From Pseudomonas sp. TH31 (GTDB lineage Bacteria > Pseudomonadota > Gammaproteobacteria > Pseudomonadales > Pseudomonadaceae), in NCBI RefSeq assembly GCF_016650815.1, contig NZ_JAEKEZ010000022.1:1-64000 (forward strand): a DNA stretch of 64,000 nt, in the 5' to 3' direction. Positions 1 through 64,000 of the stretch are shown here, piece by piece. The notes under the pieces were generated by a model. It ran no database searches and was not told the DNA's origin. It worked only from the letters and a program-made list of their open reading frames with translations. Numbering within the stretch: position 1 is the stretch's first letter; each line of letters opens with the position of its first letter. The translations under genes and the position numbers were made by a program.

Positions 1-80
1 GATAGCGGCACAAATTTGCACAGTTATTTTCGATTCAGAACACTAGAATAGGCCCACTTTTTTCGGAGCCAGAGCCTTTT

Positions 81-740
81 ATGCCAGAGCCGGTTGACGC
101 CCCAGGGCTGTCAGATTTACCGCTGGACGACTTGGTGGCGTGTCACGAGTGCGACCTGCTGATGCGCAAGCCCGAACTCGCCCATGGCGAGAAAGCCCTC
201 TGCCCGCGCTGCGGTTATGAACTCTACGCCCATCGGCACAATGTCGTTCAGCGCAGTCTCGCCTTGGTCATCGCTGCACTGTTGTTATATATACCAGCGA
301 ACTTTTTACCCATCATGCAGCTCAATCTACTCGGGCAATCGTCGCAAGACACCGTCTGGAGCGGCGTTGTCGGCCTGTTCGATACCGGCATGCAAGGCGT
401 CGCGGTGGTTGTGTTTCTGTGCAGCATGGGGATCCCGCTGCTCAAGTTGCTCTGTCAGTTGGCGGTGCTCCTGAGCATCCGCTTTGACATCGGGCGCAGC
501 TACGGTTTGCTGCTCTACCGCATTTACCACCACCTTCGGGATTGGGGGATGCTCGAGGTTTACCTCATGGGCGTGCTGGTCGCGATCGTCAAGCTGGCAG
601 ATATGGCAGCCATCACCGTAGGTCTTGGCCTGGCGTGCTTTATCAGTTTGTTGTTGGTCCAGGTCTGGCTGGAGGTTGTGATGTCGCCTCACCAGGTCTG
701 GCAGGCTTTGTCAGGAGAAGATGCCCATGCGGGCGATTGA
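81..740 (+). CDS. pqiA: PqiA/LetA-family inner-membrane protein, first half
   Basis: Inner-membrane partner of an MCE-type lipid transport bridge. The 219-residue protein begins with a zinc-ribbon pair (C21xxC24 and C41xxC44), followed by about four hydrophobic membrane segments from residue 57 on, as in one PqiA domain. E. coli PqiA and LetA (YebS) carry two such domains in one chain of over 400 residues; here the second domain is encoded by the next gene, so the two proteins probably act as a pair. It heads a three-gene operon with the second PqiA gene and the MCE gene, with overlapping ends. Lipid transport between inner and outer membrane is inferred from the family. The assignment to LetA or PqiA proper is open. 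Confidence 0.88.
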   Translation: MPEPVDAPGLSDLPLDDLVACHECDLLMRKPELAHGEKALCPRCGYELYAHRHNVVQRSLALVIAALLLYIPANFLPIMQLNLLGQSSQDTVWSGVVGLFDTGMQGVAVVVFLCSMGIPLLKLLCQLAVLLSIRFDIGRSYGLLLYRIYHHLRDWGMLEVYLMGVLVAIVKLADMAAITVGLGLACFISLLLVQVWLEVVMSPHQVWQALSGEDAHAGD

Positions 741-1350
741 TGCAGGCATTCTGATTTGTACCGAATGCCATGAGTTGAACAAGCAGGAAGCCGACACCGA
801 CGAGCAGGTCTGCACCCGTTGCGGCGCTTTGGTTCACGCCCGTCGTCCGAACAGCTTGATGCGTACCTGGGCATTGCTGATCACCGCCGCGATTCTCTAC
901 ATCCCGGCCAACGTGCTGCCGATCATGACCGTCAGCTCACTGGGCAAGGGCGATCCCAGCACCATCATGTCTGGCGTGATCCAGTTGGTTCAGCACGGCA
1001 TGATTCCAATCGCGGCCGTGGTTTTTATCGCCAGTATTGTGGTACCGACGTTCAAACTTGTCGGTATCGCATTGCTGCTGTTTTCGGTGCAGCGTCGCCA
1101 GCCACTGTCGGCACGCCAGCGGATTGTGATGTACCGCTTTATTGAGTTCATTGGCCGTTGGTCAATGCTGGATATCTTTGTGATCGCCATCCTGGTGGCG
1201 GTCGTGAATTTCGGACGGCTTGCCAGCGTCGAAGCCAATCTTGGCGCCATCGCCTTCGCCAGTGTGGTGATTCTGACGATGCTTGCCGCAGTTACTTTCG
1301 ATCCCCGACTGATTTGGGATAACACGGAGTCGGACGACGACCATGACTGA
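727..1350 (+). CDS. pqiA: PqiA/LetA-family inner-membrane protein, second half
   Basis: Second PqiA domain protein of about 207 residues. It again opens with a CxxC...CxxC zinc ribbon (CTEC and CTRC) and has about four membrane segments. Two in-frame ATGs lie close together at 721 and 727. AGGAG at 714-718 is only two bases from the first but eight from the second, so 727 is the better start. The gene overlaps the end of the first PqiA gene and its own stop overlaps the start of the MCE gene, which suggests translational coupling. It probably forms the LetA/PqiA-like membrane component together with the preceding protein. Confidence 0.87.
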   Translation: MRAIDAGILICTECHELNKQEADTDEQVCTRCGALVHARRPNSLMRTWALLITAAILYIPANVLPIMTVSSLGKGDPSTIMSGVIQLVQHGMIPIAAVVFIASIVVPTFKLVGIALLLFSVQRRQPLSARQRIVMYRFIEFIGRWSMLDIFVIAILVAVVNFGRLASVEANLGAIAFASVVILTMLAAVTFDPRLIWDNTESDDDHD

Positions 1351-3645
1351 TTTGCCTACAGCGAAAACCCGACCGGCCTCGAACTGGTCAGCTATATGGG
1401 TGCTGCCACTGATCGCCCTGATCATTGGCGGCTGGCTCGGCTGGCGTGCCTACAACGAAACCGGTATCGAGGTTCAGGTACGTTTCGACAGTGGCGAAGG
1501 GATACAGGCCAATAAAACCGAAGTGGTCTACAAAGGCATGTCGGTCGGTAAGGTAAAGACCCTCAAGCTCGATGACGAGGGCAGCTCCAAAGGAGTGATC
1601 GCCACGATCGAGATGAACAAGGACGTGGAGCAATACCTCAAGACCAGTACGCGCTTCTGGCTGGTTAAACCGAGCGTGAGCCTGGCTGGTATCACCGGTC
1701 TCGAAACCCTGGTGTCGGGCAACTACGTAGCCATCAGCCCTGGTGAAGGCGAGCCGGCTCGCAAGTTCAAAGCCCTGGCTGAAGAGCCGCCGCTGTCGGA
1801 CTCCAAACCCGGTTTGCACCTGACCATCAAGGCTGATCGTCTGGGCTCACTGAATCGCGGCAGCCCGGTGTTCTACAAGCAGATCAAGGTTGGCCAGGTC
1901 AAAAGCTATCTGCTGTCCGAAGACCAGAGCACGGTCGAGCTCAAAGTCTTCATCGAGCCTACCTACGCCAGCCTGGTGCGCAAACACACGCGTTTCTGGA
2001 ACTCCAGCGGCATCAGCATCGACGCCAATCTGTCGGGTGTGAAAATTCGCAGCGAGTCCCTGGCCAGCATCGTCGCCGGCGGCATCGCGTTTGCCACTCC
2101 GGAAAACCGCAAGGATAGCCCGCCCACCGATCCAAGCCTGCCGTTCCGTCTGTATGAAGACTTCGATGCGGCGGCTGCCGGTATTCGGGTCAAGGTCAAA
2201 CTCAGTGACTTTGAAGGCTTGCAGGCTGGCCGTACGCCCGTGATGTACAAAGGCATCCAGGTCGGCAATCTGAAAGCTCTGAAGATCGATCCGGACTTGT
2301 CGGGTGCCACCGCTGAATTGACCCTCGACCCGCTGGCTGAAGATTACCTCGTCACCGGGACTCAGTTCTGGGTGGTCAAGCCGTCGATCTCGCTGGCGGG
2401 TATCACCGGTCTTGAAGCCCTGGTCAAAGGCAACTACATCGCCGTGCGCCCGGGCGACAAGGGCAGTGCGCCGCAGCGCGAGTTCGTGGCCCGGGCCAAG
2501 GCTCCGCCACTGGACCTGCGCTCACCGGGCCTGCACATGGTGCTGTTCACCGATAATCTCGGCTCCCTGGAGGTCGGTAGCCCGATTCTCTACAAGCAGG
2601 TCAAGGTCGGTTCGGTCCAGAGCTATCAGTTTTCCAAGACCAAAAACAATTGATCATCGGCGTTCACATCGAGAAGGAATACGAGGGTCTGGTCAACGCC
2701 TCGACGCGGTTCTGGAATGCCAGCGGCATTACGCTCAGCGGCGGTTTGACCGGCGGAATCCAGGTCAAGAGTGAGTCGCTGCAAAGCCTGATGGCCGGCG
2801 GTATCGCTTTCGAAACCCCTGAAGCCAAGGCGCCGCTGCAAAAGAAAATCCCGCGTTTCCGTTTGTTTGCCAGCCATGACGAAGCAAACCAGAAAGGCGC
2901 CGTGGTCACCATCAAGGTCGATCGCGCCGATGGCTTGCGCAGCGGCACGCCGATTCGATTCAAAGGGCTGGATGTCGGCAAGATTGAAGACGTTGATCTC
3001 TCTGATGACTTGCAGTCGGTGATGCTGACCGCGCGGATTACCGACGTGCCGGAACGCATCGCGCGGGTGGGCAGTCAGTTCTGGGTGGTCAAGCCTGAGC
3101 TGGGGTTGATCAAGACGTCGAACCTCGAAACCCTGGTCACGGGTCAGTACATTGAAGTGCAGCCGGCTGCGAAAAACCTCGGCCCACAGAAAAACTTCGT
3201 GGCGCTGGCCAACCCGCCGGAGTCGGCCAAGGTGGAAGCCGGGTTGAGTCTGGTGTTGAGCGCGGCGCGACGTGGTTCGCTGAAAACCGGCGTACCGGTG
3301 ACGTACCGTGAAATCACCGTCGGCAAGGTGACCGGTTATGAATTGGGCGAGACCGCGGATCGTGTGTTGGTGCACATCCTGATCGAGCCGAAGTACGCGC
3401 CATTGGTGCGCAGCGGAACACGCTTCTGGAACACCAGCGGTTTTGGCCTGGACTTCGGTTTATTCAAAGGCGCGACGGTGCGGACCGAGTCACTGGAGAC
3501 GCTGATTCAGGGCGGTATCGCTTTTGCCACGCCGGACGGTGAGCGCATGGGCAATCCGGCCCGGCCAGAGCAGACGTTCCCGCTGTTCGACAAGTTTGAA
3601 GATGAATGGCTGACCTGGGCACCGAAGATCTCCCTCGGCAAGTAG
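1343..3645 (+). CDS. pqiB: MCE-domain lipid transport protein (PqiB/LetB type), one apparent frameshift
   Basis: Periplasm-spanning MCE protein that would form a tunnel for lipids between the membranes. One N-terminal membrane anchor (about residues 17-35) is followed by six MCE-like repeats, near residues 42-140, 158-255, 276-374, 393-490, 515-610 and 630-730. Odd and even repeats differ: odd ones carry FWLVKP/FWVVKP, even ones FWN.SG. E. coli PqiB has three MCE domains and LetB seven, so six is intermediate. The reading frame breaks near 2642-2646, where A5 is followed by an early TGA. One added A gives an uninterrupted 767-residue protein continuing ...TKKQLIIGVHIEK. The loss of one base in a run resembles six other cases in this window and is probably a sequence error. 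No pqiC follows. Confidence 0.88.
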
Positions 3646-3676
3646 TCTGCAATTGATTGGGCGTCTGTAATGACGC

Positions 3677-3771
3677 CTTCGCGAGCAAGCCCGCTCCCAC
3701 TTTGGTTCTGTGTCGTTCACATATTTTGTGTACGACACAGAACCAAAGTGGGAGCGGGCTTGCTCGCGAAG
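3677..3771. repeat. REP doublet (REPIN), GCTTGCTCGCGAA family
   Basis: A near-perfect inverted repeat of about 95 bases. Each arm carries CTTCGCGAGCAAGCCCGCTC or its complement, extended inward by matching sequence around a short loop at about 3720-3730. This is the common Pseudomonas fluorescens-group REP palindrome, here between the convergent ends of the MCE gene and mksB. Confidence 0.9.
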
Positions 3772-3818
3772 AGGCCCTCAAAATCACTGTAAAACTCAAA
3801 AAGTAACACCCAATAAAA

Positions 3819-3849
3819 AGGCCGCGATCCATTGGAACGCGGCCTTTTT
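3819..3849. terminator. Bidirectional rho-independent terminator
   Basis: GGCCGCG at 3820-3826 pairs with CGCGGCC at 3838-3844. An A-run lies on the left and T5 on the right, so it can end both the MCE operon (rightward) and mksB (leftward). Confidence 0.8.
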
Positions 3850-3867
3850 CGTATCTAGCGGTTTAAA

Positions 3868-6708
3868 TCAGACCGCATCCAGCTCCGGCTCATCCGCTTC
3901 AACATTAACCTTCGCCTTCACTTCATCATGACGACGAATGTACTTCCAGTCCGCCTCATCAATGTAGATCCCGTTCGGCCCGCTACCGCCTTCCAGGTCA
4001 ATCGCCACACTGGCGCAAACCTGCGGCTTCACACTCGCCAGGATCGGCACGAAGCCCAGTTGCAGGCTGGTTTCCAGCAGCGCTGCCTGGTTTTTCTCGT
4101 CGATGTCCGCCGCCTCGTCGAGGTAGTACGGCAGGCGCACGCGACCGGCCTGGTCGCGGTCCATCAAGTGCAGCAACAAATACATGTTGGTCAGCGCCTT
4201 GATGGTCATTGTGGTGCCGTTGGATGCCGCGCCGTCGATGTCGGTGTGGATCACAGGCGATCCGTTGACCTTGGTGATCTCGAACGCCAGCTCGAACAAG
4301 TCCTTGAGGCCGAGCTGGTTGTGGTTTGCCGCCACCAGCCGCGCCAGGTACTCCTTGGCTTCTTCGTTCTTGTTGTCCTGATCGGCACTTTGGCTCAGGT
4401 CGAACACGGAAAGGGTTTCGCCTTCTTCGTACTGACCGGCGCTGTGGATGATCTGGTCGATGTGCTTGAGCGCTTCCTTGTTCGGCGCGAGCACGATGCG
4501 GAAGCTCTGCAGGTTGGAGACCTGGCGTTTGTTGATCTCGCGGTTGAACAGCGCCAGTTGATGTTCGAGGCTGTCATAGTCGCTGCGAATGTTGCGCAGG
4601 GTCCGGGCGATGTCGGTGACCGCCGCACGACGTGCCTTGCCGAGGGTCAGCGCCTCGTCGGTGCGGTGCGCATACGCGTTGATCAGCAATTGCAGGCGGC
4701 GCTCCATATCGTCTTCACTGTCGAACTTGGCCACGCCCTTGAGGCGGACCTGCGCATACAGCGCTTCGATCTGACCATCGCTACGCTGCAAACCTTGCCA
4801 ACTGTCCTGATAGTCGTTGAGCAACGGCAGCAAGTTGTCCATGGAGTCGTCGATAGGGTCCATAAACGGCGTGCCAAACGGCAGGTCTGCCGGCAACAGC
4901 TGACGACGGCGCAAGGCATCGTCGAGGGTGCGTTGCTTGGCTTCCATGTCGCCGATCTGCCGGCCGACCAGTTGCAGCTTGGCCGACAATTGCTGGACGC
5001 GTTCGGTGAAGGCGTCGCTGGAACGCTTCAACTCTTCCTGCGCGGCTTCCATCTGCGCCAATTGCTCAAGCTTGTCGTCTTCCTCGGCGCCCAGGGTTTG
5101 CGCGCGACGGAAATCTTCCAGGGCTTTCTGTGCGTCCAGCACTTGCTGGTACAGCGCTTCGGTCTGGGTCTTGCTCGCCGCACGGTCAGCGACCACGGCG
5201 GCCTGGGTTTTCAGTTGCTTGAGCTCTTTCTCCAGGCGCTCTTTCTGATCGCGCAAGGCTGCGCGGTCGGCCAGGGCTTGCAGGGCCGGCGGCTCGATAT
5301 GCGAGATGTCGATGGATAGCCCCGGCACGTCGAAACGCTCGCCTTTGAAGCCGTCGAGGATCAGCTCCAGGGATTTGACCCACTGACCGTCCTGGTCCAG
5401 CGTAATCCCGTGTTCACCCAGCGGCAGGCTGAACAGTGCGCTGTTGAACAGGCGCATCAGGCGCTCGACGTCCTGCTGCGAGAACTCTTCCCGCAGGCGG
5501 GCGTAGCTATTGTTGTCGGCGTGATCGAGTTGCTGCTTCACCGACTTCAGGCGTTTTTCCAGATCCCGCAGACGCTCTTCCAGGTCTTCGGCGCTGAACT
5601 GCCGGGACTGGGCCAGCGCACCGGCCAATTCGTCGTGTGCATCCTTGGCCGCCAGCAGTTGCTGCTCCAGGACTTTGACGTCAGTCACCAACGCGAAGCG
5701 ATGCTTGAGCACCGACAACTCGCCGAGCCAGCGCTGGATGCCGGTGATTTCCCGTTCCAGACGCATCAGCTCCTGAGTGCCGCCGCGCTGATCGTTTTGC
5801 AGGGCATCTTGCTCACTGCGGTAGTGCTCGGCCTGAATGGTCAGCTCTTCCTTGCGCGCACCGGCGTAGTCCGACCAGGTGCCGAGCAACGAATCGAGCA
5901 GCGGAGAGATGCGATGCAACTTGCCGCGCAGGATGTTGCGCTGGGCAACGCCTGAGGCCAACGCTTCAACCAGCGGGCCGGCGGTGACCAGCGAGTTGTA
6001 GTCCTGCTCCATGCGACGGACATCACGGAAGGCTTCTTCGCACGCGGCGATGTAATCGACACTGCCGGAACGCAGGCTGTGTTCGAAGGCATCGAGGAAC
6101 AGCTGCTTGAGCTTGGCCGCGGTGATTTCGCGCATGTGCAGCAAGTTGATGAACAACGCGCGGAAGGTCTTCAGGCTCTGCTCACTGGTGGAACGCAGCG
6201 GAATCAGCGTCAGGTCCAGCGGAATCGAGGTGTGACCGCCAACCAGCAAGCGCCGCAGTTCATCCGGCTTGAGTTCGTAGGCCTTCAGGCCTTCGCGCTC
6301 AAGGTTGGTGAACAGTTCCTTTTGGCGCAGGCAGGTGTCGTTTTTCTGATAGTGAGCCAGATCCAGTTTGCCGGCGTAGGCAAAGAACTGGTGACCGAAC
6401 CCGCCTCCCGGGCCGCGACCGACCACGCCGATCACATGCGGACCGTGAGGCAGCGAGACTTCGACCAGGATGTAGCTGGTGTCAGAGGCGAAGTAGAAAC
6501 GCCGGGATTGTTCCAGGCTGTACTTGCCGAAACTCATGTCCGACATGCGCGCCAGGATCGGGAACTGCAAGGCGTTGATCGACGCGGATTTACCGAGGTT
6601 GTTCGCGCCGTAGACCGACAGCGGCTCTTCCAGCGGAAACAGCCCGAGGCTGTAGCCGGCGGTGTTCAAAAGGGCGAAGCGGCGAATGCCGTAGCGTTCC
6701 TTACTCAT
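3868..6708 (-). CDS. mksB: MksB, SMC-like ATPase of the MksBEF condensin
   Basis: ATPase subunit of the MukBEF-like Mks condensin, which organises and helps segregate the chromosome. In the 946-residue chain a Walker A site (GANNLGKS, residues 34-41) lies near the N-terminus. A long helical, charged region of roughly residues 215-750 forms the coiled-coil arms, and the C-terminal head carries a Walker B-like YYLDEAADID near residues 861-870. It is the last gene of mksF-mksE-mksB, overlapping mksE by four bases. No MksG/JetD nuclease gene is next to it, so this is the chromosomal Mks type rather than a four-gene plasmid-defence Wadjet locus. Confidence 0.9.
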   Translation of the reverse strand: MSKERYGIRRFALLNTAGYSLGLFPLEEPLSVYGANNLGKSASINALQFPILARMSDMSFGKYSLEQSRRFYFASDTSYILVEVSLPHGPHVIGVVGRGPGGGFGHQFFAYAGKLDLAHYQKNDTCLRQKELFTNLEREGLKAYELKPDELRRLLVGGHTSIPLDLTLIPLRSTSEQSLKTFRALFINLLHMREITAAKLKQLFLDAFEHSLRSGSVDYIAACEEAFRDVRRMEQDYNSLVTAGPLVEALASGVAQRNILRGKLHRISPLLDSLLGTWSDYAGARKEELTIQAEHYRSEQDALQNDQRGGTQELMRLEREITGIQRWLGELSVLKHRFALVTDVKVLEQQLLAAKDAHDELAGALAQSRQFSAEDLEERLRDLEKRLKSVKQQLDHADNNSYARLREEFSQQDVERLMRLFNSALFSLPLGEHGITLDQDGQWVKSLELILDGFKGERFDVPGLSIDISHIEPPALQALADRAALRDQKERLEKELKQLKTQAAVVADRAASKTQTEALYQQVLDAQKALEDFRRAQTLGAEEDDKLEQLAQMEAAQEELKRSSDAFTERVQQLSAKLQLVGRQIGDMEAKQRTLDDALRRRQLLPADLPFGTPFMDPIDDSMDNLLPLLNDYQDSWQGLQRSDGQIEALYAQVRLKGVAKFDSEDDMERRLQLLINAYAHRTDEALTLGKARRAAVTDIARTLRNIRSDYDSLEHQLALFNREINKRQVSNLQSFRIVLAPNKEALKHIDQIIHSAGQYEEGETLSVFDLSQSADQDNKNEEAKEYLARLVAANHNQLGLKDLFELAFEITKVNGSPVIHTDIDGAASNGTTMTIKALTNMYLLLHLMDRDQAGRVRLPYYLDEAADIDEKNQAALLETSLQLGFVPILASVKPQVCASVAIDLEGGSGPNGIYIDEADWKYIRRHDEVKAKVNVEADEPELDAV

Positions 6709-7406
6709 GCGTCGGTCTCCTGTTCTTCGGCAATGGCGCGGGCCATGGCGTCTTCTTCGCTTTCTTCAGCGAAGTCGCTGAGGTCCAGCGGGTCATCGGT
6801 TTCCAGCAGCTTTTCGTCGCTGTCGTCATCGATCAACACCGGCGCTGGCAGTGGCAGCACGCTGTGCAGGCTGGCCGCCAGATCGCGGTCCTGCTGGACT
6901 GACAAGCAAACGTCGAGGAAACGGTGCATCGGCGGCAGGAAACGGTAGATACCGTTTTCTTCGCCGGCGAAACCGAGTTGGGTCATGCGGCGCATGATTT
7001 TTTCTTCGAGTTCTTCGACGGTCTGCACTTCGGCCTGGATAAACAGGTCGCGGTACTTCTCCAGCAGCGATGGCAATTCATCGCGGCCGAGGCTGCCACC
7101 GTCGAGCACGGCGACCGGATCGCGGCCTTGATCGGCCAGGTGCTCGACGAGGATGAAGGTGAACAGCGCCAGGCGTTGCGCGGTCTTGTTCACCGCCGCA
7201 GCAGCAAGGTCCGGCACGAAGTAGTAGAAGCCACGGGTGTCGCAGACCAACTCAAAACCCAACGCCCGGAACAGCGTGCGGTACTGGTCCTGGAAGTTCG
7301 ACAGTTGCGCGTACAGCTCCGGGTCGCGGCGGCTGACGTGGTAGCCCTTGAACAGCTCGCGAAAGATTGGCGCCAGCTGGGACAGTTCGGATAGATCAAG
7401 TTGCAT
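6705..7406 (-). CDS. mksE: MksE, condensin accessory subunit
   Basis: Small subunit of the Mks condensin (233 residues), expected to form winged-helix dimers that bind the kleisin MksF. The C-terminal 45 residues are very acidic (runs of D/E, for example DDDSDEKLLETDDP). It lies between mksF and mksB and overlaps both (11 bases and 4 bases), the usual order for this operon. The call rests mostly on this context and on size. Confidence 0.87.
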   Translation of the reverse strand: MQLDLSELSQLAPIFRELFKGYHVSRRDPELYAQLSNFQDQYRTLFRALGFELVCDTRGFYYFVPDLAAAAVNKTAQRLALFTFILVEHLADQGRDPVAVLDGGSLGRDELPSLLEKYRDLFIQAEVQTVEELEEKIMRRMTQLGFAGEENGIYRFLPPMHRFLDVCLSVQQDRDLAASLHSVLPLPAPVLIDDDSDEKLLETDDPLDLSDFAEESEEDAMARAIAEEQETDA

Positions 7407-8673
7407 AGGGAGTGCTCGCAGAATCCTCGGCGGCGGTGTCGCCGGCCGAGAGCAGGGCGAAGGAGCGCAGGCTGACCTGATGCTCGTGAGTGTGGTAATC
7501 GCGGCGTTCCAGACGCTCGCGTTTGAAGCGTTTTTCCCGTGACAGGCGCGAGAACCAATAAAGCAATTCGTCGGTGGCGCCGTCCGGTTCCTGTTCCAGC
7601 AGCCAGGTCATCAGGTCCGGCATTGGCAGGGCGTCTTCGCAGCGCTCGAGCATTTCCCGAACCGTGCGTGGAGCGCGCGGAGCTTCGCCTTTCCGGGTTT
7701 TGTGGGCCTTGGGAAAACGCGCCGGTTTCGGCTCGAAACGGGCCAGGGCGTAGACGTAGGCTTCGACCTGACTGGCGCTGCCGAGAAAGGTGCTTTGCGC
7801 ACGTGTGAACATTGGCATCGCGGCTTGCGGCACCGCATCAATGCCTTTGCGACGGATGGCCGACAAGGCCAGCGCTGCGCCACGGGTTACGGCGTTGTGG
7901 CGGCGGGCTTCTTCACGCAGCGGCAACAGCAGTTCGCGGGCATGACGCAAGGTCAGTTGGGCGCTGGTCTGCATTTCGAGGATGCGCGCGTGGGTGCGCA
8001 GCAGCATGTCGTCATCGACCAGATGGCCGAGGCGCTGCTGTTCGGTGAGCATGCGCAACAGGACGTTTTCGACTTTGCGCACGCCTTGTTCGAAGGCGCC
8101 GTCGGCGTTCACCAACTGGATCATCGGTTCGACGTACTCGTCCCAGGTCGCCAGGACTTCGGCGTAGCGCTGACGCAGCGGGATCTGCCGGTCGCTGGTC
8201 TTGGCCCGCTCGGCGACGGCCACCAGGGCCTGTTCGTCGTTGGCGAGTTTTTTCAGTACGTCCCGTACGCGCATGTCGAGCAGGCGCAACTGGCGCGCCA
8301 GATCGTGGCCGTCGCGGATGTCGAACGCGTCCTGGATGTAACCGGCCAGGCGCTCGAGATGGCGCAGATAGGCTTCGATTTCCAGGCACAAGCCCAAACG
8401 GTGCTCACGGCGCAGGTAAGCGAGGAAGTCATGGATCTGCGCATTGAGCTCGAAACGGTTCGGGCTTTTTGCCACGGGCACCAGAATGTCGAGGCGGATC
8501 CACACGTCCAGCAGGCTGGTGATGTCCTGCGGTGTACTGTCCAGTTGCTGGGCGGCCAACTGTGAACGCAGTTCGTTGAGGCTCAAAGTGCCTTGGTCGA
8601 AGTGCTCGCACAGTGGCTCCAGAAGTGCCCAGTGTTCAGCGAGGGCGCGCAAGACGCGCTTGGGTTCGATCAT
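7396..8673 (-). CDS. mksF: MksF, kleisin subunit of the Mks condensin
   Basis: Kleisin-type subunit (about 425 residues from the chosen ATG at 8673) that would bridge the MksB heads and bind MksE. The N-terminal part resembles a winged-helix region, the middle is mostly helical, and the C-terminus runs into mksE with overlap. The open frame extends upstream to 8739, but the residues there do not look conserved and MIEPKRVLRAL is the likelier N-terminus. It is the first gene of the operon and is divergent from holD; the shared intergenic region of about 180 bases should contain both promoters. Confidence 0.86.
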   Translation of the reverse strand: MIEPKRVLRALAEHWALLEPLCEHFDQGTLSLNELRSQLAAQQLDSTPQDITSLLDVWIRLDILVPVAKSPNRFELNAQIHDFLAYLRREHRLGLCLEIEAYLRHLERLAGYIQDAFDIRDGHDLARQLRLLDMRVRDVLKKLANDEQALVAVAERAKTSDRQIPLRQRYAEVLATWDEYVEPMIQLVNADGAFEQGVRKVENVLLRMLTEQQRLGHLVDDDMLLRTHARILEMQTSAQLTLRHARELLLPLREEARRHNAVTRGAALALSAIRRKGIDAVPQAAMPMFTRAQSTFLGSASQVEAYVYALARFEPKPARFPKAHKTRKGEAPRAPRTVREMLERCEDALPMPDLMTWLLEQEPDGATDELLYWFSRLSREKRFKRERLERRDYHTHEHQVSLRSFALLSAGDTAAEDSASTPYAT

Positions 8674-8854
8674 CGGGATGGCCGGCTGGTTGACGATTAA
8701 AAGCGGCGATTGTACTGCATCGCGCCGATTGCGATTCACTCTCGGGACGGGCAGTCGCTGTTTCTATGGGTAAGAGTATCGATCAAGCGCGGGCGATCTT
8801 CGGCGAAGGGCGGTAGAATCAGCGCACTATCAGTTATCCACAAGTGGCCGACCT

Positions 8855-9634
8855 TTGCTTATCGAGTCTCGCCGCCGCGCTTATTTGACCGCCATGCAGG
8901 TGGTCAACTGGCTGCCGCGCACCGAATTGCCCTTTGCTGCGCCCTCGCGTCCCGAACTGCTGGAGGTGCATGAACCGTTGGTCATCGCCCCGGTAGCGCC
9001 GGCTCCAGTGGCTGAGGCGCCCGTGGAAGCGCTGGTCAAACCGGCCGAACGAGTGAAAATCGAGGTGCCGCGGCCATCGCTGGCCAGCACGCGCACCAAC
9101 GCCAAGGTCGAAGAAGAGGCGGCGCCGGTCGCGGTCAAGGCGCCGGTCGTGCCGCCGCCGCGTTTCGCCCTGCAATTGTTGCGGGCCGGGCGCTGCCTGC
9201 TGCTGGTGGAGTTACCCACAGGCGAAACCTTCCAGACCCGAGATCCTGCCTACATGTTGCTCAAGGACATGCTGCGTGCCGCCGGTCTGCCGGACAGCCC
9301 GCAGATTGTCGGCGAGCCGGTGCGCTGGCCGTTGTTGTCTCGCGGCACGATGGATCAAGGCCCGGAAGCCGCTCGCGATTTCGTGCAAGGTTTCCTCTCG
9401 GCCCGGCTCGAAGATGCCCCGTGCGTCTGCCTGTGGCTGATTGGCCTGCCGGCGGTGCGGTTTGCCGGCGAGGCGAACGCCGAATCCTTCAACCGTGAAC
9501 TCCAGGTCGAAGGCCTGGGCTCGGTCTGGGCCCTGCCGGGTCTGGAATTATTAATGGAAGAGCCACAGCGTAAGGCTGATGTCTGGCAAGCCATGCGTCG
9601 GCTGATGGCGCGCTGGAAAGAATCAAATGAGTGA
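8855..9634 (+). CDS. holD: Probable DNA polymerase III psi subunit (HolD-like)
   Basis: The 259-residue protein has a Pro/Ala/Val-rich N-terminal half (about residues 35-100), which explains occasional TonB-like labels, and a compact C-terminal half with conserved-looking LLVELPTGE and WALPGLELLMEEP segments. In E. coli holD lies immediately upstream of rimI, and the same arrangement with an eight-base overlap is seen here. The pseudomonad psi subunit is known to be strongly diverged and was found at this type of locus. Psi would link chi and the clamp loader to the replisome. The start is uncertain: TTG at 8855 or ATG at 8894. The assignment rests mainly on position. Confidence 0.65.
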   Translation: MLIESRRRAYLTAMQVVNWLPRTELPFAAPSRPELLEVHEPLVIAPVAPAPVAEAPVEALVKPAERVKIEVPRPSLASTRTNAKVEEEAAPVAVKAPVVPPPRFALQLLRAGRCLLLVELPTGETFQTRDPAYMLLKDMLRAAGLPDSPQIVGEPVRWPLLSRGTMDQGPEAARDFVQGFLSARLEDAPCVCLWLIGLPAVRFAGEANAESFNRELQVEGLGSVWALPGLELLMEEPQRKADVWQAMRRLMARWKESNE

Positions 9635-10079
9635 CGCTGTATCGTTCCGCCCGATGACCGAGGCGGACATGGACGCTGTACTGAAAATCGAATACGCGGC
9701 CTATAGCCACCCGTGGACCCGCGGGATTTTTCTCGATGGCCTGGGCAAGTACCAGATCTGGCTGATGTTCGAAGGTTCGCAGCAGGTCGGGCATGGCGTG
9801 GTGCAGATCATTCTTGATGAGGCGCACCTGCTGAACATTACCGTCAAACCGGAGAATCAGGGCCGTGGCCTGGGTTTGACGTTGCTCGAGCATTTGATGT
9901 CCCGGGCCTATGGCGCCAAGGCACGCGAGTGTTTCCTGGAAGTGCGCGACAGCAACCGTGGGGCGTTTCGGTTGTATGAGCGGTATGGGTTTAACGAGAT
10001 TGGCCGGCGGCGGGATTACTACCCTGCGGTGGGCGGGCGTGAAGATGCCGTCGTCATGGCCTGCACTTTGGTCGACTGA
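9627..10079 (+). CDS. rimI: RimI, ribosomal protein S18 alanine N-acetyltransferase
   Basis: GNAT-family enzyme of 150 residues that acetylates the N-terminus of ribosomal protein S18. The acetyl-CoA loop is visible as QGRGLGLTLL (about residues 79-88), followed by FLEVRDSNRGAFRLYERYGF, a typical RimI segment ending in the catalytic-region tyrosines. It overlaps the upstream holD-like gene by eight bases, as holD-rimI in E. coli, and is followed by a REP element. Confidence 0.92.
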   Translation: MSDAVSFRPMTEADMDAVLKIEYAAYSHPWTRGIFLDGLGKYQIWLMFEGSQQVGHGVVQIILDEAHLLNITVKPENQGRGLGLTLLEHLMSRAYGAKARECFLEVRDSNRGAFRLYERYGFNEIGRRRDYYPAVGGREDAVVMACTLVD

Positions 10080-10090
10080 ACACCAATCCT

Positions 10091-10184
10091 CTGTAGGCGC
10101 TGCCGAAGGCTGCGATCTTTTGATCTTGTTTTTTGATTTTAAAGATCAAGATCAAAAGATCGCAGCCTTCGGCAGCTACTACAG
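10091..10184. repeat. REP doublet, GGCTGCGATCTTTT family
   Basis: Inverted repeat of about 94 bases: CTGCCGAAGGCTGCGATCTT on the left and its complement on the right, with AT-rich TTTGATCTT sequences meeting in the loop. It lies just after rimI and may act as an mRNA end. Confidence 0.85.
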
Positions 10185-10207
10185 GGGACTTCGGTCAGTC
10201 AGGTCGA

Positions 10208-10612
10208 TCAACGATTCCCGTCAACCGGATCGCGCTGCGCCAACTCCGCCTCATCCAGCCCATTGCCGCCGCCAATGTCGTCTTCATCGACAATGCTCAA
10301 ATCCCAATCGGCCTGATTGCCTTCGCCTGCCTCGTGGGCATCCCGTGCGCCATCTTCAAGGATCAGGGTTTCCGGGCTCATGTCATCGTCGGTAGACTCA
10401 TGGTCATCGGTCGAGGCGCCGGTCATGCCGGCTTCACGGACACGTTCGCGCGGCATCAGCCGTTCGCGTTCGTTTTCCGGCAGCTCGTCACCGATTTTTG
10501 CGCTGGGTTCTTCCTCGTCGAAATCCAGCTCATGCATCGAGCCCATGCGGTCTTCGTTGTCGTCGATGGGCTCGGGTTGCACCGCATCGTACGGACGTCG
10601 TGATTCAGTCAT
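10208..10612 (-). CDS. Conserved acidic hypothetical protein
   Basis: 134-residue protein with a strongly acidic composition (about a third D/E) and little predicted hydrophobic core, so probably largely disordered. Similar Pseudomonas proteins are sometimes labelled serine kinase/phosphatase, but no kinase or phosphatase motif is visible here. It stands alone between rimI and the carbonic anhydrase gene, transcribed opposite to both. Function unknown. Confidence 0.7.
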   Translation of the reverse strand: MTESRRPYDAVQPEPIDDNEDRMGSMHELDFDEEEPSAKIGDELPENERERLMPRERVREAGMTGASTDDHESTDDDMSPETLILEDGARDAHEAGEGNQADWDLSIVDEDDIGGGNGLDEAELAQRDPVDGNR

Positions 10613-10795
10613 GGCAATTCCTCATACTGTGGGCCTTACTAAGGTGGACCCACTGGGCTGCCGAGAATTCCCCCGGCATGGAACGCGGGGCTAGCGGTTA
10701 TAAACATCAGGACATCAGGGGTATCTGCATCGCGCGCGTGACCCCGATGGGCGGTCGTCTGTCAAAGCTGCGCATCATTCTTGAGGCTTCATTGC

Positions 10796-11440
10796 ATGAA
10801 CGAATTACAAGATCTGATTGATAACAACGAGCGCTGGGCTGACGCGATCACCAAAGAAGATCCTGATTTCTTCGCCAAGCTGGCGCGCCAACAAACCCCG
10901 GAATACCTGTGGATCGGTTGCTCCGACGCCCGGGTTCCGGCGAACGAGATCGTTGGCATGCTGCCCGGCGACCTGTTCGTACACCGTAACGTCGCCAATG
11001 TGGTGCTGCACACCGACCTCAATTGCCTGTCGGTGATCCAGTACGCGGTGGACGTGCTTAAGGTCAAACACATTCTGGTCACCGGTCACTATGGCTGCGG
11101 CGGCGTGCGTGCGTCCATGCAGGATCGTCAATTGGGCCTGATCGATGGCTGGTTGCGCTCGATTCGCGATCTTTATTATGAAAAACGCGAAGAACTGGCC
11201 AGGTTGCCGACCGAAGAAGAGCGGGTCGACCGCCTCTGCGAGCTCAACGTGGTCCAGCAAGTGGCCAACGTCGGTCATACCAGCATTGTGCAAAACGCCT
11301 GGCATCGCGGGCAGAGTCTGTCGATCCACGGTTGCATCTACGGCATCAAGGATGGTCGCTGGAAAAGCCTGAACGCCACGATCAGTGGCTTCGAACAACT
11401 GCCGCCACAGTATCGCTTGCGTCCGGTCGGGGCGCTGTAA
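10796..11440 (+). CDS. can: Beta-class carbonic anhydrase
   Basis: Interconverts CO2 and bicarbonate in the cytoplasm. From ATG 10796 (preceded by TTGAGG) the 214-residue protein shows all beta-class zinc-site residues: C42, the D44-R46 dyad in CSDARVP, and H98/C101 in GHYGCGGV. Length is normal for the Can/CynT family. An alternative in-frame start at 10781 adds only five residues and has no better ribosome site. Confidence 0.94.
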   Translation: MNELQDLIDNNERWADAITKEDPDFFAKLARQQTPEYLWIGCSDARVPANEIVGMLPGDLFVHRNVANVVLHTDLNCLSVIQYAVDVLKVKHILVTGHYGCGGVRASMQDRQLGLIDGWLRSIRDLYYEKREELARLPTEEERVDRLCELNVVQQVANVGHTSIVQNAWHRGQSLSIHGCIYGIKDGRWKSLNATISGFEQLPPQYRLRPVGAL

Positions 11441-11551
11441 CACCTTTGGGCACAGACTTCGCCGATTGCCAGTGCAGTAAGAACAACTGGCCGTCGGCGT
11501 TGGGTGGCTCATCGTAGCCGCTACAGTCAGAACTGACAGGCGATTAGTGCG

Positions 11552-11590
11552 CTTTTGCGCGTCAGCCATGGCTCACGCGCAAAAGGCTTT
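11552..11590. terminator. Hairpin terminator between convergent genes
   Basis: CTTTTGCGCGT at 11552-11562 pairs perfectly with ACGCGCAAAAG at 11575-11585 around a 12-base loop. It lies between can (rightward) and the leftward periplasmic gene; the T-rich ends are short. Confidence 0.65.
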
Positions 11591-11597
11591 TATCGTT

Positions 11598-12770
11598 TCA
11601 AAGGTGCGGTGCGGGGACTGCCGCTGCGGGTGCCGGGGCTTGCAGCTGTTGGAGCTGGGACTTGACCGGTGGCGTGGCGCATTTGGCCGCCGCGTCTGCC
11701 GGCGTCAGGTTGCGGATCGAGGTGTAGAACAGCTCGCAGGTTTTTTCTTTCTGGGTGACTTGCCAGGTCTGGGTGCAGCTTGTGAGCAGGGCACTCGGAT
11801 CGCTGCCTGGTTTGCTGCCCATCCCGGCCTGCCAGCAGGCAGCGCTCAAATCCTGGCCCATGACTGTCAGGCCCGCGGCATCCGCCTTGGCCTGGGCATC
11901 GGCACCGGTGTAGCTGGCCGGGTCGGCGGCGTACCAGATGTAACTTGGATGGTTGGAACCCAGGACCGGCACTTTTACGCCATCGCTAGGGCTGATGGTT
12001 GCCAGGCCCAATACATTTACGGTCACCCCGTATTGCTGTTTGATCCAGTTACGCACCGGCGCACCGAAGGCGACCATTGGCAATGTTGCGCCTTTGGCGT
12101 TCTGGCTGACTTCCTTGACCATGGTGGTCTGGTAGTCCTTGAAGTAGTCGTAAACGCCTTCCAGATCCTTGCCTGCGTTGGACGGCGCGGCAATTGGCGC
12201 GATATCGATGATGGTCTGATAGGCCGGTGTCTGGGCGGCTGGAATACCGTTGTCGACCAGCAGTGTGGCCCAGCGATCGGTCGTGGCCGATTCCAGGTAA
12301 TCCTGGGCCTGGGTCAACGAGTAATCCGGCGGGAAGTGCAGCAGCTCGACACTTTTGCGGTTTTCCAGCGCCATGCCCAATGGCAGGAACAGATACCAGC
12401 TGTAAGCCCATTTGCCATCGGCGTTGAGTTTGCTGGCGCCGTTGTAGGCCAGGTCCCCGGCATCGAGCAGCGCTGCCAAGGGTTTTTCATAGCCCTTGGG
12501 TACGCCGCTGATTTCGGCGTAGAGCTGATGGTTATCGGTTTTCACCTGGACTTTGGCAGCGGTGTAACCATCGCGCTGCACACTTTGGGTCAGGTAATGC
12601 TCGACGGTCTGCTCCAGCGTCCAGTTGCGAAAGCAGATCACGTTGCAGTTGTTGGGGTAGGCGAAGAGTCGGGTGACGCGCTCGGTGCTGCCCAGCTTGA
12701 GATCGACATCGGCGTGGGCGGCGGCACTCAGGGTGAGGGCGGCGAGGGTAAGTCCTGCGAGTTTGAACAT
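11598..12770 (-). CDS. Exported hypothetical protein
   Basis: From ATG 12770, preceded by AAGGATC, the 390-residue protein begins with a clear Sec signal peptide (MFKLAGLTLAALTLSAAAHA). The mature part contains several Cys (for example NCNVICF) and ends in a Pro/Ala/Gln-rich tail. I do not recognise the family. It lies downstream of, and in the same direction as, the acid phosphatase gene, separated by a REP element, so a shared periplasmic role is possible but not shown. Confidence 0.75.
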   Translation of the reverse strand: MFKLAGLTLAALTLSAAAHADVDLKLGSTERVTRLFAYPNNCNVICFRNWTLEQTVEHYLTQSVQRDGYTAAKVQVKTDNHQLYAEISGVPKGYEKPLAALLDAGDLAYNGASKLNADGKWAYSWYLFLPLGMALENRKSVELLHFPPDYSLTQAQDYLESATTDRWATLLVDNGIPAAQTPAYQTIIDIAPIAAPSNAGKDLEGVYDYFKDYQTTMVKEVSQNAKGATLPMVAFGAPVRNWIKQQYGVTVNVLGLATISPSDGVKVPVLGSNHPSYIWYAADPASYTGADAQAKADAAGLTVMGQDLSAACWQAGMGSKPGSDPSALLTSCTQTWQVTQKEKTCELFYTSIRNLTPADAAAKCATPPVKSQLQQLQAPAPAAAVPAPHL

Positions 12771-12859
12771 GCTCAGATCCTTTTCAGCGTGGGCCCCTGT
12801 AGGCGGGGCGGCTACATACTGAAACCAGATGTGACGGACCGTCCAGTGTCCCGCCAAAA

Positions 12860-12934
12860 AAAGATCGCAGCCTGCGGCAGCTCCTACATTGTCGGGTGTA
12901 CACCCCGTAGGAGTTGCCGAAGGCTGCGATCTTT
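12860..12934. repeat. REP doublet, GGCTGCGATCTTTT family
   Basis: AAGATCGCAGCCTGCGGCAG on the left faces GTTGCCGAAGGCTGCGATCT on the right, around a loop of about 30 bases. It separates two leftward genes for exported proteins. Confidence 0.85.
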
Positions 12935-12949
12935 CGATCTATCCAACAA

Positions 12950-14647
12950 TCACACCGGAAAGTGCAGCGCGTTGGTCAAATCGCCCATTGGCTTCTGGCC
13001 CCGAGCAATCATTGCGTCATCACGCATTTTGATCCCGTCGAGGGTTTCCAGTCCAAAGGTACGCGTGATCAGCCGCAGGATCGAAGCGGTGTCATAGGCC
13101 GTGTGATCCACCGTGCCCTTGCGCGAAAACGGTGAAATCACCAGTGCCGGAATCCGCGTTCCCGGGCCCCAGCGATCGCCTTTTGGCGGGGCAACGTGGT
13201 CCCACCAGCCGCCGTTCTCGTCGACGGTGATCACCACCACCATGTTTTTCCACTGCGGACTTTGTTGCAGCACTTTCAGTGCGCGGACGATATGCCGGTC
13301 GCCCGACGCGATGTCGGCGTAACCGGCGTGCATGTTCAGGTTGCCCTGGGGCTTGTAGAACGTCACCGCTGGCAGCTTGCCGGCTTCGGCGTCCGCCAGG
13401 AACTTGTTGGTGCTCGACTCATCGCCCAGCCCTCCATCGCGCAGACGCTTGGCGCGCTCGGCCGGGTTTTCCGGACCTTGGCGCTTGAAGTAGTTGAACG
13501 GCTGATGGTGGTACTGGAAATTCGGGATTTTCGGAATGGCCCCCGAATCCTTGTACTCATCAATCGTGGCTTGCCATGCGCCGCCGTACCAGGCCCAGTC
13601 GACGTTCTTTTTCGAGAGCTTGTCGCCGATGTGGTCGTGGGTTTGTGGCACCAGCACGCTGGGCAACGGCTTGGCGTAGTCCGGACGCTCGGGGTCGCGG
13701 ATCCAGGTCGGCCAATAGGGCGGCGCCATGGTGTTGACCGCGTAGCCATCAGGCGTCAACAGGCTCGGACCGAACTGCGGCGGGCCGGTCATGGCGCTGG
13801 CGGGCGAGGCGTCCAGCGGCTTGAGGCGGTTGTCGGTCGGGTCATCGCTTTGCAGGGTGGCGATCTGCGGCTTGGCGATCGAATTGGCCGCATCCGGGTA
13901 GAACGGCACCTGGGCGCTGATCAGGTATTGATGGTTCAGGTACGAGCCACCGAAAGCCCCCTGGAAGAAGTTGTCGCAGAGCACGAACTCCCTGGCCACA
14001 TCCCACAAACGCAATGAATAACGAGTCTGGGCGTAATGGCCCATCGTCAGGCCACCGGAGTCGGCCCACGCGACAAAGCGGTCATTCTTGCCGCCGTTGA
14101 TTTGCATCTGGTTCTGATAGAACACGTGCCACAGGTCGCGGGTCACCAGGCTCAGCGGCAAGTCTTCACCTTGCGGGCCTTTGAGGGCGTACGGCGCGTT
14201 CGGCAGGTGTTCCTGAAATTGCGTACCGGCGGGGTAAATCACGCCATCGAGGGTTTGCGGGCCGACCTGATTCAGGCCTCCCCACACCGGCGGCAGGGTC
14301 GACAGCACGCTGCCGTCGCGATCCTGTTGCGCGCCGTCTTGCGGCTTGAGCGCCGACAGCGGTTTTTCGACACCCGGGAAGTCGGCAAACAAGTTGTTGA
14401 AGCTGCGGTTTTCGCCGTAGATCACCACAACGGTTTTGACGTTTTCTTGCAGGGCTTTATCCAGCTCGACAGGCGTCAGCGGGCGTTCAACCGGTTTGCT
14501 GGCCTCGTCCCCTTGGTTGCCGCAAGCACTCAGCGTGGCACCGACACCCAGTACGGCAACACCGCCAAGGAAGCGGCGGCGACTGGTATCGGTGGGTTGA
14601 TCGGCTTCGGGGGAGGGGAGGTCGTTTCCGTCTTTGTCATCGTTCAT
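12950..14647 (-). CDS. acpA: AcpA-type acid phosphatase / phosphoesterase, Tat lipoprotein
   Basis: Phosphoesterase of the phospholipase C/AcpA family. From ATG 14647, with AAGGAA upstream, the 565-residue protein has a twin-arginine signal (SRRRFLGG, about residues 22-29) and a lipobox-like LSAC with C42, so it is probably a Tat-exported lipoprotein. Family hallmarks are GENRSFNNLF near the start of the mature domain, GGSYLNHQY, and VITVDENGGWWDHVAPP near the C-terminus, which supply metal and nucleophile residues. The substrate cannot be told from sequence. The start at 14677 would place ten extra residues before the Tat signal and is less likely. Confidence 0.85.
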   Translation of the reverse strand: MNDDKDGNDLPSPEADQPTDTSRRRFLGGVAVLGVGATLSACGNQGDEASKPVERPLTPVELDKALQENVKTVVVIYGENRSFNNLFADFPGVEKPLSALKPQDGAQQDRDGSVLSTLPPVWGGLNQVGPQTLDGVIYPAGTQFQEHLPNAPYALKGPQGEDLPLSLVTRDLWHVFYQNQMQINGGKNDRFVAWADSGGLTMGHYAQTRYSLRLWDVAREFVLCDNFFQGAFGGSYLNHQYLISAQVPFYPDAANSIAKPQIATLQSDDPTDNRLKPLDASPASAMTGPPQFGPSLLTPDGYAVNTMAPPYWPTWIRDPERPDYAKPLPSVLVPQTHDHIGDKLSKKNVDWAWYGGAWQATIDEYKDSGAIPKIPNFQYHHQPFNYFKRQGPENPAERAKRLRDGGLGDESSTNKFLADAEAGKLPAVTFYKPQGNLNMHAGYADIASGDRHIVRALKVLQQSPQWKNMVVVITVDENGGWWDHVAPPKGDRWGPGTRIPALVISPFSRKGTVDHTAYDTASILRLITRTFGLETLDGIKMRDDAMIARGQKPMGDLTNALHFPV

Positions 14648-14782
14648 TCCAATTCCTTTTTCGCGAAATTGTTGCAATGTATTTCGGCGGGACGCTAGCA
14701 GCGAGATGTGACGGGGAGGTTACACGATGAGGACAACGAGGATCGAGACGCGGCACTTTGTTGGAAAGTGCCTCGGGCTAAT

Positions 14783-14870
14783 GTGGAGCGGGCTTACTCG
14801 CGAAGACGGAGTGTCAGCTGACTCTGATGTCGACTGACATACCGTCTTCGCGAGCAAGCCCGCTCCCACA
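14783..14870. repeat. REP doublet, GCTTGCTCGCGAA family
   Basis: GTGGAGCGGGCTTACTCGCG on the left (one mismatch to the consensus) and CGCGAGCAAGCCCGCTCCCA on the right, with imperfectly matching inner sequence. It lies in the gap between the acid phosphatase gene and the atoE-like gene. Confidence 0.88.
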
Positions 14871-14899
14871 GTTGATATGTAACGTTTTGACGATTGGGA

Positions 14900-16317
14900 T
14901 TAAGGCATCACCGGCGCTGTATAAACCAGCGTCGTCCCCAATGCCCACAGCAGAAACAACACCAGCGGCGTGTGCACCAGCAACTGCACGAACGAAAACC
15001 CGATCAAGTCCCGCGCCTTTAACCCCAGCACGCCCAGAAGCGGCAGCATGTAGAACGGGTTAATCAGGTTCGGCAGGGCTTCGGCGGCGTTGTAGATCTG
15101 CACGGCCCAGCCCAGGTGGTAGTTGAGGTCGGTGGCCACTTGCATGACGTAGGGGGCTTCGATGATCCACTTGCCGCCGCCCGACGGGATGAAGAACCCC
15201 AGAATCGCCGAGTACACACCCATCAACAACGCGTAGGTGTCGTGGGAGGCGATCTGTACGAAAAAGGTCGAGATGTGATGGGCCAGGGTCTGGGCGTCAG
15301 TGCCTTTGACGGTGGTCATCAGCGCGGCAATCGAGCCATACAGCGGGAACTGGATCAGCACACCAGTGGTGGTCGGCACCGCGCGGGCCACGGCATCGAG
15401 GAAGCTGCGTGGACGCCAGTGCAGCAGGGCGCCGAGCATCAGGAACAGGAAGTTGTAAGTGTTCAACCCGGAGATCGCGCTGATCGCCGGTTTGGTCGAG
15501 AACTCATGAAACAGCCAACCGCCGGCCAACAACACCAGCACAATCGTCAGCAATGGGCTGTGTTCCAGCCATTCCCTGGACGAGTACGCGGTTGCAGCGG
15601 CGGCAGGTTGAAACTCGGGTCGATGCCGCACGCCTTGGCGTCACGCGCGGTATTCGGACCGGGCGCGGTGGCGTAGGCAATGATCAGCGAGACCACGATC
15701 AATGCGAGCAACAGCACGCCGGACTGCCAGAGAAAAATCGTTTGGGTAAACGGAATGACGCCGGTGATCGACAGAATCGACGGTGGCAGGCTGGCCGGGT
15801 TGGCCTGCAATTGCGCGGCGGACGATGACAGCCCGAGCGCCCAAACGGCGCCAAGGCCCAGATAAGCTGCGGCGCCAGCGGCGCGGTAATCCATTTTCAG
15901 ATCGGTGCGGCGGGCGAGGGCGCGCACCAGCAAACCGCCGAACACCAGCGACAGTCCCCAGTTAAGCAACGAGGCGACCATCGAAATCAACGCGACCCAG
16001 GCCACGGCGGAGCGGCCGTTTTTCGGAATCCGCGCCAGGCGATCAATCAGCTTCACGGCCGGCGGTGAACTGGCCACCACATAACCGCCGATCACCACGA
16101 AAGCCATCTGCATGGTGAATGGGATCAGACTCCAGAACCCGTCACCGAACGCCATGGCGGCGTCGGTGGGTTTGGCGCCCATGGCCATAGTCGCCACGGC
16201 GACGATGATCACTGCAAGGGCTGCGAATACCCAGGAATCGGGGAACCAGCGCTCGGCAAAACTTGAGCAGCGCAGGGCAAAACGGGCATAGCGGCTATCG
16301 TCGATTTCAGCGGCCAC
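14900..16317 (-). CDS. atoE: AtoE-type short-chain fatty acid transporter, one apparent frameshift
   Basis: Polytopic inner-membrane carrier of the AtoE family, expected to take up short-chain fatty acids such as butyrate. GTG at 16317 with GAGG seven bases upstream is the best start. The frame breaks near 15602: the first part ends in an unrelated tail after SFNLP, while the rest continues in another frame as AAATAYSSREWLEHSPLL. Restoring one G (GG to GGG at 15602-15603) gives a continuous 472-residue protein, the normal length, with about a dozen membrane segments and the conserved IPSGGGKW segment. The lost base lies in a homopolymer as in other genes of this window, so a sequence error is likely. 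No ketothiolase or CoA-transferase gene is adjacent. Confidence 0.85.
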
Positions 16318-16517
16318 GGGTGTACCTCGGATTTTTATGATTATTGTGGTGTTCCGGGCCGCAAAGGCCCGTCTGGTCAGGTGCCAACAGTAAATCAATC
16401 GACCTGTTTTTGTGACGTTGTTTTACGAGATTGGGACTATGGTCTAACGGGTTGTCCGCCGACGCATTTGCGTAGACCATGGGCGCCTTGGTTTTTGCCT
16501 GTGCCAGAGTTCTTTTC

Positions 16518-17831
16518 ATGACTGCCAATACCCAAACGCGCCCGGCGCCGTTCACCCGTTCGGACTACAAGACCCTGGGCCTTGCGGCGCTCGGCGGGGC
16601 GCTGGAAATCTACGATTTCATCATTTTCGTGTTTTTCGCCCTGACCCTCAGCCAGTTGTTCTTTCCACCGGAAATGCCCGAGTGGTTGCGCTTGCTGCAA
16701 AGTTTCGGGATTTTTGTCACCGGTTACCTGGCGCGGCCGCTGGGCGGGATTCTGATGGCGCACTTCGCCGACAGGCTGGGGCGCAAGAAAGTCTTCAGCC
16801 TGAGCATCCTGATGATGGCGCTGCCGTGCCTGCTGATCGGCATCATGCCGACCTACGCGCAGATCGGGTATTTTGCGCCGCTGCTGCTGTTGGCATTGCG
16901 CATTCTCCAGGGCGCGGCGGTGGGCGGTGAAGTGCCGAGCGCCTGGGTGTTTGTCGCCGAGCATGCACCGGCCGGCCATCGTGGGTATGCGCTGGGTTTC
17001 CTGCAGGCCGGCTTGACGTTTGGCTACCTGATCGGCGCGTTGACCGCGACCTTTCTGGCCCAGGCATTCACTCCGGCAGAAATCCTTGATTACGCCTGGC
17101 GCTACCCGTTCCTGCTGGGTGGCGTGTTTGGGGTGATCGGTGTCTGGCTGCGCCGTTGGCTCAGTGAAACCCCGGTGTTCATGGCCATGCAGGCCCAGCG
17201 TGACGCGACGGTCGAACTGCCGCTGCGCACGGTCCTGCGCGAGCATCGCCTGGCCATGTGGCCGGCGATGATCCTCACCTGCGTGCTGACCTCCGCTGTG
17301 GTGGTGTTTGTGGTCATCACCCCGACCATGATGCAGAAAACCTTCGGCATGACCGCCAGCCACACCTTCGCCCTGAGCGCCTTGGGCATCGTGTTCCTGA
17401 ACATCGGTTGCGTGCTTGCGGGCTTGCTGGTTGACCGTATCGGTGCCTGGCGCACGGTCATGCTTTACAGCCTGCTGCTACCGCTGGGCATCGGCGTGCT
17501 CTACACCTGCCTGATCATTGGTGGTGACTGGATCGGTCTGGCCTACGCGATTGCCGGCCTCAGTTGTGGGGTGGTCGGCGCGGTGCCGTCGGTGATGGTC
17601 AGCCTGTTCCCAGCGAGTATTCGCGTCTCGGGGATTTCCTTTACGTACAACATTGCCTACGCCGCCTGGGCGAGTATCACTCCGCTGCTGTTGATCGGCC
17701 TGATGCCTTGGAGTCCGTGGGTCTGCGTGATTTTCTGCGCAGTGATGGGAGCGGTGGGCGTGGGTAGCGCGGCGTATTTCGGCGCGCGCATGCCCAACGT
17801 CGGGAGCCGTCGCGTGGCGCCCTGCCTGTAA
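16518..17831 (+). CDS. MFS transporter, metabolite:H+ symporter (MHS/ProP-like)
   Basis: 437-residue protein with 12 likely membrane helices. The MFS signature between helices 2 and 3 is seen as GILMAHFADRLGRKK (about residues 77-91), and the matching central loop as RRWLSETPVF. The N-terminal ALGGALEIYDFIIF segment is typical of MHS-type symporters for dicarboxylates, osmolytes or aromatic acids. The substrate is unknown. ATG 16518 is chosen over 16479 because the extra N-terminal residues do not look conserved. It stands divergent to atoE. Confidence 0.85.
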   Translation: MTANTQTRPAPFTRSDYKTLGLAALGGALEIYDFIIFVFFALTLSQLFFPPEMPEWLRLLQSFGIFVTGYLARPLGGILMAHFADRLGRKKVFSLSILMMALPCLLIGIMPTYAQIGYFAPLLLLALRILQGAAVGGEVPSAWVFVAEHAPAGHRGYALGFLQAGLTFGYLIGALTATFLAQAFTPAEILDYAWRYPFLLGGVFGVIGVWLRRWLSETPVFMAMQAQRDATVELPLRTVLREHRLAMWPAMILTCVLTSAVVVFVVITPTMMQKTFGMTASHTFALSALGIVFLNIGCVLAGLLVDRIGAWRTVMLYSLLLPLGIGVLYTCLIIGGDWIGLAYAIAGLSCGVVGAVPSVMVSLFPASIRVSGISFTYNIAYAAWASITPLLLIGLMPWSPWVCVIFCAVMGAVGVGSAAYFGARMPNVGSRRVAPCL

Positions 17832-17854
17832 CTATCCCGGGGACGGAGCGGCCA

Positions 17855-19224
17855 TCACGTCAACCAATGCCACCACAACAACGTCCCCACCAACCCCACT
17901 ACCGACACGATGGTTTGCAGAATCGACCAGACCCAGATCGTCTGTTTGAGCTGCAAGCCAAAGTACTCGCGCACCATCCAGAATCCGGCGTCGTTCACGT
18001 GGCAGAAAAACACTGAACCGGCGCCAATCGCCAACGCCACCAAAGAGCTTTGCGTCGCCGCCAGCCCCGCCATCATCGGCGCCAGAATGCCCGCCGTGGT
18101 GGTGGTCGCTACCGTCGCCGAACCGGTGGCTTGACGCAACGCCACGGCAATCAACCAGGCCAGCAGCAAGTACGGCATGTGCGCACCTTCAGCGACTTTG
18201 CTGATGGTCTGGCTGACGCCGGCATCGAGCAGCGTTTGCTTCAGGCCACCACCGGCACCGATGGTCAGCAGCAACACGGCAATCGGCGCCAGGCTTTTGC
18301 GCAGGGTGCCACCGACTTGTTCGCGGGGCATGCCGTTGGCCCAGCCGAGGCAGATCACCGCCGCCATCACTGCAATACCCAGCGCCACCAGTGGCTCGCC
18401 GAGGAATCTCAGGGTCAGGGCGACGGAGCTTTCGGGGCTCATCGCAACTTTCGCCAACGTGCTGCCGAGCATCAGCAGCACCGGCAACAGGATGATCAGC
18501 AACGACATCCCGAAACTTGGCTGGCGGGGGGCCTTGGGCGGGGCGCTGAACAGGGCGCCGAGCTCTGCCGGCTCATCGACGTGCATGCGTTTCGACAGCC
18601 AGTTGCCGTAGATCGGGCCCGCCAGAATCACCGCCGGAATCGCGATGCTGAAACCCAGCAACATGGTCAGGCCCAGGTCGGCATGCAACGCGCTAACCGC
18701 AATCAGTGGCCCGGATGCGGTGGCATCAAGGCGTGCAACGTGGTCATCCCGGCCAGCGCCGGAATGGCGATCTTCAGTAATGGCTGACCCGAACGGCGCG
18801 CCATCACAAAGATGATTGGCACCATCATCACCAGCCCGACTTCGAAAAACAGCGGCAGGCCGATCACCATCGCCACCAGCGCCATGACCCACGGCAAGGA
18901 CTTGCCTTTACCCAACCCGAGCAAGGTCGAGGCAATGCGGTCGGCCGCCCCGGATTCGGCCATCAACGCACCGAGCATCGACCCCAGGGCAATGATGATC
19001 CCCGCTTCACCAAGAATCGCCCCCGCGCCTTTGCTGAACGCTTTGGCTACATCTTCTGGTGGCAAACCGGCGCCGACCCCGGCAATGAAGGTACCGATCA
19101 AAATCGAAAGAAAGGGCGGGAGTTTGGTGGCGCTGATCAACACGATAATCGTGGCAATCGCCAGCAGGCAGCAAAGGATCAAGCGGGTGTCGTGAACCAT
19201 CCAGGCAGCGGTCGATAAATCCAA
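17855..19224 (-). CDS. gntP: GntP-family gluconate-type permease, one apparent frameshift
   Basis: Proton symporter for gluconate or a related sugar acid. ATG 19224 has AGGAG upstream. The first frame ends ...ALMPPHPGH at about 18703; the family motif HALMPPHPGPLIAVSALHADLG is restored by adding one G (CCC at 18710-18712 on the plus strand should be CCCC). The repaired protein is 456 residues with 12-14 membrane segments and the C-terminal RQATGSATVATTTTAGI and HVNDAGFW segments typical of GntP/GntT. A TTGCAACA palindrome lies just upstream. No gluconate kinase is next to it, which is unusual for a gnt locus. Confidence 0.87.
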
Positions 19225-19252
19225 AACGGGACTCCTTATCGGGCAGATACCG

Positions 19253-19271
19253 TTGCAACATATTGTTGCAA
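19253..19271. promoter_or_regulatory. Palindromic operator candidate upstream of gntP
   Basis: TTGCAACA and TGTTGCAA form a perfect 8-base inverted repeat around TAT, 29 bases before the gntP start. Its size and position fit a site for a repressor such as a LacI/GntR-type regulator. No such regulator gene is nearby in this window. Confidence 0.5.
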
Positions 19272-19465
19272 TTTGTTCGGAGAATACCTGATATGGCCAG
19301 GACAGAGCGCTGGGTTTTGTAACCGTCTCGCAGGGGAATTCGGCAAGCTAAATGGCACACCGCCATTATTTTTGTAGGACAAGCCAAAAACACTCTTCAG
19401 AAAATATCCCGAAGGCCGATGGTTAGGCTGCATACCGCTTTCTACCCAGCCCTCGGTGCTTTCCC

Positions 19466-20782
19466 ATGTTCAATAAACGCTTGAAGCAGGAGCTGTCGGC
19501 TCTTCGCGAAGAACTCTCCAGTCTCCTGCAAGTGAAGGAAAGTCTGGAAAGCGAGATGCTGGTCCTGACCCTTGAACCGGACGGGCGTATTCAATCGATC
19601 AACCAGAATTTCCTCGGCGAGATGCTCTACAGGAGCAACGACCTGATCGGACGGCAGATCGAAGACATCGTGCCGGTTCATGTGAAATCCGACGAATTCC
19701 ACAACCGCTTCAAGACGGCGCTGACCCGTGGCGAGCATTTTGCCGGCACCGTGCGTCTGCTGCGCGGCAATGGTGCCGAGGCCTGGTTGCGTTCGATCAT
19801 GCAACCGGTGCGTTCGGCAGACGGTCGCATCAAGCATTTCTCGATTTACTCCAGCGACCTGACCCGCACCATCGAAGCCTCCCGCGAGCACGAGAACCTG
19901 ATCGGCGCGCTGGTGCGTTCGACGGCGGTGATCGAGTTCGACCTCAACGGCAATGTGCTGACCGCCAATGATCGGTTCCTCAGTGGCATGGGTTACAGCC
20001 TGGCGCAGATCCAGGGCAAACATCACCGCACCTTCTGCTTTCCCGAGGAGTACAACAGCGCCGAGTATCAGAACTTCTGGCGTCGTCTGAACAGCGGCGA
20101 GTTTGTGGCCGAGCGTTTCAAGCGTGTCGACAGCCATGGTCGAACGGTCTGGCTGGAGGCGTCCTACAACCCGGTGGTCGATGCCAATAACAAACTCTAC
20201 AAAGTGGTGAAGTTCGCCACGGTGATTACCGATCAGGTCAATCAGGAGCAAGCGGTTGCCGAGGCGGCCAACATCGCCTACAGCACGTCGCTGCAAACCG
20301 ACAACAGCGCCCAGCGCGGCACGGCCGTGGTCACTCAAGCGGTGAGCGTGATGCGCGACCTGGCCAGGCATATGCAAACCGCCGGTGAAGGCATCGAAGC
20401 CTTGAACGAGCAGTCGCTGGTGATCGGCACCATCGTCAAGACCATCAGCGGTATTGCCGAGCAGACCAACCTGTTGGCGCTCAACGCGGCCATCGAAGCG
20501 GCGCGTGCCGGTGAACAGGGCCGGGGGTTTGCCGTGGTGGCGGACGAAGTCCGGCAATTGGCGTCGCGCACCAGCCAGGCCACTGACGAAATCGTCGGCG
20601 TCGTGCGGCAGAACCAGGACATGGCGCGCAATGCCGTGAGCCTGATGACCGACGGCAAACTCCAGGCCGAACAGGGCCTGGCGTTGGCGGCAGAGGCGGG
20701 TACGGTGATTGTCGAAATCCAGGACGGTGCGCAGAAAGTGGTGAATGCGGTCGGGCAGTTTGCCAATCAACTGGCGACTTGA
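19466..20782 (+). CDS. bdlA: BdlA-like soluble chemoreceptor with two PAS domains
   Basis: 438-residue cytoplasmic sensory protein: a short N-terminal coiled coil, PAS domain at about residues 25-135, second PAS at about 145-255, and a methyl-accepting signalling domain at about 270-438 with the highly conserved hairpin tip ([20 protein letters not shown]). There are no membrane segments. This layout and length match BdlA of P. aeruginosa, which controls biofilm dispersion, and also aerotaxis-type receptors. Role in dispersion is inferred. It is a single gene followed by a REP element. Confidence 0.82.
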
Positions 20783-20810
20783 TTCGCAGGCTTAAATAGA
20801 AGTAAACGCG

Positions 20811-20886
20811 AAAAGATCGCAGCCTGCGGCAGCTCCTACAGGGGAATATCAATTCATGTAGGAGCTGCCGAAGGCTGCGATCTTTT
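20811..20886. repeat. REP doublet, GGCTGCGATCTTTT family
   Basis: AAAAGATCGCAGCCTGCGGC on the left and GCCGAAGGCTGCGATCTTTT on the right, nearly palindromic, with the AGCTCCTACA / TGTAGGAGCT arms facing inward. It separates the chemoreceptor gene from the flavin reductase gene. Confidence 0.88.
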
Positions 20887-20967
20887 CATAACGACACCAC
20901 CGTATCTCGCAATGGCCTGCATCACGGTTCCCGCTACAATCGGTGCTTTCCCCCGGAGCAGACTTCC

Positions 20968-21573
20968 ATGACCGTTTCCCATCGCCGTCCGGTGCCGTTG
21001 TCCAAGGCTTATCGTCTGCTCAATCACGGGCCGACCGTGCTGGTCAGCGCGGCCCACGACGGCCAGCGCAATATCATGGCTGCTGCCTGGGCGATGCCGC
21101 TGGATTTTGAACCGCCGAAAATCGCCGTGGTGCTGGACAAGTCCACCTGGACCCGGCAATTGCTGGAAGCCTCGGGTACGTTCGTGGTGAACGTGCCCTG
21201 CGCTGCGCAGGCCGATATCGTCCAGACCGTTGGCTCGACGTCGGGCCTGGAATTAACGCAAGGGCAGGGCCAGGACAAGTTCCAGGCGTATGGCTTGCAG
21301 ACCTTTAGTGGCGAGTTGATCGAGGCGCCGATGCTTGAAGGTTGCGTCGCATGGCTGGAATGCCGGCTGCTGCCGGAGCCGCACAATCACCAGCAGTACG
21401 ATCTGTTTCTGGCTGAGGTGATTGCCGCTCAAGCCGATGAGCGCGTGTTCAGCGACGGCCGCTGGCACTTCGAAGGGCAAGACGGATTGCGCACGCTGCA
21501 CCATGTCGCCGGTGGACACTTCCTGAAAATTGGCGACCCGGTGGACGGCAAGACGCTGGGCGAGTCTGACTAA
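20968..21573 (+). CDS. Flavin reductase-like FMN-binding protein
   Basis: 201-residue protein of the flavin reductase / DIM6-NTAB split-barrel family. The N-terminal half has the pattern of this fold: GPTVLVSAA near the start, MAAAWAMPLDFEPPKIAVVL for the FMN-binding part, and SGTFVVNVP in the middle. No oxygenase partner gene is adjacent, so the physiological acceptor is unknown. It is convergent with the GNAT gene, whose stop overlaps its own by four bases. Confidence 0.82.
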   Translation: MTVSHRRPVPLSKAYRLLNHGPTVLVSAAHDGQRNIMAAAWAMPLDFEPPKIAVVLDKSTWTRQLLEASGTFVVNVPCAAQADIVQTVGSTSGLELTQGQGQDKFQAYGLQTFSGELIEAPMLEGCVAWLECRLLPEPHNHQQYDLFLAEVIAAQADERVFSDGRWHFEGQDGLRTLHHVAGGHFLKIGDPVDGKTLGESD

Positions 21574-22136
21574 AGAGCGCAGATTGGGGACGGTTCAAAC
21601 TCTGCGCGCAACAACGAAAGTTGCAGCAAGTCGTGATGTTCACCCAGCCAGAAACCGGCCTGACGAAGCCGTCCTTCCTGGACGAAACCCAAGCGTTCAA
21701 GCAACTTCAAGCACGCCGGGTTCTCCGGGTGGACGGTGGCCTCGATCCGATTGAGCTGCATCTGCTCAAACCCCCAGGCCAGCACCGCTTGCAGCGCTTC
21801 GGACATGATGCCTTTGCCGAAGGACGATTGCCCGAGCGCGAAACCCAGTGAACCGCTTTTCCACTGCCGGTTCCATTTGAACAGGCCGCAATTGCCCAGT
21901 AACTCTTCGTCTGCTTTGTACTGGATGCCCCAGCGAATACCGGGATTTGGTAGCGTGCGCGATGCGGCGAAGGTGTCGACCAATGCCTGGGCCTGGGCGA
22001 TTTCGGTGATCGGGTCCATGCCAAACCAGCGCATGGCTTGCTGATCACCGTGAATCGCCAGCAGAGTCGGGGCGTCGGCGCATACTATTTCGCGCAGTCG
22101 CAGGCGCGGTGTTTCGAGGGACGGGAAGCCGCTCAT
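21570..22136 (-). CDS. GNAT-family N-acetyltransferase, RimJ/RimL type
   Basis: 188 residues. It opens with LETPRLRLREI, the usual first strand of RimJ/RimL-like enzymes, and has a QSSFGKGIMSEALQAVLAWGF acetyl-CoA-binding segment and HPENPACLKLLERLGF before the C-terminal strand. The acceptor is unknown; related enzymes modify ribosomal proteins, small molecules or peptides. Confidence 0.85.
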   Translation of the reverse strand: MSGFPSLETPRLRLREIVCADAPTLLAIHGDQQAMRWFGMDPITEIAQAQALVDTFAASRTLPNPGIRWGIQYKADEELLGNCGLFKWNRQWKSGSLGFALGQSSFGKGIMSEALQAVLAWGFEQMQLNRIEATVHPENPACLKLLERLGFVQEGRLRQAGFWLGEHHDLLQLSLLRAEFEPSPICAL

Positions 22137-22212
22137 GGAGTGTCCTTATTCGTCGGCCGGGAAGTCGGTCAATTGATCGCTGCGGCCACAGTCTGCGCAT
22201 TTTCGGTGTTTT

Positions 22213-22581
22213 TCAAATCCACAGATCATTTTCCGCGGTACGTTCGCCTCCCTGACTCCCGGTGTTCAGCACGCCTTTGGGTTCGATCAGCAGCAGTTTC
22301 ACTTCTTGTTCTGCCGCCGGTTTGTGTTCAATGCCCTTGGGCACGACGTACATTTCACCGGCCGACACCAGAACGTGGCCGTCGCGAAAGTCGATGCGCA
22401 GTTGCCCTTCAAGGACGATGAAAGTTTCGTCTGTGTCCAAGTGGTCATGCCAAATGAAATCCCCCAGCAGTTTCACCACTTTGAACTGGTAGTCGTTCAT
22501 TTCAGCGATGACCCTGGGCGACCAGTGCTGGTCGATCAAGTCGATTTTCTGTACGAAGTTCAGGCTTTTGTAAGTGCTCAT
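22213..22581 (-). CDS. Single-domain cupin protein
   Basis: 122-residue cupin. The first motif reads HDHLDTDETFIVLEGQLRI with the expected His and Glu ligands, the second PKGIEHKPAAEQEVKLLLIEP with one His. Such proteins may bind a metal and act as isomerases, dioxygenases or sensors, but nothing here fixes the role. It lies downstream of the AraC-type gene in the same direction, with about 75 bases between. Confidence 0.8.
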   Translation of the reverse strand: MSTYKSLNFVQKIDLIDQHWSPRVIAEMNDYQFKVVKLLGDFIWHDHLDTDETFIVLEGQLRIDFRDGHVLVSAGEMYVVPKGIEHKPAAEQEVKLLLIEPKGVLNTGSQGGERTAENDLWI

Positions 22582-22657
22582 CTGGTGGCGCTCCGGGTTG
22601 ATCTCGGGGCCACGATAACCCGCGTAGCGGTGTGATTCTTGAACGATTGTGCGTGAC

Positions 22658-23467
22658 TCAGCGCCGGTGCATTTTCATCCAGCGGGCCGGTGACATTCCG
22701 TAGGTTTTGCTGAACTGCCGGGTCATGTGGCTCTGGTCGGTGAATCCGGCGATCAGGGCCGCGCTGACCAGTGACTGGCCCTGCATCAGCAGCGAACGGA
22801 CCAGGTCCAGGCGACGCATGGTCAGGTAGCGGTAAGGGCTGGTGCCGAACAGCAGGCGGAAATCCCGCGACAGACTCCAGCGATCCCGGCCACTGTGTTG
22901 CGCCAGTTCGTCCAGGGTCACGGTGTGATCAAGTGCACTGTGCATGAACTCCCGGGCGCGCTCCGCTGCCACATAGTCGAAGTGCTGGCGTTGGCCGTTC
23001 ACACCGGACACACCGTTCAAAGCGTGCGCCAGATCGAACAACGCGTCCTGTTCTTCCAGTGGATCAAGCGGATCATCCAGGCTGCGCATCAGCACATCGG
23101 TGGCCGCGAACAGGCGAGGATCGGTGGACAGACCGGTCTTGATAAACGGCAGCGGTTGGCCGCCAAGGATCTGTTGGATCAGCGCCGGTTCGATGTACAT
23201 CATTCGGTATTGGAAGCCGATATCGGTACCGGCCTCGCCATCGTGGGCTTCGTCCGGATGCAGCACCAGGGTGCCGTCCGGCAGACTGTGACGCCGACTG
23301 CCGCGATATTGAAAACTCTGCACCCCGGCCAGGGTGCGGCCGATGGCATAGGTGTCGTGGCGGTGGAGTTCGTAGCCGTGGCCGGCAAAAAATGCCTCGA
23401 TACGCTCCAGCCCGCCAACGTTGGGGGCGCGATGGAACCAGTCGCTGGGTGACGGGTGCTTGACCAT
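22658..23467 (-). CDS. AraC-family transcriptional regulator
   Basis: 269 residues: an N-terminal AraC-type ligand-binding domain (HRHDTYAIGRT and LVLHPDEAHDG) and a C-terminal double helix-turn-helix with LSRDFRLLFGTSPYRYLTMRRLD and AALIAGFTDQSHMTRQFSKTYGMSPARW. It is divergent from the LysE exporter gene at 23621, a common pairing in which the regulator controls the exporter; that link is inferred. Confidence 0.9.
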   Translation of the reverse strand: MVKHPSPSDWFHRAPNVGGLERIEAFFAGHGYELHRHDTYAIGRTLAGVQSFQYRGSRRHSLPDGTLVLHPDEAHDGEAGTDIGFQYRMMYIEPALIQQILGGQPLPFIKTGLSTDPRLFAATDVLMRSLDDPLDPLEEQDALFDLAHALNGVSGVNGQRQHFDYVAAERAREFMHSALDHTVTLDELAQHSGRDRWSLSRDFRLLFGTSPYRYLTMRRLDLVRSLLMQGQSLVSAALIAGFTDQSHMTRQFSKTYGMSPARWMKMHRR

Positions 23468-23620
23468 GATGCTGTTGTCTTGAGCTCGATGCAGAGCACG
23501 TTAACCCAGTGCCAACCCGCCTGTCTGCTCGTGCGTAGAGTCGTCGGGACAAGTGGAAAACAGTCAGCAAATGTTGCAAGGTACTGAACATTCTCTGAAG
23601 CCAGGCAGGCGACCCTCCTC

Positions 23621-24261
23621 ATGGACATCACTCACCTGAGTTACGCCGCACCCTTGTTGTCGTTGGCGCTGTTGTGGACCGTCGCAGTGGTGACCCCGGG
23701 CCCAACTTCTTCAACACCGCACAACTGGCGGCCAGTTGCTCTCGCAAGCATGGCGTAGTGGCTGCGCTGGGCGTCGCCACGGGCACGGTGTTGTGGGGAT
23801 TGGCCGGTGGCCTGGGGATCAAGTCGCTGTTCAGCGCGGCACCGACGCTTTATCTGACGTTCAAGATTGCCGGTGGCTGTTACCTGATCTATCTGGGCTT
23901 GAAGCAGTTCAAACGCAAACCGGCGACCGTGCCGGGCGCTAACGACCCGCTGAGCGGGGCGGGGCGCACGTTGCTGTCGGCTTATGGTCGCGGCTTTGTC
24001 GGCAACATGACCAATCCGAAAGCGGCACTGTTCGTCGCAACGATTTTCGCCACCGCCATGCCGGCCTCACCGCCACCGATGTTGCTGGCGCTGGCGGTGC
24101 TGACCATGGCGAGCCTGTCGTTCAGTTGGTATTGCAGCGTCGCGCTGCTGTTTGCCAGCCGTCGGGTCGCGGGCGCTTATGAGCGTTCACGCAAATGGCT
24201 GGACCGCTTTGCAGGCAGTTGCTACTTGCTGTTTGGTGCGCATTTGGTGGCCTCTCGCTGA
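23621..24261 (+). CDS. LysE/RhtB-family amino acid exporter, one apparent frameshift
   Basis: Inner-membrane exporter with five to six membrane segments. From ATG 23621 the frame reads MDITHLSYAAPLL...VVTP and then breaks at CCC 23701-23703. Adding one C restores the family motif TPGPNFFNTAQLAAS and gives a normal 213-residue protein that also carries the NPKAALF motif. The usual family exports amino acids or related metabolites. The gene is divergent from the AraC regulator. The break is in a homopolymer and is probably a sequence error. Confidence 0.85.
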
Positions 24262-24355
24262 GAGGCCCTGTAGCGCTATTGTCGATGCCGACTGAATCTT
24301 TAATTCATCGGCTTTGCCATGGTATGAAACAGCACGTTCATAATGAGACCAGGTC

Positions 24356-24666
24356 ATGAGCAAGCTGCGGGTAGGGATTATTTTCGGGGGGCCAGTGTTG
24401 AAGCGAGCGAGCGTATTCGCACCCTGGCCATCGAGGCGTTTCAGGTGCTTGGCTGTTCCGGATTGGCGCGGGTCGATGTGTTCCTGACCGACAGCGGCGA
24501 AGTATTGATCAACGAGATCAACTCGCTGCCAGGCTTCACCCGCATCAGCATGTATCCCAAACTGTGGCAGGCCACCGGCATGAGCTACAGCGAATTGGTC
24601 AGCCGCTTGATCGACCTGGCGCTGGAGAAACATCAGGCGCGGCAGGCGTTGAAAATCAGTCGCTAG
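24356..24666 (+). pseudogene. ddl: Remnant of a D-alanine-D-alanine ligase gene (internal deletion)
   Basis: The first codons from ATG 24356 read [12 protein letters not shown], the normal start of a Ddl enzyme. They then join directly, out of frame, to the ligase C-terminus: [17 protein letters not shown] followed by ARVDVFL and [15 protein letters not shown], which carries the final metal and substrate residues. A full Ddl has about 320-370 residues; some 230-250 residues of the middle, including the ATP-grasp core, are gone. The product cannot be a working ligase. Whether the deletion is real or an assembly collapse cannot be decided here. Another Ddl elsewhere (usually in the division cluster) would serve the cell. 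Confidence 0.8.
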
Positions 24667-24699
24667 GCCGTGTGTAAATATTCAATCAAGGATGTATCG

Positions 24700-25044
24700 A
24701 TGATGGCTTCAACTGTCTACCTGTTTTCCTATGGCACCTTGCAGGACAAAGCCGTACAACTGGCCAACTTCGGCCGCGAACTGACCGGCAGCGCCGATGC
24801 GATGCTGGGGTATGAGCAATCCTGGGTGGAAATTACCGACCCTGAAGTATTGGCCACCAGTGGCAAGACCCACCACCCGATTCTGCGCCCCGGTAGCGAC
24901 AGCAGTGCGCCGATTCCCGGGATGGTGTTCCAGATCACCCCCGAAGAACTGGCCGCCGCCGACAGCTATGAAGTGTCGGACTACCAGCGCGTTAGTGTGG
25001 TGCTGGAGTCCGGGATTGAAGCGTGGGTGTATGTGAGCGTGTAG
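24700..25044 (+). CDS. Gamma-glutamylcyclotransferase (GGCT/AIG2-like)
   Basis: 114 residues from ATG 24700 (AAGGAT upstream; a second ATG follows at 24703). The N-terminal YLFSYGTLQDK contains the YGTL substrate-binding motif, and PGMVFQITPEELAAADSYE carries the family's conserved acidic residue near its middle. The enzyme would turn gamma-glutamyl amino acids into 5-oxoproline. The gamma-glutamyltransferase gene lies next to it, convergent, so the two could act in turn on glutathione-derived peptides. Confidence 0.83.
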   Translation: MMASTVYLFSYGTLQDKAVQLANFGRELTGSADAMLGYEQSWVEITDPEVLATSGKTHHPILRPGSDSSAPIPGMVFQITPEELAAADSYEVSDYQRVSVVLESGIEAWVYVSV

Positions 25045-25136
25045 TTGCGTCGTAGCCCCTTGCTCCGAATGAAACTCGGACCCGAAGGTAAGTTTGAGAG
25101 CCGTCCGGATTCCGCTTTGAGTGGATTGCCGAACCC

Positions 25137-25168
25137 AAAAGGGCCTACCTCCCGGTAAGCCCTTTCTC
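25137..25168 (-). terminator. Terminator-like hairpin at the end of ggt
   Basis: AAAGGGC and GCCCTTT arms with further pairing of TTACCGGGAGGTAG between them form a stem between the convergent GGCT and GGT genes. The loop is poorly defined. Confidence 0.55.
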
Positions 25169-25183
25169 ATTCCAGCGTACGAA

Positions 25184-27037
25184 TCAATCCCCCAGCGCTT
25201 CCCCCTCACGCCGCGGATCTGCCCCGCCCGCCAACGACGCCTTCCCTTGCGCATCCTTCACCCGAACAATCGCCTGGGTCCCGCTGGTCATGTCGATTTC
25301 GTTCACCGCATGCCCTTTGTCCTTCAGCGCCTGAATCAGCGCCGCGCTGAACTGCCCTTGTTCCAGTTCGGTCGGGCCGTTGCGGCTGCCGAAGTTGGGC
25401 AGGCTGATGGCGGCTTGCGGGTCGAGGTTCCAGTCGAGCAGGCCGATGGTGGATTTGGCGACGTATTCGATGATTTGCGAACCGCCAGGAGAGCCGACGG
25501 TGGCGAGGAATTCGCCGTTCTGGCGGTCGAAGATCAGGGTCGGCGCCATGGACGAGCGTGGGCGTTTACCCGGTTCGACGCGGTTGGCGACTTTCTGGCC
25601 GTTCTCTTCGGGGATAAACGAGAAGTCGGTCATCTGGTTGTTGAGCATGAAGCCCTGGACCATCAGGTGCGAGCCGAATGCGGCTTCGACGGTGGTGGTC
25701 ATGGACACCGCGCCACCCTCGTCATCGACGGCTACCACTTGCGAGGTGGAGATGCGCAGTGGCGAACGGTCCGGTGCGTAGGCAACTTGAATGCCCGGCG
25801 GCGTGCCGGGTTTGGCCGTGCCCATGCTGCGGTCGCCGATCAGGGCGGCGCGGCTGGCGATATAAGCCGGGTCGACCAGGCCTTTGACCGGCACTGGCAC
25901 GAAGTCGGTGTCGGCCACGTATTGCGCGCGGTCGGCGTAGGCCAGGCGCTCGGCTTCGGAGATCAGGTGCACGGCTTCAGGGGCGGGTTCGATGCCCGCC
26001 GGTTTTGTGCTCTTGAGCGGTTTGAGTGGCGCCAGGGCAAAGCGCGGGTCGCGGGTTTCCAGGGCTTGCAAGGTGCCGAGGATCTGCGCCACGGCGATTC
26101 CGCCCGATGACGGTGGCGGCATGCCGCAGACCTGCCAGCGTTTGTAGTCGGTGCACAGCGGCGCGCGTTCCTTGGCCTTGTAGCCTTGAAGATCATTCAG
26201 TGACAAGCTGCCGGGGTTTTTATGGCCCTGGACCTTGGCGACGATTTCTTCGGCAATCGGCCCTTTGTACAACGCATCAGGACCTTCGTTGGCGATGCGT
26301 TCAAGTACGGCCGCCAGTGCCGGGTTTTTCAGCAGCGTGCCGACGGCTTTCGGGCTGCCATCGGCATTCATGAAATACGCCATCATGTCCGGCGAACGCT
26401 GCATCGACGAGTCCGAAGCGATCAGTTGATGCAGGCGCGGTGAGATCGCAAAGCCTTGTTCGGCGAGTTTGATCGCCGGCTCGAACAGCGTCGCCCATGG
26501 CAGGCGACCGTGTTTTTGATGGGCCAGTTCCAGTGCCCGCAACACACCCGGCGTGCCGACCGAACGACCACCAATCTGCGCCTGAGTGAACGGCATCGGC
26601 TGCCCGTCGGCCTGCAGGAAAAGTTTCTCGGTGGCACCGGCCGGTGCGGTTTCACGGCCATCGTAGGTGCGCACGTTCTTGCCGTCCCACAACACAATCA
26701 ACGCGCCGCCACCGATGCCGGACGATTGCGGCTCCACCAGCGTCAGCACTGCTTGCATCGCGATAGCGGCATCAATCGCCGAACCGCCTTGACGCAGCAT
26801 CTCCCGTCCGGCAGCGGCCGCCAGCGGATTGGCCGCGGCCGCCATGTGTTTCGAGGCGTAGCGGGTTTGCAGGTCGGTACGGAAACCGGAGGCCGCTTCC
26901 GGGGCGACCGGCAATGTCGAGACCGAAGGCGAGGAGGGTGGCGCGTTGCAGGCGGTGAGGGTTAATGCGGTGGCGATCAGCGACAGGGCTGACAGGCGAT
27001 AGCGACTCAAGTGGAAGGCTGAGAACACGCGGGGCAC
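25184..27037 (-). CDS. ggt: Gamma-glutamyltransferase, lipoprotein type
   Basis: Hydrolyses or transfers the gamma-glutamyl group of glutathione in the periplasm. The 617-residue precursor starts with a signal peptide and a lipobox, LTAC with C30. The chain self-cleaves before a catalytic threonine in the MTTTVEAAFGSH segment (near residue 440). The conserved ISTSQVVAVDDEGGAVS just before it, NNQMTDFSF, and GSPGGSQII after it are family landmarks. Length is normal. The adjacent convergent gene encodes a gamma-glutamylcyclotransferase. Confidence 0.93.
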   Translation of the reverse strand: MPRVFSAFHLSRYRLSALSLIATALTLTACNAPPSSPSVSTLPVAPEAASGFRTDLQTRYASKHMAAAANPLAAAAGREMLRQGGSAIDAAIAMQAVLTLVEPQSSGIGGGALIVLWDGKNVRTYDGRETAPAGATEKLFLQADGQPMPFTQAQIGGRSVGTPGVLRALELAHQKHGRLPWATLFEPAIKLAEQGFAISPRLHQLIASDSSMQRSPDMMAYFMNADGSPKAVGTLLKNPALAAVLERIANEGPDALYKGPIAEEIVAKVQGHKNPGSLSLNDLQGYKAKERAPLCTDYKRWQVCGMPPPSSGGIAVAQILGTLQALETRDPRFALAPLKPLKSTKPAGIEPAPEAVHLISEAERLAYADRAQYVADTDFVPVPVKGLVDPAYIASRAALIGDRSMGTAKPGTPPGIQVAYAPDRSPLRISTSQVVAVDDEGGAVSMTTTVEAAFGSHLMVQGFMLNNQMTDFSFIPEENGQKVANRVEPGKRPRSSMAPTLIFDRQNGEFLATVGSPGGSQIIEYVAKSTIGLLDWNLDPQAAISLPNFGSRNGPTELEQGQFSAALIQALKDKGHAVNEIDMTSGTQAIVRVKDAQGKASLAGGADPRREGEALGD

Positions 27038-27194
27038 TCCGTCCGTGGGATAAAAGATGGGAGGACTTTATCGGCCGACGGGGTGCGACGCAAACCTCGT
27101 CCTGTAACCAAGGCACTTTTGCCCTTCATCAATGGGTGAGTTTTCTGTAGGGTCGAGGTCAACAGTGCGGCCACAAAACCAACAAGAGGCAGAC

Positions 27195-28298
27195 ATGCAG
27201 ACCGAGTTTCCTACCCAGCCAAGTTACCGTGGGCAACGTGAACAATTTCTGGCCGCGGCCACCGCTGCCGGCGCGACGTTGACCGAGTATCTGCATCCAC
27301 TCAAAGGGCCGTTCGGTGAATCGTTGAGCACTGATGTGGCGGTGCTCGGCGATCCCGGCGCCAAGCGTCTGCTGATTGCGCTCAGCGGCACCCATGGAGT
27401 CGAAGGCTTCTACGGCTCCGGATGCCAGATCAAATGGTTGCAGGACTTGGGCAAGCGTTCGCTGCCGGCCGATGTGGCGGTGGTGATGATCCATCTGATC
27501 AATCCGTGGGGCACCGCATGGCTGCGTCGGGTCAATGAAGACAACATCGACCTCAACCGCAATCACCTGAACTTCGAGCGCCCATTGCCGGACAACCAGG
27601 CCTACGCCGCGTTGCATGAGATTTATGCCAGCACCGAACTGCACGGCCCCGAGCGTGAGCGCGCCGATGCTGTGCTCGAGGCGCAGATCAATGAACATGG
27701 CTGGCCGGCGGTGATGTCAATTGTCGAAGGTGGACAGCACAGTCATCCTGATGGCTTGTTCTATGGTGGTCTGGCGCCGAGCTGGTCGAACCGCACGCTG
27801 CATCGGATCATTCAGAAACATGTCGCCCATGCTGACGTCGCGATGTGCTTTGACTTGCACACCGGGGCGGGTGAGTACGGTCATCCGATGCTGCTGACCA
27901 TTACCGAGGCGGCCTACCCGGCGCTGGCAGATGCCCAGGCCATTTATGGCCCATGGCTCTACACTTTGCACACCGGCGCCAACACCACCAGCGAAACCGG
28001 CGTGGCGGCGACCGCAACGGGTTATACCTCGCAGGCGTTGCTCAATGCTTTGCCGCAGGTAAGGCTGATGCCGTTTGTGATCGAGTGCGGGACGTATCCG
28101 GGGGCCGACGTTCATCGTCATTTGCGCGATGATCATTGGCTGCATCTGTATGGCAATCCGAGTGATGCGGTTGGGCGCGGGATCAAACTCAATCTGCTGG
28201 AGCAGTTCTATCCGGCCGACAGTGACTGGCAGTCCATGGTCTGGCTGCGCACCTGGCAGATTTGGGAGCGAGGGCTGTCCGCGTTGGCGACGCTTTGA
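27195..28298 (+). CDS. DUF2817 protein, M14-like zinc carboxypeptidase fold
   Basis: 367 residues from ATG 27195 with AAGAGG upstream; an in-frame start at 27132 lacks support. GTHGVEGFYGS supplies the H..E zinc pair of M14-like peptidases; RRVNEDNIDLNRNHLNF resembles their substrate-binding Asn-Arg region, and CFDLHTGAGEYG provides a later His. Substrate unknown. It is the last core gene before the island. Confidence 0.84.
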   Translation: MQTEFPTQPSYRGQREQFLAAATAAGATLTEYLHPLKGPFGESLSTDVAVLGDPGAKRLLIALSGTHGVEGFYGSGCQIKWLQDLGKRSLPADVAVVMIHLINPWGTAWLRRVNEDNIDLNRNHLNFERPLPDNQAYAALHEIYASTELHGPERERADAVLEAQINEHGWPAVMSIVEGGQHSHPDGLFYGGLAPSWSNRTLHRIIQKHVAHADVAMCFDLHTGAGEYGHPMLLTITEAAYPALADAQAIYGPWLYTLHTGANTTSETGVAATATGYTSQALLNALPQVRLMPFVIECGTYPGADVHRHLRDDHWLHLYGNPSDAVGRGIKLNLLEQFYPADSDWQSMVWLRTWQIWERGLSALATL

Positions 28299-28307
28299 TC
28301 CTGATCC

Positions 28308-28337
28308 GGTTCTCTGGAATTCCCTTTGGAGAGAACC
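28308..28337. terminator. Hairpin after the DUF2817 gene
   Basis: GGTTCTCT (28308-28315) pairs with AGAGAACC (28330-28337) ten bases after the stop codon. There is no T-run, so it may be only an mRNA-stabilising hairpin. Confidence 0.4.
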
Positions 28338-28387
28338 GCAGTCCCCCAGTGTCTGCCGCTATGCGGTATGGCACTTTTCTCGAGACA

Positions 28388-28424
28388 TAAAAAAACGACC
28401 TACCTTTCGGTAAGCCGTTTTTAG
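28388..28424 (-). terminator. Former terminator of tRNA-Met, displaced by the island
   Basis: Read leftward, ACGGCTTACC pairs with GGTAGGTCGT around GAAA and is followed by T7. It lies directly beyond the displaced copy of the tRNA-Met 3' end, about 19 kb from the intact gene, as expected if the island was inserted between the tRNA and its terminator. Confidence 0.65.
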
Positions 28425-28441
28425 TACTTGGTGGTACACAG
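28424..28441. other. attL: displaced copy of the tRNA-Met 3' end
   Basis: GTACTTGGTGGTACACAG matches GTACTTGGTGGCTACACAG at the tRNA-Met 3' end (47730-47748) apart from one missing C. Beyond it toward the island the likeness decays (ACATTTGAACC versus GGACTTGAACC). This fixes the left border of the element. Confidence 0.75.
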
Positions 28442-28503
28442 ACATTTGAACCGGGTTCTTAACCATCTGTAATCATTGGGAATTTGTCTTTCAGCTTGCG
28501 CAA

Positions 28504-28523
28504 GGGATACATGTGGGGATACA
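28504..28523 (+). repeat. Paired GGGATACA repeats near attL (integrase arm-site candidates)
   Basis: GGGATACA occurs at 28504 and 28516, 12 bases apart. The same pair with the same 12-base spacing occurs at 47600 and 47612 near the other end. This symmetry suggests arm-type binding sites of the integrase. Confidence 0.55.
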
Positions 28524-28620
28524 TGGCGCTCGCTGCTAGATGGTTTTTGGCCTTTTTCTTTTCGCCAGAAGGTGCTCGAAAGTCACCGTGTGACACGCGC
28601 GTCTGCTCCGACGAACGGTA

Positions 28621-28896
28621 TCACATTAACGGCTTTGGGCTTCCGCGTTTTGAGGCTTTGCTCAACAGCGTCGCGGGGCTAGTTGCCGGCCGGTACCTGT
28701 TCGCGCGATCAGCCTGGGATGGTGCGCCCATCTCTACCCAAGCTTCGTAGCCATCGACGTCGATCAGCACTCGCCCGTCAGGCGCCTTTCGCCAAACGTA
28801 ATCTTTTTCCCAGGTGCCGTCAGCGATCTTTGATCGAATCGCGGCTTCAGTGTATCCCGACTCGCTGGAAAACTTTTTGACGGTCACATAGCGCAT
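28621..28896 (-). CDS. xis: Excisionase-like small DNA-binding protein
   Basis: From ATG 28896 (preceded by TGGAGAG) a 91-residue protein starts MRYVTVKKFSSESGYTEAAI, the winged-helix/MerR-like pattern of phage excisionases, followed by DYVWRKAPDGRVLIDVDGYE. It is located at the end of the island opposite to the integrase, next to attL. It would steer the integrase toward excision. A longer reading from 28932 is open but less convincing. Confidence 0.7.
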   Translation of the reverse strand: MRYVTVKKFSSESGYTEAAIRSKIADGTWEKDYVWRKAPDGRVLIDVDGYEAWVEMGAPSQADRANRYRPATSPATLLSKASKRGSPKPLM

Positions 28897-29127
28897 TCTT
28901 ATGCACTCTCCAGTCTGCATACAGGTTCGCAAACTAGTTGCGAAATATCAGCCATTTCGTACAAAAGCTGGCTCGTTTTTTGCGGGTATCACCACTTATC
29001 TGAAACTGTTATGCCATCAAGGAAATAACCCCACCATTTCGTGCACAGACGATCAGAGGCTATACAGTGGTTTTTAGGAATCGTTAATTATGATTTCCCA
29101 GTACATGAAGTGACCAGGCCAAAGACC

Positions 29128-29304
29128 ATGAAGCGAGAAGATCATCTGCCGCGCCACGACCATTCTGCAGAAGAGATCAATTTCGATCTGGTGCGGATGC
29201 AAAAAGCTATCGGGGGTGAACGATTCACCATGCCCGAGAACTTATCACGCGAAGAATTCCGTGTATGGATGCGCGAGAACGCTGAAAAATGCCGGGCCAA
29301 GTAG
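29128..29304 (+). CDS. Small protein, candidate antitoxin of the YafO-like toxin
   Basis: 58 residues from ATG 29128, starting MKREDHLPRHD and rich in charged residues. It overlaps the next gene by 16 bases, the arrangement usual for antitoxin-toxin pairs. No known antitoxin family is recognised, so the call rests on context. An upstream in-frame start at 29041 is possible. Confidence 0.55.
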   Translation: MKREDHLPRHDHSAEEINFDLVRMQKAIGGERFTMPENLSREEFRVWMRENAEKCRAK

Positions 29305-29681
29305 ACGTCAGTGAGCACTTTACTCAGCTTTACGCGGCCCTTTCAGAAGACGAACAGGATCTGATTGACGACTTCGTTGACCATTTTAAGATTCACGGAC
29401 TATTGAAGTTCAGAGGCAAGGTAGGTCCAACTGATGCGGTTCCGCAAAGTGACCCAGACCGGGGCAGGAAAATACGCTTCGCTCAGATCAACAAACTTTG
29501 GCACGTCCATATCGGTCATCCGCGATGGAATCCATGCAGGAATCCACTCGCCAGCTACAACACTTCTGATTTCGTGGTTCACTTCCAAAGGTTCTCTAGC
29601 TCTCATATCGCGCTGGTGGACTACAGCTCGCACAATCCCATGCGACAGCCTGATGGGAAGTGGCTGTTCAGGCAACGTTGA
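29289..29681 (+). CDS. YafO-like toxin of a type II toxin-antitoxin pair
   Basis: 130-residue protein. The order LSEDEQDLIDDFVDHFKIHGLL, a basic middle, INKLWHVHIG, and then TSDFVVHF...HIALVDY follows the layout of YafO, a ribosome-dependent mRNA interferase of E. coli, where an AHIHL segment and an AHLVYC segment occupy the corresponding places. Likeness is moderate and judged by eye. It follows the small partner gene with overlap, which supports a toxin-antitoxin unit that could help keep the island in the cell. Confidence 0.6.
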   Translation: MPGQVDVSEHFTQLYAALSEDEQDLIDDFVDHFKIHGLLKFRGKVGPTDAVPQSDPDRGRKIRFAQINKLWHVHIGHPRWNPCRNPLASYNTSDFVVHFQRFSSSHIALVDYSSHNPMRQPDGKWLFRQR

Positions 29682-29754
29682 CCCCCATCTCAACATCGCC
29701 AAGCGAACGCAGCGCTGTGTGTGTCCTTGGTGACTAATTCGCGTCTTAACGCCC

Positions 29755-29946
29755 TCAATCGATTGGGGATAGGTCGCACATCCATTTAGTGATTGCTGAC
29801 TGACGCCAGGCGACAGAGTTGGGGCCTGTCCTGACCTGTTTTGGAAAGGTGCCCTCCCTGATTCGGTGATAAACCGTGTTCCGGCCCAGGCCGGTTATGT
29901 GAAGTACCTCGTCGAGTCGCAGAAAACGGTCAATGCTTTCTGTCAT
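29755..29946 (-). CDS. AlpA-family regulator
   Basis: 63 residues, almost all an AlpA/MerR-like helix-turn-helix: FLRLDEVLHITGLGRNTVYH, REGTFPKQVRTGPNSVAWRQ. AlpA-type proteins regulate integrase or late genes in P4-like elements. It shares an ATGA overlap with the upstream gene. Confidence 0.82.
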   Translation of the reverse strand: MTESIDRFLRLDEVLHITGLGRNTVYHRIREGTFPKQVRTGPNSVAWRQSAITKWMCDLSPID

Positions 29947-30200
29947 CTCCTGATATCCCTCAGCGTTGGTGGTGTCTGCCGCGGTCTACCGACCTTCGGC
30001 GCTTTGTTCTCGCCGTCCCGGCAGGCGCGCAGGAACTCCCGAACATCCGCCTTCAGCCAGCAGTGTCTGGTGCCCATTCTGAAACTCTTTGGTAACCAGT
30101 CGACGCCCCGAGTCATCCCCTGTCTGATCGCCGCCTCGGTGCGTCCAAGCATCTTTCCCAAGCCGGCAACAAATACTACTTCGCAGTCATCGTCCATCAT
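29943..30200 (-). CDS. Small DNA-binding protein
   Basis: 85 residues: VVFVAGLGKMLGRTEAAIRQ, GVDWLPKSFRMGTRHCWLKADVREFL, which has the helix-turn-helix plus wing pattern of AlpA/excisionase-like proteins, and a basic tail (KVGRPRQTPP). It overlaps the AlpA gene at 29946 by ATGA and forms one leftward unit with it. Confidence 0.65.
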   Translation of the reverse strand: MMDDDCEVVFVAGLGKMLGRTEAAIRQGMTRGVDWLPKSFRMGTRHCWLKADVREFLRACRDGENKAPKVGRPRQTPPTLRDIRR

Positions 30201-30223
30201 CGCCCCTTGAATTGGGTGCTGGC

Positions 30224-30442
30224 TTACGTCGGGCCCTGCGCTTTCAGTCTGGCCAACCCCTGATTGATATGTCCGGCGTTTTCACCGATCGCGTTCAGCG
30301 CAGTCCGAATATTGTCGCCGGCTTCATCATGCCCATGGCTTTCGACTAACAGGGTCAGCTCCATTAAAGCAGCCTCCAAAGCGAGCTGGTTTTGATACAT
30401 CCGTTCCAGTACATCAGGGAGAGAGTATTCGGGGGAAGGCAT
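30224..30442 (-). CDS. Small hypothetical helical protein
   Basis: 72 residues, mainly amphipathic helix (DVLERMYQNQLALEAALMEL, then NIRTALNAIGENAGHINQGL). No family is recognised. Its upstream region shares a 36-base promoter-like repeat with the AlpA gene at 30760-31020. Confidence 0.6.
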   Translation of the reverse strand: MPSPEYSLPDVLERMYQNQLALEAALMELTLLVESHGHDEAGDNIRTALNAIGENAGHINQGLARLKAQGPT

Positions 30443-30454
30443 CGCTTCGACTCA

Positions 30455-30490
30455 ATTCGAGAAAATGAAAGCCTAGCAGTGCTGGTTCAA
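30455..30490 (-). promoter_or_regulatory. Repeated promoter region, copy 1 (extended -10)
   Basis: On the minus strand TTGAACCAGCACTGCTAGGC continues to TTTCATTTTCTCGAAT. TGCTAGGCT fits an extended -10 element (TGnTAnnnT). A near-identical copy lies at 31058-31094 upstream of the AlpA gene, so the two genes are probably switched together. Confidence 0.5.
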
Positions 30491-30553
30491 TCGGGGTATG
30501 AGCAAACTGCTCACTGCTCACTTCCCGACGGCTATTTTCAACCGGTGAAATGC

Positions 30554-30615
30554 GCGATGCCTGGGGGTTGTGTATAGCCATTGTTTAAGCGATGCCCAGG
30601 GGGTTGTGTATAGCC
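30554..30615 (+). repeat. Two direct repeats of about 26 bases
   Basis: GCGATGCCTGGGGGTTGTGT continuing TATAGCC at 30554-30579, and GCGATGCCCAGGGGGTTGTG continuing TATAGCC at 30589-30615. CCGGTGAAA also flanks both units. They lie between two leftward genes and could be operator sites. Confidence 0.7.
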
Positions 30616-30759
30616 GGTGAAAGAAACTCGCGGCATTGGCCCAGATTTACCATTTTGGCAGGGTAGACTCGCATGCCACGTCTTGGTGACCTACGAAGTT
30701 TGGCGAGTGACGAGGCGCCGTTGCGAGCGCCATGATGCGGGTGGACAGCCCTGTTCATT

Positions 30760-31020
30760 TCATTGAGTGTCATTGCCCATCGTTGTTTTCGAGGAACCTA
30801 CGAGGGATGTCAAAGCGCGCGAATCATCGACTTTCTGCTTGCTCCAGGCGAGCACCTCTGACTTGACCCAGGCTACGGCCCGGCCACCCAGCTTCACCTG
30901 TTTCGGGAAGCGGCCGGCGTTGGCCATGTCGTAAATCGTGGTCTGGCTCAGGCCTACCAACTCCATAACCTTCGGTAGCCTGATAAATTCGATTCCTTGT
31001 TCGTTTAATTCAGTGCTCAT
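30760..31020 (-). CDS. AlpA-family regulator
   Basis: 86 residues from ATG 31020. The DNA-binding part reads IRLPKVMELVGLSQTTIYDM, AGRFPKQVKLGGRAVAWVKS, a full AlpA domain. The preferred start is MSTELNEQG; the open frame reaches 31092 but would run through the repeated promoter. It is one of three AlpA-type genes in the island, and the one controlled by the repeated promoter. Confidence 0.85.
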   Translation of the reverse strand: MSTELNEQGIEFIRLPKVMELVGLSQTTIYDMANAGRFPKQVKLGGRAVAWVKSEVLAWSKQKVDDSRALTSLVGSSKTTMGNDTQ

Positions 31021-31057
31021 TTGTCCGCTCCAAGCCGCAAAGGGAGGGGCAGCCTCC

Positions 31058-31094
31058 ATTCGAGAAAATGAAAGCGTAGCAGCGTTGCTCAATC
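31058..31094 (-). promoter_or_regulatory. Repeated promoter region, copy 2 (extended -10)
   Basis: Minus strand: TTGAGCAACGCTGCTACGCT, then TTCATTTTCTCGAAT. TGCTACGCT again fits an extended -10. The copy at 30455-30490 differs at few positions. The first TTCATGGGG repeat begins only eight bases beyond. Confidence 0.5.
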
Positions 31095-31101
31095 AAAGTC
31101 G

Positions 31102-31185
31102 TTCATGGGGTTAAGTTTGCAGCGTTCGTTTGGGGCTCGCTCGAGGTCATTCATGGGGTGTTATTGCAGAACGATTCATTCAACG
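31102..31185 (+). repeat. TTCATGGGGT repeats, cluster A (two units, 48 bases apart)
   Basis: Units begin at 31102 and 31150. After TTCATGGGGT each has a T-rich stretch and TGCAG; the second adds CATTCAACGTCG, also found in cluster B. Spacing is exactly 48 bases, as between the first two units of cluster B. Possible iterons or regulator sites. Confidence 0.65.
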
Positions 31186-31198
31186 TCGTTCGATGCTG

Positions 31199-31399
31199 CT
31201 ACAGACGCATTTCCCTGATGATTCGCCGCGGCTCGGTGCCGAGGGATAGCGCGCGCCTCGCATCTCTTGTGAGCTGGTCGAGCGCCTGCTCCTCAAACGC
31301 CGCTGCCATGGCGCTGGCCTTCCTGATGATCAGCAGCGCCAGCTCCGGCGGAAACACCACTTTGTCGGCCGGTAGATAATCACAGTCAATAACGGACAC
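31199..31399 (-). CDS. Small hypothetical protein downstream of the HEPN gene
   Basis: 66 residues beginning MSVIDCDYLPADKVVFPPEL; helical, with a basic C-terminus (EPRRIIREMRL). Its start is four bases after the stop of the HEPN/AbiU2-like gene, so the two are surely cotranscribed. No family is recognised; a partner role is a guess. Confidence 0.6.
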   Translation of the reverse strand: MSVIDCDYLPADKVVFPPELALLIIRKASAMAAAFEEQALDQLTRDARRALSLGTEPRRIIREMRL

Positions 31400-31403
31400 G
31401 GCT

Positions 31404-32012
31404 CTATCCTCGGTGCGCGGTTGATGATGGCGCCGGCGCGGCTTGGTGCAGGAAGCGAAGCAAGTCGATTGCGTCGCCCGTACAGGCGGAGACTCGATAG
31501 TCCAAAGGACCTATCCCGCAAGCCTCTCCCACAAGATCTGTGTACAGGAAGAGGCCGGCGAAGAAGTGATTTACTTCATCTGCCGCGTGCGCTGCTAGAG
31601 ACTGGCCATCACGCACGGTTTTCCAGTCCAGGTGCGAGATCAGCTTGTCCCTTGCTGGCTTTATCACTTCGCGATAGGCATTCAGATCTGCCGACACCAA
31701 CTCTATCTCGGGTGAATATAGGTTAACGGTCTGCAGATCTTCGTTCAGACTGGCCAAGGTCAGATTCTGCTGACCCCGTGATTTTGCCGGATCTGTGATT
31801 TTGCAGATTTGAAGGAGTATGTGATCGATCACAATCCGATTCAGGTCAATAAAAAGCGCCGGCGCTACACGATGTAGCAAGGCGTCCGTTTCAGGGCCGC
31901 CCTCATACAAAGCTTTGTAAAGGTTGTAGCAGTTAGTGAGCCAAATACACTCTTCTCGAAAATGAGAAAACTTTTCTCTGAGTGCTGAAATTCGCGGGTC
32001 TTCTGCGTTCAT
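31404..32012 (-). CDS. HEPN/AbiU2-like protein, candidate phage-defence RNase
   Basis: 202-residue helical protein. The segment KITDPAKSRGQQNLTLASL (residues 71-89) is characteristic of AbiU2-like HEPN proteins, which usually show a LTDP....G..NL pattern after a long helix. R121 and H127 in ARDKLISHLD give an RX5H motif, within the RX4-6H range of HEPN RNases. HEPN proteins commonly act in abortive infection by cutting RNA. It forms a two-gene leftward unit with the 66-residue protein. Function in this island is inferred. Confidence 0.68.
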   Translation of the reverse strand: MNAEDPRISALREKFSHFREECIWLTNCYNLYKALYEGGPETDALLHRVAPALFIDLNRIVIDHILLQICKITDPAKSRGQQNLTLASLNEDLQTVNLYSPEIELVSADLNAYREVIKPARDKLISHLDWKTVRDGQSLAAHAADEVNHFFAGLFLYTDLVGEACGIGPLDYRVSACTGDAIDLLRFLHQAAPAPSSTAHRG

Positions 32013-32600
32013 TTCACCCCACCATTATCGTTGCAGGCGTCGGGATTGCGCTCTCGACTCAGCCTAGTCGTTTCGTGCTGCTGTCAGCTCGCTGGAAGCA
32101 CCGGTAAATACTTGACGAGTATCAAGCACCAGCACACCACCTTTCACCTTGGCGGCGGCGTACTGCTTGGGCTGCAAGCAATTCGAACGAGACTCGTCGG
32201 CGGGAATCCGTCTAGGGCCTGTCTAGTATTGCTTGGTGCGTTAAGGGTTTACCTGCTCCGGTATTCACCTGTCTAACTCGCCAGCGAGGGCCTGGCAATC
32301 GTTAGAGCAGCTTCCTTGACCGCCACCTCCAGAATTTTAGACGGGGCTGGTGCTGGACAAGCTGTGCGAATGCTCGCAAAGCATTGTACTGCGTGGCTTT
32401 CAGCGCGCCAGCCGGTGGTGGCGCTGGAGAAGTCCGTCCAACCCTGTCAAAAATTTCGTCAAGGCTGGTCAAGGTTTTAGCCATTTTGGACGGGGTGCGG
32501 CGCTCGGATGCGGCGTGCTCCTCCGCGCATCAGGTGGCGCGCTGCTGTCCGGGCGGTTTGACTGTTCGGCAGGGTCACAATCTGTCCAGTGTCGGTCCAG
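32013..32600. other. Noncoding stretch upstream of the HEPN gene
   Basis: About 590 bases with no convincing gene. It must hold the promoter of the HEPN unit. GTCAAGG occurs twice near 32457-32475, an early case of the word repetition that becomes dense beyond 32600. A 60-codon leftward frame at 32302-32484 has no ribosome site. Confidence 0.5.
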
Positions 32601-33200
32601 AATTTGTCTGGGGTCTGTCAAAGGTATGAGACGGCCAGGACGGCTTGTTTGACGGCTCCCGCATGGAATCAGCTTCAGACGCACATCCAGCGCCGGTATC
32701 GTCTCATGCCTGTCTCACATTCCGTCAAAGCGTGGTCAAAGTAGCGGGCACTCGACACCGTGTTGACTCCAACACAGTGTGTTGTTTTCAACACGCAGCA
32801 ACCTGATAAAACCTGACATTGGAGCGGCTGGCGCGGGTCATTCATGGGGTGTTTCCGCAAAGGGGGCATTCGACCTAGATCAGCTCCATTCATGGGGTTT
32901 GTTTCGCAACGCTCATTCAGCGTCGCTTTCGCGTGCATTGCACCTCATCCATGGGGTTTTTTCGCAAACCTACGTTTGGCCAGTGAAAAACAAAGCAATA
33001 CCGTGGAAACCACAGTGGAAACCAGCGACCGGCAACCGCTTGCATTGGTAACTTTCCATGGTAACTAGCGTGGTAACCACTGGCCGGGTTCGCACCAGCT
33101 TCGCGTAAGAGGGTGCGAACCAGAAGTGTGAACTTGGTGCTGGTACGCGTCGGCGGGCGCGTACCGATGGTGCGTACCAGTCTGCGTACCAATGCCAGAC
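32600..33200. repeat. Tract of locally repeated short words
   Basis: Successive groups of one motif repeated two to four times and then replaced: GTCAAAG (32617, 32725, 32735), GTGTTG/CAACAC (32759-32795), AAACCTGACA with AACCTGATA (32800-32819), CATGGGGT (see cluster B), GTGGAAACCA (33003, 33015), GGTAAC (33047, 33060, 33072), GGTTCGCACC with inverted GGTGCGAACC (33087-33121), and GCGTACC (33158, 33172, 33184). No gene is seen. Meaning unknown. Confidence 0.6.
32841..32972 (+). repeat. TTCATGGGGT repeats, cluster B (three units)
   Basis: Units begin at 32841, 32889 and 32948 (the last as TCCATGGGG). Each continues as T-rich sequence and CGCAA; unit two adds CATTCAGCGTCG. Spacings are 48 and 59 bases, nearly the same helical phase. 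With cluster A there are five units in the island. Confidence 0.7.
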
Positions 33201-33275
33201 AATTCTGTCTCAGAGTAAGCGTCCAGCACAGTCACCTATCCGAACGCTAAAACTGCCGCGCCAAGAATGCTTGAA

Positions 33276-33635
33276 TCAATCGTGCCCACAGAACAAATGC
33301 CCATCATCGTTTCCGAAATTACAGGTAGGGCAATCACGAAGCAAGATGGTTGTTCCATTACCCTTTGGGTCACCATGAACCTTATTGCAGACGCAATATA
33401 AGGCTTCGCATCCAGCGGTACTGCAAGTGGGTGTGTCGCGGAGATTCTGACAGCTACTGCAAGAATCTTTGTAACTCCCATCATAAGACATAGGGTCTGC
33501 TCGCACTGGGCAGCCACCCTGAGCCAGTGTTTTTTCTGGGTTGATTAGGTTGGGCTCAGGACGCTTGAAGTCTCCTCCTGCCGCTGCGCCGCTCCAAAGA
33601 AAAATGACAAGTAAGGCAGAAATGATTGATCTCAT
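33276..33635 (-). CDS. Cysteine-rich exported protein, cyanovirin-N (CVNH)-like
   Basis: 119 residues from ATG 33635 with GAGG upstream. A signal peptide (residues 1-20) precedes a mature part with ten cysteines (42, 59, 62, 71, 76, 81, 83, 102, 105, 116). The order GSYKDSCSSC, LYCVC, TTILLRDC, and FGNDDGHLFCG resembles the CVNH lectin pattern (SC..., L.A.C, I.L..., N.dG.L.C). The likeness is judged by eye. It could bind sugars at the cell surface or outside. It is flanked on both sides by the word-repeat tracts. Confidence 0.6.
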   Translation of the reverse strand: MRSIISALLVIFLWSGAAAGGDFKRPEPNLINPEKTLAQGGCPVRADPMSYDGSYKDSCSSCQNLRDTPTCSTAGCEALYCVCNKVHGDPKGNGTTILLRDCPTCNFGNDDGHLFCGHD

Positions 33636-33734
33636 TTTGCACCTCGTAGGGATGCGACATTGCGACTCTGGGGGACGGGCCTCCTGAGATTCTAGACCCT
33701 TCAACTCCCCCTGCTCGGCGATGAGCACTGCCGG

Positions 33735-34060
33735 TGATCGGTAAGCATCTGTAAAGGCTTCTGACCCACTTAGGTTATGCACGAATATAGGGCCGATTAC
33801 AGGTAAGCGTCTGGTGAAAACACCTGTCCCCAAAAATTCGGTCTAAGTGGTTTTGTGACCAGCGAAAAATGGCAACCAATGAGGGCAACCGCTCTTGGCA
33901 ACCATCACGGGTATCCGCCCCAGAATGCCCCAAGCCGTGGATGCCGGGCGACTTAGCCAGCGCCAGCGACTTAGTAAAACTTAACACTCTGTCGGCGCGA
34001 GAGCTTGTCAAAACCTGTCATTGAACGCGCACCAGAACCTAACAAAACCTAACTTTGTAA
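33735..34060. repeat. Second tract of locally repeated short words
   Basis: Groups in order: GGTAAGCNTCTG at 33740 and 33802; GGCAACC at 33871, 33884 and 33897; GCGACTTAG at 33948 and 33966; and AAACCT/GAACCT with GTCATT or AACTTT at 34010-34055, which matches AAACCTGACATT in the first tract. It forms the upstream region of the cyanovirin-like gene. The 485-base gap 33636-34120 holds no gene. Confidence 0.55.
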
Positions 34061-34120
34061 AGCACCATGGGAGTAGCTGCTTGAGGTGCCTCGGCCTGGC
34101 GGTAGGTTGACAGGCTCAAC

Positions 34121-34820
34121 CTATAACGGAAGTCTGATCCCCGTTAGGCGCCATGCAATTAAATCTCGCCGAAGGATAAACTGTGATGGGGCTCCCCCAT
34201 TTTTATCGGGGACCTCAATCACGAACTTGCTGAAACCTTCGTAACGCATATGGGCGTTCTCGAATGGCTTATTATCTCTAGTCGTAATATTTTTATCTGA
34301 TCCACCACCACCCGATATCAGCTTGCCCGGTTTCTCGCCTTTCATGAGTTCAACTAGTCCAGATGGCGTGACGAGAGTAGAAATCATTTTCTCTGCTATG
34401 CCACTTGCAAATGCCGTTGCTAGGGCTGCGAACGGATTATCCTTAAGCTCTGTTTTGGCTTTTGCCATGATGGAGGCGTTGACCTGCTCTTTAAGGTCTT
34501 CTCTTACGCGAGGGAAATCAATGTGTTCCTCCAGGGCTTCAGTGTCCTGAGCTTGAGCAGCCTGTCGAATTTGATAGACCGCTACGTATGGTGCCGAGAC
34601 AACCCCCGCCAGCGCTATAGCTGCTATACCAACCATAATCAGCAACGGCTTTCTTTGTCTTATTGAGGCGCGTTTATCGGGGACTGAGAGCAGCTCAGCA
34701 GCACTTTCGTTCCGCTGTTTGTGACAGTGCCTTGTTGTAATCCACGCCACACTCTGGGCATTTCAACGGATCGCCGAAATCGAACTGTGGAGCTTCATGG
34801 TTACACACAGGGCATTGCAT
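34121..34820 (-). CDS. DUF2939 membrane-anchored protein with N-terminal zinc ribbon, apparent frameshift
   Basis: From ATG 34820 (AGGAGG upstream) the frame gives MQCPVCNHEAPQFDF with a zinc ribbon (C3xxC6, C21xxC24) and stops after about 40 codons. The next frame carries a membrane segment (LLIMVGIAAIALAGVVSAPY) and a DUF2939 domain starting with YQIRQAAQAQDTEAL. Removing one base near 34709 joins both into 232 residues, the usual layout of such proteins. Here a base is gained rather than lost, so true decay is possible. Role unknown. Confidence 0.68.
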
Positions 34821-35057
34821 AAGGTTCCCTCCTAAAGTTTGATACTCGGATGGACTTTAGCATGCTGTATCAATTTGACAGGTCCTCCTCAGAGGCGAAT
34901 GAGCAATATCAAGGTATCTGGCGGCTACCCGATCATGTAGGTCATCATCCATGAGTGATGCCGGCCAGGGAGCCATTGGGGGGAAGAGCAGCGGCGACTC
35001 CCTGTGACGACTACGCTAAGTGGCGTATAGAACGACCCATGCTTCGAGGTGGCTCAT

Positions 35058-35291
35058 ATGGCAAGACGCGGCCGGACTTATCAGTGGCGAGACGAAAAGA
35101 TCGAAGAGGTAACGTCTGCTCGCACTGGCACTTCACGTCCCAAGCGAACCGCTGCGCCCCCTAAGTCCGCAAGGCTAGGCTTTCAAAATGGATTACTACT
35201 TTTCACTTTTTGTAGCGTAATCATGGTGTTTGCAGTGCCCGCGCTGATCGCCGTTTTATACGTTATTTTCTCTGTGATCTTTGGCGAGTGA
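35058..35291 (+). CDS. Small single-span membrane protein
   Basis: 77 residues from ATG 35058, with GAGGTGG upstream. A basic, soluble N-terminal half (MARRGRTYQWRDEK, KRTAAPPKSAR) precedes a long hydrophobic segment (about residues 46-74). Family unknown. The next gene starts one base after its stop, so the two form a unit. Confidence 0.6.
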   Translation: MARRGRTYQWRDEKIEEVTSARTGTSRPKRTAAPPKSARLGFQNGLLLFTFCSVIMVFAVPALIAVLYVIFSVIFGE

Positions 35292-35292
35292 T

Positions 35293-35679
35293 ATGAGTAA
35301 AAAGCTGATTTTTATTGCGTTGCTGGTTGCGTACTCCAGCTTCTCACAGGCTCTTGAAAGCGAGTATTACGAAAGCCAAAAAGATATCGAAAAAATCACA
35401 AATGAAATCCCGACAATTGTCGGAAGTCTTACCGACCGGGCAAGACTCAATGGAATCAAGATAAATTCTGTAGCTGTGATGAAATTTTCTAAAGCCGATA
35501 CTGAAGGAGATCCGGACACCAAGGATGGGGACATTGATTACAGCTTTGAAACCGACTCAAAAGAATGCACAGTGCTCGGTTCTGCCGGGTTTTCGTACAG
35601 GAATGGCAAATACACGCCGACAACAAGAACGGCACTATGGCTTTTGAAGGGCAAATGCCATGGGCCGGAGTTTCCGTGA
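35293..35679 (+). CDS. Exported hypothetical protein
   Basis: 128 residues from ATG 35293. A Sec signal (MSKKLIFIALLVAYSSFSQA) leads to an acidic mature domain with two cysteines near its C-terminal half (KECTVLG, KGKCHG). No family is recognised. Cotranscribed with the small membrane protein gene; followed by a clear terminator. Confidence 0.62.
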   Translation: MSKKLIFIALLVAYSSFSQALESEYYESQKDIEKITNEIPTIVGSLTDRARLNGIKINSVAVMKFSKADTEGDPDTKDGDIDYSFETDSKECTVLGSAGFSYRNGKYTPTTRTALWLLKGKCHGPEFP

Positions 35680-35706
35680 TCAACAAAGGCCGCCGGCAGG
35701 GATACC

Positions 35707-35745
35707 GACTGCCGAGGCATTGCGCTTCGGCAGTCGGGCTTTCTT
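35707..35745 (+). terminator. Rho-independent terminator
   Basis: GACTGCCGA at 35707-35715 pairs with TCGGCAGTC at 35727-35735 and is followed by GGGCTTTCTTCTT. It ends the rightward two-gene unit. Confidence 0.8.
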
Positions 35746-35887
35746 CTTATTAGCCCCTTGGTAAGGGGAAGGTTTGCCGTTCGAACCGGCCTTGGTACTT
35801 ACAGGCGACTTTAGCCTTCTCTATATTCAAAAACACCGCTCCGCCAGCAGGGTTCTTGGTGTCACTAAGCTTCGTATTCAGGTCCAT

Positions 35888-36874
35888 CTATTCACCTACT
35901 GGGATTTTTATCGTCTGAATGCCGTCGAGTTGAGGGTCGATGATGCTGTTGGCCGCGGCGATCTCGGTCCAGCGCGACTGATCCCCGTACGCGTCTGCGG
36001 AAACCTTCTGAAGGCTGGAGTTGCTGGTGATAACACTCGATACGCCATTCGCCAGCGGTCCGGACAGGACGCTCTTATGCATCCGCTCCAGCACGCTCTG
36101 CATCTGATAGAGCGGGACAAGCTGGGTCAGCGCAGCACTCTGGCGCATGACGTTGTTGGCGGCGATCGATACAGGGTTGCCTGGCACCAGCCCACCAAGG
36201 GTTGTAATGTCGTTCACTGACGCGCCCACTTGCGCAATAACCGACTGCACAACCGCTTGGGCGGCCACCAGCGGGCGAATCACCGTTTGCACCGTGTCGA
36301 TGGTGGCATTGGCAAAGCCCTGCACCTGAGAGACGGCATCCTTGACGGTATTGATCGACGAGGTGACGGCATCAGAATTGATGATGCTGGCCAATCCCAA
36401 TGATTCACCAATGTCGCTATTGATCAGTTTGTCGAGCGTGCCGGTCAGCGCGTTTTCCGTAAGCGGCGCATCGAGGCGCGAAACCACGGTCAATTCCAGG
36501 GTGTAGCGCCTGCGATACTCGAACTCAAACACCGGCACGAAGTTCGATAGGAGCACGCTGAAGTAGTACGAGCCAATGTTGAGGGAGAGCGGCAGGCCCT
36601 CGTCTCGCATGGTCTCCAACTGCGTGACACGCTCCTGCGCCGTAGCCCCAATGATCCAGCCTGACCACGAAATGTTGTCGTAGTCGACGCCCATTACATC
36701 AAAAATGCGCTTGCCGCCGACCAGCTTGTGCATGACGAGTTGCTGCTTGCCGGCGCCCGGGGTAGCCGACTCAGGAACCTCAAGTCCGGTGAACTCGAAA
36801 TCTCCCAAAATTACACGAGTGGCAAATGGGTCTCCGCCTGGGGCGAAGTTGTCCAGGAAGGTAGTGAAGCTCAT
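35888..36874 (-). CDS. Phage tail/baseplate protein with C-terminal LysM-like domain
   Basis: 328 residues. The N-terminal half (ILGDFEFTGLEVPESATPG, VMHKLVGGKRIFDVMGVDYD, then ISWSGWI) is the type found in phage proteins encoded next to tape-measure genes. The last 45 residues (VSADAYGDQSRWTEIAAANS, then IIDPQLDG) form a LysM-like motif as in T4 gp53-type baseplate wedges. It is the last gene of the leftward series and begins three bases after the tape-measure stop. Confidence 0.75.
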   Translation of the reverse strand: MSFTTFLDNFAPGGDPFATRVILGDFEFTGLEVPESATPGAGKQQLVMHKLVGGKRIFDVMGVDYDNISWSGWIIGATAQERVTQLETMRDEGLPLSLNIGSYYFSVLLSNFVPVFEFEYRRRYTLELTVVSRLDAPLTENALTGTLDKLINSDIGESLGLASIINSDAVTSSINTVKDAVSQVQGFANATIDTVQTVIRPLVAAQAVVQSVIAQVGASVNDITTLGGLVPGNPVSIAANNVMRQSAALTQLVPLYQMQSVLERMHKSVLSGPLANGVSSVITSNSSLQKVSADAYGDQSRWTEIAAANSIIDPQLDGIQTIKIPVGE

Positions 36875-36877
36875 CGG

Positions 36878-39061
36878 TTATCCCCTTGGGAGGGCTGTGC
36901 TAGGGGTTCCTGGCATCAGCATGCTGCGAGATGGGTCGAAGCCATTAGTGCTGGTTCGCGGGCGACTCAATGCCTTGGCTTGGTGCTCCGTCACAACTTC
37001 TGCAATCTTCTTGCCGTCCAAATGGATTGGCTGAGTCAATTGCACCGTTAGTGATTGCTTGGGCGGTATAGGGACCACCAGAGACTGATCTGACTTATTG
37101 GTGAGGCTTGGCAGTAGCGCCCAAGAAGGAGCCGATTTGCCTGCCGCCAACTGAGATGACGTGCCACGGTATTCATCGGCGAACGTCGTCTTTGATATCT
37201 GCATCGAAGTTGGCAGGATCATGTTTGCTCCCGCGATCAGCGTATTGAAGATCGTCTGCCAGCCAGTCAGAAAAACCAGAGCGAACGACTTGAAAGCCCC
37301 GCCGATATCGCCGTGGAACAGCTTGGTGACGCCGGTCTTGATGTCGCCCCACATAAGCTTCAAGGCGCCGCTGATCTCCTTCCAGTTGTTCCATACCAGT
37401 AGCGCCGCTGCTGCCAGACCAACCACAACCAGACCTACTGGGGTAAGTAGCAAGGTCAGTGGCGAGATCATGAAGTACAGAGCCTGACCAATCAGCTTGA
37501 TTGGCGACAGGAAGGCCATCAGGAAGCCGCGGACGAAGCCAGACGACATGATGAACCCGGCCATAGCCTTGGCAAAATCCAGACCGAAGACCAGTAGAGT
37601 GGTGCCGAACCGAGCAATAGCTGGAATCAGGGGTGCCAGCGCTGTGCTGGTGACGAACATCATGGCTTGACCGAGCAGCCAGAAGCCGCGCCCTGCGGCG
37701 ATGATCATGTTCAGCAGGCCGCCCGCGATCAGGAAGCTTGATAGACCAATAAGCGCATAGGTGAAAGCGGTGACATATTGTGGATTTACGCCCATCCATT
37801 TGGTGAGCGAAACAAGGCCATTGTTAAGCTTCGTTATTCCCGCAATAGCCATTGGCAGGACTTGATCGCCCAGCAGCAGCATTAAGTCCTTCCATTTTGC
37901 TGCCAGTTCAACCTCTTTGCCTGAAAGGGTTTTACGGGTTTTCTCCACCGAAGCATCAATGCCTAGGGCTTTATGCTGCGCTTCGAGCGAGTGGTGAAGC
38001 TTCTCAATGTTCTTGTCGATGAGGGTGAACATCGCGCCGCCGGTAGAGCCGAACAGCATGGCGTTTGACTGCCCAATTGCAGAGTCAGAGGTGATCCCCA
38101 TGCGCTTGTGCATCGGCATGATGATTTTTTCGTAGAACTCCGTTGGGTTCTGGCTGAACATCTCGGCACCGATCAGCGGGTTACCTTTGAACGCCTTGAT
38201 GCCGCCCTGCTTGTTCCAAATAACCTTGTTCTCATCCCAAATCTTGTTGGCTACAAGCTCGTGAGCGACCTGGTTAGGAATTTTGACGATGCCGTTCAGC
38301 CTGTTGTAGGCGGTCCTGATCGAGAAGCCGGCCGTCTGGCCTTTGAGCATGGTGATGATGGGTTCCATCATGGCAACTGCGTCATCACTCATGTTCATGG
38401 CCGCAATACCGCCGCGGGCCTTGAACTGGCGCAGTTGCTCCCAGTTCACCGAGCCACCGGAGGTCTGGGTCATCTTCCAGCCAGCATCCGCAAGCTCATT
38501 GAAACGCTTGGCCGATTTCAGACCGCCCGAGTCTTCGATGTAACGCATCATCGCCATGCTGCTGGTTTTCATGACGGCCTGTGTTTCTTCGCTCAGGCCA
38601 GAGGTGGCAAAAGCAATTTTGGAGAGCGTCGGCGCTGCGAGCTTGGCGCCGTCCAGCGCCTCCATGCCAGGCAATCCACTTTCCCGGAAGACGCCCTGCG
38701 CCTCGGTGAATAGCTTCATGTTGGTGGTGATGCTGGTGCCGATGGAGTTCATCCCTTTGACGAACCGCTCAGACTCCGCATTGACCGCATCAGACATGCC
38801 ATATAGCGAGAATTTGGCCATTTCCGTCTGGTACTTTTTGGCCTCTGCAAGCGGGGCTTTGAACAACGTAGCAATGCCCATGCCGCCGGCAAACATTGCG
38901 CCCCCAATGGCCGCTTGTTTGCCGATCGATGACAGTTTTGCGTTGAGTTTGTCGACATCCTGACCGGTCGTGGCCATGCTTTTGCTGATCAGCGCCATGC
39001 CAGCGCTGACGTGGTTGATCAGCGATAATTTTACGGCGACTGCGTATGCTTCAAATGCCAT
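36878..39061 (-). CDS. Phage tail tape-measure protein
   Basis: 727 residues, helical and Gly/Ala-rich, with hydrophobic segments clustered around residues 420-580, as usual for tape-measure proteins that set tail length. The N-terminal third has KSMATTGQDVDKLNAKLSSI and QAAIGGAMFAGGMGIATLFK, typical of TP901-type tape measures. At roughly 0.15 nm per residue it would match a tail near 110 nm. AAAGG precedes the start. No tube, sheath or terminator gene is nearby, so the product could only work with proteins from another phage. Confidence 0.82.
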   Translation of the reverse strand: MAFEAYAVAVKLSLINHVSAGMALISKSMATTGQDVDKLNAKLSSIGKQAAIGGAMFAGGMGIATLFKAPLAEAKKYQTEMAKFSLYGMSDAVNAESERFVKGMNSIGTSITTNMKLFTEAQGVFRESGLPGMEALDGAKLAAPTLSKIAFATSGLSEETQAVMKTSSMAMMRYIEDSGGLKSAKRFNELADAGWKMTQTSGGSVNWEQLRQFKARGGIAAMNMSDDAVAMMEPIITMLKGQTAGFSIRTAYNRLNGIVKIPNQVAHELVANKIWDENKVIWNKQGGIKAFKGNPLIGAEMFSQNPTEFYEKIIMPMHKRMGITSDSAIGQSNAMLFGSTGGAMFTLIDKNIEKLHHSLEAQHKALGIDASVEKTRKTLSGKEVELAAKWKDLMLLLGDQVLPMAIAGITKLNNGLVSLTKWMGVNPQYVTAFTYALIGLSSFLIAGGLLNMIIAAGRGFWLLGQAMMFVTSTALAPLIPAIARFGTTLLVFGLDFAKAMAGFIMSSGFVRGFLMAFLSPIKLIGQALYFMISPLTLLLTPVGLVVVGLAAAALLVWNNWKEISGALKLMWGDIKTGVTKLFHGDIGGAFKSFALVFLTGWQTIFNTLIAGANMILPTSMQISKTTFADEYRGTSSQLAAGKSAPSWALLPSLTNKSDQSLVVPIPPKQSLTVQLTQPIHLDGKKIAEVVTEHQAKALSRPRTSTNGFDPSRSMLMPGTPSTALPRG

Positions 39062-39264
39062 GTCTAGTTACCTTTGTAAGGACGGGTGCGAGGTTATTTC
39101 GAGACCTCGAACAGCCAGGGCGAAATAGCTCGTGGCTATTCGCATTTTGAAGATGCCTTTTATCCAATGTGTTCACCTCTCGTTTGTTGGGCCAATGGCC
39201 TGTCGTGTTGCTCAATGTCGCGACACATTTGCGAAAAACGAAAACGTCTCGCATCTCGAAATAG
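39062..39264. promoter_or_regulatory. Intergenic region before the tail genes, with several inverted repeats
   Basis: This 203-base gap, the largest break in the gene series apart from the repeat region at 40.2-40.5 kb, holds a CGAGGT/ACCTCG hairpin (39089-39109), a CGAAATAGC/GCTATTCG hairpin (39121-39142), a perfect TGTCGCGACA palindrome (39216-39225), and TTATTTCGAGA facing TCTCGAAATA 160 bases away. It is a likely site of separate control of the two tail genes. Confidence 0.45.
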
Positions 39265-39870
39265 TTATTTCTTAATGGTGCCTAGGGTTGGTGAGGCTTC
39301 GGGACAGAGGGGGGAGCCAGGTGAGAACGGACCGGGGAAAAGGTGCTCAGGACATTCTCTGATGAACGTGGAAATCGCGAGCTGACAGGCGTTGAACAGA
39401 GGTGCGGTGCTAGGTTCTTGGCCGCGGCAAGCGGCGCTGTCTTCAAGAGAGCAGGCGTACACCAGTTCGGCGATAGTGGTATAGCCAGCACTGCGCGCCG
39501 TCTCACGCTCCACTGTGTTGATCGCCAGCAGATCGCACAGTCGGTCGAACCCAAGCCCTAGTGCCAGACCTTCTGTATCCACCACTAGCGAGCGCCCGAA
39601 ACAGGCGAGCACGTTGCGTAGCTCATCTCGCTCATCGCAGCGGTGTTCGGCGAGTTGCTGCTCGATCTCTGCGATTGCACCAGAAGTAAATGGCAGGTTC
39701 TGGCGAAGGAGGTTCGCTTTACGCTCCATTGCCCGATGTTCGTTGTGAATGGATTCGAGCCTCTTACTAAACTCGCGACAGATACGGCGGGCAACGATCA
39801 GACTGGTACTCATGCTGGCATTGGGTTTTTTAGCGATGTCCGCGAGGGTGGTAACGAGACTGGTGCTCAT
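39265..39870 (-). CDS. Hypothetical island protein
   Basis: 201 residues from ATG 39870 with GGAGG upstream. The middle part is a coiled coil (KRLESIHNEHRAMERKANLL and EIEQQLAEHRCDERDEL). No known family. It overlaps the upstream gene by ATGA and precedes the tail control region. Confidence 0.65.
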   Translation of the reverse strand: MSTSLVTTLADIAKKPNASMSTSLIVARRICREFSKRLESIHNEHRAMERKANLLRQNLPFTSGAIAEIEQQLAEHRCDERDELRNVLACFGRSLVVDTEGLALGLGFDRLCDLLAINTVERETARSAGYTTIAELVYACSLEDSAACRGQEPSTAPLFNACQLAISTFIRECPEHLFPGPFSPGSPLCPEASPTLGTIKK

Positions 39871-40175
39871 GAGCGAGCCTCCAAAGGTGTGTTGTCGTAG
39901 CTGGCGCGCAGGTGAGCGCCAGCAGTGCAATGGCGACCGGTGGGTGCGTAGCAGGAGCTGCAAACCATGATGTGGCTCAGGTATTGGTCGCGGGCCTGTC
40001 GCCACTCGGGTGTGGCAGTGGCAGCGTTTGCGTGTGGGGCGGTGATGAACTGAGCAGGGCGCTCGACCCGAGTGGCCAGCACAAAGCGCGGACGAGACTG
40101 ACTATCCACTTTTGGCGATTCGGTACCGATGACGACTGGCGGCATGTGATCGAGCAGGCCAGAAAGGAGGCTCAA
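39867..40175 (-). CDS. Small hypothetical protein with a Cys cluster
   Basis: 102 residues from TTG 40175, favoured by GAGGTGG upstream; ATG 40145 is the alternative. CSSCYAPTGRHC near residues 72-83 could bind zinc. The part before it (EWRQARDQYLSHIMVC) is typical of small proteins in Pseudomonas islands. It overlaps the next gene by four bases. Confidence 0.58.
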   Translation of the reverse strand: MSLLSGLLDHMPPVVIGTESPKVDSQSRPRFVLATRVERPAQFITAPHANAATATPEWRQARDQYLSHIMVCSSCYAPTGRHCTAGAHLRASYDNTPLEARS

Positions 40176-40227
40176 GTCGCCACCTCACCCTGATTGCGCC
40201 ATTGCCCAAATGTGTCTGTAGAAAAAA

Positions 40228-40462
40228 ACGGGGGAACGGGGGAACAGTGGGAACAGCCAATGTTTCCGGGGCTTTCAGATGGGGATTCCGTACCCCACGT
40301 TTTTTGTGGGGAACAGTGATAACTGAACGTCAGGGGATGGGAGCACGCTTATATTCAAAAACATGTTTGTGTTCCCCCCTGTTCCCCATACATTCAATAA
40401 GGGGAACGGCTACAAGCCACGGTTTTACTGGCTGTTCCCCCGTTCCCCCTGTTCCCCACATT
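40228..40462. repeat. GGGGAACA repeat array, candidate replication origin
   Basis: GGGGGAAC/GGGGAACAG-type words occur at least four times on the plus strand (40231-40256, 40313, 40401) and at least five on the minus strand (40371-40390 and 40433-40458). Outer blocks GGGGGAACGGGGGAACAGTG and TTCCCCCGTTCCCCCTGTTC face each other. The array lies directly beside the DUF927 and Toprim genes. P4-type primase-helicases bind short direct repeats of a similar ...GAACA form at their origin; homology of the sites is inferred. Confidence 0.6.
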
Positions 40463-40509
40463 TATAGGTTCCTGTGAACTCGGGCATTCGTACTTAGGGG
40501 ATATGGTGG

Positions 40510-42311
40510 TCATGCGCCGCCCCCTTCGCTGTCCATTGCTTCGGGATCGATGACGTACAGGCGCGCCGACCCGCCGACTGGGATGCGGTACTTTTTGGTT
40601 TTGCGGCTATCGCGATCGGTGTCGCGCTTGGCCAGGGCTCCGCCAACTTCCAGCGCCTTGACCACGCGAGTTAGGCCGAACCCGTGAGCGGCCTCGGAGA
40701 GTGCGGACTTGTTGAACAGGTAGAGCCGCTTTCCCGCAACCAGCTCCCAGTAGCCGGCGCGGTTGAAGACCTTGGCATCCACCTCCGTGGCGTCGACATC
40801 GGAAAACCGGCTGCTGCCGTGTTTGTCGATGAAGTCGAGGATGCCGGCCAGGATCTGGCGATCCTCTGCGTTACCGCCACCTACACGTGAGAGCCATTCC
40901 CCATAAAGCAGGCGGCAGTCGGCGAGGGCGGTCCCTTGTTCCCAAGGCAGCAAGCCGTAAGCGATAGCCATCTCGCCGGCCAGCGCGATCACAGCGAACC
41001 GGTCAGCCACGCGTCCCGCCTGGGCGTTGTCCTCAACGAACTGGGCACGAATACCGTCAAAATCGCTAAGCAGGCCGGGCTTATCGTCGGCGGCGACCAG
41101 GCGCTCAACAAACGCTGGCCCAAGGTGGCCATGGTGGGCGCCTACCGCCACGGTGAGTTGCCGGTGAAAGTCTGCTCCCTCAAGCCCGTGCAACTCATCA
41201 AAGGCTCGATGCGTGCGGGTGCCGGCGTTCACGTCGACCATGCGCAGTTCAGCGCCAGCGTGGGCAGCATTCCCGGAAATGGCGGCGTGCTCAGAGAGCG
41301 AGCGCTCGCCACTGGAAAGCGTCAGCAACCGCCAGCTCAGTTTGGCGCGGCCTTCACGCTCTCGGGTCATGGTCCCTTTGCCCTGGCCATTGGCGAGGGA
41401 GTAGGCCATTTCCTGTACCCGCTTAGGGTCGGCGCGCTTGATCTCGTCCAGCGGCAGGATCGTGTCGTTACGGCTCGACGCTTCGATCTCAAGCCCGCCC
41501 TTGGTCATGTCCCAACTGGCGGCGAACACGCCGGGTCGCCCCACACCGACGAACCGATCAGTTGCGCCAGCGATTTGCCGCTCGAGCTGTCGCCTACCAG
41601 GTGAACACCGCCACCCAGCACGCCGATCAAACTCAGCAGCGGGCCGGCCAGCGAACAACCGATCGCCAGTGTCAGTACCGGATTGCCCGAGCACTTGGCC
41701 GCCACCTCCGACTGCCACAGCGCCAGCTCGCCGCGCCGACTGAACAGCACCTGAGCTTTGTTGCTGGCCTGGTACCGAACATTGGCACTGCCGATCGTTC
41801 GCCCGGGCAGTACGAACGCACCTGACTCATGCCAGCCGGGCCGGCAGGTAGTGGCGAACACTTCGGCGGGGTGCTGGTCGAGCAGGTACTCCATGAACGT
41901 GCCGCGCTTCTTCAAAGCGATGATGACGCCCATGCCGAACAAGGCGCGCCGGGCGTCCTCGCCGCTGCCGCCGAATACTTCCATGGCAATGATCCATTCC
42001 TTGATCCCGCCCTCTGTAACCAGACGCAGGAGCCGGCCCTCGCTGCCGTCGTCACTGTTGGTGGTCCGGGCCACGACCGTGACTGGGCTTGAGATCCACT
42101 CATCGCTGATCGGCCTGTCGGCGGCGTCGTTCTCGGCGTCGTCCTGATCCGCAGCGGTGCGCTTGAAGCTGTGCCAGTAAACGCCCGGGCGCAACTTGCG
42201 GCCGTTCTCGTTGGTCACCCAGTGCTCGTACACCGCCCAGCAAGGACGAGCAGGCGCGATGGTTGCGGCTTCTGGCCGAAGGTTGATCACGTTGGTATCA
42301 GGCTTGGCCAT
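40510..42311 (-). CDS. DUF927 replication helicase-like ATPase, one apparent frameshift
   Basis: Island replication protein. From ATG 42311 the N-terminal part includes GVYWHSF and a DUF927 core with VHLVGDSSSGKSL (Walker A). The frame breaks at 41531: restoring one base (CC to CCC) joins GSSVWGDP to GVFAASWDMTKGGLEI, giving 600 residues. The C-terminal third holds a domain ending PVGGSARLYVI that resembles a winged helix. Such proteins accompany Toprim primases in P4-like satellites. Its start overlaps the Toprim gene by 14 bases. The break is again a homopolymer loss. Confidence 0.85.
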
Positions 42312-43162
42312 TGGCGAGCTTCCAGTTTGCGAGGTCGTTGAAATCGGTAAGGTCATCGGGCGAACCTTCTGGCCATTCGGGGAAGGCCACCTCGGCACCC
42401 ACCGCTGCCGCGGCTGCGTTCGCTGCTGTGCGTCCCGGGTTGCCGTCGGTGAGCCGGTCGTCGTCGCCGGCTATGACGATTGGCTGGTCCGGGTAGCGAG
42501 CGCGAAGGCCTATCGCCGCCTGGATCAGGTTGCCCGCGTTCATGGCTGCCGCAACGACGTAGCCGCCGTGCTGGTGGAGGCTGGCCCCCGTCGCCCATCC
42601 TTCGCAGATGCAGAGCACGGAACCGGGCTCGATGATGCCTAGAGGCGAGTACGTGCCCTTCACGCGGCCACCAGGCAAGAAGCGCTTGGCGCCGTCGGGG
42701 GCGATTCTCTGCAAATTGACCAGACGGCCATCGAGGTACAGCGGTACGAGTAGATCAGCGCCGCGCTGGCGCAGACCGTGGGAGCGAACTCCTTTGGCGG
42801 TGAGGTATGGGTGATCTGGCGAAGCGCGCCGAGCGTTGCGCCACCAATGATTAGCCCTCTCGGCGGCCTGCTGCTGGCGCCGGAGTTGCTCGGCTTCGCG
42901 CTGCCGCCGTGCTTGATCAATTCGCTCGCGGATCTGCGCCGCCTCGCGAGCGTCCACCGGTTCGCGGCTACACCAGGTGCTGGCGGTTCCGGACTTCCAA
43001 CTGCCAAACGCACCAGAGGCGATCCTGTCCAGGTACAGGACGTACGGCCTTGTCGTCCGGAACGCGGAATCTGTGAATGGCGCTATCGGGAACAGGCAGC
43101 CAGTCGAGCGAGCCATAAACAGCCTGGAGCGCATCACGAAACAGGATCGCTGCGTCATCCAT
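42298..43162 (-). CDS. Toprim primase-like protein, apparent frameshift
   Basis: From ATG 43162 (MDDAAILFRDALQAVYGSLD) to TGA at 42298. The Toprim core is plain: CICEGWATG supplies the catalytic Glu, VIAGDDDR the acidic DxD pair, and DDLTDFNDLA the C-terminal motif. The middle has a long basic coiled segment (QARRQREAEQLRRQQQAAER). The N-terminal frame is left near 43047-43050; deleting one G (AAGG to AAG) links RVPDDK to PYVLYLDRIASGAFGSW, giving 287 residues. Together with the DUF927 protein it would start replication, tasks joined in one chain in P4 alpha. Confidence 0.83.
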
Positions 43163-43430
43163 GACTAGCGCTCCCAGCGAAGACTCGGCAAACCCGGCCA
43201 TTGTTTACGGCGTGCCAGTGCGTGATGTCGTCGATGGATTCAACGAGACAGGCTGTCACCTGAGCGTCGACGCTACGCATAACTACGCGCCCGCACTCGG
43301 CGTCAGACTCCGTCAGGAACGGGCCAAGCAACGCCTTCAGCGCTTTCGGATGGGTCACATAGAACAGCTCTGTGGCTTTTTTCGGGCAAGCCGATCCCGT
43401 TGGCGCCGGCTCGCCATTTTGAATTTTCAT
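43155..43430 (-). CDS. Hypothetical island protein
   Basis: 91 residues starting MKIQNGEPAPTGSACPKKAT. No family is recognised. Its end overlaps the start of the Toprim gene by eight bases, so it is translated with it. Similar small proteins often precede primases in Pseudomonas islands. Confidence 0.6.
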   Translation of the reverse strand: MKIQNGEPAPTGSACPKKATELFYVTHPKALKALLGPFLTESDAECGRVVMRSVDAQVTACLVESIDDITHWHAVNNGRVCRVFAGSASHG

Positions 43431-43450
43431 GTGCTTAAACCTTTATCGAA

Positions 43451-43975
43451 TCAGCAATTCACGGGAGTCGCCGACGCTGTGCGCTGGCGAGAATCGGGGC
43501 GTGGCCCCTCAGGCAACCGAAGCTGCGTCGCTAAGTGGCGAACGCGTGATTGTCCAAACAGCATCTGGTTGACCTGTGCCGCTTTGTCAGACCACCGTTC
43601 ATGATCCGGGCCGTGACCTATGCGGTTAGTCACAACCCATTCCGGTAGCTGTCTACGCGCCCGCATTTCGTTGAGCATGGTCCACCATGTCAGATAACGG
43701 GTGCGCTCCAACTCCATCAGATCAATGAGGCTCTGACACGCATAGGCGCATGGATCGAGGTCGTCTCCCTGTTGAATCTCGTCGACGCCAAACAGGGCCT
43801 GATTGACGATGATTCTCTCGAGCAACGACTCCTGATAGTCGGCATCGCTACCAATGTCTTGGGCGCGAACCCACTCCGGCAACTCGTTGGTGATTCGCAA
43901 CTGATTGAGGACGCCCCACCACAGAGAGGCGTGTTCTCGTTCGGCGCTGATTGACGTCGAAAGCAGGCGGCTCAT
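43451..43975 (-). CDS. Hypothetical protein with an internal tandem duplication
   Basis: 174 residues made mainly of two related halves. Residues 11-63 and 89-141 both follow the pattern E....WW..LN.....(E/Q)LPEWV......G.D........N(Q)..LFG, with W19W20/W97W98 and LPEWV at 32 and 110, a 78-residue period. The C-terminal tail is basic and probably disordered. No known family. It overlaps the upstream gene by ATGA. Confidence 0.65.
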   Translation of the reverse strand: MSRLLSTSISAEREHASLWWGVLNQLRITNELPEWVRAQDIGSDADYQESLLERIIVNQALFGVDEIQQGDDLDPCAYACQSLIDLMELERTRYLTWWTMLNEMRARRQLPEWVVTNRIGHGPDHERWSDKAAQVNQMLFGQSRVRHLATQLRLPEGPRPDSRQRTASATPVNC

Positions 43976-44190
43976 TGGGCACCCCCTTGCGAGGCAATCA
44001 GGTCGTCGAGAAGCTCCGCCCAGGCCATTGCGGTGTGCTGCGCCATGACGGCAGTAACGCGGGCGACGATAATGGGTGTGGTGGGCGAGGCGATGAGGGC
44101 AAGCGCGAGGCTCAGTAGAACGAGGATGTCTTGCACGTCGCTTAGGTCATCGGCTTGGGAATTGGCGGGCATGAGGATAGGGGTGTTCAT
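43972..44190 (-). CDS. Small hypothetical protein
   Basis: 72 residues with a central hydrophobic part (VLLSLALALIASPTTPIIVA), possibly one membrane span. It overlaps its neighbours on both sides by ATGA. Family unknown. Confidence 0.55.
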   Translation of the reverse strand: MNTPILMPANSQADDLSDVQDILVLLSLALALIASPTTPIIVARVTAVMAQHTAMAWAELLDDLIASQGGAQ

Positions 44191-44348
44191 ACGGCACCCC
44201 CATCAGCTTCAAGAGCGCGGGCGATGACCATGTTGGCGTTGTAGCGGGCGAGGCGAGTGGAAAGGGACGAGTTTGCGCGGAGAGCGCTCAGGGCCATGCG
44301 GCGGTGAGCAAAGGCGCGAATTTTTGATGGAATGAGGGCTTGTTTCAT
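44187..44348 (-). CDS. Very small basic hypothetical protein
   Basis: 53 residues from ATG 44348, which has GGAG at a good distance. The sequence MKQALIPSKIRAFAHRRMAL is basic and helical. The open frame reaches back to 44669, but that part runs over the Ash-like gene and shows no ribosome site. It overlaps the next gene by four bases. Confidence 0.55.
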   Translation of the reverse strand: MKQALIPSKIRAFAHRRMALSALRANSSLSTRLARYNANMVIARALEADGGAV

Positions 44349-44362
44349 GGGTGTAGCTCCGT

Positions 44363-44623
44363 TTACTTCATTGGAGCCACTCCAATCTGCCGCCAAGCAG
44401 AGAAGGGTGGCGAGTTGCACAGGATTGGCGGACCGGGGTAAACGGAGCCCGGCGCACCCGAAGGTGCTCCTGCGCAACCCGCCATAACACGAGAATGCGA
44501 GCACAAAAAAAGCGCCTGCAATCGTAATGGGGGCGCTGTTGCGCCGTTTACTATTCGACCCGCCAAGGTCGTTGTCAGCAATGTGACAAAGGAAACCATA
44601 CCGGCGGGCGTGATTGCTGGCAA
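44363..44623 (-). CDS. Ash/Icd-like small protein of P4-type satellites
   Basis: 86 residues. The core SHSRVMAGCAGAPSGAPG is the hallmark of the Ash/Icd-like family found in the leader region of P4-like elements, before the replication genes. The N-terminal half (VSFVTLLTTTLAGRIVNGAT) also fits. Start uncertain. Relatives have been linked to cell-division inhibition or immunity, but the role is not settled. Confidence 0.6.
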   Translation of the reverse strand: MPAITPAGMVSFVTLLTTTLAGRIVNGATAPPLRLQALFLCSHSRVMAGCAGAPSGAPGSVYPGPPILCNSPPFSAWRQIGVAPMK

Positions 44624-44665
44624 GAGAAGTTATAGACCATTCATCGCAGGGCATGAGCATAGTCG

Positions 44666-44968
44666 TCATACGGATACCCCGGCGGGCGGGTTGGTGCTGA
44701 GGTAGTACAGCGCCATGCGGCCGTGACTCCGACCTTGATCGTCAGTCAAGGTCAGGCGGTGGGTGAGGATCTTGTGTCCCAGGGCGCGCAGCTCGTTGAT
44801 GCGAGCACCAGGGCGAACAATGTTCAACTCGCGAACGGCGGTGAAGGTGTCAATCGGACCGGCTTTCAGGCGCTCCAAAAGGCGAGCACGTTGTGCGGTT
44901 CCGCTGGTATTCTCTACGTGAGTATTTTCGTGGCTGGCCTGTTGGTCGGCCATTTTTTTGTCTGTCAT
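44666..44968 (-). CDS. Helix-turn-helix protein
   Basis: 100 residues with a winged-helix pattern: AQRARLLERLKAGPIDTFTA, VRELNIVRPGARINELRALG, HKILTHRL. The type is common in prophages and satellites next to AlpA genes. It starts directly at the stop of the AlpA gene (44969), in the same unit. Confidence 0.75.
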   Translation of the reverse strand: MTDKKMADQQASHENTHVENTSGTAQRARLLERLKAGPIDTFTAVRELNIVRPGARINELRALGHKILTHRLTLTDDQGRSHGRMALYYLSTNPPAGVSV

Positions 44969-45235
44969 TTATGCAGCCTCCCCACGCAGAGCGATGCGTT
45001 GGCGCACCCAGGCCTGGACCTCGGCCAGCACGAAACCTACCGGCGAACCCCGCGACTTGCTGTTGCTTAGGGGGACCGGGCGGGGAAAGGTGGGGTCGTC
45101 TTTGAGCCGTTTGTACACGGTAGGACGTGCGAGCCCAGTGATGGCTTCCAGATCTGGCATGCGGATCAGAGTTATCGCTGGATCGAAGTTGTGAGCTGCT
45201 GCAGATGGTAGGTGCTGTGCGTGTATGGCTTGCAT
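44969..45235 (-). CDS. AlpA-family regulator at the head of the replication series
   Basis: 88 residues from ATG 45235 (GGAAGC upstream). ITLIRMPDLEAITGLARPTV followed by YKRLKDDPTFPRPVPLSNSK is the AlpA helix-turn-helix and wing. As first gene of the series leading to the replication and tail genes, it is the best candidate for their control. Confidence 0.82.
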   Translation of the reverse strand: MQAIHAQHLPSAAAHNFDPAITLIRMPDLEAITGLARPTVYKRLKDDPTFPRPVPLSNSKSRGSPVGFVLAEVQAWVRQRIALRGEAA

Positions 45236-45332
45236 TGTGCGCTTCCCGTAATAGCTGGAGATGATGGGAGACACAATGCTAAATTTTAAGCCTTGCCGGC
45301 CCTATTGGGATTGAGCAAAACCCCATTGGGGT

Positions 45333-46235
45333 TTACCGCTTCTTGCGATTTGGCCCTGCAAGAAACTTGACGATCGTCTCGGCGCTCGCCGGTAGTTCCA
45401 AGCCATGGGTCGCCGCGGCCTGTCTCAATATCTCTACAGCTTTATAGGGGGCGCTGAGGTCAATGCCAGCCATCGCAGAAAGCGACGCGATGATCTGATG
45501 TGAGCTTTCCCTTTCGGTGGGCGTGAGTTCAGCCTTGATCGAGCCTCCGAGATGCTTACGCTCGAAGGCGATCAATTCGTCTTTTCGAATTACGATTAAG
45601 CAGGCATCGGGAAAGCTGGTTTCCCGGTAGTAGGCATAGATGCTCTCATCAATAACCGGCTCATAGTCGGCCAGCCCGTTCTTCAGCATCTTGCTGATGT
45701 CCACCAACATTGATGGATCGGCCTTGACCGTCAAAGACGGACTTCCAACAACTGAATCGCTGCTTACTACTCCAGTAGTATCCTTGGCCGCGTGACGAGC
45801 TTTGTCCACAAACTTGAATTTGAGGCTGATACTCAGAACCTCCATTACGGAAGTTTTGTCTTCGTCATGCAGATACAAGCCAGCGGATGAAAAAAGGCCG
45901 TTTCTGGGCTTTAGGCCTTTTGACTCTCGATAAAGCCTCTCGAGCTCACTCGCGCCAACCCCGTAGGCTGCGAGATCCCATACTCCATTTATCCGCACTG
46001 CTTCACTAGAGCCATCACCCAGCATCAGATTTTTTTCACCATCTACGATTTCTGTCTCGAACTCCATTTCCCTCGCAATGAGTGTGTCGTCAATAAACAC
46101 GGATAATTGAAGATGGTTGTCCAGAGCTAGTCGAAGTATGTCTGCCTGGGTGACCGACTCTTTAGCGGTAGTGGAAAACCGAGTCGCGGCTTCATCAAGA
46201 GTCAGCCACTCTTTGAGCATTAACAACTTTTCCAC
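45333..46235 (-). CDS. Cargo protein of unknown function
   Basis: 300 residues. The start WLTLDEAATRFSTTAKESVT, then QADILRLALDNHLQLSVFID looks like a winged DNA-binding region; DACLIVIRKDELIAFE sits near the middle, and the last 40 residues (MAGIDLSAPYKAVEILRQAA) resemble a domain seen in several Pseudomonas prophage proteins. Lower GC than the flanks. It lies between the integrase and AlpA genes, a usual place for island cargo. Confidence 0.6.
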   Translation of the reverse strand: MEKLLMLKEWLTLDEAATRFSTTAKESVTQADILRLALDNHLQLSVFIDDTLIAREMEFETEIVDGEKNLMLGDGSSEAVRINGVWDLAAYGVGASELERLYRESKGLKPRNGLFSSAGLYLHDEDKTSVMEVLSISLKFKFVDKARHAAKDTTGVVSSDSVVGSPSLTVKADPSMLVDISKMLKNGLADYEPVIDESIYAYYRETSFPDACLIVIRKDELIAFERKHLGGSIKAELTPTERESSHQIIASLSAMAGIDLSAPYKAVEILRQAAATHGLELPASAETIVKFLAGPNRKKR

Positions 46236-46323
46236 GGCGAGCCTCGCAAGTATCGATGATGCTGTATATGCAAACAGTGGCTTTGAGTCTATATGCGTCT
46301 ACGCGAACAATGGAAGGCCCGCC

Positions 46324-47565
46324 TCAGGCCCTTTTTCCAAAGTCACCCTGAACAACCACGCCACCAGCCAGTCCGTCGAGGTAGTTCGCATACCATTGCA
46401 TCATCGCCGTGCGCTGGGCCAGATACTGGGCTTTGTTGTAAACGCCAGCAACGCCAGGTTTCTTGTGCGAAAGCTGGGCCTCGACATGATTCTCGTCGAA
46501 TCCGTTTTCGTTGAGCACTGTTGAAGCGATATGCCTGAAGCCGTGGCCAGTCTGCCGCCCCTCGTATCCCATTCTGCGCAGTGCCATGAGGAACACCGTG
46601 TCGCTCCGCGGTTTGGTGTGATCGCTGCGACCTGGGAAGAGAAGGGGATAGCTGCCGGTGTAATGACGTAGTTCCTCCAGCGCGTCGATCGCTTGGGAGG
46701 AAAGTGGCACCAAGTGCTCAAGGCCTTTCTTGCGGCCTTTACGCTCGACGGGAATCGTCCAAATTTTCTTGGTGAAGTCGAACTCAGACCACCGGGCCTC
46801 GCGTAACTCACTGGGGCGCACGGCGAAGAGGCTCAGCAGCCGCAGACCTAGGCGCACGTCGTGGGCATGGGGGTACGCTGCGATGGCGCGTATCAGGCCG
46901 GGCAGTTCATCCGGCGACACGTGGGCGTAGTTCTCGGCCTTGCCGGACTTGAGATATTTTTGCAGACCTTCAAGCGGGTTATGAGTTGCCCGGCCGGTTA
47001 CCCTGGCCAGGTCGTAGACATCTCGGCAGTACGAGCGAACCCGGCTCATCTGCTCGAGGATTCCCTGCTGCTCCATGCCGCGAAGAAACTCCATCCATTC
47101 GAGCGGGGTGATCTCTGCATATGGGCGCTTACCGAACACGGGGAAAACATGGCGCTCGAAGGCGCCCATGATTCGCTTCGATGTTCCTGCGTCCCAGTTG
47201 GTGAGCCGTGAGGCATACCACTCCCTTGCTAGCGGCTCGAAAGTCTCGCCGGCAGTGTCCCTTTCTGCTTTTTTGCGAGCCTGCTTTGTGACGATCGGGT
47301 TCTTGCCATCAGCGGCGTCGGCGCGTAGCTCGGCGGCTTTCTGCCTGGCTACCGATCCGCTCACCTCTGGGTAACCGCCCAGCCCAAGCCATGACCATTT
47401 CCCATCGGGCTTTTTGTATCGAAGCTGCCAGGACTTTTGACCGTCAGTTTTCACGCGGAAATAAAGGCTGCTCCCATCGAGCTCGCGATACTCCTTGGTG
47501 TCAGGCTCTAGCCCGGCCAACGCGGTGTCGGAGAGGGGGCGGCGCTTGATCTCTGAACGCTTCAT
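46324..47565 (-). CDS. int: P4-type tyrosine integrase
   Basis: 413 residues from ATG 47565. The N-terminal DUF4102 arm-binding part reads LPDT-like ALAGLEPDTKEYRELDGSS, then LYFRVKTDGQKSWQLRYKKP. Catalytic residues are visible: Arg in LFAVRPSELREARW, His/Arg in GHGFRHIAST, His in LSHKKPG, and the Tyr nucleophile in VAGVYNK. It sits next to the 3' end of tRNA-Met, its attachment site. A TTG start at 47589 is possible. Confidence 0.94.
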   Translation of the reverse strand: MKRSEIKRRPLSDTALAGLEPDTKEYRELDGSSLYFRVKTDGQKSWQLRYKKPDGKWSWLGLGGYPEVSGSVARQKAAELRADAADGKNPIVTKQARKKAERDTAGETFEPLAREWYASRLTNWDAGTSKRIMGAFERHVFPVFGKRPYAEITPLEWMEFLRGMEQQGILEQMSRVRSYCRDVYDLARVTGRATHNPLEGLQKYLKSGKAENYAHVSPDELPGLIRAIAAYPHAHDVRLGLRLLSLFAVRPSELREARWSEFDFTKKIWTIPVERKGRKKGLEHLVPLSSQAIDALEELRHYTGSYPLLFPGRSDHTKPRSDTVFLMALRRMGYEGRQTGHGFRHIASTVLNENGFDENHVEAQLSHKKPGVAGVYNKAQYLAQRTAMMQWYANYLDGLAGGVVVQGDFGKRA

Positions 47566-47571
47566 CTGACC

Positions 47572-47644
47572 TGTATCCCTTCGGTTCAATTATTTGCCGA
47601 GGATACACAGTGGGATACATGGAGGGAAGGTATAGGGGGATACA
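47572..47644. repeat. GGGATACA repeats near the integrase start (arm-site candidates)
   Basis: AGGATACA at 47600 and GGGATACA at 47612 and 47637 on the plus strand, and an inverted copy at 47572-47579. The first pair repeats the 12-base spacing of the pair at 28504/28516 at the other end of the island. Confidence 0.55.
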
Positions 47645-47663
47645 ATGAGGAACAGCCAGAAAC

Positions 47664-47692
47664 AAGAAAGCCCGCACTAGGCGGGCTTCTTG
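47664..47692 (-). terminator. Terminator between tRNA-Met and the integrase gene
   Basis: AAGCCCGC and GCGGGCTT form a strong stem, with AAGAA on one side and TTCTTG on the other. It could end tRNA-Met transcription (leftward) in place of the terminator now found at 28388-28424. Confidence 0.7.
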
Positions 47693-47729
47693 TTTTGATT
47701 TATAGACATCCTGAGACATCTGTAAATCG

Positions 47730-47748
47730 GTACTTGGTGGCTACACAG
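47730..47748. other. attR: island junction in the tRNA-Met 3' end
   Basis: GTACTTGGTGGCTACACAG covers the last bases of the tRNA gene and some bases beyond. It matches attL at 28424-28441 except for one base. Confidence 0.75.
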
Positions 47749-47811
47749 GGACTTGAACCCCGGACCCCAGCATTATGAATGCTATGCTCTAACCAACTGA
47801 GCTATGTAGCC
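47735..47811 (-). tRNA. tRNA-Met (anticodon CAT)
   Basis: 77 bases, including the encoded CCA. Acceptor stem GGCTACA/TGTAGCC, D stem GCTC/GAGC, anticodon loop TTCATAA, T stem CGGGG/CCCTG around TTCAAGT. The CAT anticodon could also belong to tRNA-Ile2; overall likeness to the Pseudomonas elongator tRNA-Met favours Met. It is the island's integration site. Confidence 0.93.
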
Positions 47812-47927
47812 AAGTGGCGCGCATTATTGGCTCGTAACAACGATGTGTCAAGCGTAAATCTAAAATATTTCTCTACGCTTTCAACTGCTTATCGCCCCAG
47901 CCCGAAAAATCGGGGCAGGGCGGGGTC

Positions 47928-49985
47928 TCAACGCAGCTGAAATCTACCGGTATTGGCGCTCAAGGCCTTGCTGCCCTGGCTCAAGGTATCTGCCGCGAGG
48001 TTCACGGCCCGCGCGCCTTCGAGCAATCTGACAGCGGCCTGATCGACCTGCTGGATGTTGCCGCTAACCTCATCAGCCGTGCTCGCTTGTTCTTCGACGG
48101 CGGTGGCGATTTGCGCCAGGGTGTCGGTGACGCTCTGCACGGCGCTGGCGATTTCTCCCAGGCGTTCGCCCAAGCCCGTAACCGCTTCGGCATCGGATTG
48201 AGCCTGCCCGCAGGCGGCTTCCATCAGGCTTACCGCTTCATTCACGGTGTTGCGCAGGCTGTCGACGGTGTCGGCAATCTGCGCAGTGGACGATTGAGTG
48301 CGCTTGGAAAGACTGCGCACTTCATCGGCCACCACGGCAAAGCCGCGGCCTTGCTCACCCGCGCGAGCGGCTTCGATGGCGGCGTTGAGCGCCAACAGGT
48401 TGGTCTGCTCGGCGACGCCCCGAATGGTGTCGACCACCAATTGAATCTGTTGCCCCTGCTCGCTGACCCGGCCCAATGCCGCTGCTGTGTCATTGAGTCG
48501 CTGATTGAGCTGCTGAATGCTTGCTGTCGTGCGTTGGCTGTCGCGGTTGCTGTCGGCGGCGATGCGCCGGGTGTGCTGAGCGCTGCCGGACGCTTGTTCA
48601 CAACTCTGGGCGACCCCTTGAGAGGTGGCAGCCAGTTGCGTGGCGGCAGCGGCGATCTGGCTGATCTGAATTTGCTGGGCCTCGACTTCCCCCAGCGCAC
48701 CGCGGGAGTGATCGTTGAGGGTGCGCACGGCATTGCTCAACTGCAAGGTCTCGTGATCGACCCCCAGCAAACTGTTACGCAGTTGCACCACGGCGACATT
48801 GAGCGCGGTACTGATTGCCGCCAATTCGTCGCGACCTTGTACCGGCACTTGCAGGCTCAGGTTGCCGTCGCGCAAGGCTTCGGCCAGCACGGTGATGCCG
48901 CTGGCGCTGCGCCGGATCGAGGCCTGCAAGCACACGAACAGGTACAGCGCGGCCAACAACAGGCAACCCAGGATCGTCGCCACCAAGGTGAATTGGCGGA
49001 TGGCTGAGGTGTGGTAGTAATCCAGGCGTTGATCCAGCGACACCAGCGATTGCTGGCGCAGCGAGGCGAGGTCGGTGAGCAGCGAGTCGAGGTTGCGTTC
49101 GAAGTCATCCGGCTTGAGGTTGATGCTCCCGCCGAACACGCCGTCGTCGAGGACTTTCAGGCTCGCATCCAGATGCTTGAGGCTGTCATGGTACTGCCCG
49201 GCCCAGGTTTGCAGGGCGCTGGGCAGTCGTGCTTCGAGCAGGCTGGCAGTTTTAACAAGCTGCTCGCGGGCGTCACCGATGCGACCGCGCAAATCCCGCA
49301 GTTGCAGACGGCTTTGCAGGGTGAACTGGCCGGATACCACAGACGCCTGGCCAACCGCCGCGAGGCGTCCGACCCGTTCGATCAGGTCCGGGGCGTGCTG
49401 GGTGGAGATCTGGGTCAGCAAATAGGTTTCCAGCCACGGCGCCAGGGTCAGGCGGTTGTCCATGGTGATCTGTTCACGCAGGGCTTGCAGGGCGCTCAAG
49501 GCGTTGGTGAAACGATCGTAACCGTCCGGCCACCAACCGACTCCGCTCAGGCTTTTCGAGTCGAGGCCATTGAGGGCGGTTTGCAGGGCTTGGTAACGGG
49601 TCAGGGTTTCACCTTCGGCGCCTTCGGTTTTCAGGGCATTGCCCAGGTCCGAGGTGGCTTGGGCGACGGCAGGCTGCACTGCGTCGAACGCGCCCATGGC
49701 GGCGATTGTGGCGGGTGTCGGCTGACGATTGGTTTCGGTGGCGCGCCAGCGGGCGGCGCGGTCACGTTGGGCGGCGAGCAGGTTGTCGAGCGCATCCAGG
49801 GCCAGCAGTTGGCGAGCCCCGGCACGTTCGCCGGAAATCAGTTGGAGTTTGTCGCGATAGTCCTGGCCGATCATCCACAGGCTGCCGGCCAGTGGCAGGA
49901 TAAACAGCAGAAACAGCAGCTGAAATTTACGTGCGAAGCCGAAACGCCCCAGCAGCCCGATCCCCGGTGATAAAAAAGCCTGCAT
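47928..49985 (-). CDS. Methyl-accepting chemotaxis protein
   Basis: Membrane chemoreceptor of 685 residues. One membrane span at about residues 21-40, a large helical periplasmic domain of about 290 residues with no recognised ligand motif, a second span near 330-352, a HAMP segment, and the cytoplasmic signalling domain with the conserved tip [23 protein letters not shown] 49985 has GGAG upstream. The signal sensed is unknown. Confidence 0.92.
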   Translation of the reverse strand: MQAFLSPGIGLLGRFGFARKFQLLFLLFILPLAGSLWMIGQDYRDKLQLISGERAGARQLLALDALDNLLAAQRDRAARWRATETNRQPTPATIAAMGAFDAVQPAVAQATSDLGNALKTEGAEGETLTRYQALQTALNGLDSKSLSGVGWWPDGYDRFTNALSALQALREQITMDNRLTLAPWLETYLLTQISTQHAPDLIERVGRLAAVGQASVVSGQFTLQSRLQLRDLRGRIGDAREQLVKTASLLEARLPSALQTWAGQYHDSLKHLDASLKVLDDGVFGGSINLKPDDFERNLDSLLTDLASLRQQSLVSLDQRLDYYHTSAIRQFTLVATILGCLLLAALYLFVCLQASIRRSASGITVLAEALRDGNLSLQVPVQGRDELAAISTALNVAVVQLRNSLLGVDHETLQLSNAVRTLNDHSRGALGEVEAQQIQISQIAAAATQLAATSQGVAQSCEQASGSAQHTRRIAADSNRDSQRTTASIQQLNQRLNDTAAALGRVSEQGQQIQLVVDTIRGVAEQTNLLALNAAIEAARAGEQGRGFAVVADEVRSLSKRTQSSTAQIADTVDSLRNTVNEAVSLMEAACGQAQSDAEAVTGLGERLGEIASAVQSVTDTLAQIATAVEEQASTADEVSGNIQQVDQAAVRLLEGARAVNLAADTLSQGSKALSANTGRFQLR

Positions 49986-50316
49986 GCCCCATGACTCCTC
50001 TGGACACCACGCACCATTGGCGTGCGTCGTGGTCGTTGCGACCGCGACTTGTGCCCTCTAAAAGGCCTCGAAAGTTCACCCTCGCCAGCTCTGTAGGCCG
50101 ACTCTGTAGCGAAACTTCCCATTCTCGGTCGCCTTTGTAAGGCGCCCGCGTTGAAGGGGTTTAGCAAGGCAAGATTCAGACCATGGCGTTGCGCTATCAC
50201 TTGTTCGGCGATGAACGTCGAAGTCGTTAGCAGGCTAAGGGGATGGCCTGCTGCACTGAAAAATGGCACATTGGCGCACCTGCCCGTGTGCACCCATCTG
50301 CTGTACGGAAATTCTC
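49986..50316. promoter_or_regulatory. Divergent intergenic region
   Basis: 331 bases between the chemoreceptor gene and the transporter gene. It must hold both promoters. The only visible structure is an AGCAGGC/GCCTGCT hairpin at 50229-50252 in the transporter leader. No gene is supported. Confidence 0.45.
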
Positions 50317-51534
50317 ATGGCTATCAGCAATGCCCAGACCGGCTCGACGCCGGCACCCGCGCCTTCGCAAAGCAGTCCTTTGGTCATGCGCATCATCGGC
50401 GCGGTGGCGCTGGCGCACTTGATCAACGACTTGATTCAATCAGTGCTGCCGTCGATTTACCCGATGCTCAAGGCCAACTATGGCCTGACCTTTACCCAGG
50501 TCGGCTTGATCACACTGACCTTTCAACTGACGGCCTCGCTGCTACAGCCGTGGGTCGGTTACTACACCGATCGACATCCCAAACCATGGCTGTTGCCGGC
50601 GGGCACGGTGTGCACGTTGATAGGTATTTTGATGATGTCCCAGGTCGGCAGTTTCCCGCTGATCCTGTTGGCGGCCGGGTTGATCGGCATCGGTTCCTCG
50701 ACCTTTCACCCGGAAGCTTCTCGCGTGGCACGACTGGCGTCGGGCGGGCGTTTCGGCCTGGCGCAATCGACCTTCCAGGTCGGTGGTAACGCCGGCTCGG
50801 CCTTCGGTCCATTGCTGGCCGCGGCGATCATCATTCCCTACGGTCAGGGCCACGTTGCGTGGTTCGGGTTGTTCGCGGTATTCGCGCTGTTTGTGCTGTA
50901 CCGGATCAGCCGCTGGTACGCCCACCACCTGAACCTGTTCAAGCTCAAACAAGGTCAGGCAGCGACCCATGGCTTGTCGAAACGTCGGGTGATCAGCGCA
51001 CTGGTGGTGCTCGGCTTGCTGGTGTTCTCCAAGTATTTCTACATGGCGAGTTTCACCAGTTACTTTACCTTCTACCTGATCGAGAAATTCGACCTGTCGG
51101 TGGCCAGTTCACAGCTGCATTTGTTCCTGTTCCTGGGGGCGGTGGCGGCGGGGACCTTCTTCGGTGGGCCGATCGGCGACAAGATCGGGCGTAAGGCGGT
51201 GATCTGGTTCTCGATCCTCGGCGTAGCGCCGTTCACCTTGATCCTGCCCCATGTCGACCTGTTCTGGACCAGCATCCTCAGTGTGGTCATCGGTTTCATC
51301 CTGGCCTCGGCATTTTCCGCCATCGTGGTCTATGCGCAAGAGTTGGTGCCGGGTAACGTCGGTATGATTGCCGGGGTGTTCTTCGGCTTGATGTTCGGTT
51401 TTGGCGGGATTGGCGCGGCGTTGCTGGGGCACCTGGCGGATGTTCGCGGGATCGAATACGTGTACTTCCTGTGTTCGTTCCTGCCGCTGTTCGGGGTGTT
51501 GGCGATCTTCCTGCCGAGAACCAAAAAGGCTTGA
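50317..51534 (+). CDS. fsr: MFS transporter, fosmidomycin resistance (Fsr) type
   Basis: 405 residues from ATG 50317, with 12 likely membrane helices. LAHLINDLIQSVLPSIYPML in helix 1, QPWVGYYTDRHPKPW in the loop after helix 2 and SSTFHPEASRVARLASGGR in the next loop are typical of the Fsr family, which exports fosmidomycin in E. coli. The natural substrate is unknown. Confidence 0.88.
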   Translation: MAISNAQTGSTPAPAPSQSSPLVMRIIGAVALAHLINDLIQSVLPSIYPMLKANYGLTFTQVGLITLTFQLTASLLQPWVGYYTDRHPKPWLLPAGTVCTLIGILMMSQVGSFPLILLAAGLIGIGSSTFHPEASRVARLASGGRFGLAQSTFQVGGNAGSAFGPLLAAAIIIPYGQGHVAWFGLFAVFALFVLYRISRWYAHHLNLFKLKQGQAATHGLSKRRVISALVVLGLLVFSKYFYMASFTSYFTFYLIEKFDLSVASSQLHLFLFLGAVAAGTFFGGPIGDKIGRKAVIWFSILGVAPFTLILPHVDLFWTSILSVVIGFILASAFSAIVVYAQELVPGNVGMIAGVFFGLMFGFGGIGAALLGHLADVRGIEYVYFLCSFLPLFGVLAIFLPRTKKA

Positions 51535-51574
51535 ACAGCTCCTACAGGATTGGTGTTGCCCGGATTTCAGGCAC

Positions 51575-51605
51575 AAAAAAGCCGCGTATCAAACGCGGCT
51601 TTTTC
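51575..51605. terminator. Bidirectional terminator
   Basis: AAAAAAGCCGCGT pairs with ACGCGGCTTTTT around a short loop, between the convergent transporter and ychF genes. Confidence 0.85.
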
Positions 51606-51633
51606 TTGGGCGGGTGCTTCGTCTTGAAAAAAC

Positions 51634-52734
51634 TTAGACGTTGAAACGGAAGTGCATCACGTCGCCGTCTTTCACGATGTAATCCTTGCCTTCCAGACGC
51701 CATTTACCGGCTTCTTTGGTGCCGGCTTCGCCCTTGTACTGGATGAAGTCGTCGTAGGCGATGACTTCGGCGCGGATGAAGCCTTTTTCGAAGTCGGTGT
51801 GGATCACGCCAGCGGCTTGTGGTGCGGTGGCACCGACGCGGACGGTCCAGGCGCGGACTTCTTCGACACCGGCGGTGAAGTAGGTCTGCAAGTGCAGCAT
51901 CTCGTAGCCTGCGCGGATCACACGGTTCAGGCCAGGCTCTTCCAGCCCCAGGGCTTCGAGGAACATGTCTTTTTCTTCGCCGTCTTCAAGCTCGGCGATT
52001 TCGGCTTCGATCTTGTTGCAGACCGGAACCACCATGGCGCCTTCTTCTTCGGCGATGGCCTTGACGATGTCCAGCAGCGGGTTGTTCTCGAAACCGTCTT
52101 CAGCGACGTTGGCGATGTACATGACCGGCTTGGTGGTCAGCAGGTGGAAGCCACGAATCACCGCTTTGTCGTCGGCATGCATGGTCTTCATCAGCGTGCG
52201 CGCAGGCTTGCCGAGGGTGAAGTGCGCGATCAGTTGCTCCAGCAGGCCTTTTTGGACCACTGCGTCCTTGTCACCACCCTTGGCGTTGCGGGCAACTTTC
52301 TGCAGTTGCTTCTCGCAGCTGTCGAGGTCGGCGAAGATCAGCTCGAGGTCGATGATCTCGATGTCGCGTTTCGGGTCGACGCTGTTGGAGACGTGGATCA
52401 CGTTCTCGTCTTCGAAGCAGCGGACCACGTGGGCGATGGCATCGGTTTCACGGATGTTGGCGAGGAACTTGTTGCCCAGGCCTTCGCCTTTCGACGCGCC
52501 GGCAACCAGGCCTGCGATGTCGACGAACTCCATGGTGGTCGGCAGGATGCGCTTTGGATTGACGATGGCCGCCAGGGCTTCCAGGCGCGGATCCGGCATC
52601 GGCACGATACCGGTGTTCGGCTCGATGGTGCAGAAGGGGAAGTTCTCGGCCGCGATACCGGATTTGGTCAGGGCGTTGAATAGGGTGGACTTGCCGACGT
52701 TAGGCAGGCCGACGATGCCGCAATTGAATCCCAT
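51634..52734 (-). CDS. ychF: YchF, ribosome-binding ATPase (Obg family)
   Basis: 366 residues. [15 protein letters not shown] (residues 8-22) is the P-loop, followed by [20 protein letters not shown]; the nucleotide-specificity motif is NKIE instead of NKxD, explaining the preference for ATP. The C-terminal TGS domain ends with [17 protein letters not shown]. It lies downstream of pth, as in many gammaproteobacteria. Confidence 0.96.
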
Positions 52735-52756
52735 GGTGTTTTCCCCGAGGAGTGAG

Positions 52757-53341
52757 TCAGGCCTTCTGGCTGTGCAGGTTTTTCATCGCGCGGTTCCATT
52801 CCCCGGCGAGGATATCCGGCAACACGCCGAGGGCAAAGTCGATGCTGGCATCGAGTTTTTCCTGTTCGGCGCGTGGCGCACGACCCAGGACGAAGTTTGA
52901 AACCATACTGGCAACGCCCGGGTGGCCAATGCCAAGCCGCAAGCGATGAAAGGTATTCTGATTGCCCAGTTGCGCGATGATGTCGCGCAACCCGTTGTGA
53001 CCGCCATGGCCGCCGCCCTGTTTGAGTTTGGCAACGCCCGGAGGCAGGTCGAGTTCGTCATGCGCCACCAGGATTTCTTCAGGCGTGATGCGGAAGAAAC
53101 CAGCGAGTGCCGCCACGGCTTGGCCGCTGCGGTTCATGTACGTGGTGGGAATCAGCAGACGAACATCCTGACCCTGGTGCGAATAGCGCCCGGTCAGGCC
53201 GAAATATTTGCGATCCGCCACAAGGTTTACGCCTTGTGCGTTTGCGATGCGCTCAACAAAAAGGGCCCCTGCGTTATGCCGGGTCTGTTCGTATTCAGCG
53301 CCTGGATTTCCCAGGCCAACGATCAGTTTGATGGCGGTCAC
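52757..53341 (-). CDS. pth: Peptidyl-tRNA hydrolase
   Basis: Recycles tRNA from dropped-off peptidyl-tRNA. From GTG 53341 with GGAAGGG upstream, 194 residues: [19 protein letters not shown] with N12 and catalytic H22, followed by MNRSGQAV and [11 protein letters not shown] longer reading from 53383 is open but would add residues absent from the family. It is followed by ychF. Confidence 0.95.
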
Positions 53342-53510
53342 GATAGGGGCCCTTCCTTGGAGTGGTGGATAACATCGCCGCAATCAGTGAGTGCGGCGAA
53401 AGTGGACGACAAGTGCTCATTTACCATTATGTAAACTCCGCGTTCTCGCCCGCTTTCTCGCTACGTTCTAGTCCGCGATGTTTCCGGTCACTCCGGCGAA
53501 CAGAGTGAAA

Positions 53511-54113
53511 TTACTCTGCTGCGCCTTCTTCAGTAGCTTCTGGAGCAACACGTGGAGCGTGGACGTTGGCAACAGCCAGGTCGTTACCGTGAGCCAGAGC
53601 AACAAACTCAACGCCTTTAGGGGCTTTGAGGTCGGACAGGTGAACGATCGAGCCGACTTCGGCGTTAGCCAGGTCAACTTCGATGAATTCAGGCAGATCT
53701 TTCGGCAGGCAAGATACTTCGACTTCAGCGATAACGTGCGAAATTTCGCCGCCTTTCTTGATCGGAGCAGCTTCGCCAACGAAGTGTACAGGCACGGTAG
53801 CGGTCAGTTTCTGGCCAGCTACAACGCGTACGAAGTCAGCGTGCAGCACGTGGCCTTTAGCCGGGTGACGCTGCAGGGCTTTGATGATTACGTTTTGCTT
53901 GGTGCCGCCAACGTTCAGCTCGATGATGTGGCTGTAAGCCGCTTCGTTTTCGAGCAGTTTGGCAACTTCTTTAGCCAGCATGCTGATCGATTCAGGGGCT
54001 TTTTCGCCACCGTAAACTACAGCTGGAACCAGGCTTGCGAGACGACGCAGGCGGCGGCTCGCACCTTTCCCCAGGTCGGAACGCACTTCAGCATTCAGGG
54101 TAAAATCGTTCAT
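53511..54113 (-). CDS. rplY: Ribosomal protein L25 (general stress protein CTC type)
   Basis: 200 residues from ATG 54113 with GGAGAT upstream. The N-terminal 5S-rRNA-binding domain reads [20 protein letters not shown]; the C-terminal TL5/CTC domain (from about residue 95) makes it longer than the E. coli protein. The final 20 residues are Ala/Glu-rich. Transcribed after prs, with a terminator-like hairpin between. Confidence 0.95.
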
Positions 54114-54179
54114 GTTGTATCTCCAAAATAACCACATTCGCCCCAGCGGTTGCGACCAGCGCTAAAGGCGATATGGGCA

Positions 54180-54223
54180 AAAAAGCCCCGCCCCGACAGG
54201 AATGCCGGGGCGGGGCGCTTTTC
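54180..54223. terminator. Strong hairpin between prs and rplY
   Basis: AAAAAGCCCCGCCCCG pairs with CGGGGCGGGGCGCTTTT around ACAGGAATGC. It may end prs transcription in part and separate it from rplY. Confidence 0.8.
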
Positions 54224-54254
54224 GTCAACGAGACATTCGAGAAGGGCTGGGCCC

Positions 54255-55196
54255 TTAGCGGAACATCGCGCTGATCGATTCTTCATTGCTGATGCGGCGA
54301 ACCGCCTCGGCAACTACCGGCGCGATATCCAGTTGACGGATACGCGAGCAGGCTTGAGCAGCTGCTGACAACGGGATGGTGTTAGTCACCACCAGTTCGT
54401 CCAGCATGGAATTTTCGATGTTTTCGATCGCCCGACCGGACAGCACAGGGTGTGTGCAGTAGGCGAAAACCTTGGCAGCGCCATGCTCTTTCAAGGCCTT
54501 GGCCGCGTGGCACAGAGTGCCGGCGGTATCGACCATGTCATCGACCAGAATACAGGTACGCCCTTCGACATCACCGATGATATGCATCACTTCAGAGTGA
54601 TTGGCTTTCTCACGGCGTTTGTCGATGATCCCGAGATCCACGCCCAGGGATTTGGCAACAGCACGTGCACGCACGACGCCGCCAATGTCCGGGGACACAA
54701 TCATCAGGTTTTCGAAGCGCTGATCTTCAATGTCATCCACCAAAACTGGGGAGCCGTAGATGTTATCTACCGGAATATCGAAGAAACCCTGGATTTGGTC
54801 AGCATGCAAGTCAACCGTGAGAACACGATCGATGCCGACTACGGTAAGCATGTCAGCGACGACTTTCGCGCTGATAGCCACACGTGCGGAACGCGGACGG
54901 CGATCCTGACGGGCATAACCAAAGTAAGGAATAACAGCAGTGATACGAGTAGCCGAGGAGCGGCGGAAGGCATCAGCCATCACTACCAGTTCCATCAGGT
55001 TATCGTTAGTCGGAGCGCAAGTCGGCTGAATAATGAAAACATCTTTACCGCGGACGTTTTCATTGATCTCGGCAGTAATTTCGCCGTCGGAAAACTTACC
55101 GACAGAGATGTCACCGAGAGGGATATGCAGCTGACGTACAACACGCCGAGCCAGATCGGGGTTAGCGTTCCCCGTAAAGACCATCATCTTGGACAC
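54255..55196 (-). CDS. prs: Ribose-phosphate pyrophosphokinase
   Basis: Makes PRPP for nucleotide, His and Trp synthesis. From GTG 55196 the 313-residue length equals that of the family ([20 protein letters not shown]). Conserved parts: [14 protein letters not shown] for [21 protein letters not shown], and the PRPP loop [10 protein letters not shown]. The open frame extends to 55274 but runs into tRNA-Gln. It follows tRNA-Gln and ispE. Confidence 0.96.
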
Positions 55197-55242
55197 GCGC
55201 AGTACCTGAAGGCTGAGGGTAACCTGGATGAGTATAGGAAAA

Positions 55243-55317
55243 TGGCAGGGGCGGCTGGATTCGAACCAACGCATGGCAGGATCAAAACCTGCTGCCTTAC
55301 CGCTTGGCGACGCCCCT
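55243..55317 (-). tRNA. tRNA-Gln (anticodon TTG)
   Basis: 75 bases with encoded CCA. Acceptor stem AGGGGCG/CGCCCCT, anticodon loop TTTTGAT with anticodon TTG, and a T stem around TTCGAAT. It lies between ispE and prs, as in other pseudomonads. Confidence 0.94.
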
Positions 55318-55353
55318 GTATCTGTTGCAACGATTACCCAGTAATCGGTTCTT

Positions 55354-56205
55354 TTAGAGCAGACTTTGCAGCTTGCGATGCAACATCGAAACGTTGCTTC
55401 CCTTTGCTACAAACCCTGTAAGGGTCTCTGTAAGAAGGGCCGAGACTTTATCAGCTTCAGCTTTGCTTGGGAAGCCCCCAAACACACAACTTCCAGTGCC
55501 GGTGAGTTTTGCTTCGGTAAATTTACCTAACAAATTCAAAGCGTTACGTACAGCTGGGTAACGTCTTGCTACTACCGGTAAGCAGTCATTACGACTGTTT
55601 CCCTTGGGAACGGGGCGCACTTTAATGGCAGAAGAGTTACGTGTCAACAACGGATCTGAAAAAATTTCTGCTGTACTTACAGATACTTGCGGCACCAGCA
55701 CCAGATACCACGGTTCTTCGGGGTCTACAGGGGTGAGTTTCTCACCGACACCCTCGGCGAAAGCGGCATGCCCGCGCACGAAAACCGGGACGTCAGCGCC
55801 CAGTGTCAGGCCCAGCGCGGCCAGTCGATCCTCATCCCAACCCAGTTGCCAGAGGTGATTGAGGCCGAGCAACGTCGTCGCGGCATTTGAACTGCCGCCA
55901 CCGATTCCACCGCCCATGGGCAGAATTTTTTCAATCCAGATGTCGATGCCGAGCGAACAACCGGATTGTTCCTGAAGTTTTTTCGCCGCTCGAACAATCA
56001 GGTTACTGTCGTGAGCAACACCCTCGAACTCGGTGTGCAAATGAATCACACCGTCATCGCGCACGGCGAAGGTGATTTCATCAGCGTAATCGAGAAACTG
56101 AAAAATCGTCTGCAACTCGTGATAACCGTCTTCACGGCGCCCAAGAATGTGCAGCATCAAGTTGAGTTTGGCCGGCGACGGTAGCGTCAAGCGCGCAGCG
56201 GTCAT
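55354..56205 (-). CDS. ispE: 4-diphosphocytidyl-2-C-methyl-D-erythritol kinase
   Basis: Kinase of the MEP pathway to isoprenoids. From ATG 56205 it has 283 residues: [20 protein letters not shown] at the N-terminus, the GHMP ATP loop [15 protein letters not shown], and TGSGSCVFG-like [11 protein letters not shown] near the C-terminus. The start lies just after the stop of lolB, so the two are coupled. Confidence 0.95.
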
Positions 56206-56207
56206 GT

Positions 56208-56825
56208 TCACTGCCCCAGTTTGCGTGGTTGCCATTCCTTGATCACCAGCGTGATATCAAGGTCGGTGCCGTGCAGTTTGATTCGCTCGGGCAACCAATA
56301 GCCGTTTTGTTCGGCGTAACTGAGGTACTCGACCTGCCAGCCATCCTGTTCGAGGCTGGCCAGGCGGCTGTCGGTGTCCAGGGTCAGGCGACTTTTGCTG
56401 TCCGGGGCCGGGAGCCCGCGAACCCACCAGGCCAAATTGGACACCGGCAATTTCCAGCCCATTTGCTCTTCGAGCAAGGCTTCAGGAGAGGTCGCGTCAT
56501 AGCGGCCCTGGTTGGCGACTTCCAGCGACACTTTGCCCGGGCGACCGGTCAGGCGAGCAGCGCCGCGACCCAGCGGGCCGGAAAGACGGATGTCGTAGTA
56601 ATCCTGTCGCTGCAGCCAGAACAACGTGCCGCTGCCCGAATCCTTGGGGGCGCGAATGCCGATCTTGCCGTTGATCTGCCAGCCGTCGAGGCTGGTCATC
56701 TGCTGTTTGTACACGTTCCATTGGGCCGGGTTGCCTTGACCCTGGACCGATTCACGGGCACCGAAGCCCGCGCAACCGGCGAGCAGGGCGATAAAGCTGA
56801 AAACAATAACGTGGCGCAAAAACAT
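56208..56825 (-). CDS. lolB: Outer-membrane lipoprotein LolB
   Basis: Takes lipoproteins from LolA and inserts them into the outer membrane. 205 residues with a lipoprotein signal (FIALLAGC, C18), then [20 protein letters not shown] and [20 protein letters not shown], typical of LolB. It lies between the TPR gene and ispE. Confidence 0.94.
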
Positions 56826-56829
56826 AATC

Positions 56830-58553
56830 TTAAAGAGTCTCTGATCCGGTCAGGCGCTTGATGGTGCCGCGCAGGGTAGGGCTGTCGGGCTGGTCCTTAA
56901 GGAACTTGCCCCAGATTTGCTTGGCTTCCCGTTGCTTGCCGTTGGTCCACAGGACTTCGCCCAGGTGCGCGGCGACTTCTTGGTCGGGGAAGCGTTCCAA
57001 AGCCTGACGCAGCAAGCGTTCGGCCTCATCCAGATTGCCCAGGCGGAAATTCACCCAGCCGAGGCTGTCGAGTACCGCCGGGTCTTCCGGATTGAGCTGA
57101 TGAGCGTGTTCGATCAGGGCCTTGGCTTCTTCATAACGGGTCGTGCGGTCGGACAAGGTGTAGCCGAGGGCATTCAACGCCATCGCATTGTCCGGGTCGC
57201 GCTTGATGATCAGGCGCAGGTCTTTTTCCATCTGCGCCAGGTCATTGCGCTTTTCCGCGAGCATGGCCGGGTGTACAGCAGATTCAGATCGTCCGGGTAT
57301 TGCAGCAGCGCTTGTTGCAGAACTTTCCAGGCCTTGTCGCCCTGATTGTTGGCGGACAGGGTCTCGGCCTCGATCAGGTACAACTGGATCGCGTAATCGG
57401 GTTGAGTATCGCGCTCGGCCGCCAGTTTGCTTTGTGCTTCGGCACTCTTGCCGTTGTTCATCAGGATATCGGCCTGACGCAATTGCGCTGGCAGGTAATC
57501 GTTACCGGGGCCGACCTGGGCGTACTCGATCAGGGCGCCTTGCGGGTCGTTGCGCTCTTCAGCGATACGGCCGAGGTTCAGGTGCGCCGAGTCCACATGG
57601 CTTTCCCGGGCGATCAGGTCTTCCAGGTAACCCTTGGCCTCGTCCCAGGCCTTGGCTTCCAGGCATACCAGCGCCAGGGAATAACGAAGTTCGTCGTCTT
57701 CCGGATATTGCTGAACGAGGCTGGAGAATTCGACTTTGGCGTCGTTCATGCGGTCCTGTTCGACCAGCATGCGGGCGTAGGTCAGGCGCAGGCGTTTGTC
57801 GTCCGGGTATTTCCTGATGCTTTTTTGCAGCAGCGGCAAGGCTTCACCGCCACGGTCGAGTGTTTGCAGCAAGCGCGCACGCAACAGGATCGGGGCGATT
57901 TCGCCGTCGTCCGGCGGATTGTCTTCGAGCAAGGTCAGCGCGCCTTTGGCGTCGCCGTCCTGCTGCATCAGCAAGGCCTTGCCGAAAATCAACTGGCTGT
58001 TCTTTGGATGGCGTTGCAGCAAACGGTCGAAACTTTTCATCAGGCCGTTGCGGGTGCCCTGGTCGGTGTCAGCCGCCGACAAGGCCAGAAAATCGAAATG
58101 CGTGTCGCCTTTGCCCTGCAGGACTTTCTCCATGTAGACCATGGAGTCGTCATAACGCCCGGCACGCGCCAGTTGCACGGCTGCCGCCCGTTGCGCCTCG
58201 AGGTCGTCCGGGGCGTTTTTCGCCCAGATCAGCGCGGTATCCAGGGCAGCCTGATCGGCGCCCAGGTACTCGGCGATGCGGAATGCCCGCTCGGAGATGC
58301 CCGGATCCTGAGTATTGATGGCCTGGGTCACGTAGTTGTCCAGCGCAATGTCGAAACGATTACGTTGGCCAGCCAGTTCGGCGCTCAACAGACTGAAGAC
58401 GGTTTCTTCACTGAATGAGCTGTAGACCTTGGGCTTTTCAGGGGCTGGAGTGCTGTCTTCAGTCGGCGGCGTACCGTCCGACGACACGGGTGCCATGGCC
58501 TGGCAGCCGCTGAGGAAGACAAAAGCGAGGAGCAACGCGGAAGATCTATTCAT
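56830..58553 (-). CDS. TPR-repeat lipoprotein, one apparent frameshift
   Basis: Signal peptide with lipobox LSGC (C17) and then a series of tetratricopeptide repeats, for example [20 protein letters not shown] and [20 protein letters not shown]. The frame breaks near 57267; restoring one base (CC to CCC) joins LNLLYTR to [16 protein letters not shown] and gives 574 residues, close to the length of the corresponding protein in other Pseudomonas. Probably envelope-associated; function unknown. The break is in a homopolymer and probably an error. It is divergent from hemA. Confidence 0.86.
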
Positions 58554-58649
58554 ATAGGAGAAGGACGACTAACCTGCGGTCGGATCATCATGACACAAGC
58601 CTTCGGCCAAACATAACCGCCCGGCCAATTTACCCGCGCGCGTTCCCCC

Positions 58650-58803
58650 GTAGGAGCTGGCGAAGCCTGCGATCTTTTGATCTTGCTCCTTAAAGGCAAA
58701 AGATCGCAGCTTCTGTAGGAGCTGGCGAAGCCTGCGATCTTTTGATCTTGCTCTTGGCCATCTTCGACGCAGCCAAAGATCGCAGCCTTCGGCAGCTCCT
58801 ACA
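58650..58803. repeat. Tandem REP elements, GCCTGCGATCTTTT family
   Basis: GTAGGAGCTGGCGAAGCCTG at 58650 and again at 58715, each followed by CGATCTTTTGATCTTGCTC, with two complementary arms (AAAAGATCGCAGC near 58698, AAAGATCGCAGCCTTCGGCA near 58774). It fills much of the 387-base gap between the TPR gene and hemA; the rest must hold their promoters. Confidence 0.88.
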
Positions 58804-58940
58804 AAAGCCCGGGACCTGTGTAAACGAGAACCGCTCGCAGACTCTGGCGCTTCCTACCGCAGCGATAGATATCGAGTGGTTGTTCTCAATCTGACGAAGT
58901 AGGACAATTGCCGGCTTCACGTCACCATCAGCGACCTTGA

Positions 58941-60227
58941 ATGGCCTTTCTTGCACTCGGTATTAACCACAAGACTGCTTCAGTAGACGTCCGCGAGCGC
59001 GTGGCCTTTACCCCTGAGCAACTGGTGGAGGCCTTGCAACAGCTCTGCCGACTCACTGACAGCCGCGAAGCTGCGATCCTCTCCACCTGCAATCGCAGTG
59101 AGCTTTATATAGAACAGGATCACCTTTCGGCGGACGTCATCTTGCGCTGGCTGGCTGATTATCATCATCTAAGCCTCGAAGAGCTGCGTGCGTGCGCTTA
59201 TGTGCACGAAGATGATGCGGCAGTTCGTCACATGATGCGGGTCGCCTCCGGGCTCGATTCACTGGTGTTGGGCGAGCCGCAGATTCTCGGCCAGATGAAA
59301 TCGGCCTACGCCGTGGCCCGCGAAGCCGGCACTATCGGCCCGTTGCTGGGGCGGTTGTTCCAGGCCACGTTCAACGCGGCCAAACAAGTGCGTACCGATA
59401 CGGCCATCGGCGAAAACCCGGTGTCCGTGGCGTTTGCCGCAGTCAGCCTGGCGAAACAGATTTTCAGCGACTTGCAACGCAGCCAGGCCCTGCTGATCGG
59501 CGCAGGCGAGACCATCACCCTGGTCGCCCGTCATCTGCACGAGTTGGGCGTGAAGCGCATCGTCGTCGCCAACCGGACGCTGGAACGCGCGAGCATTCTC
59601 GCCGAACAGTTCGGCGCCCACGCCGTGCTGCTCTCGGACATCCCGGCTGAACTGGTGCGCAGCGACATCGTCATCAGCTCCACCGCCAGCCAGTTGCCGA
59701 TCCTGGGCAAAGGCGCGGTGGAAAGTGCCCTGAAACTGCGCAAGCACAAACCGATCTTCATGGTGGATATCGCCGTCCCTCGGGATATCGAGCCTGAAGT
59801 CGGCGAACTCGACGACGTTTATCTGTACAGCGTCGACGATCTCCACGAAGTGGTCGCCGAAAATCTCAAGAGCCGACAAGGCGCTGCCCAAGCGGCGGAA
59901 GAGATGGTGTCGATCGGCGCCGATGACTTTATGGTGCGCCTGCGCGAACTGGCGGCGGTGGATGTGCTCAAGGCTTATCGTCAGCAAAGCGAGCGCATGC
60001 GTGATGAAGAATTGCAAAAGGCCCAGCGCATGCTGGCCAACGGCAGCAGCGCCGAAGACGTGCTGGTGCAACTGGCCCGCGGGCTGACCAACAAACTGTT
60101 GCACGCGCCTAGTGTGCAGTTGAAAAAGTTGACTGCCGAAGGCCGCCTCGATGCGCTGGCCATGGCCCAGGAACTCTTTGCCCTCGGTGAGGGCTCGTCG
60201 GATAGCTCGGATAAAAAACCGCAATGA
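58941..60227 (+). CDS. hemA: Glutamyl-tRNA reductase
   Basis: First committed step of tetrapyrrole synthesis. 428 residues: [17 protein letters not shown], the catalytic C50 in [22 protein letters not shown] and the NADPH site [16 protein letters not shown]. Length and order are normal. It overlaps prfA by four bases, an arrangement found in many gammaproteobacteria. Confidence 0.96.
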
Positions 60228-61305
60228 AAGCGTCACTGCTCAATAAGCTGGACATCCTCCAGGACCGTTTCGAGGAATTGACCGCTCTGCTTGGCGATGG
60301 CGAAGTCATTTCCGATCAGAACAAATTCCGCGCCTATTCCAAGGAATACGCGGAAGTCGAGCCGATTGTCCAAACCTATAAACAGCTGCTTAAAGTGCAA
60401 GGCGACCTCGAAGGCGCCCAGGCACTGCTCAAGGACAGCGACCCGGACATGCGCGAAATGGCCGTGGAAGAAGTCCGCGAAGCCAAGGAGCAACTGATCG
60501 AAATCGAATCCCGGCTGCAACGCATGCTGCTGCCCAGGGACCCGAACGACGGGCGCAACGTATTCCTCGAAATTCGTGCCGGCACCGGCGGTGACGAAGC
60601 GGCGATTTTCTCCGGCGACCTGTTCCGCATGTATTCGCGTTACGCCGAGCGGCGTGGCTGGCGGGTGGAGATTCTCTCGGAGAACATCGGCGAGCACGGC
60701 GGCTTCAAAGAAGTCATTGCCGGGTCGAAGGCGAGAATGTCTACGGCAAGCTGAAATTCGAATCCGGTGCGCACCGTGTGCAACGGGTGCCGGCGACTGA
60801 ATCGCAGGGTCGCATCCACACCTCGGCCTGCACCGTGGCGGTGTTGCCCGAGCCGGACGAGCAGGAAGCGATCGAGATCAATCCGTCGGACTTGCGGATC
60901 GATACCTATAAATCTTCCGGCGCCGGCGGTCAGCACGTTAACAAAACCGACTCGGCAATCCGCATCACGCACTTGCCGTCCGGTATTGTCGTCGAATGCC
61001 AGGAAGAACGTTCCCAGCACAAGAACCGCGCCCGGGCGATGTCCTGGCTGTCGGCCAAGCTTAACGACCAGCAGACCAGCGCCGCTGCGAATGCCATCGC
61101 CAGCGAGCGTAAGCTGCTGGTGGGGTCAGGTGATCGCTCCGAGCGGATCCGCACCTACAACTTTGCCCAGGGCCGTGTCACCGACCACCGGGTCAACCTG
61201 ACGCTGTATTCCCTCGACGAAATCCTCGCCGGTGGTGTCGATGCAGTGATCGAGCCGTTGTTGGCCGAGTACCAGGCCGACCAATTGGCGGCGATAGGTG
61301 AGTAA
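60224..61305 (+). CDS. prfA: Peptide chain release factor 1, one apparent frameshift
   Basis: Reads UAA and UAG stop codons and releases the protein. The N-terminal part ([20 protein letters not shown]) is intact to residue 166 and then leaves the frame at 60720-60721. Restoring one C (GCCGGG to GCCCGGG) continues as [40 protein letters not shown] and the GGQ motif in [15 protein letters not shown], giving 360 residues, the standard RF1 length. RF1 is essential, so the gap is almost certainly a sequence error; programmed frameshifting is known for RF2, not RF1. It is followed directly by prmC, which methylates its GGQ glutamine. Confidence 0.93.
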
Positions 61306-62136
61306 ATGACGATCATTGCCAGTTTGTTGCGTGCTGCCGAACTCCCCGACTCTCCGACGGCGCGCCTGGATGCCGAATTGTTGCTGGCGGCTGCCTTGGG
61401 CAAGTCCCGCAGCTTCCTGCATACCTGGCCCGAGCGCATTGTGCCGAGCGAAGCGGCGCTGACCTTTGCCAGCTATTTACAGCGTCGTCGCGGCGGTGAG
61501 CCGGTGGCTTACATTCTGGGTCTGCAAGGTTTCTGGAAGCTTGATCTGGAAGTCGCGCCGCACACGCTGATCCCGCGCCCGGACACCGAGTTGCTGGTGG
61601 AAGCTGCGCTGGAACTGTTGCCCGCTACACCGGCCTTGGTCCTTGACCTGGGCACCGGCAGCGGCGCGATTGCATTGGCCCTGGCCAGCGAGCGTCCGGC
61701 CTGGAAGGTGACTGCTGTCGACCGTGTACTCGAAGCCGTGGCATTGGCCGAGCGCAATCGCCAGCGTCTGCACCTCAACAACGCCACGGTGCTGAGCAGT
61801 CATTGGTTCAGCGCCCTGGAAGGTCAACGCTTTGAGCTGATCATCAGCAACCCGCCGTACATCGCGTCCGCCGATCCGCATCTGGTGGAAGGTGACGTGC
61901 GTTTTGAGCCGGCCAGTGCCTTGGTCGCCGGTGTCGACGGGCTCGACGACCTGCGTTTGATCGTCGCCCAGGCACCGGACTACCTCGAAGCCGGTGGGTG
62001 GTTGATGCTGGAACACGGCTATGACCAAGCCGGCGCGGTGCGTGATTTGCTGCTGACCCGTGGTTTTGAAGAAGTCCACAGCCGCACCGATCTGGGCGGT
62101 CACGAACGGATCAGCCTGGGGCGCCTGCCGTGCTGA
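61306..62136 (+). CDS. prmC: Release factor glutamine methyltransferase
   Basis: Methylates the GGQ glutamine of release factors. 276 residues with the SAM site VLDLGTGSGAIALALA and the catalytic NPPYIA motif. The start codon directly follows the prfA stop, so enzyme and substrate are coexpressed. Confidence 0.95.
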   Translation: MTIIASLLRAAELPDSPTARLDAELLLAAALGKSRSFLHTWPERIVPSEAALTFASYLQRRRGGEPVAYILGLQGFWKLDLEVAPHTLIPRPDTELLVEAALELLPATPALVLDLGTGSGAIALALASERPAWKVTAVDRVLEAVALAERNRQRLHLNNATVLSSHWFSALEGQRFELIISNPPYIASADPHLVEGDVRFEPASALVAGVDGLDDLRLIVAQAPDYLEAGGWLMLEHGYDQAGAVRDLLLTRGFEEVHSRTDLGGHERISLGRLPC

Positions 62137-62885
62137 ATGATCAGGAATTGTTGCGCTACAGCCGGCAGATTCTGTTGCAACACGTCGACATCGACGGTCA
62201 GTTGCGGCTCAAACAAAGCCGTGTGCTGATCGTCGGCCTTGGTGGCCTGGGTTCTCCCGTCGCGCTGTACCTGGCGGCGGCCGGTGTCGGTGAGCTGCAT
62301 CTGGCGGACTTCGATACGGTCGACCTGACCAACCTGCAACGCCAGATCATTCACGACACCAACAGCGTTGGCATGAGCAAGGTCGATTCGGCGATCCGCC
62401 GTTTGAGCGCGATCAATCCCCAGATTCAACTGATCGCCCATCGTGCGGCGCTGGACGAAGATTCCCTGGCCGCTGCGGTTGCAACGGTGGATCTGGTACT
62501 CGACTGCTCCGACAATTTCTCCACCCGCGAGGCGGTCAACGCCGCGTGTGTGGCGGCTGGCAAACCGCTGGTCAGCGGCGCGGCGATTCGTCTGGAAGGG
62601 CAGTTGTCGGTGTTTGACCCGCGCCGTCCGGAGAGTCCCTGCTACCACTGCTTGTATGGTCACGGCAGCGAAGCCGAACTGACCTGCAGCGAAGCCGGGG
62701 TCATCGGCCCGCTGGTGGGGCTGGTCGGCAGCCTGCAAGCGCTTGAAGCACTCAAGTTGCTGGCCGGTTTTGGCGAGCCGCTGGTCGGCCGCTTGTTGTT
62801 GATCGATGCCTTGGGCACGCGTTTTCGTGAGTTGCGGGTCAAGCGTGATCCGGGTTGCAGCGTTTGTGGGCCGGCCCATGCGTGA
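62130..62885 (+). CDS. moeB: Molybdopterin-synthase adenylyltransferase
   Basis: Activates the MoaD C-terminus in molybdenum cofactor synthesis. 251 residues from GTG 62130: [19 protein letters not shown], the ATP loop [32 protein letters not shown], and a zinc site CYHCLYG...CSVCGP. It overlaps prmC by seven bases and murI by eight. Confidence 0.92.
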
Positions 62886-63669
62886 AGCGCCGATTGGCGT
62901 GTTCGACTCCGGCGTCGGTGGGCTTTCGGTGCTGGCCGAGATCCAGCGTTTGCTGCCTGACGAGTCGCTGTTGTATGTCGCCGACTGCGGGAATATTCCC
63001 TACGGCGAGAAAACCCCCGAATTCATCCAGCAGCGCTGCAGCGTGATCGCCGATTTCTTGCGGCAACAGGGTGCCAAGGCACTGGTGTTGGCCTGCAACA
63101 CGGCTACCGTGGCCGGCGTCGCCAATTTGCGTCGTGATTATCCCGAATGGCCCATCGTCGGCATGGAGCCCGCGGTCAAACCGGCCGCGGCGGCCACCCG
63201 CAGTGGCGTGGTCGGTGTATTGGCTACAACCGGCACCTTGCAAAGCGCCAGGTTCGCTGCGTTGCTCGACCGTTTTGCCGCCGATGTGCGCGTCATCACC
63301 CAGCCATGCCCAGGCCTGGTAGAGCTGATTGAAAGCGGCGACTTGCACAGTGCGACCCTGCGTCAGTTGCTTCAAGGCTATGTCGAGCCGCTGTTGGCCG
63401 CCGGCGCCGACACAATAATTCTCGGCTGTACGCATTACCCCTTTCTAAAGCCATTGCTTAAGCAGATGATTCCGGAGCCTATCAGCCTGATCGATACCGG
63501 TGCCGCTGTTGCGCGGCAACTGCAACGTCTGTTGGCCGAGGGGCAATTGCTCGCCGAGGGACCTGCTCGTGCCGCGCAGTTCTGGACCAGTGCCGAGCCG
63601 GAACATTTCAGAAATATCCTGCCGGTACTGTGGCATTCGTCCGGCGTTGTGCGAAGCTTCGACGGTTAG
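62878..63669 (+). CDS. murI: Glutamate racemase
   Basis: Makes D-glutamate for peptidoglycan. 263 residues from ATG 62878: [14 protein letters not shown] with the substrate Asp/Ser, and the two catalytic cysteines C73 (ACNTATV) and C184 (LGCTHYPF). The start lies within the moeB end. Last gene of the hemA-prfA-prmC-moeB-murI series. Confidence 0.95.
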
Positions 63670-63789
63670 AGAAAATGCTGGGGCAAACGAGTAATTGGGG
63701 TGAACTTCCAATTAAGCGTCGACTTCTATAGCTGTGTCTGTGAGCTACAAAAAAAACCACACGAAATCGTTCGGAAAAGGATGTTTCTA

Positions 63790-64000
63790 ATGAAGCGACT
63801 ATTCTGTTTGGCCGCGATTGCGACCGCATTGATGGGGCAAAGTATTACCGCTCAGGCGGCTGGCGTGGAGTTCGGGATCGGCCAGACCAGCGATTCGACC
63901 ATGACCTACCGCTTGGGCCTGCAATTCGATTGGGACAAGACCTGGCTGCAAAGTGACGTCGGTCGTGTGACCGGTTACTGGAGCGGCGCCTACACCTATT
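63790..64000 (+). CDS. pagL: Lipid A 3-O-deacylase PagL (partial, runs off the window)
   Basis: Outer-membrane enzyme that removes the 3-O acyl chain of lipid A. The visible 70 residues have a signal peptide (MKRLFCLAAIATALMGQSIT, cleavage after AQA) and the segments FGIGQTSDSTMTYRLGLQFD and GRVTGYWSGAYTY, which match the first strands of P. aeruginosa PagL. The catalytic His-Ser lies beyond the window. Confidence 0.85.
   Translation, partial: MKRLFCLAAIATALMGQSITAQAAGVEFGIGQTSDSTMTYRLGLQFDWDKTWLQSDVGRVTGYWSGAYTY

Follow-up and report, generated by a model that had tools for sequence, protein, structure and literature searches.

Satellites of the P4 type normally depend on the tail of a helper phage, and the question raised by the locus described here is why one of them should encode parts of a tail itself. 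The locus lies in a stretch of 64,000 nucleotides of Pseudomonas sp. TH31 (positions 1 to 64,000 of contig NZ_JAEKEZ010000022.1, assembly GCF_016650815.1; hereafter the window, to which all coordinates refer). An earlier note, made from the sequence alone, reported at 35888-43162 a leftward gene series joining satellite replication genes (Toprim, DUF927, AlpA, Ash-like) with a 727-residue tape measure protein (TMP) and a LysM baseplate-type protein, without tube, sheath, terminase, portal or capsid genes. It proposed that the satellite could build chimeric tails on helper components, to suit its particle or to block the helper's tails, and named a decayed prophage merged with a satellite as the alternative. 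In the following sections the boundaries of the element, the origin of its tail genes and the content of related satellites are analyzed in turn.

Boundaries and gene content of the island

The observation of the note was confirmed, although the genes proved to belong to a larger element. Window positions 28424-47748 form a 19.3-kb island in tRNA-Met, between a repeat in this gene and its copy. Repeat searches inside the window alone gave nothing useful, because the left copy lacks one base; the repeats were found by comparison with a relative genome (G005), in which window positions 25137-28452 and 47730-51542 are contiguous and meet at this sequence, i.e., the site is empty. The features of the island are as follows (L followed by a number denotes a locus examined in another genome or phage).

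28424-28441, plus strand: left attachment site GTACTTGGTGG-TACACAG, one base shorter than the right copy
28504-34095, minus strand: left-end satellite backbone with stretches homologous to phiAH14b and other satellites (blastn, e.g., 84% over 1279 bases to L102, and 79% over 401 and 86% over 239 bases to phiAH14b)
30760-31092, minus strand: second AlpA-like small regulator near the left end, named by inspection (sequence cluster shared with L127, DNA similarity to L127 and L128)
34121-34750, minus strand: 209-aa cargo protein, unknown (an ORF only, not compared with any library)
35888-36874, minus strand: 328-aa tail-core protein with gpU-like N-terminus, helical middle and C-terminal LysM, of baseplate centrepiece type by analogy (phrog_21362, E 2.3e-95)
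36878-39061, minus strand: tape measure protein, 727 aa (phrog_28, E 1.1e-16)
39219-39253, minus strand: slot-entrance inverted repeat, read by eye, imperfect here and near-perfect with paired changes in relatives
39265-40005, minus strand: 246-aa phrog_7215 protein (E 6.6e-37), just before the cargo slot
40510-42398, minus strand: DUF927 helicase (Pfam, E 9e-42 and 2.8e-14), open in two overlapping frames (42398-41505 and 41718-40510)
42298-43158, minus strand: Toprim primase part (Pfam Toprim_3, E 1.9e-9), 61-94% identical in related loci; by our reading its first residues lie in another frame, up to about 43201
43451-43975, minus strand: 174-aa protein of unknown function (phrog_38072), 81-84% identical in satellites L127, L128 and L129
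44666-44968, minus strand: winged helix-turn-helix protein (Pfam HTH_39, E 3.1e-14), 52-92% identity in many related loci
44969-45274, minus strand: AlpA-type regulator (Pfam Phage_AlpA, E 2.3e-10)
45333-46235, minus strand: 300-aa protein of unknown function, without PHROG match, 24% identity over 256 aa in satellite L129
46324-47589, minus strand: tyrosine integrase (Pfam Phage_integrase, E 1.7e-20)
47730-47748, plus strand: right attachment site GTACTTGGTGGCTACACAG, reaching into the 3' end of tRNA-Met (47735-47811, minus strand)

The tRNA-Met also lies in the upstream flank of three relatives with 91-96% identical integrase (L158, L159, L160). The gene called 'Ash-like' in the note has no Pfam match at E 0.01 and is phrog_7215, function unknown; a match to it at E 0.001 was found in 45 of 398 genomes of the genus, the source genome included. 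The primase-helicase is interrupted, since DUF927 spans two frames and the first part of Toprim is apparently read from another one. Of 15 chromosomal ORFs compared with G005, two (prfA and a TPR gene, as named by inspection) are split between frames in the same way, so that assembly indels are a sufficient, though not proven, explanation.

The island belongs to the Pseudomonas P4-like satellite family of phiAH14b, a satellite of Pseudomonas sp. ANT_H14 (KU708005) co-packaged with siphophage phiAH14a (PMC4936722). Its primase-helicase is homologous along its length to phiAH14b p16 (98% over residues 258-600 and 90% over residues 1-272, in two frames), the Toprim part is 88% and the phrog_7215 protein 48% identical, the genes of integrase, AlpA, Toprim, helicase and phrog_7215 follow in this order, and left-end DNA is shared, while the integrase is only 38% identical. 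The discrete island with its attachment repeats gave no match to the capsid, portal or terminase genes of three reference phages, although versions unlike these references could be missed. Mobilisation by a helper, proposed for phiAH14b from co-induction and shared capsids (PMC4936722), was not assayed for this island. The slot behind the primase-helicase, in which phiAH14b carries tail assembly protein I and a lipoprotein, holds the two myophage genes in the window.

Origin of the two tail genes

The observation is well beyond chance: the LysM protein is 76-81% identical over its whole length to those of three prophages and 69-84% identical to 46 IMG/VR copies, and all 53 phage loci found with this protein are tail modules, none of which shows the satellite's Toprim, DUF927 or phrog_7215 gene in the DNA examined. 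The TMP is 65-76% identical to TMPs of eight of these loci and 27-54% to those of the other 43 with a TMP match. The assignment of the LysM protein as a baseplate centrepiece is less certain: the P2 gpU match (Pfam Phage_P2_GpU) at residues 24-102 is weak and below Pfam's cut-off, the LysM region matched two PDB chains at E 0.11-0.21 only, and the predicted fold is of low confidence (pLDDT 51), for which reason no fold search was run. The order of a tube-like start, helical middle and C-terminal LysM is nevertheless that of Milano gp25, and pyocin 'Ripcord' and LysM 'glue' are comparable centrepiece proteins of contractile systems (PMC10811340).

DNA similarity to the phages is confined to the pair. 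It begins at the TMP start in 47 of 47 HSPs that reach that end (39 at 39061, 8 at 39052, i.e., at or within 9 bases of the ATG), and its other end lies at 35869-35913 in 52 of 53 HSPs, 49 of them at 35869-35882, just past the LysM stop codon at 35888-35890. The dN/dS values are 0.07-0.13 against phage copies (0.07-0.11 for the TMP) and 0.05-0.16 between phage copies. No sheath, hub, wedge or neck gene of the myophage donor type was found in the island, and no other tail, capsid or packaging gene was detected in it. As donor DNA similarity ends at or close to gene ends, satellite backbone lies on both sides of the pair, an att pair is present and dN/dS is in the range seen between phages, the merger of a decayed prophage with a satellite is disfavoured.

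The interpretation given in the note is partly supported: the element is a P4-like satellite with two tail genes, whereas chimeric or blocked helper tails were not demonstrated here. Chimeric tails with a satellite TMP are demonstrated only in another family, the PLEs of Vibrio cholerae (PMC12987554). Of the two outcomes that the note had set in advance as contradicting it, neither was observed, as the related islands surveyed do not hold full structural modules in this slot and the pair is not truncated; it is, however, the only copy of this exact pair seen in a satellite, although all sequenced Pseudomonas strains, rather than one per species, were not searched for further satellites with TMP plus LysM.

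Cargo of related satellites

The helicase reveals this satellite family in 48 of 398 genomes of the genus. The slot was surveyed in 52 loci, the window included. Of 49 places found with the phrog_7215 protein, the regions around 34 were examined; of 54 rows found with the helicase, three (one in genome G014, two in genome G246) were not included; and five loci without a helicase (L099, L119, L123, L124, L126) were left out. L095 and L106 carry matching genes at 100% identity and are probably one element, L015 and L006 are one locus, and contig ends cut several loci short. Tail assembly protein I was found in the slot of 24 loci, a siphophage TMP in 3 (one has both), podophage ejection or internal virion proteins in 5, and the pair described here in 1. 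A 1282-aa TMP in L121 is uncertain and was counted apart, since it lies 7.2 kb down, beyond a transposase-like ORF and near the contig end. Four double copies of tail assembly protein I were seen.

Terminase, portal, capsid, connector, sheath, hub and wedge proteins of the three reference phages gave no match in these loci, and neither did the podophage's internal virion proteins A and B. Of 101 slot ORFs of 150 aa or more outside the common clusters, 24 were scanned against PHROGs, and the rest were compared only with the 44 reference proteins. The slot is not limited to ejected parts, as L131 also holds a 152-aa protein matching short tail fibre families, three distant relatives hold head genes, and 16 loci hold a lipoprotein.

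In the tree of tail assembly protein I the satellite sequences form satellite-only groups, with 3 label changes against about 24 in shuffles. The tree contains 98 rows and draws on the best 80 of 335 IMG/VR hits (79 of the 80 have phage tail genes nearby, none the satellite helicase); identical rows, rows with stops and rows of 150 aa or less were left out, phiAH14a p84 being among the rows not kept, and the bootstrap had not settled.

Helper and satellite do not clearly co-occur. A close phiAH14a portal (79% identity or more) is present in 3 of 22 genomes with tail assembly protein I satellites, against 21 of 398 in all (p 0.10), and 0 of 5 genomes with podophage-type satellites hold the matching portal. 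The source genome shows no sheath of the donor lineage (this search had no positive control), so the helper of the island is unknown; a prophage on contig C29 has portal, head and connector genes related to phiAH14a, but no match to the tail references.

Comparison with other satellites

A TMP in a satellite is not new. PLE11, a PLE of Vibrio cholerae, carries TMP, chaperone and hub, builds chimeric tails and needs its TMP for transduction (PMC12987554). It shares with the island a satellite-encoded TMP plus a baseplate-centre protein without the rest of the tail, but has in addition a tail assembly chaperone and Rta, and its helper is the lytic phage ICP1; backbone relationship was not tested. 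As regards a chaperone in the island, about 200 bases lie between the TMP start and the phrog_7215 stop, and the only minus-strand ORF of 60 aa or more there (67 aa, 39051-39254) overlaps the conserved hairpin leader; no chaperone gene was identified but no chaperone model was searched, which leaves this point undecided. The cf-PICIs with putative tmp genes (PMC12987554, Extended Data Fig. 10 legend) carry capsid genes, being capsid-forming as the legend calls them, whereas no capsid, portal or terminase gene like those of the three reference phages was found in this island. Enterobacterial P4, also small, shares integrase, AlpA and primase with phiAH14b (PMC4936722). P4 takes the helper's tail whole. 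Its capsid-size gene sid, polarity suppressor psu and transactivator delta were not sought in the island, and no cII, gop, psu or sid homologue was found in phiAH14b (PMC4936722). What appears to be new is this family and its range of delivery-route genes.

Possible functions of the tail genes

Most likely, and with moderate confidence, we assume that the satellite proteins replace the helper's tail core. In this view, the island is a phiAH14b-type satellite whose cargo slot has taken up two genes from the inner core of a contractile tail; on helper infection or induction it would replicate with its own Toprim/DUF927 primase-helicase, and its TMP and LysM-ended protein would replace the helper's versions when tails are built from the helper's tube, sheath, baseplate and fibres. 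The result would be chimeric tails on particles carrying satellite DNA, with a satellite-specific length and DNA-delivery core. The satellite backbone with its boundaries, the clean acquisition of two genes, their substitution pattern like that of functional phage copies and the recurrence of delivery-route genes from three tail types in the slot of related satellites rest directly on our data, whereas expression, incorporation into particles, exclusion of the helper's proteins and the benefit (escape from helper exclusion or anti-TMP defences, or a different envelope route) are inferred; there are no expression or particle data, and function is untested. If the frame splits in primase and helicase are real, the element may not replicate by itself, and the particles of phiAH14a/phiAH14b were tail-less (PMC4936722). 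As the slot recurrently carries other DNA-delivery genes, a satellite-specific delivery route explains more than tail length does.

Less likely, the tail proteins are weapons which, made in excess or slightly mismatched, poison tail assembly of the helper or a competitor and protect the host population, as Tai and Tab proteins do. Satellites, including P4-like ones, carry tail-assembly inhibitors (PMC11364771), only tail-less heads were seen for phiAH14a/phiAH14b (PMC4936722), and other slot cargo includes proteins that we read as defence-like, for example a 1205-aa SIR2-like protein in L107 (by inspection, without a library search). However, the proteins are full-length, with dN/dS like that of phage copies, rather than fragments or new folds; a satellite that needs tails would block its own transfer; and capsid, connector or sheath parts of the reference phages, which could poison assembly equally well, were not found.

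It is more doubtful still that the pair is a passive leftover of recombination between a prophage and the satellite. Its uniqueness among the satellites seen, the frame-split replication genes and the absence of a donor-lineage sheath in the genome speak for this reading. Against it, both donor ends fall at or close to gene ends, both genes are intact with dN/dS near 0.1 (synonymous sites are near saturation, so recent loss of constraint could be missed), and related satellites repeatedly hold functionally similar genes in the same slot.

A role in tail length only, with the LysM protein as a fitting end piece, is very unlikely: although the TMP is 20-51 residues longer than the seven alleles closest to it (676-707 aa counted from the aligned start) and PLE11 particles have shorter tails than the helper's (PMC12987554), its length lies inside the range of the 51 phage TMPs measured (634-768 aa), and length cannot explain podophage ejection proteins or tail assembly protein I in sister satellites.

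Implications

Satellites are known to reshape capsids and redirect packaging, while chimeric tails were reported as a new mechanism in 2026, in PLEs, with their benefit left open (PMC12987554). Here one satellite family repeatedly carries delivery-route proteins of three tail architectures in one slot, and none of the head, packaging, sheath or wedge references tested, which suggests that such parasites customise how borrowed particles deliver DNA. This turns the question of why a satellite should change the tail into a testable one, i.e., entry rather than adsorption or length, and phiAH14b with its helper, being a described pair, offers an experimental start. A broader reading, which we regard as tentative, is that the slot is a DNA-delivery module: these satellites would take from the helper everything that builds the shell of the particle, but bring their own version of the parts that open the way for DNA, namely tape measure and centrepiece for contractile tails, tape measure or tip plug (tail assembly protein I) for siphophage tails, and ejection proteins for podophages. 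This would give satellite particles an entry route of their own, for instance past the exclusion systems of a resident helper prophage, and would make entry specificity a trait on which satellites evolve independently of adsorption.

Composition and boundaries of the island

The genes reported in the earlier note for this region exist as described, all of them on the minus strand, although the label 'Ash-like', given there to the 246-aa gene, was not confirmed, as this gene had no Pfam match and belongs to phrog_7215. The genes concerned are as follows:

44969-45274, minus strand, AlpA
42298-43158, minus strand, Toprim
40510-42398, minus strand, DUF927, in two overlapping frames
39265-40005, minus strand, 246-aa gene of phrog_7215
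36878-39061, minus strand, 727-aa tape measure protein (TMP; phrog_28, E 1.1e-16)
35888-36874, minus strand, 328-aa protein (phrog_21362, E 2.3e-95) with a weak gpU match at its start and LysM-type matches at its end

Comparison with a relative genome (G005, locus L151), in which the window segments 25137-28452 and 47730-51542 are contiguous, revealed the boundaries of the element. The junction is GTACTTGGTGG(C)TACACAG, located at 28424-28441 and 47730-47748 and entering the 3' end of tRNA-Met. The island is thus 19.3 kb long with both att copies present, the left copy lacking one base.

The helicase spans two frames, and the start of the primase lies in another frame. Of 15 ORFs of G005 that match the chromosomal part of the window, two, which by our reading are prfA and a TPR protein gene (60224-61305 and 57267), are also split between frames in the window. 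Assembly indels are therefore a sufficient explanation, although real frameshifts in the satellite are not excluded; the TMP and LysM genes are open throughout. In addition, an MksBEF/Wadjet-like condensin operon was recognized at 3868-8739 of the window by our reading of the ORFs.

Origin of the tail gene pair

In total, 53 loci with relatives of the LysM protein were examined: 3 from a 199-genome sample of the genus, 4 from GTDB species genomes and 46 from IMG/VR (L015 and L006 being one locus). A sheath match is present in 46 of the 53 loci, while the contigs of the other seven (L024, L026, L037, L047, L051, L056 and L060) begin within a few kilobases of the pair, and each of these still has baseplate genes. 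The earlier note had asked whether the pair recurs in islands with Toprim and DUF927; none of the 53 loci showed the Toprim, DUF927 or phrog_7215 gene of the satellite in the DNA examined, at most 10 kb on each side. In one of these loci, L008, the neighboring genes were assigned with PHROGs to sheath, neck, baseplate wedge and fibre families, whereas its tube gene was not identified.

The identity to the window proteins is 69-84% for the LysM protein in the IMG/VR loci and 27-76% for TMP in the 51 loci with a TMP match, so TMP comes in several alleles and the window has one that phages also carry. Nucleotide similarity starts at the ATG of the TMP gene (39 HSPs at 39061 and 8 at 39052, i.e., 47 of the 47 HSPs that reach that end), and at the other end stops at 35869-35913 in 52 of 53 HSPs, 49 of them at 35869-35882, just past the stop codon of the LysM gene. 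A clean two-gene cassette was moved, and no piece of a neighboring tail gene was found. The dN/dS values are 0.07-0.13 between the window and phage copies and 0.05-0.16 between phage copies; synonymous sites are near saturation, so a recent loss of constraint could be missed. The 727-aa length of the window TMP compares with 634 to 768 aa in 51 phage TMPs, counted from the aligned start, and with 676 to 707 aa in the seven closest alleles.

Relation to the phiAH14b satellite family

The phrog_7215 gene led to phiAH14b (KU708005, 16.8 kb), described as a mitomycin-induced satellite packaged in capsids of the siphophage-like phiAH14a in an Antarctic Pseudomonas (PMC4936722). The authors of that work noted tail assembly protein I in both satellite and helper, saw only tail-less particles, and found homologues of the pair in other Pseudomonas genomes. 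The phiAH14b helicase has matches at E 1e-100 or better in 48 of 398 genomes of the genus, including the genome of the window itself. The left-end DNA of the island is shared with phiAH14b and others, and a leader with an inverted repeat between the phrog_7215 gene and the cargo slot is shared with nine relatives at the nucleotide level in a blastn search and seen by eye in more. So the satellite backbone lies on both sides of the tail pair. The repeat, for example CGCGCCACGTTTT...AAAACGTGGCGCG, is located at 39219-39253 of the window and, as read by eye, at the same place in the satellite loci L064, L095-L098, L100-L103, L106-L110, L113, L114, L116 and L122; it shows paired changes (C-G to A-T) between satellites and could be an operator, a terminator or an insertion site.

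Content of the cargo slot in related satellites

The slot was surveyed in 52 helicase-bearing loci, the window included (two of them, L095 and L106, are probably one element). Tail assembly protein I was found in 24 loci (family phrog_32 checked for L097), four of which, L064, L107, L113 and L114, contain two copies in tandem; phiAH14a itself has a second copy (p32) away from its tail module. A siphophage TMP (phrog_24) occurs in L104, which also has tail assembly protein I, L118 and L133, with L121 being uncertain. Podophage DNA-ejection or internal virion proteins occur in L122, L129, L137 and L141, and in L131 by sequence cluster with L141, while the pair of the window was found in 1 locus. 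That makes 32 of 52 loci, or 33 with L121. Seven loci have a helicase only 38-56% identical, and none of these seven showed a delivery gene; three of them, L144-L146, more distant P4-like satellites (helicase 56% identical), carry head genes in the slot instead (scaffold or protease in L144, 10184-10984, major head protein in L145, 8798-9817, and L146 by cluster with L144). So 32 of the 45 closer loci carry delivery genes.

As a control, and with regard to the full structural modules that the earlier note had named as evidence against its reading, 44 proteins from the head, packaging and tail regions of three reference phages (siphophage phiAH14a, with its second tail assembly protein I among the 44, podophage UFJF_PfDIW6 and myophage-type prophage L008) were compared with all 52 loci. 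Hits fell only on TMP, tail assembly protein I (both phiAH14a copies), the lipoprotein next to it in phiAH14a (16 loci), the podophage lysozyme and giant protein (the latter 82-83% identical, in L137 and L141), and the pair of the window. Terminase, portal, capsid, connector, tail terminator, minor tail, sheath, hub, wedge, spike and phiAH14a fibre gave no hits, nor did the internal virion proteins A and B of the podophage. However, the references are few, and of 101 further slot ORFs of 150 aa or more only 24 were scanned against PHROGs, so other virion genes could be missed; against a strict rule, L131 also holds a 152-aa protein that matches short tail fibre families. The satellites L137 (9814-18140) and L141 (1512-10266) possess a podophage ejection block (internal virion protein in L141, lysozyme-type protein and 2037-aa giant protein) without a match to tubular or spike proteins, followed downstream by small and chromosomal genes. 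The slot of L107 also contains, at 11685-15302, a 1205-aa SIR2-like protein, defence-like by our reading. The TMP of L118 is 39.5% identical to that of phiAH14a, second only to phage Medea1 among the listed matches.

In a tree of 98 tail assembly protein I sequences, 27 of them from satellites, the satellite copies form a few satellite-only groups, with 3 label changes against about 24 in shuffles. Although the bootstrap was unsettled, some branches are long and the phage rows were the best of a longer list, this suggests old satellite genes rather than fresh captures.

Occurrence of potential helpers

No sheath of the donor type was found in the genome carrying the window. Contig C29 of the same genome (positions 1-19900) carries a prophage with terminase-like, portal, head morphogenesis, capsid and connector genes (the connector being 90% identical to that of phiAH14a) but without a match to the tail references, possibly a head-only or short-tailed element. 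No clear co-occurrence of satellites with matching helpers was observed: a phiAH14a portal 79% or more identical was present in 3 of 22 genomes with tail assembly protein I satellites against 21 of 398 in all (p 0.10), and the matching portal was present in 0 of 5 genomes with satellites of the podophage type.

Possible role of the tail gene pair

Lambda gpI sits in the tail tip as a plug below the tape measure, has predicted transmembrane helices and comes down on opening (PMC11101478), although older work cited in PMC4936722 states that it is not in the mature tail, so opinions differ. The centrepiece of the pyocin baseplate is pushed out by the moving tube, and in phage Milano this protein ends in a LysM domain (PMC10811340). 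TMPs and podophage internal proteins leave the particle on ejection. The common trait of most slot genes is thus a place on the DNA route, the lipoprotein and the fibre-like protein of L131 excepted. For the LysM protein of the window, the assignment as a centrepiece rests on domain order, a weak profile match and a low-confidence model. Considering the head genes in three distant relatives and the fibre-like gene in L131, the restriction to delivery genes is a tendency of the closer group.

The presence of TMP in satellites as such is already in print (PMC12987554), as is tail assembly protein I in phiAH14b (PMC4936722). Among the open-licence papers searched, including, for instance, PMC12846349 and PMC10689766 on Pseudomonas phages, none was found that, by its title or the start of its abstract, describes tape measure or ejection proteins in Pseudomonas P4-like satellites. 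The nearest demonstrated case is PLE11 of Vibrio cholerae, which carries TMP, chaperone and baseplate hub genes; its particles contain its TMP and hub in place of those of the helper, their tails are about 10 nm shorter, and loss of tmp cuts transduction by about 99.9% (PMC12987554). The same work reports putative tmp genes in PLE-like elements and cf-PICIs.

The interpretation of the earlier note, that such a satellite could build chimeric tails on helper components, to suit its particle or to block the tails of the helper, is partly supported. An interference reading is fitted by the tail-less phiAH14a/phiAH14b particles as well, and against the chimeric-tail reading stand the uniqueness of the pair among the satellites surveyed, the frame-split replication genes, the missing donor-type sheath and the lack of clear co-occurrence with helpers; there are no particle or expression data. 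What the analysis itself shows is a real, open two-gene tail-core cassette in a bounded satellite of a known family, whereas its role is inferred. By analogy with PLE11, the satellite of the window would build chimeric contractile tails, and what it gains from them is open, our proposal being escape from helper-encoded exclusion or from TMP-targeting defences. The probable function of the cassette is the formation of chimeric tails with a satellite-specific delivery core.
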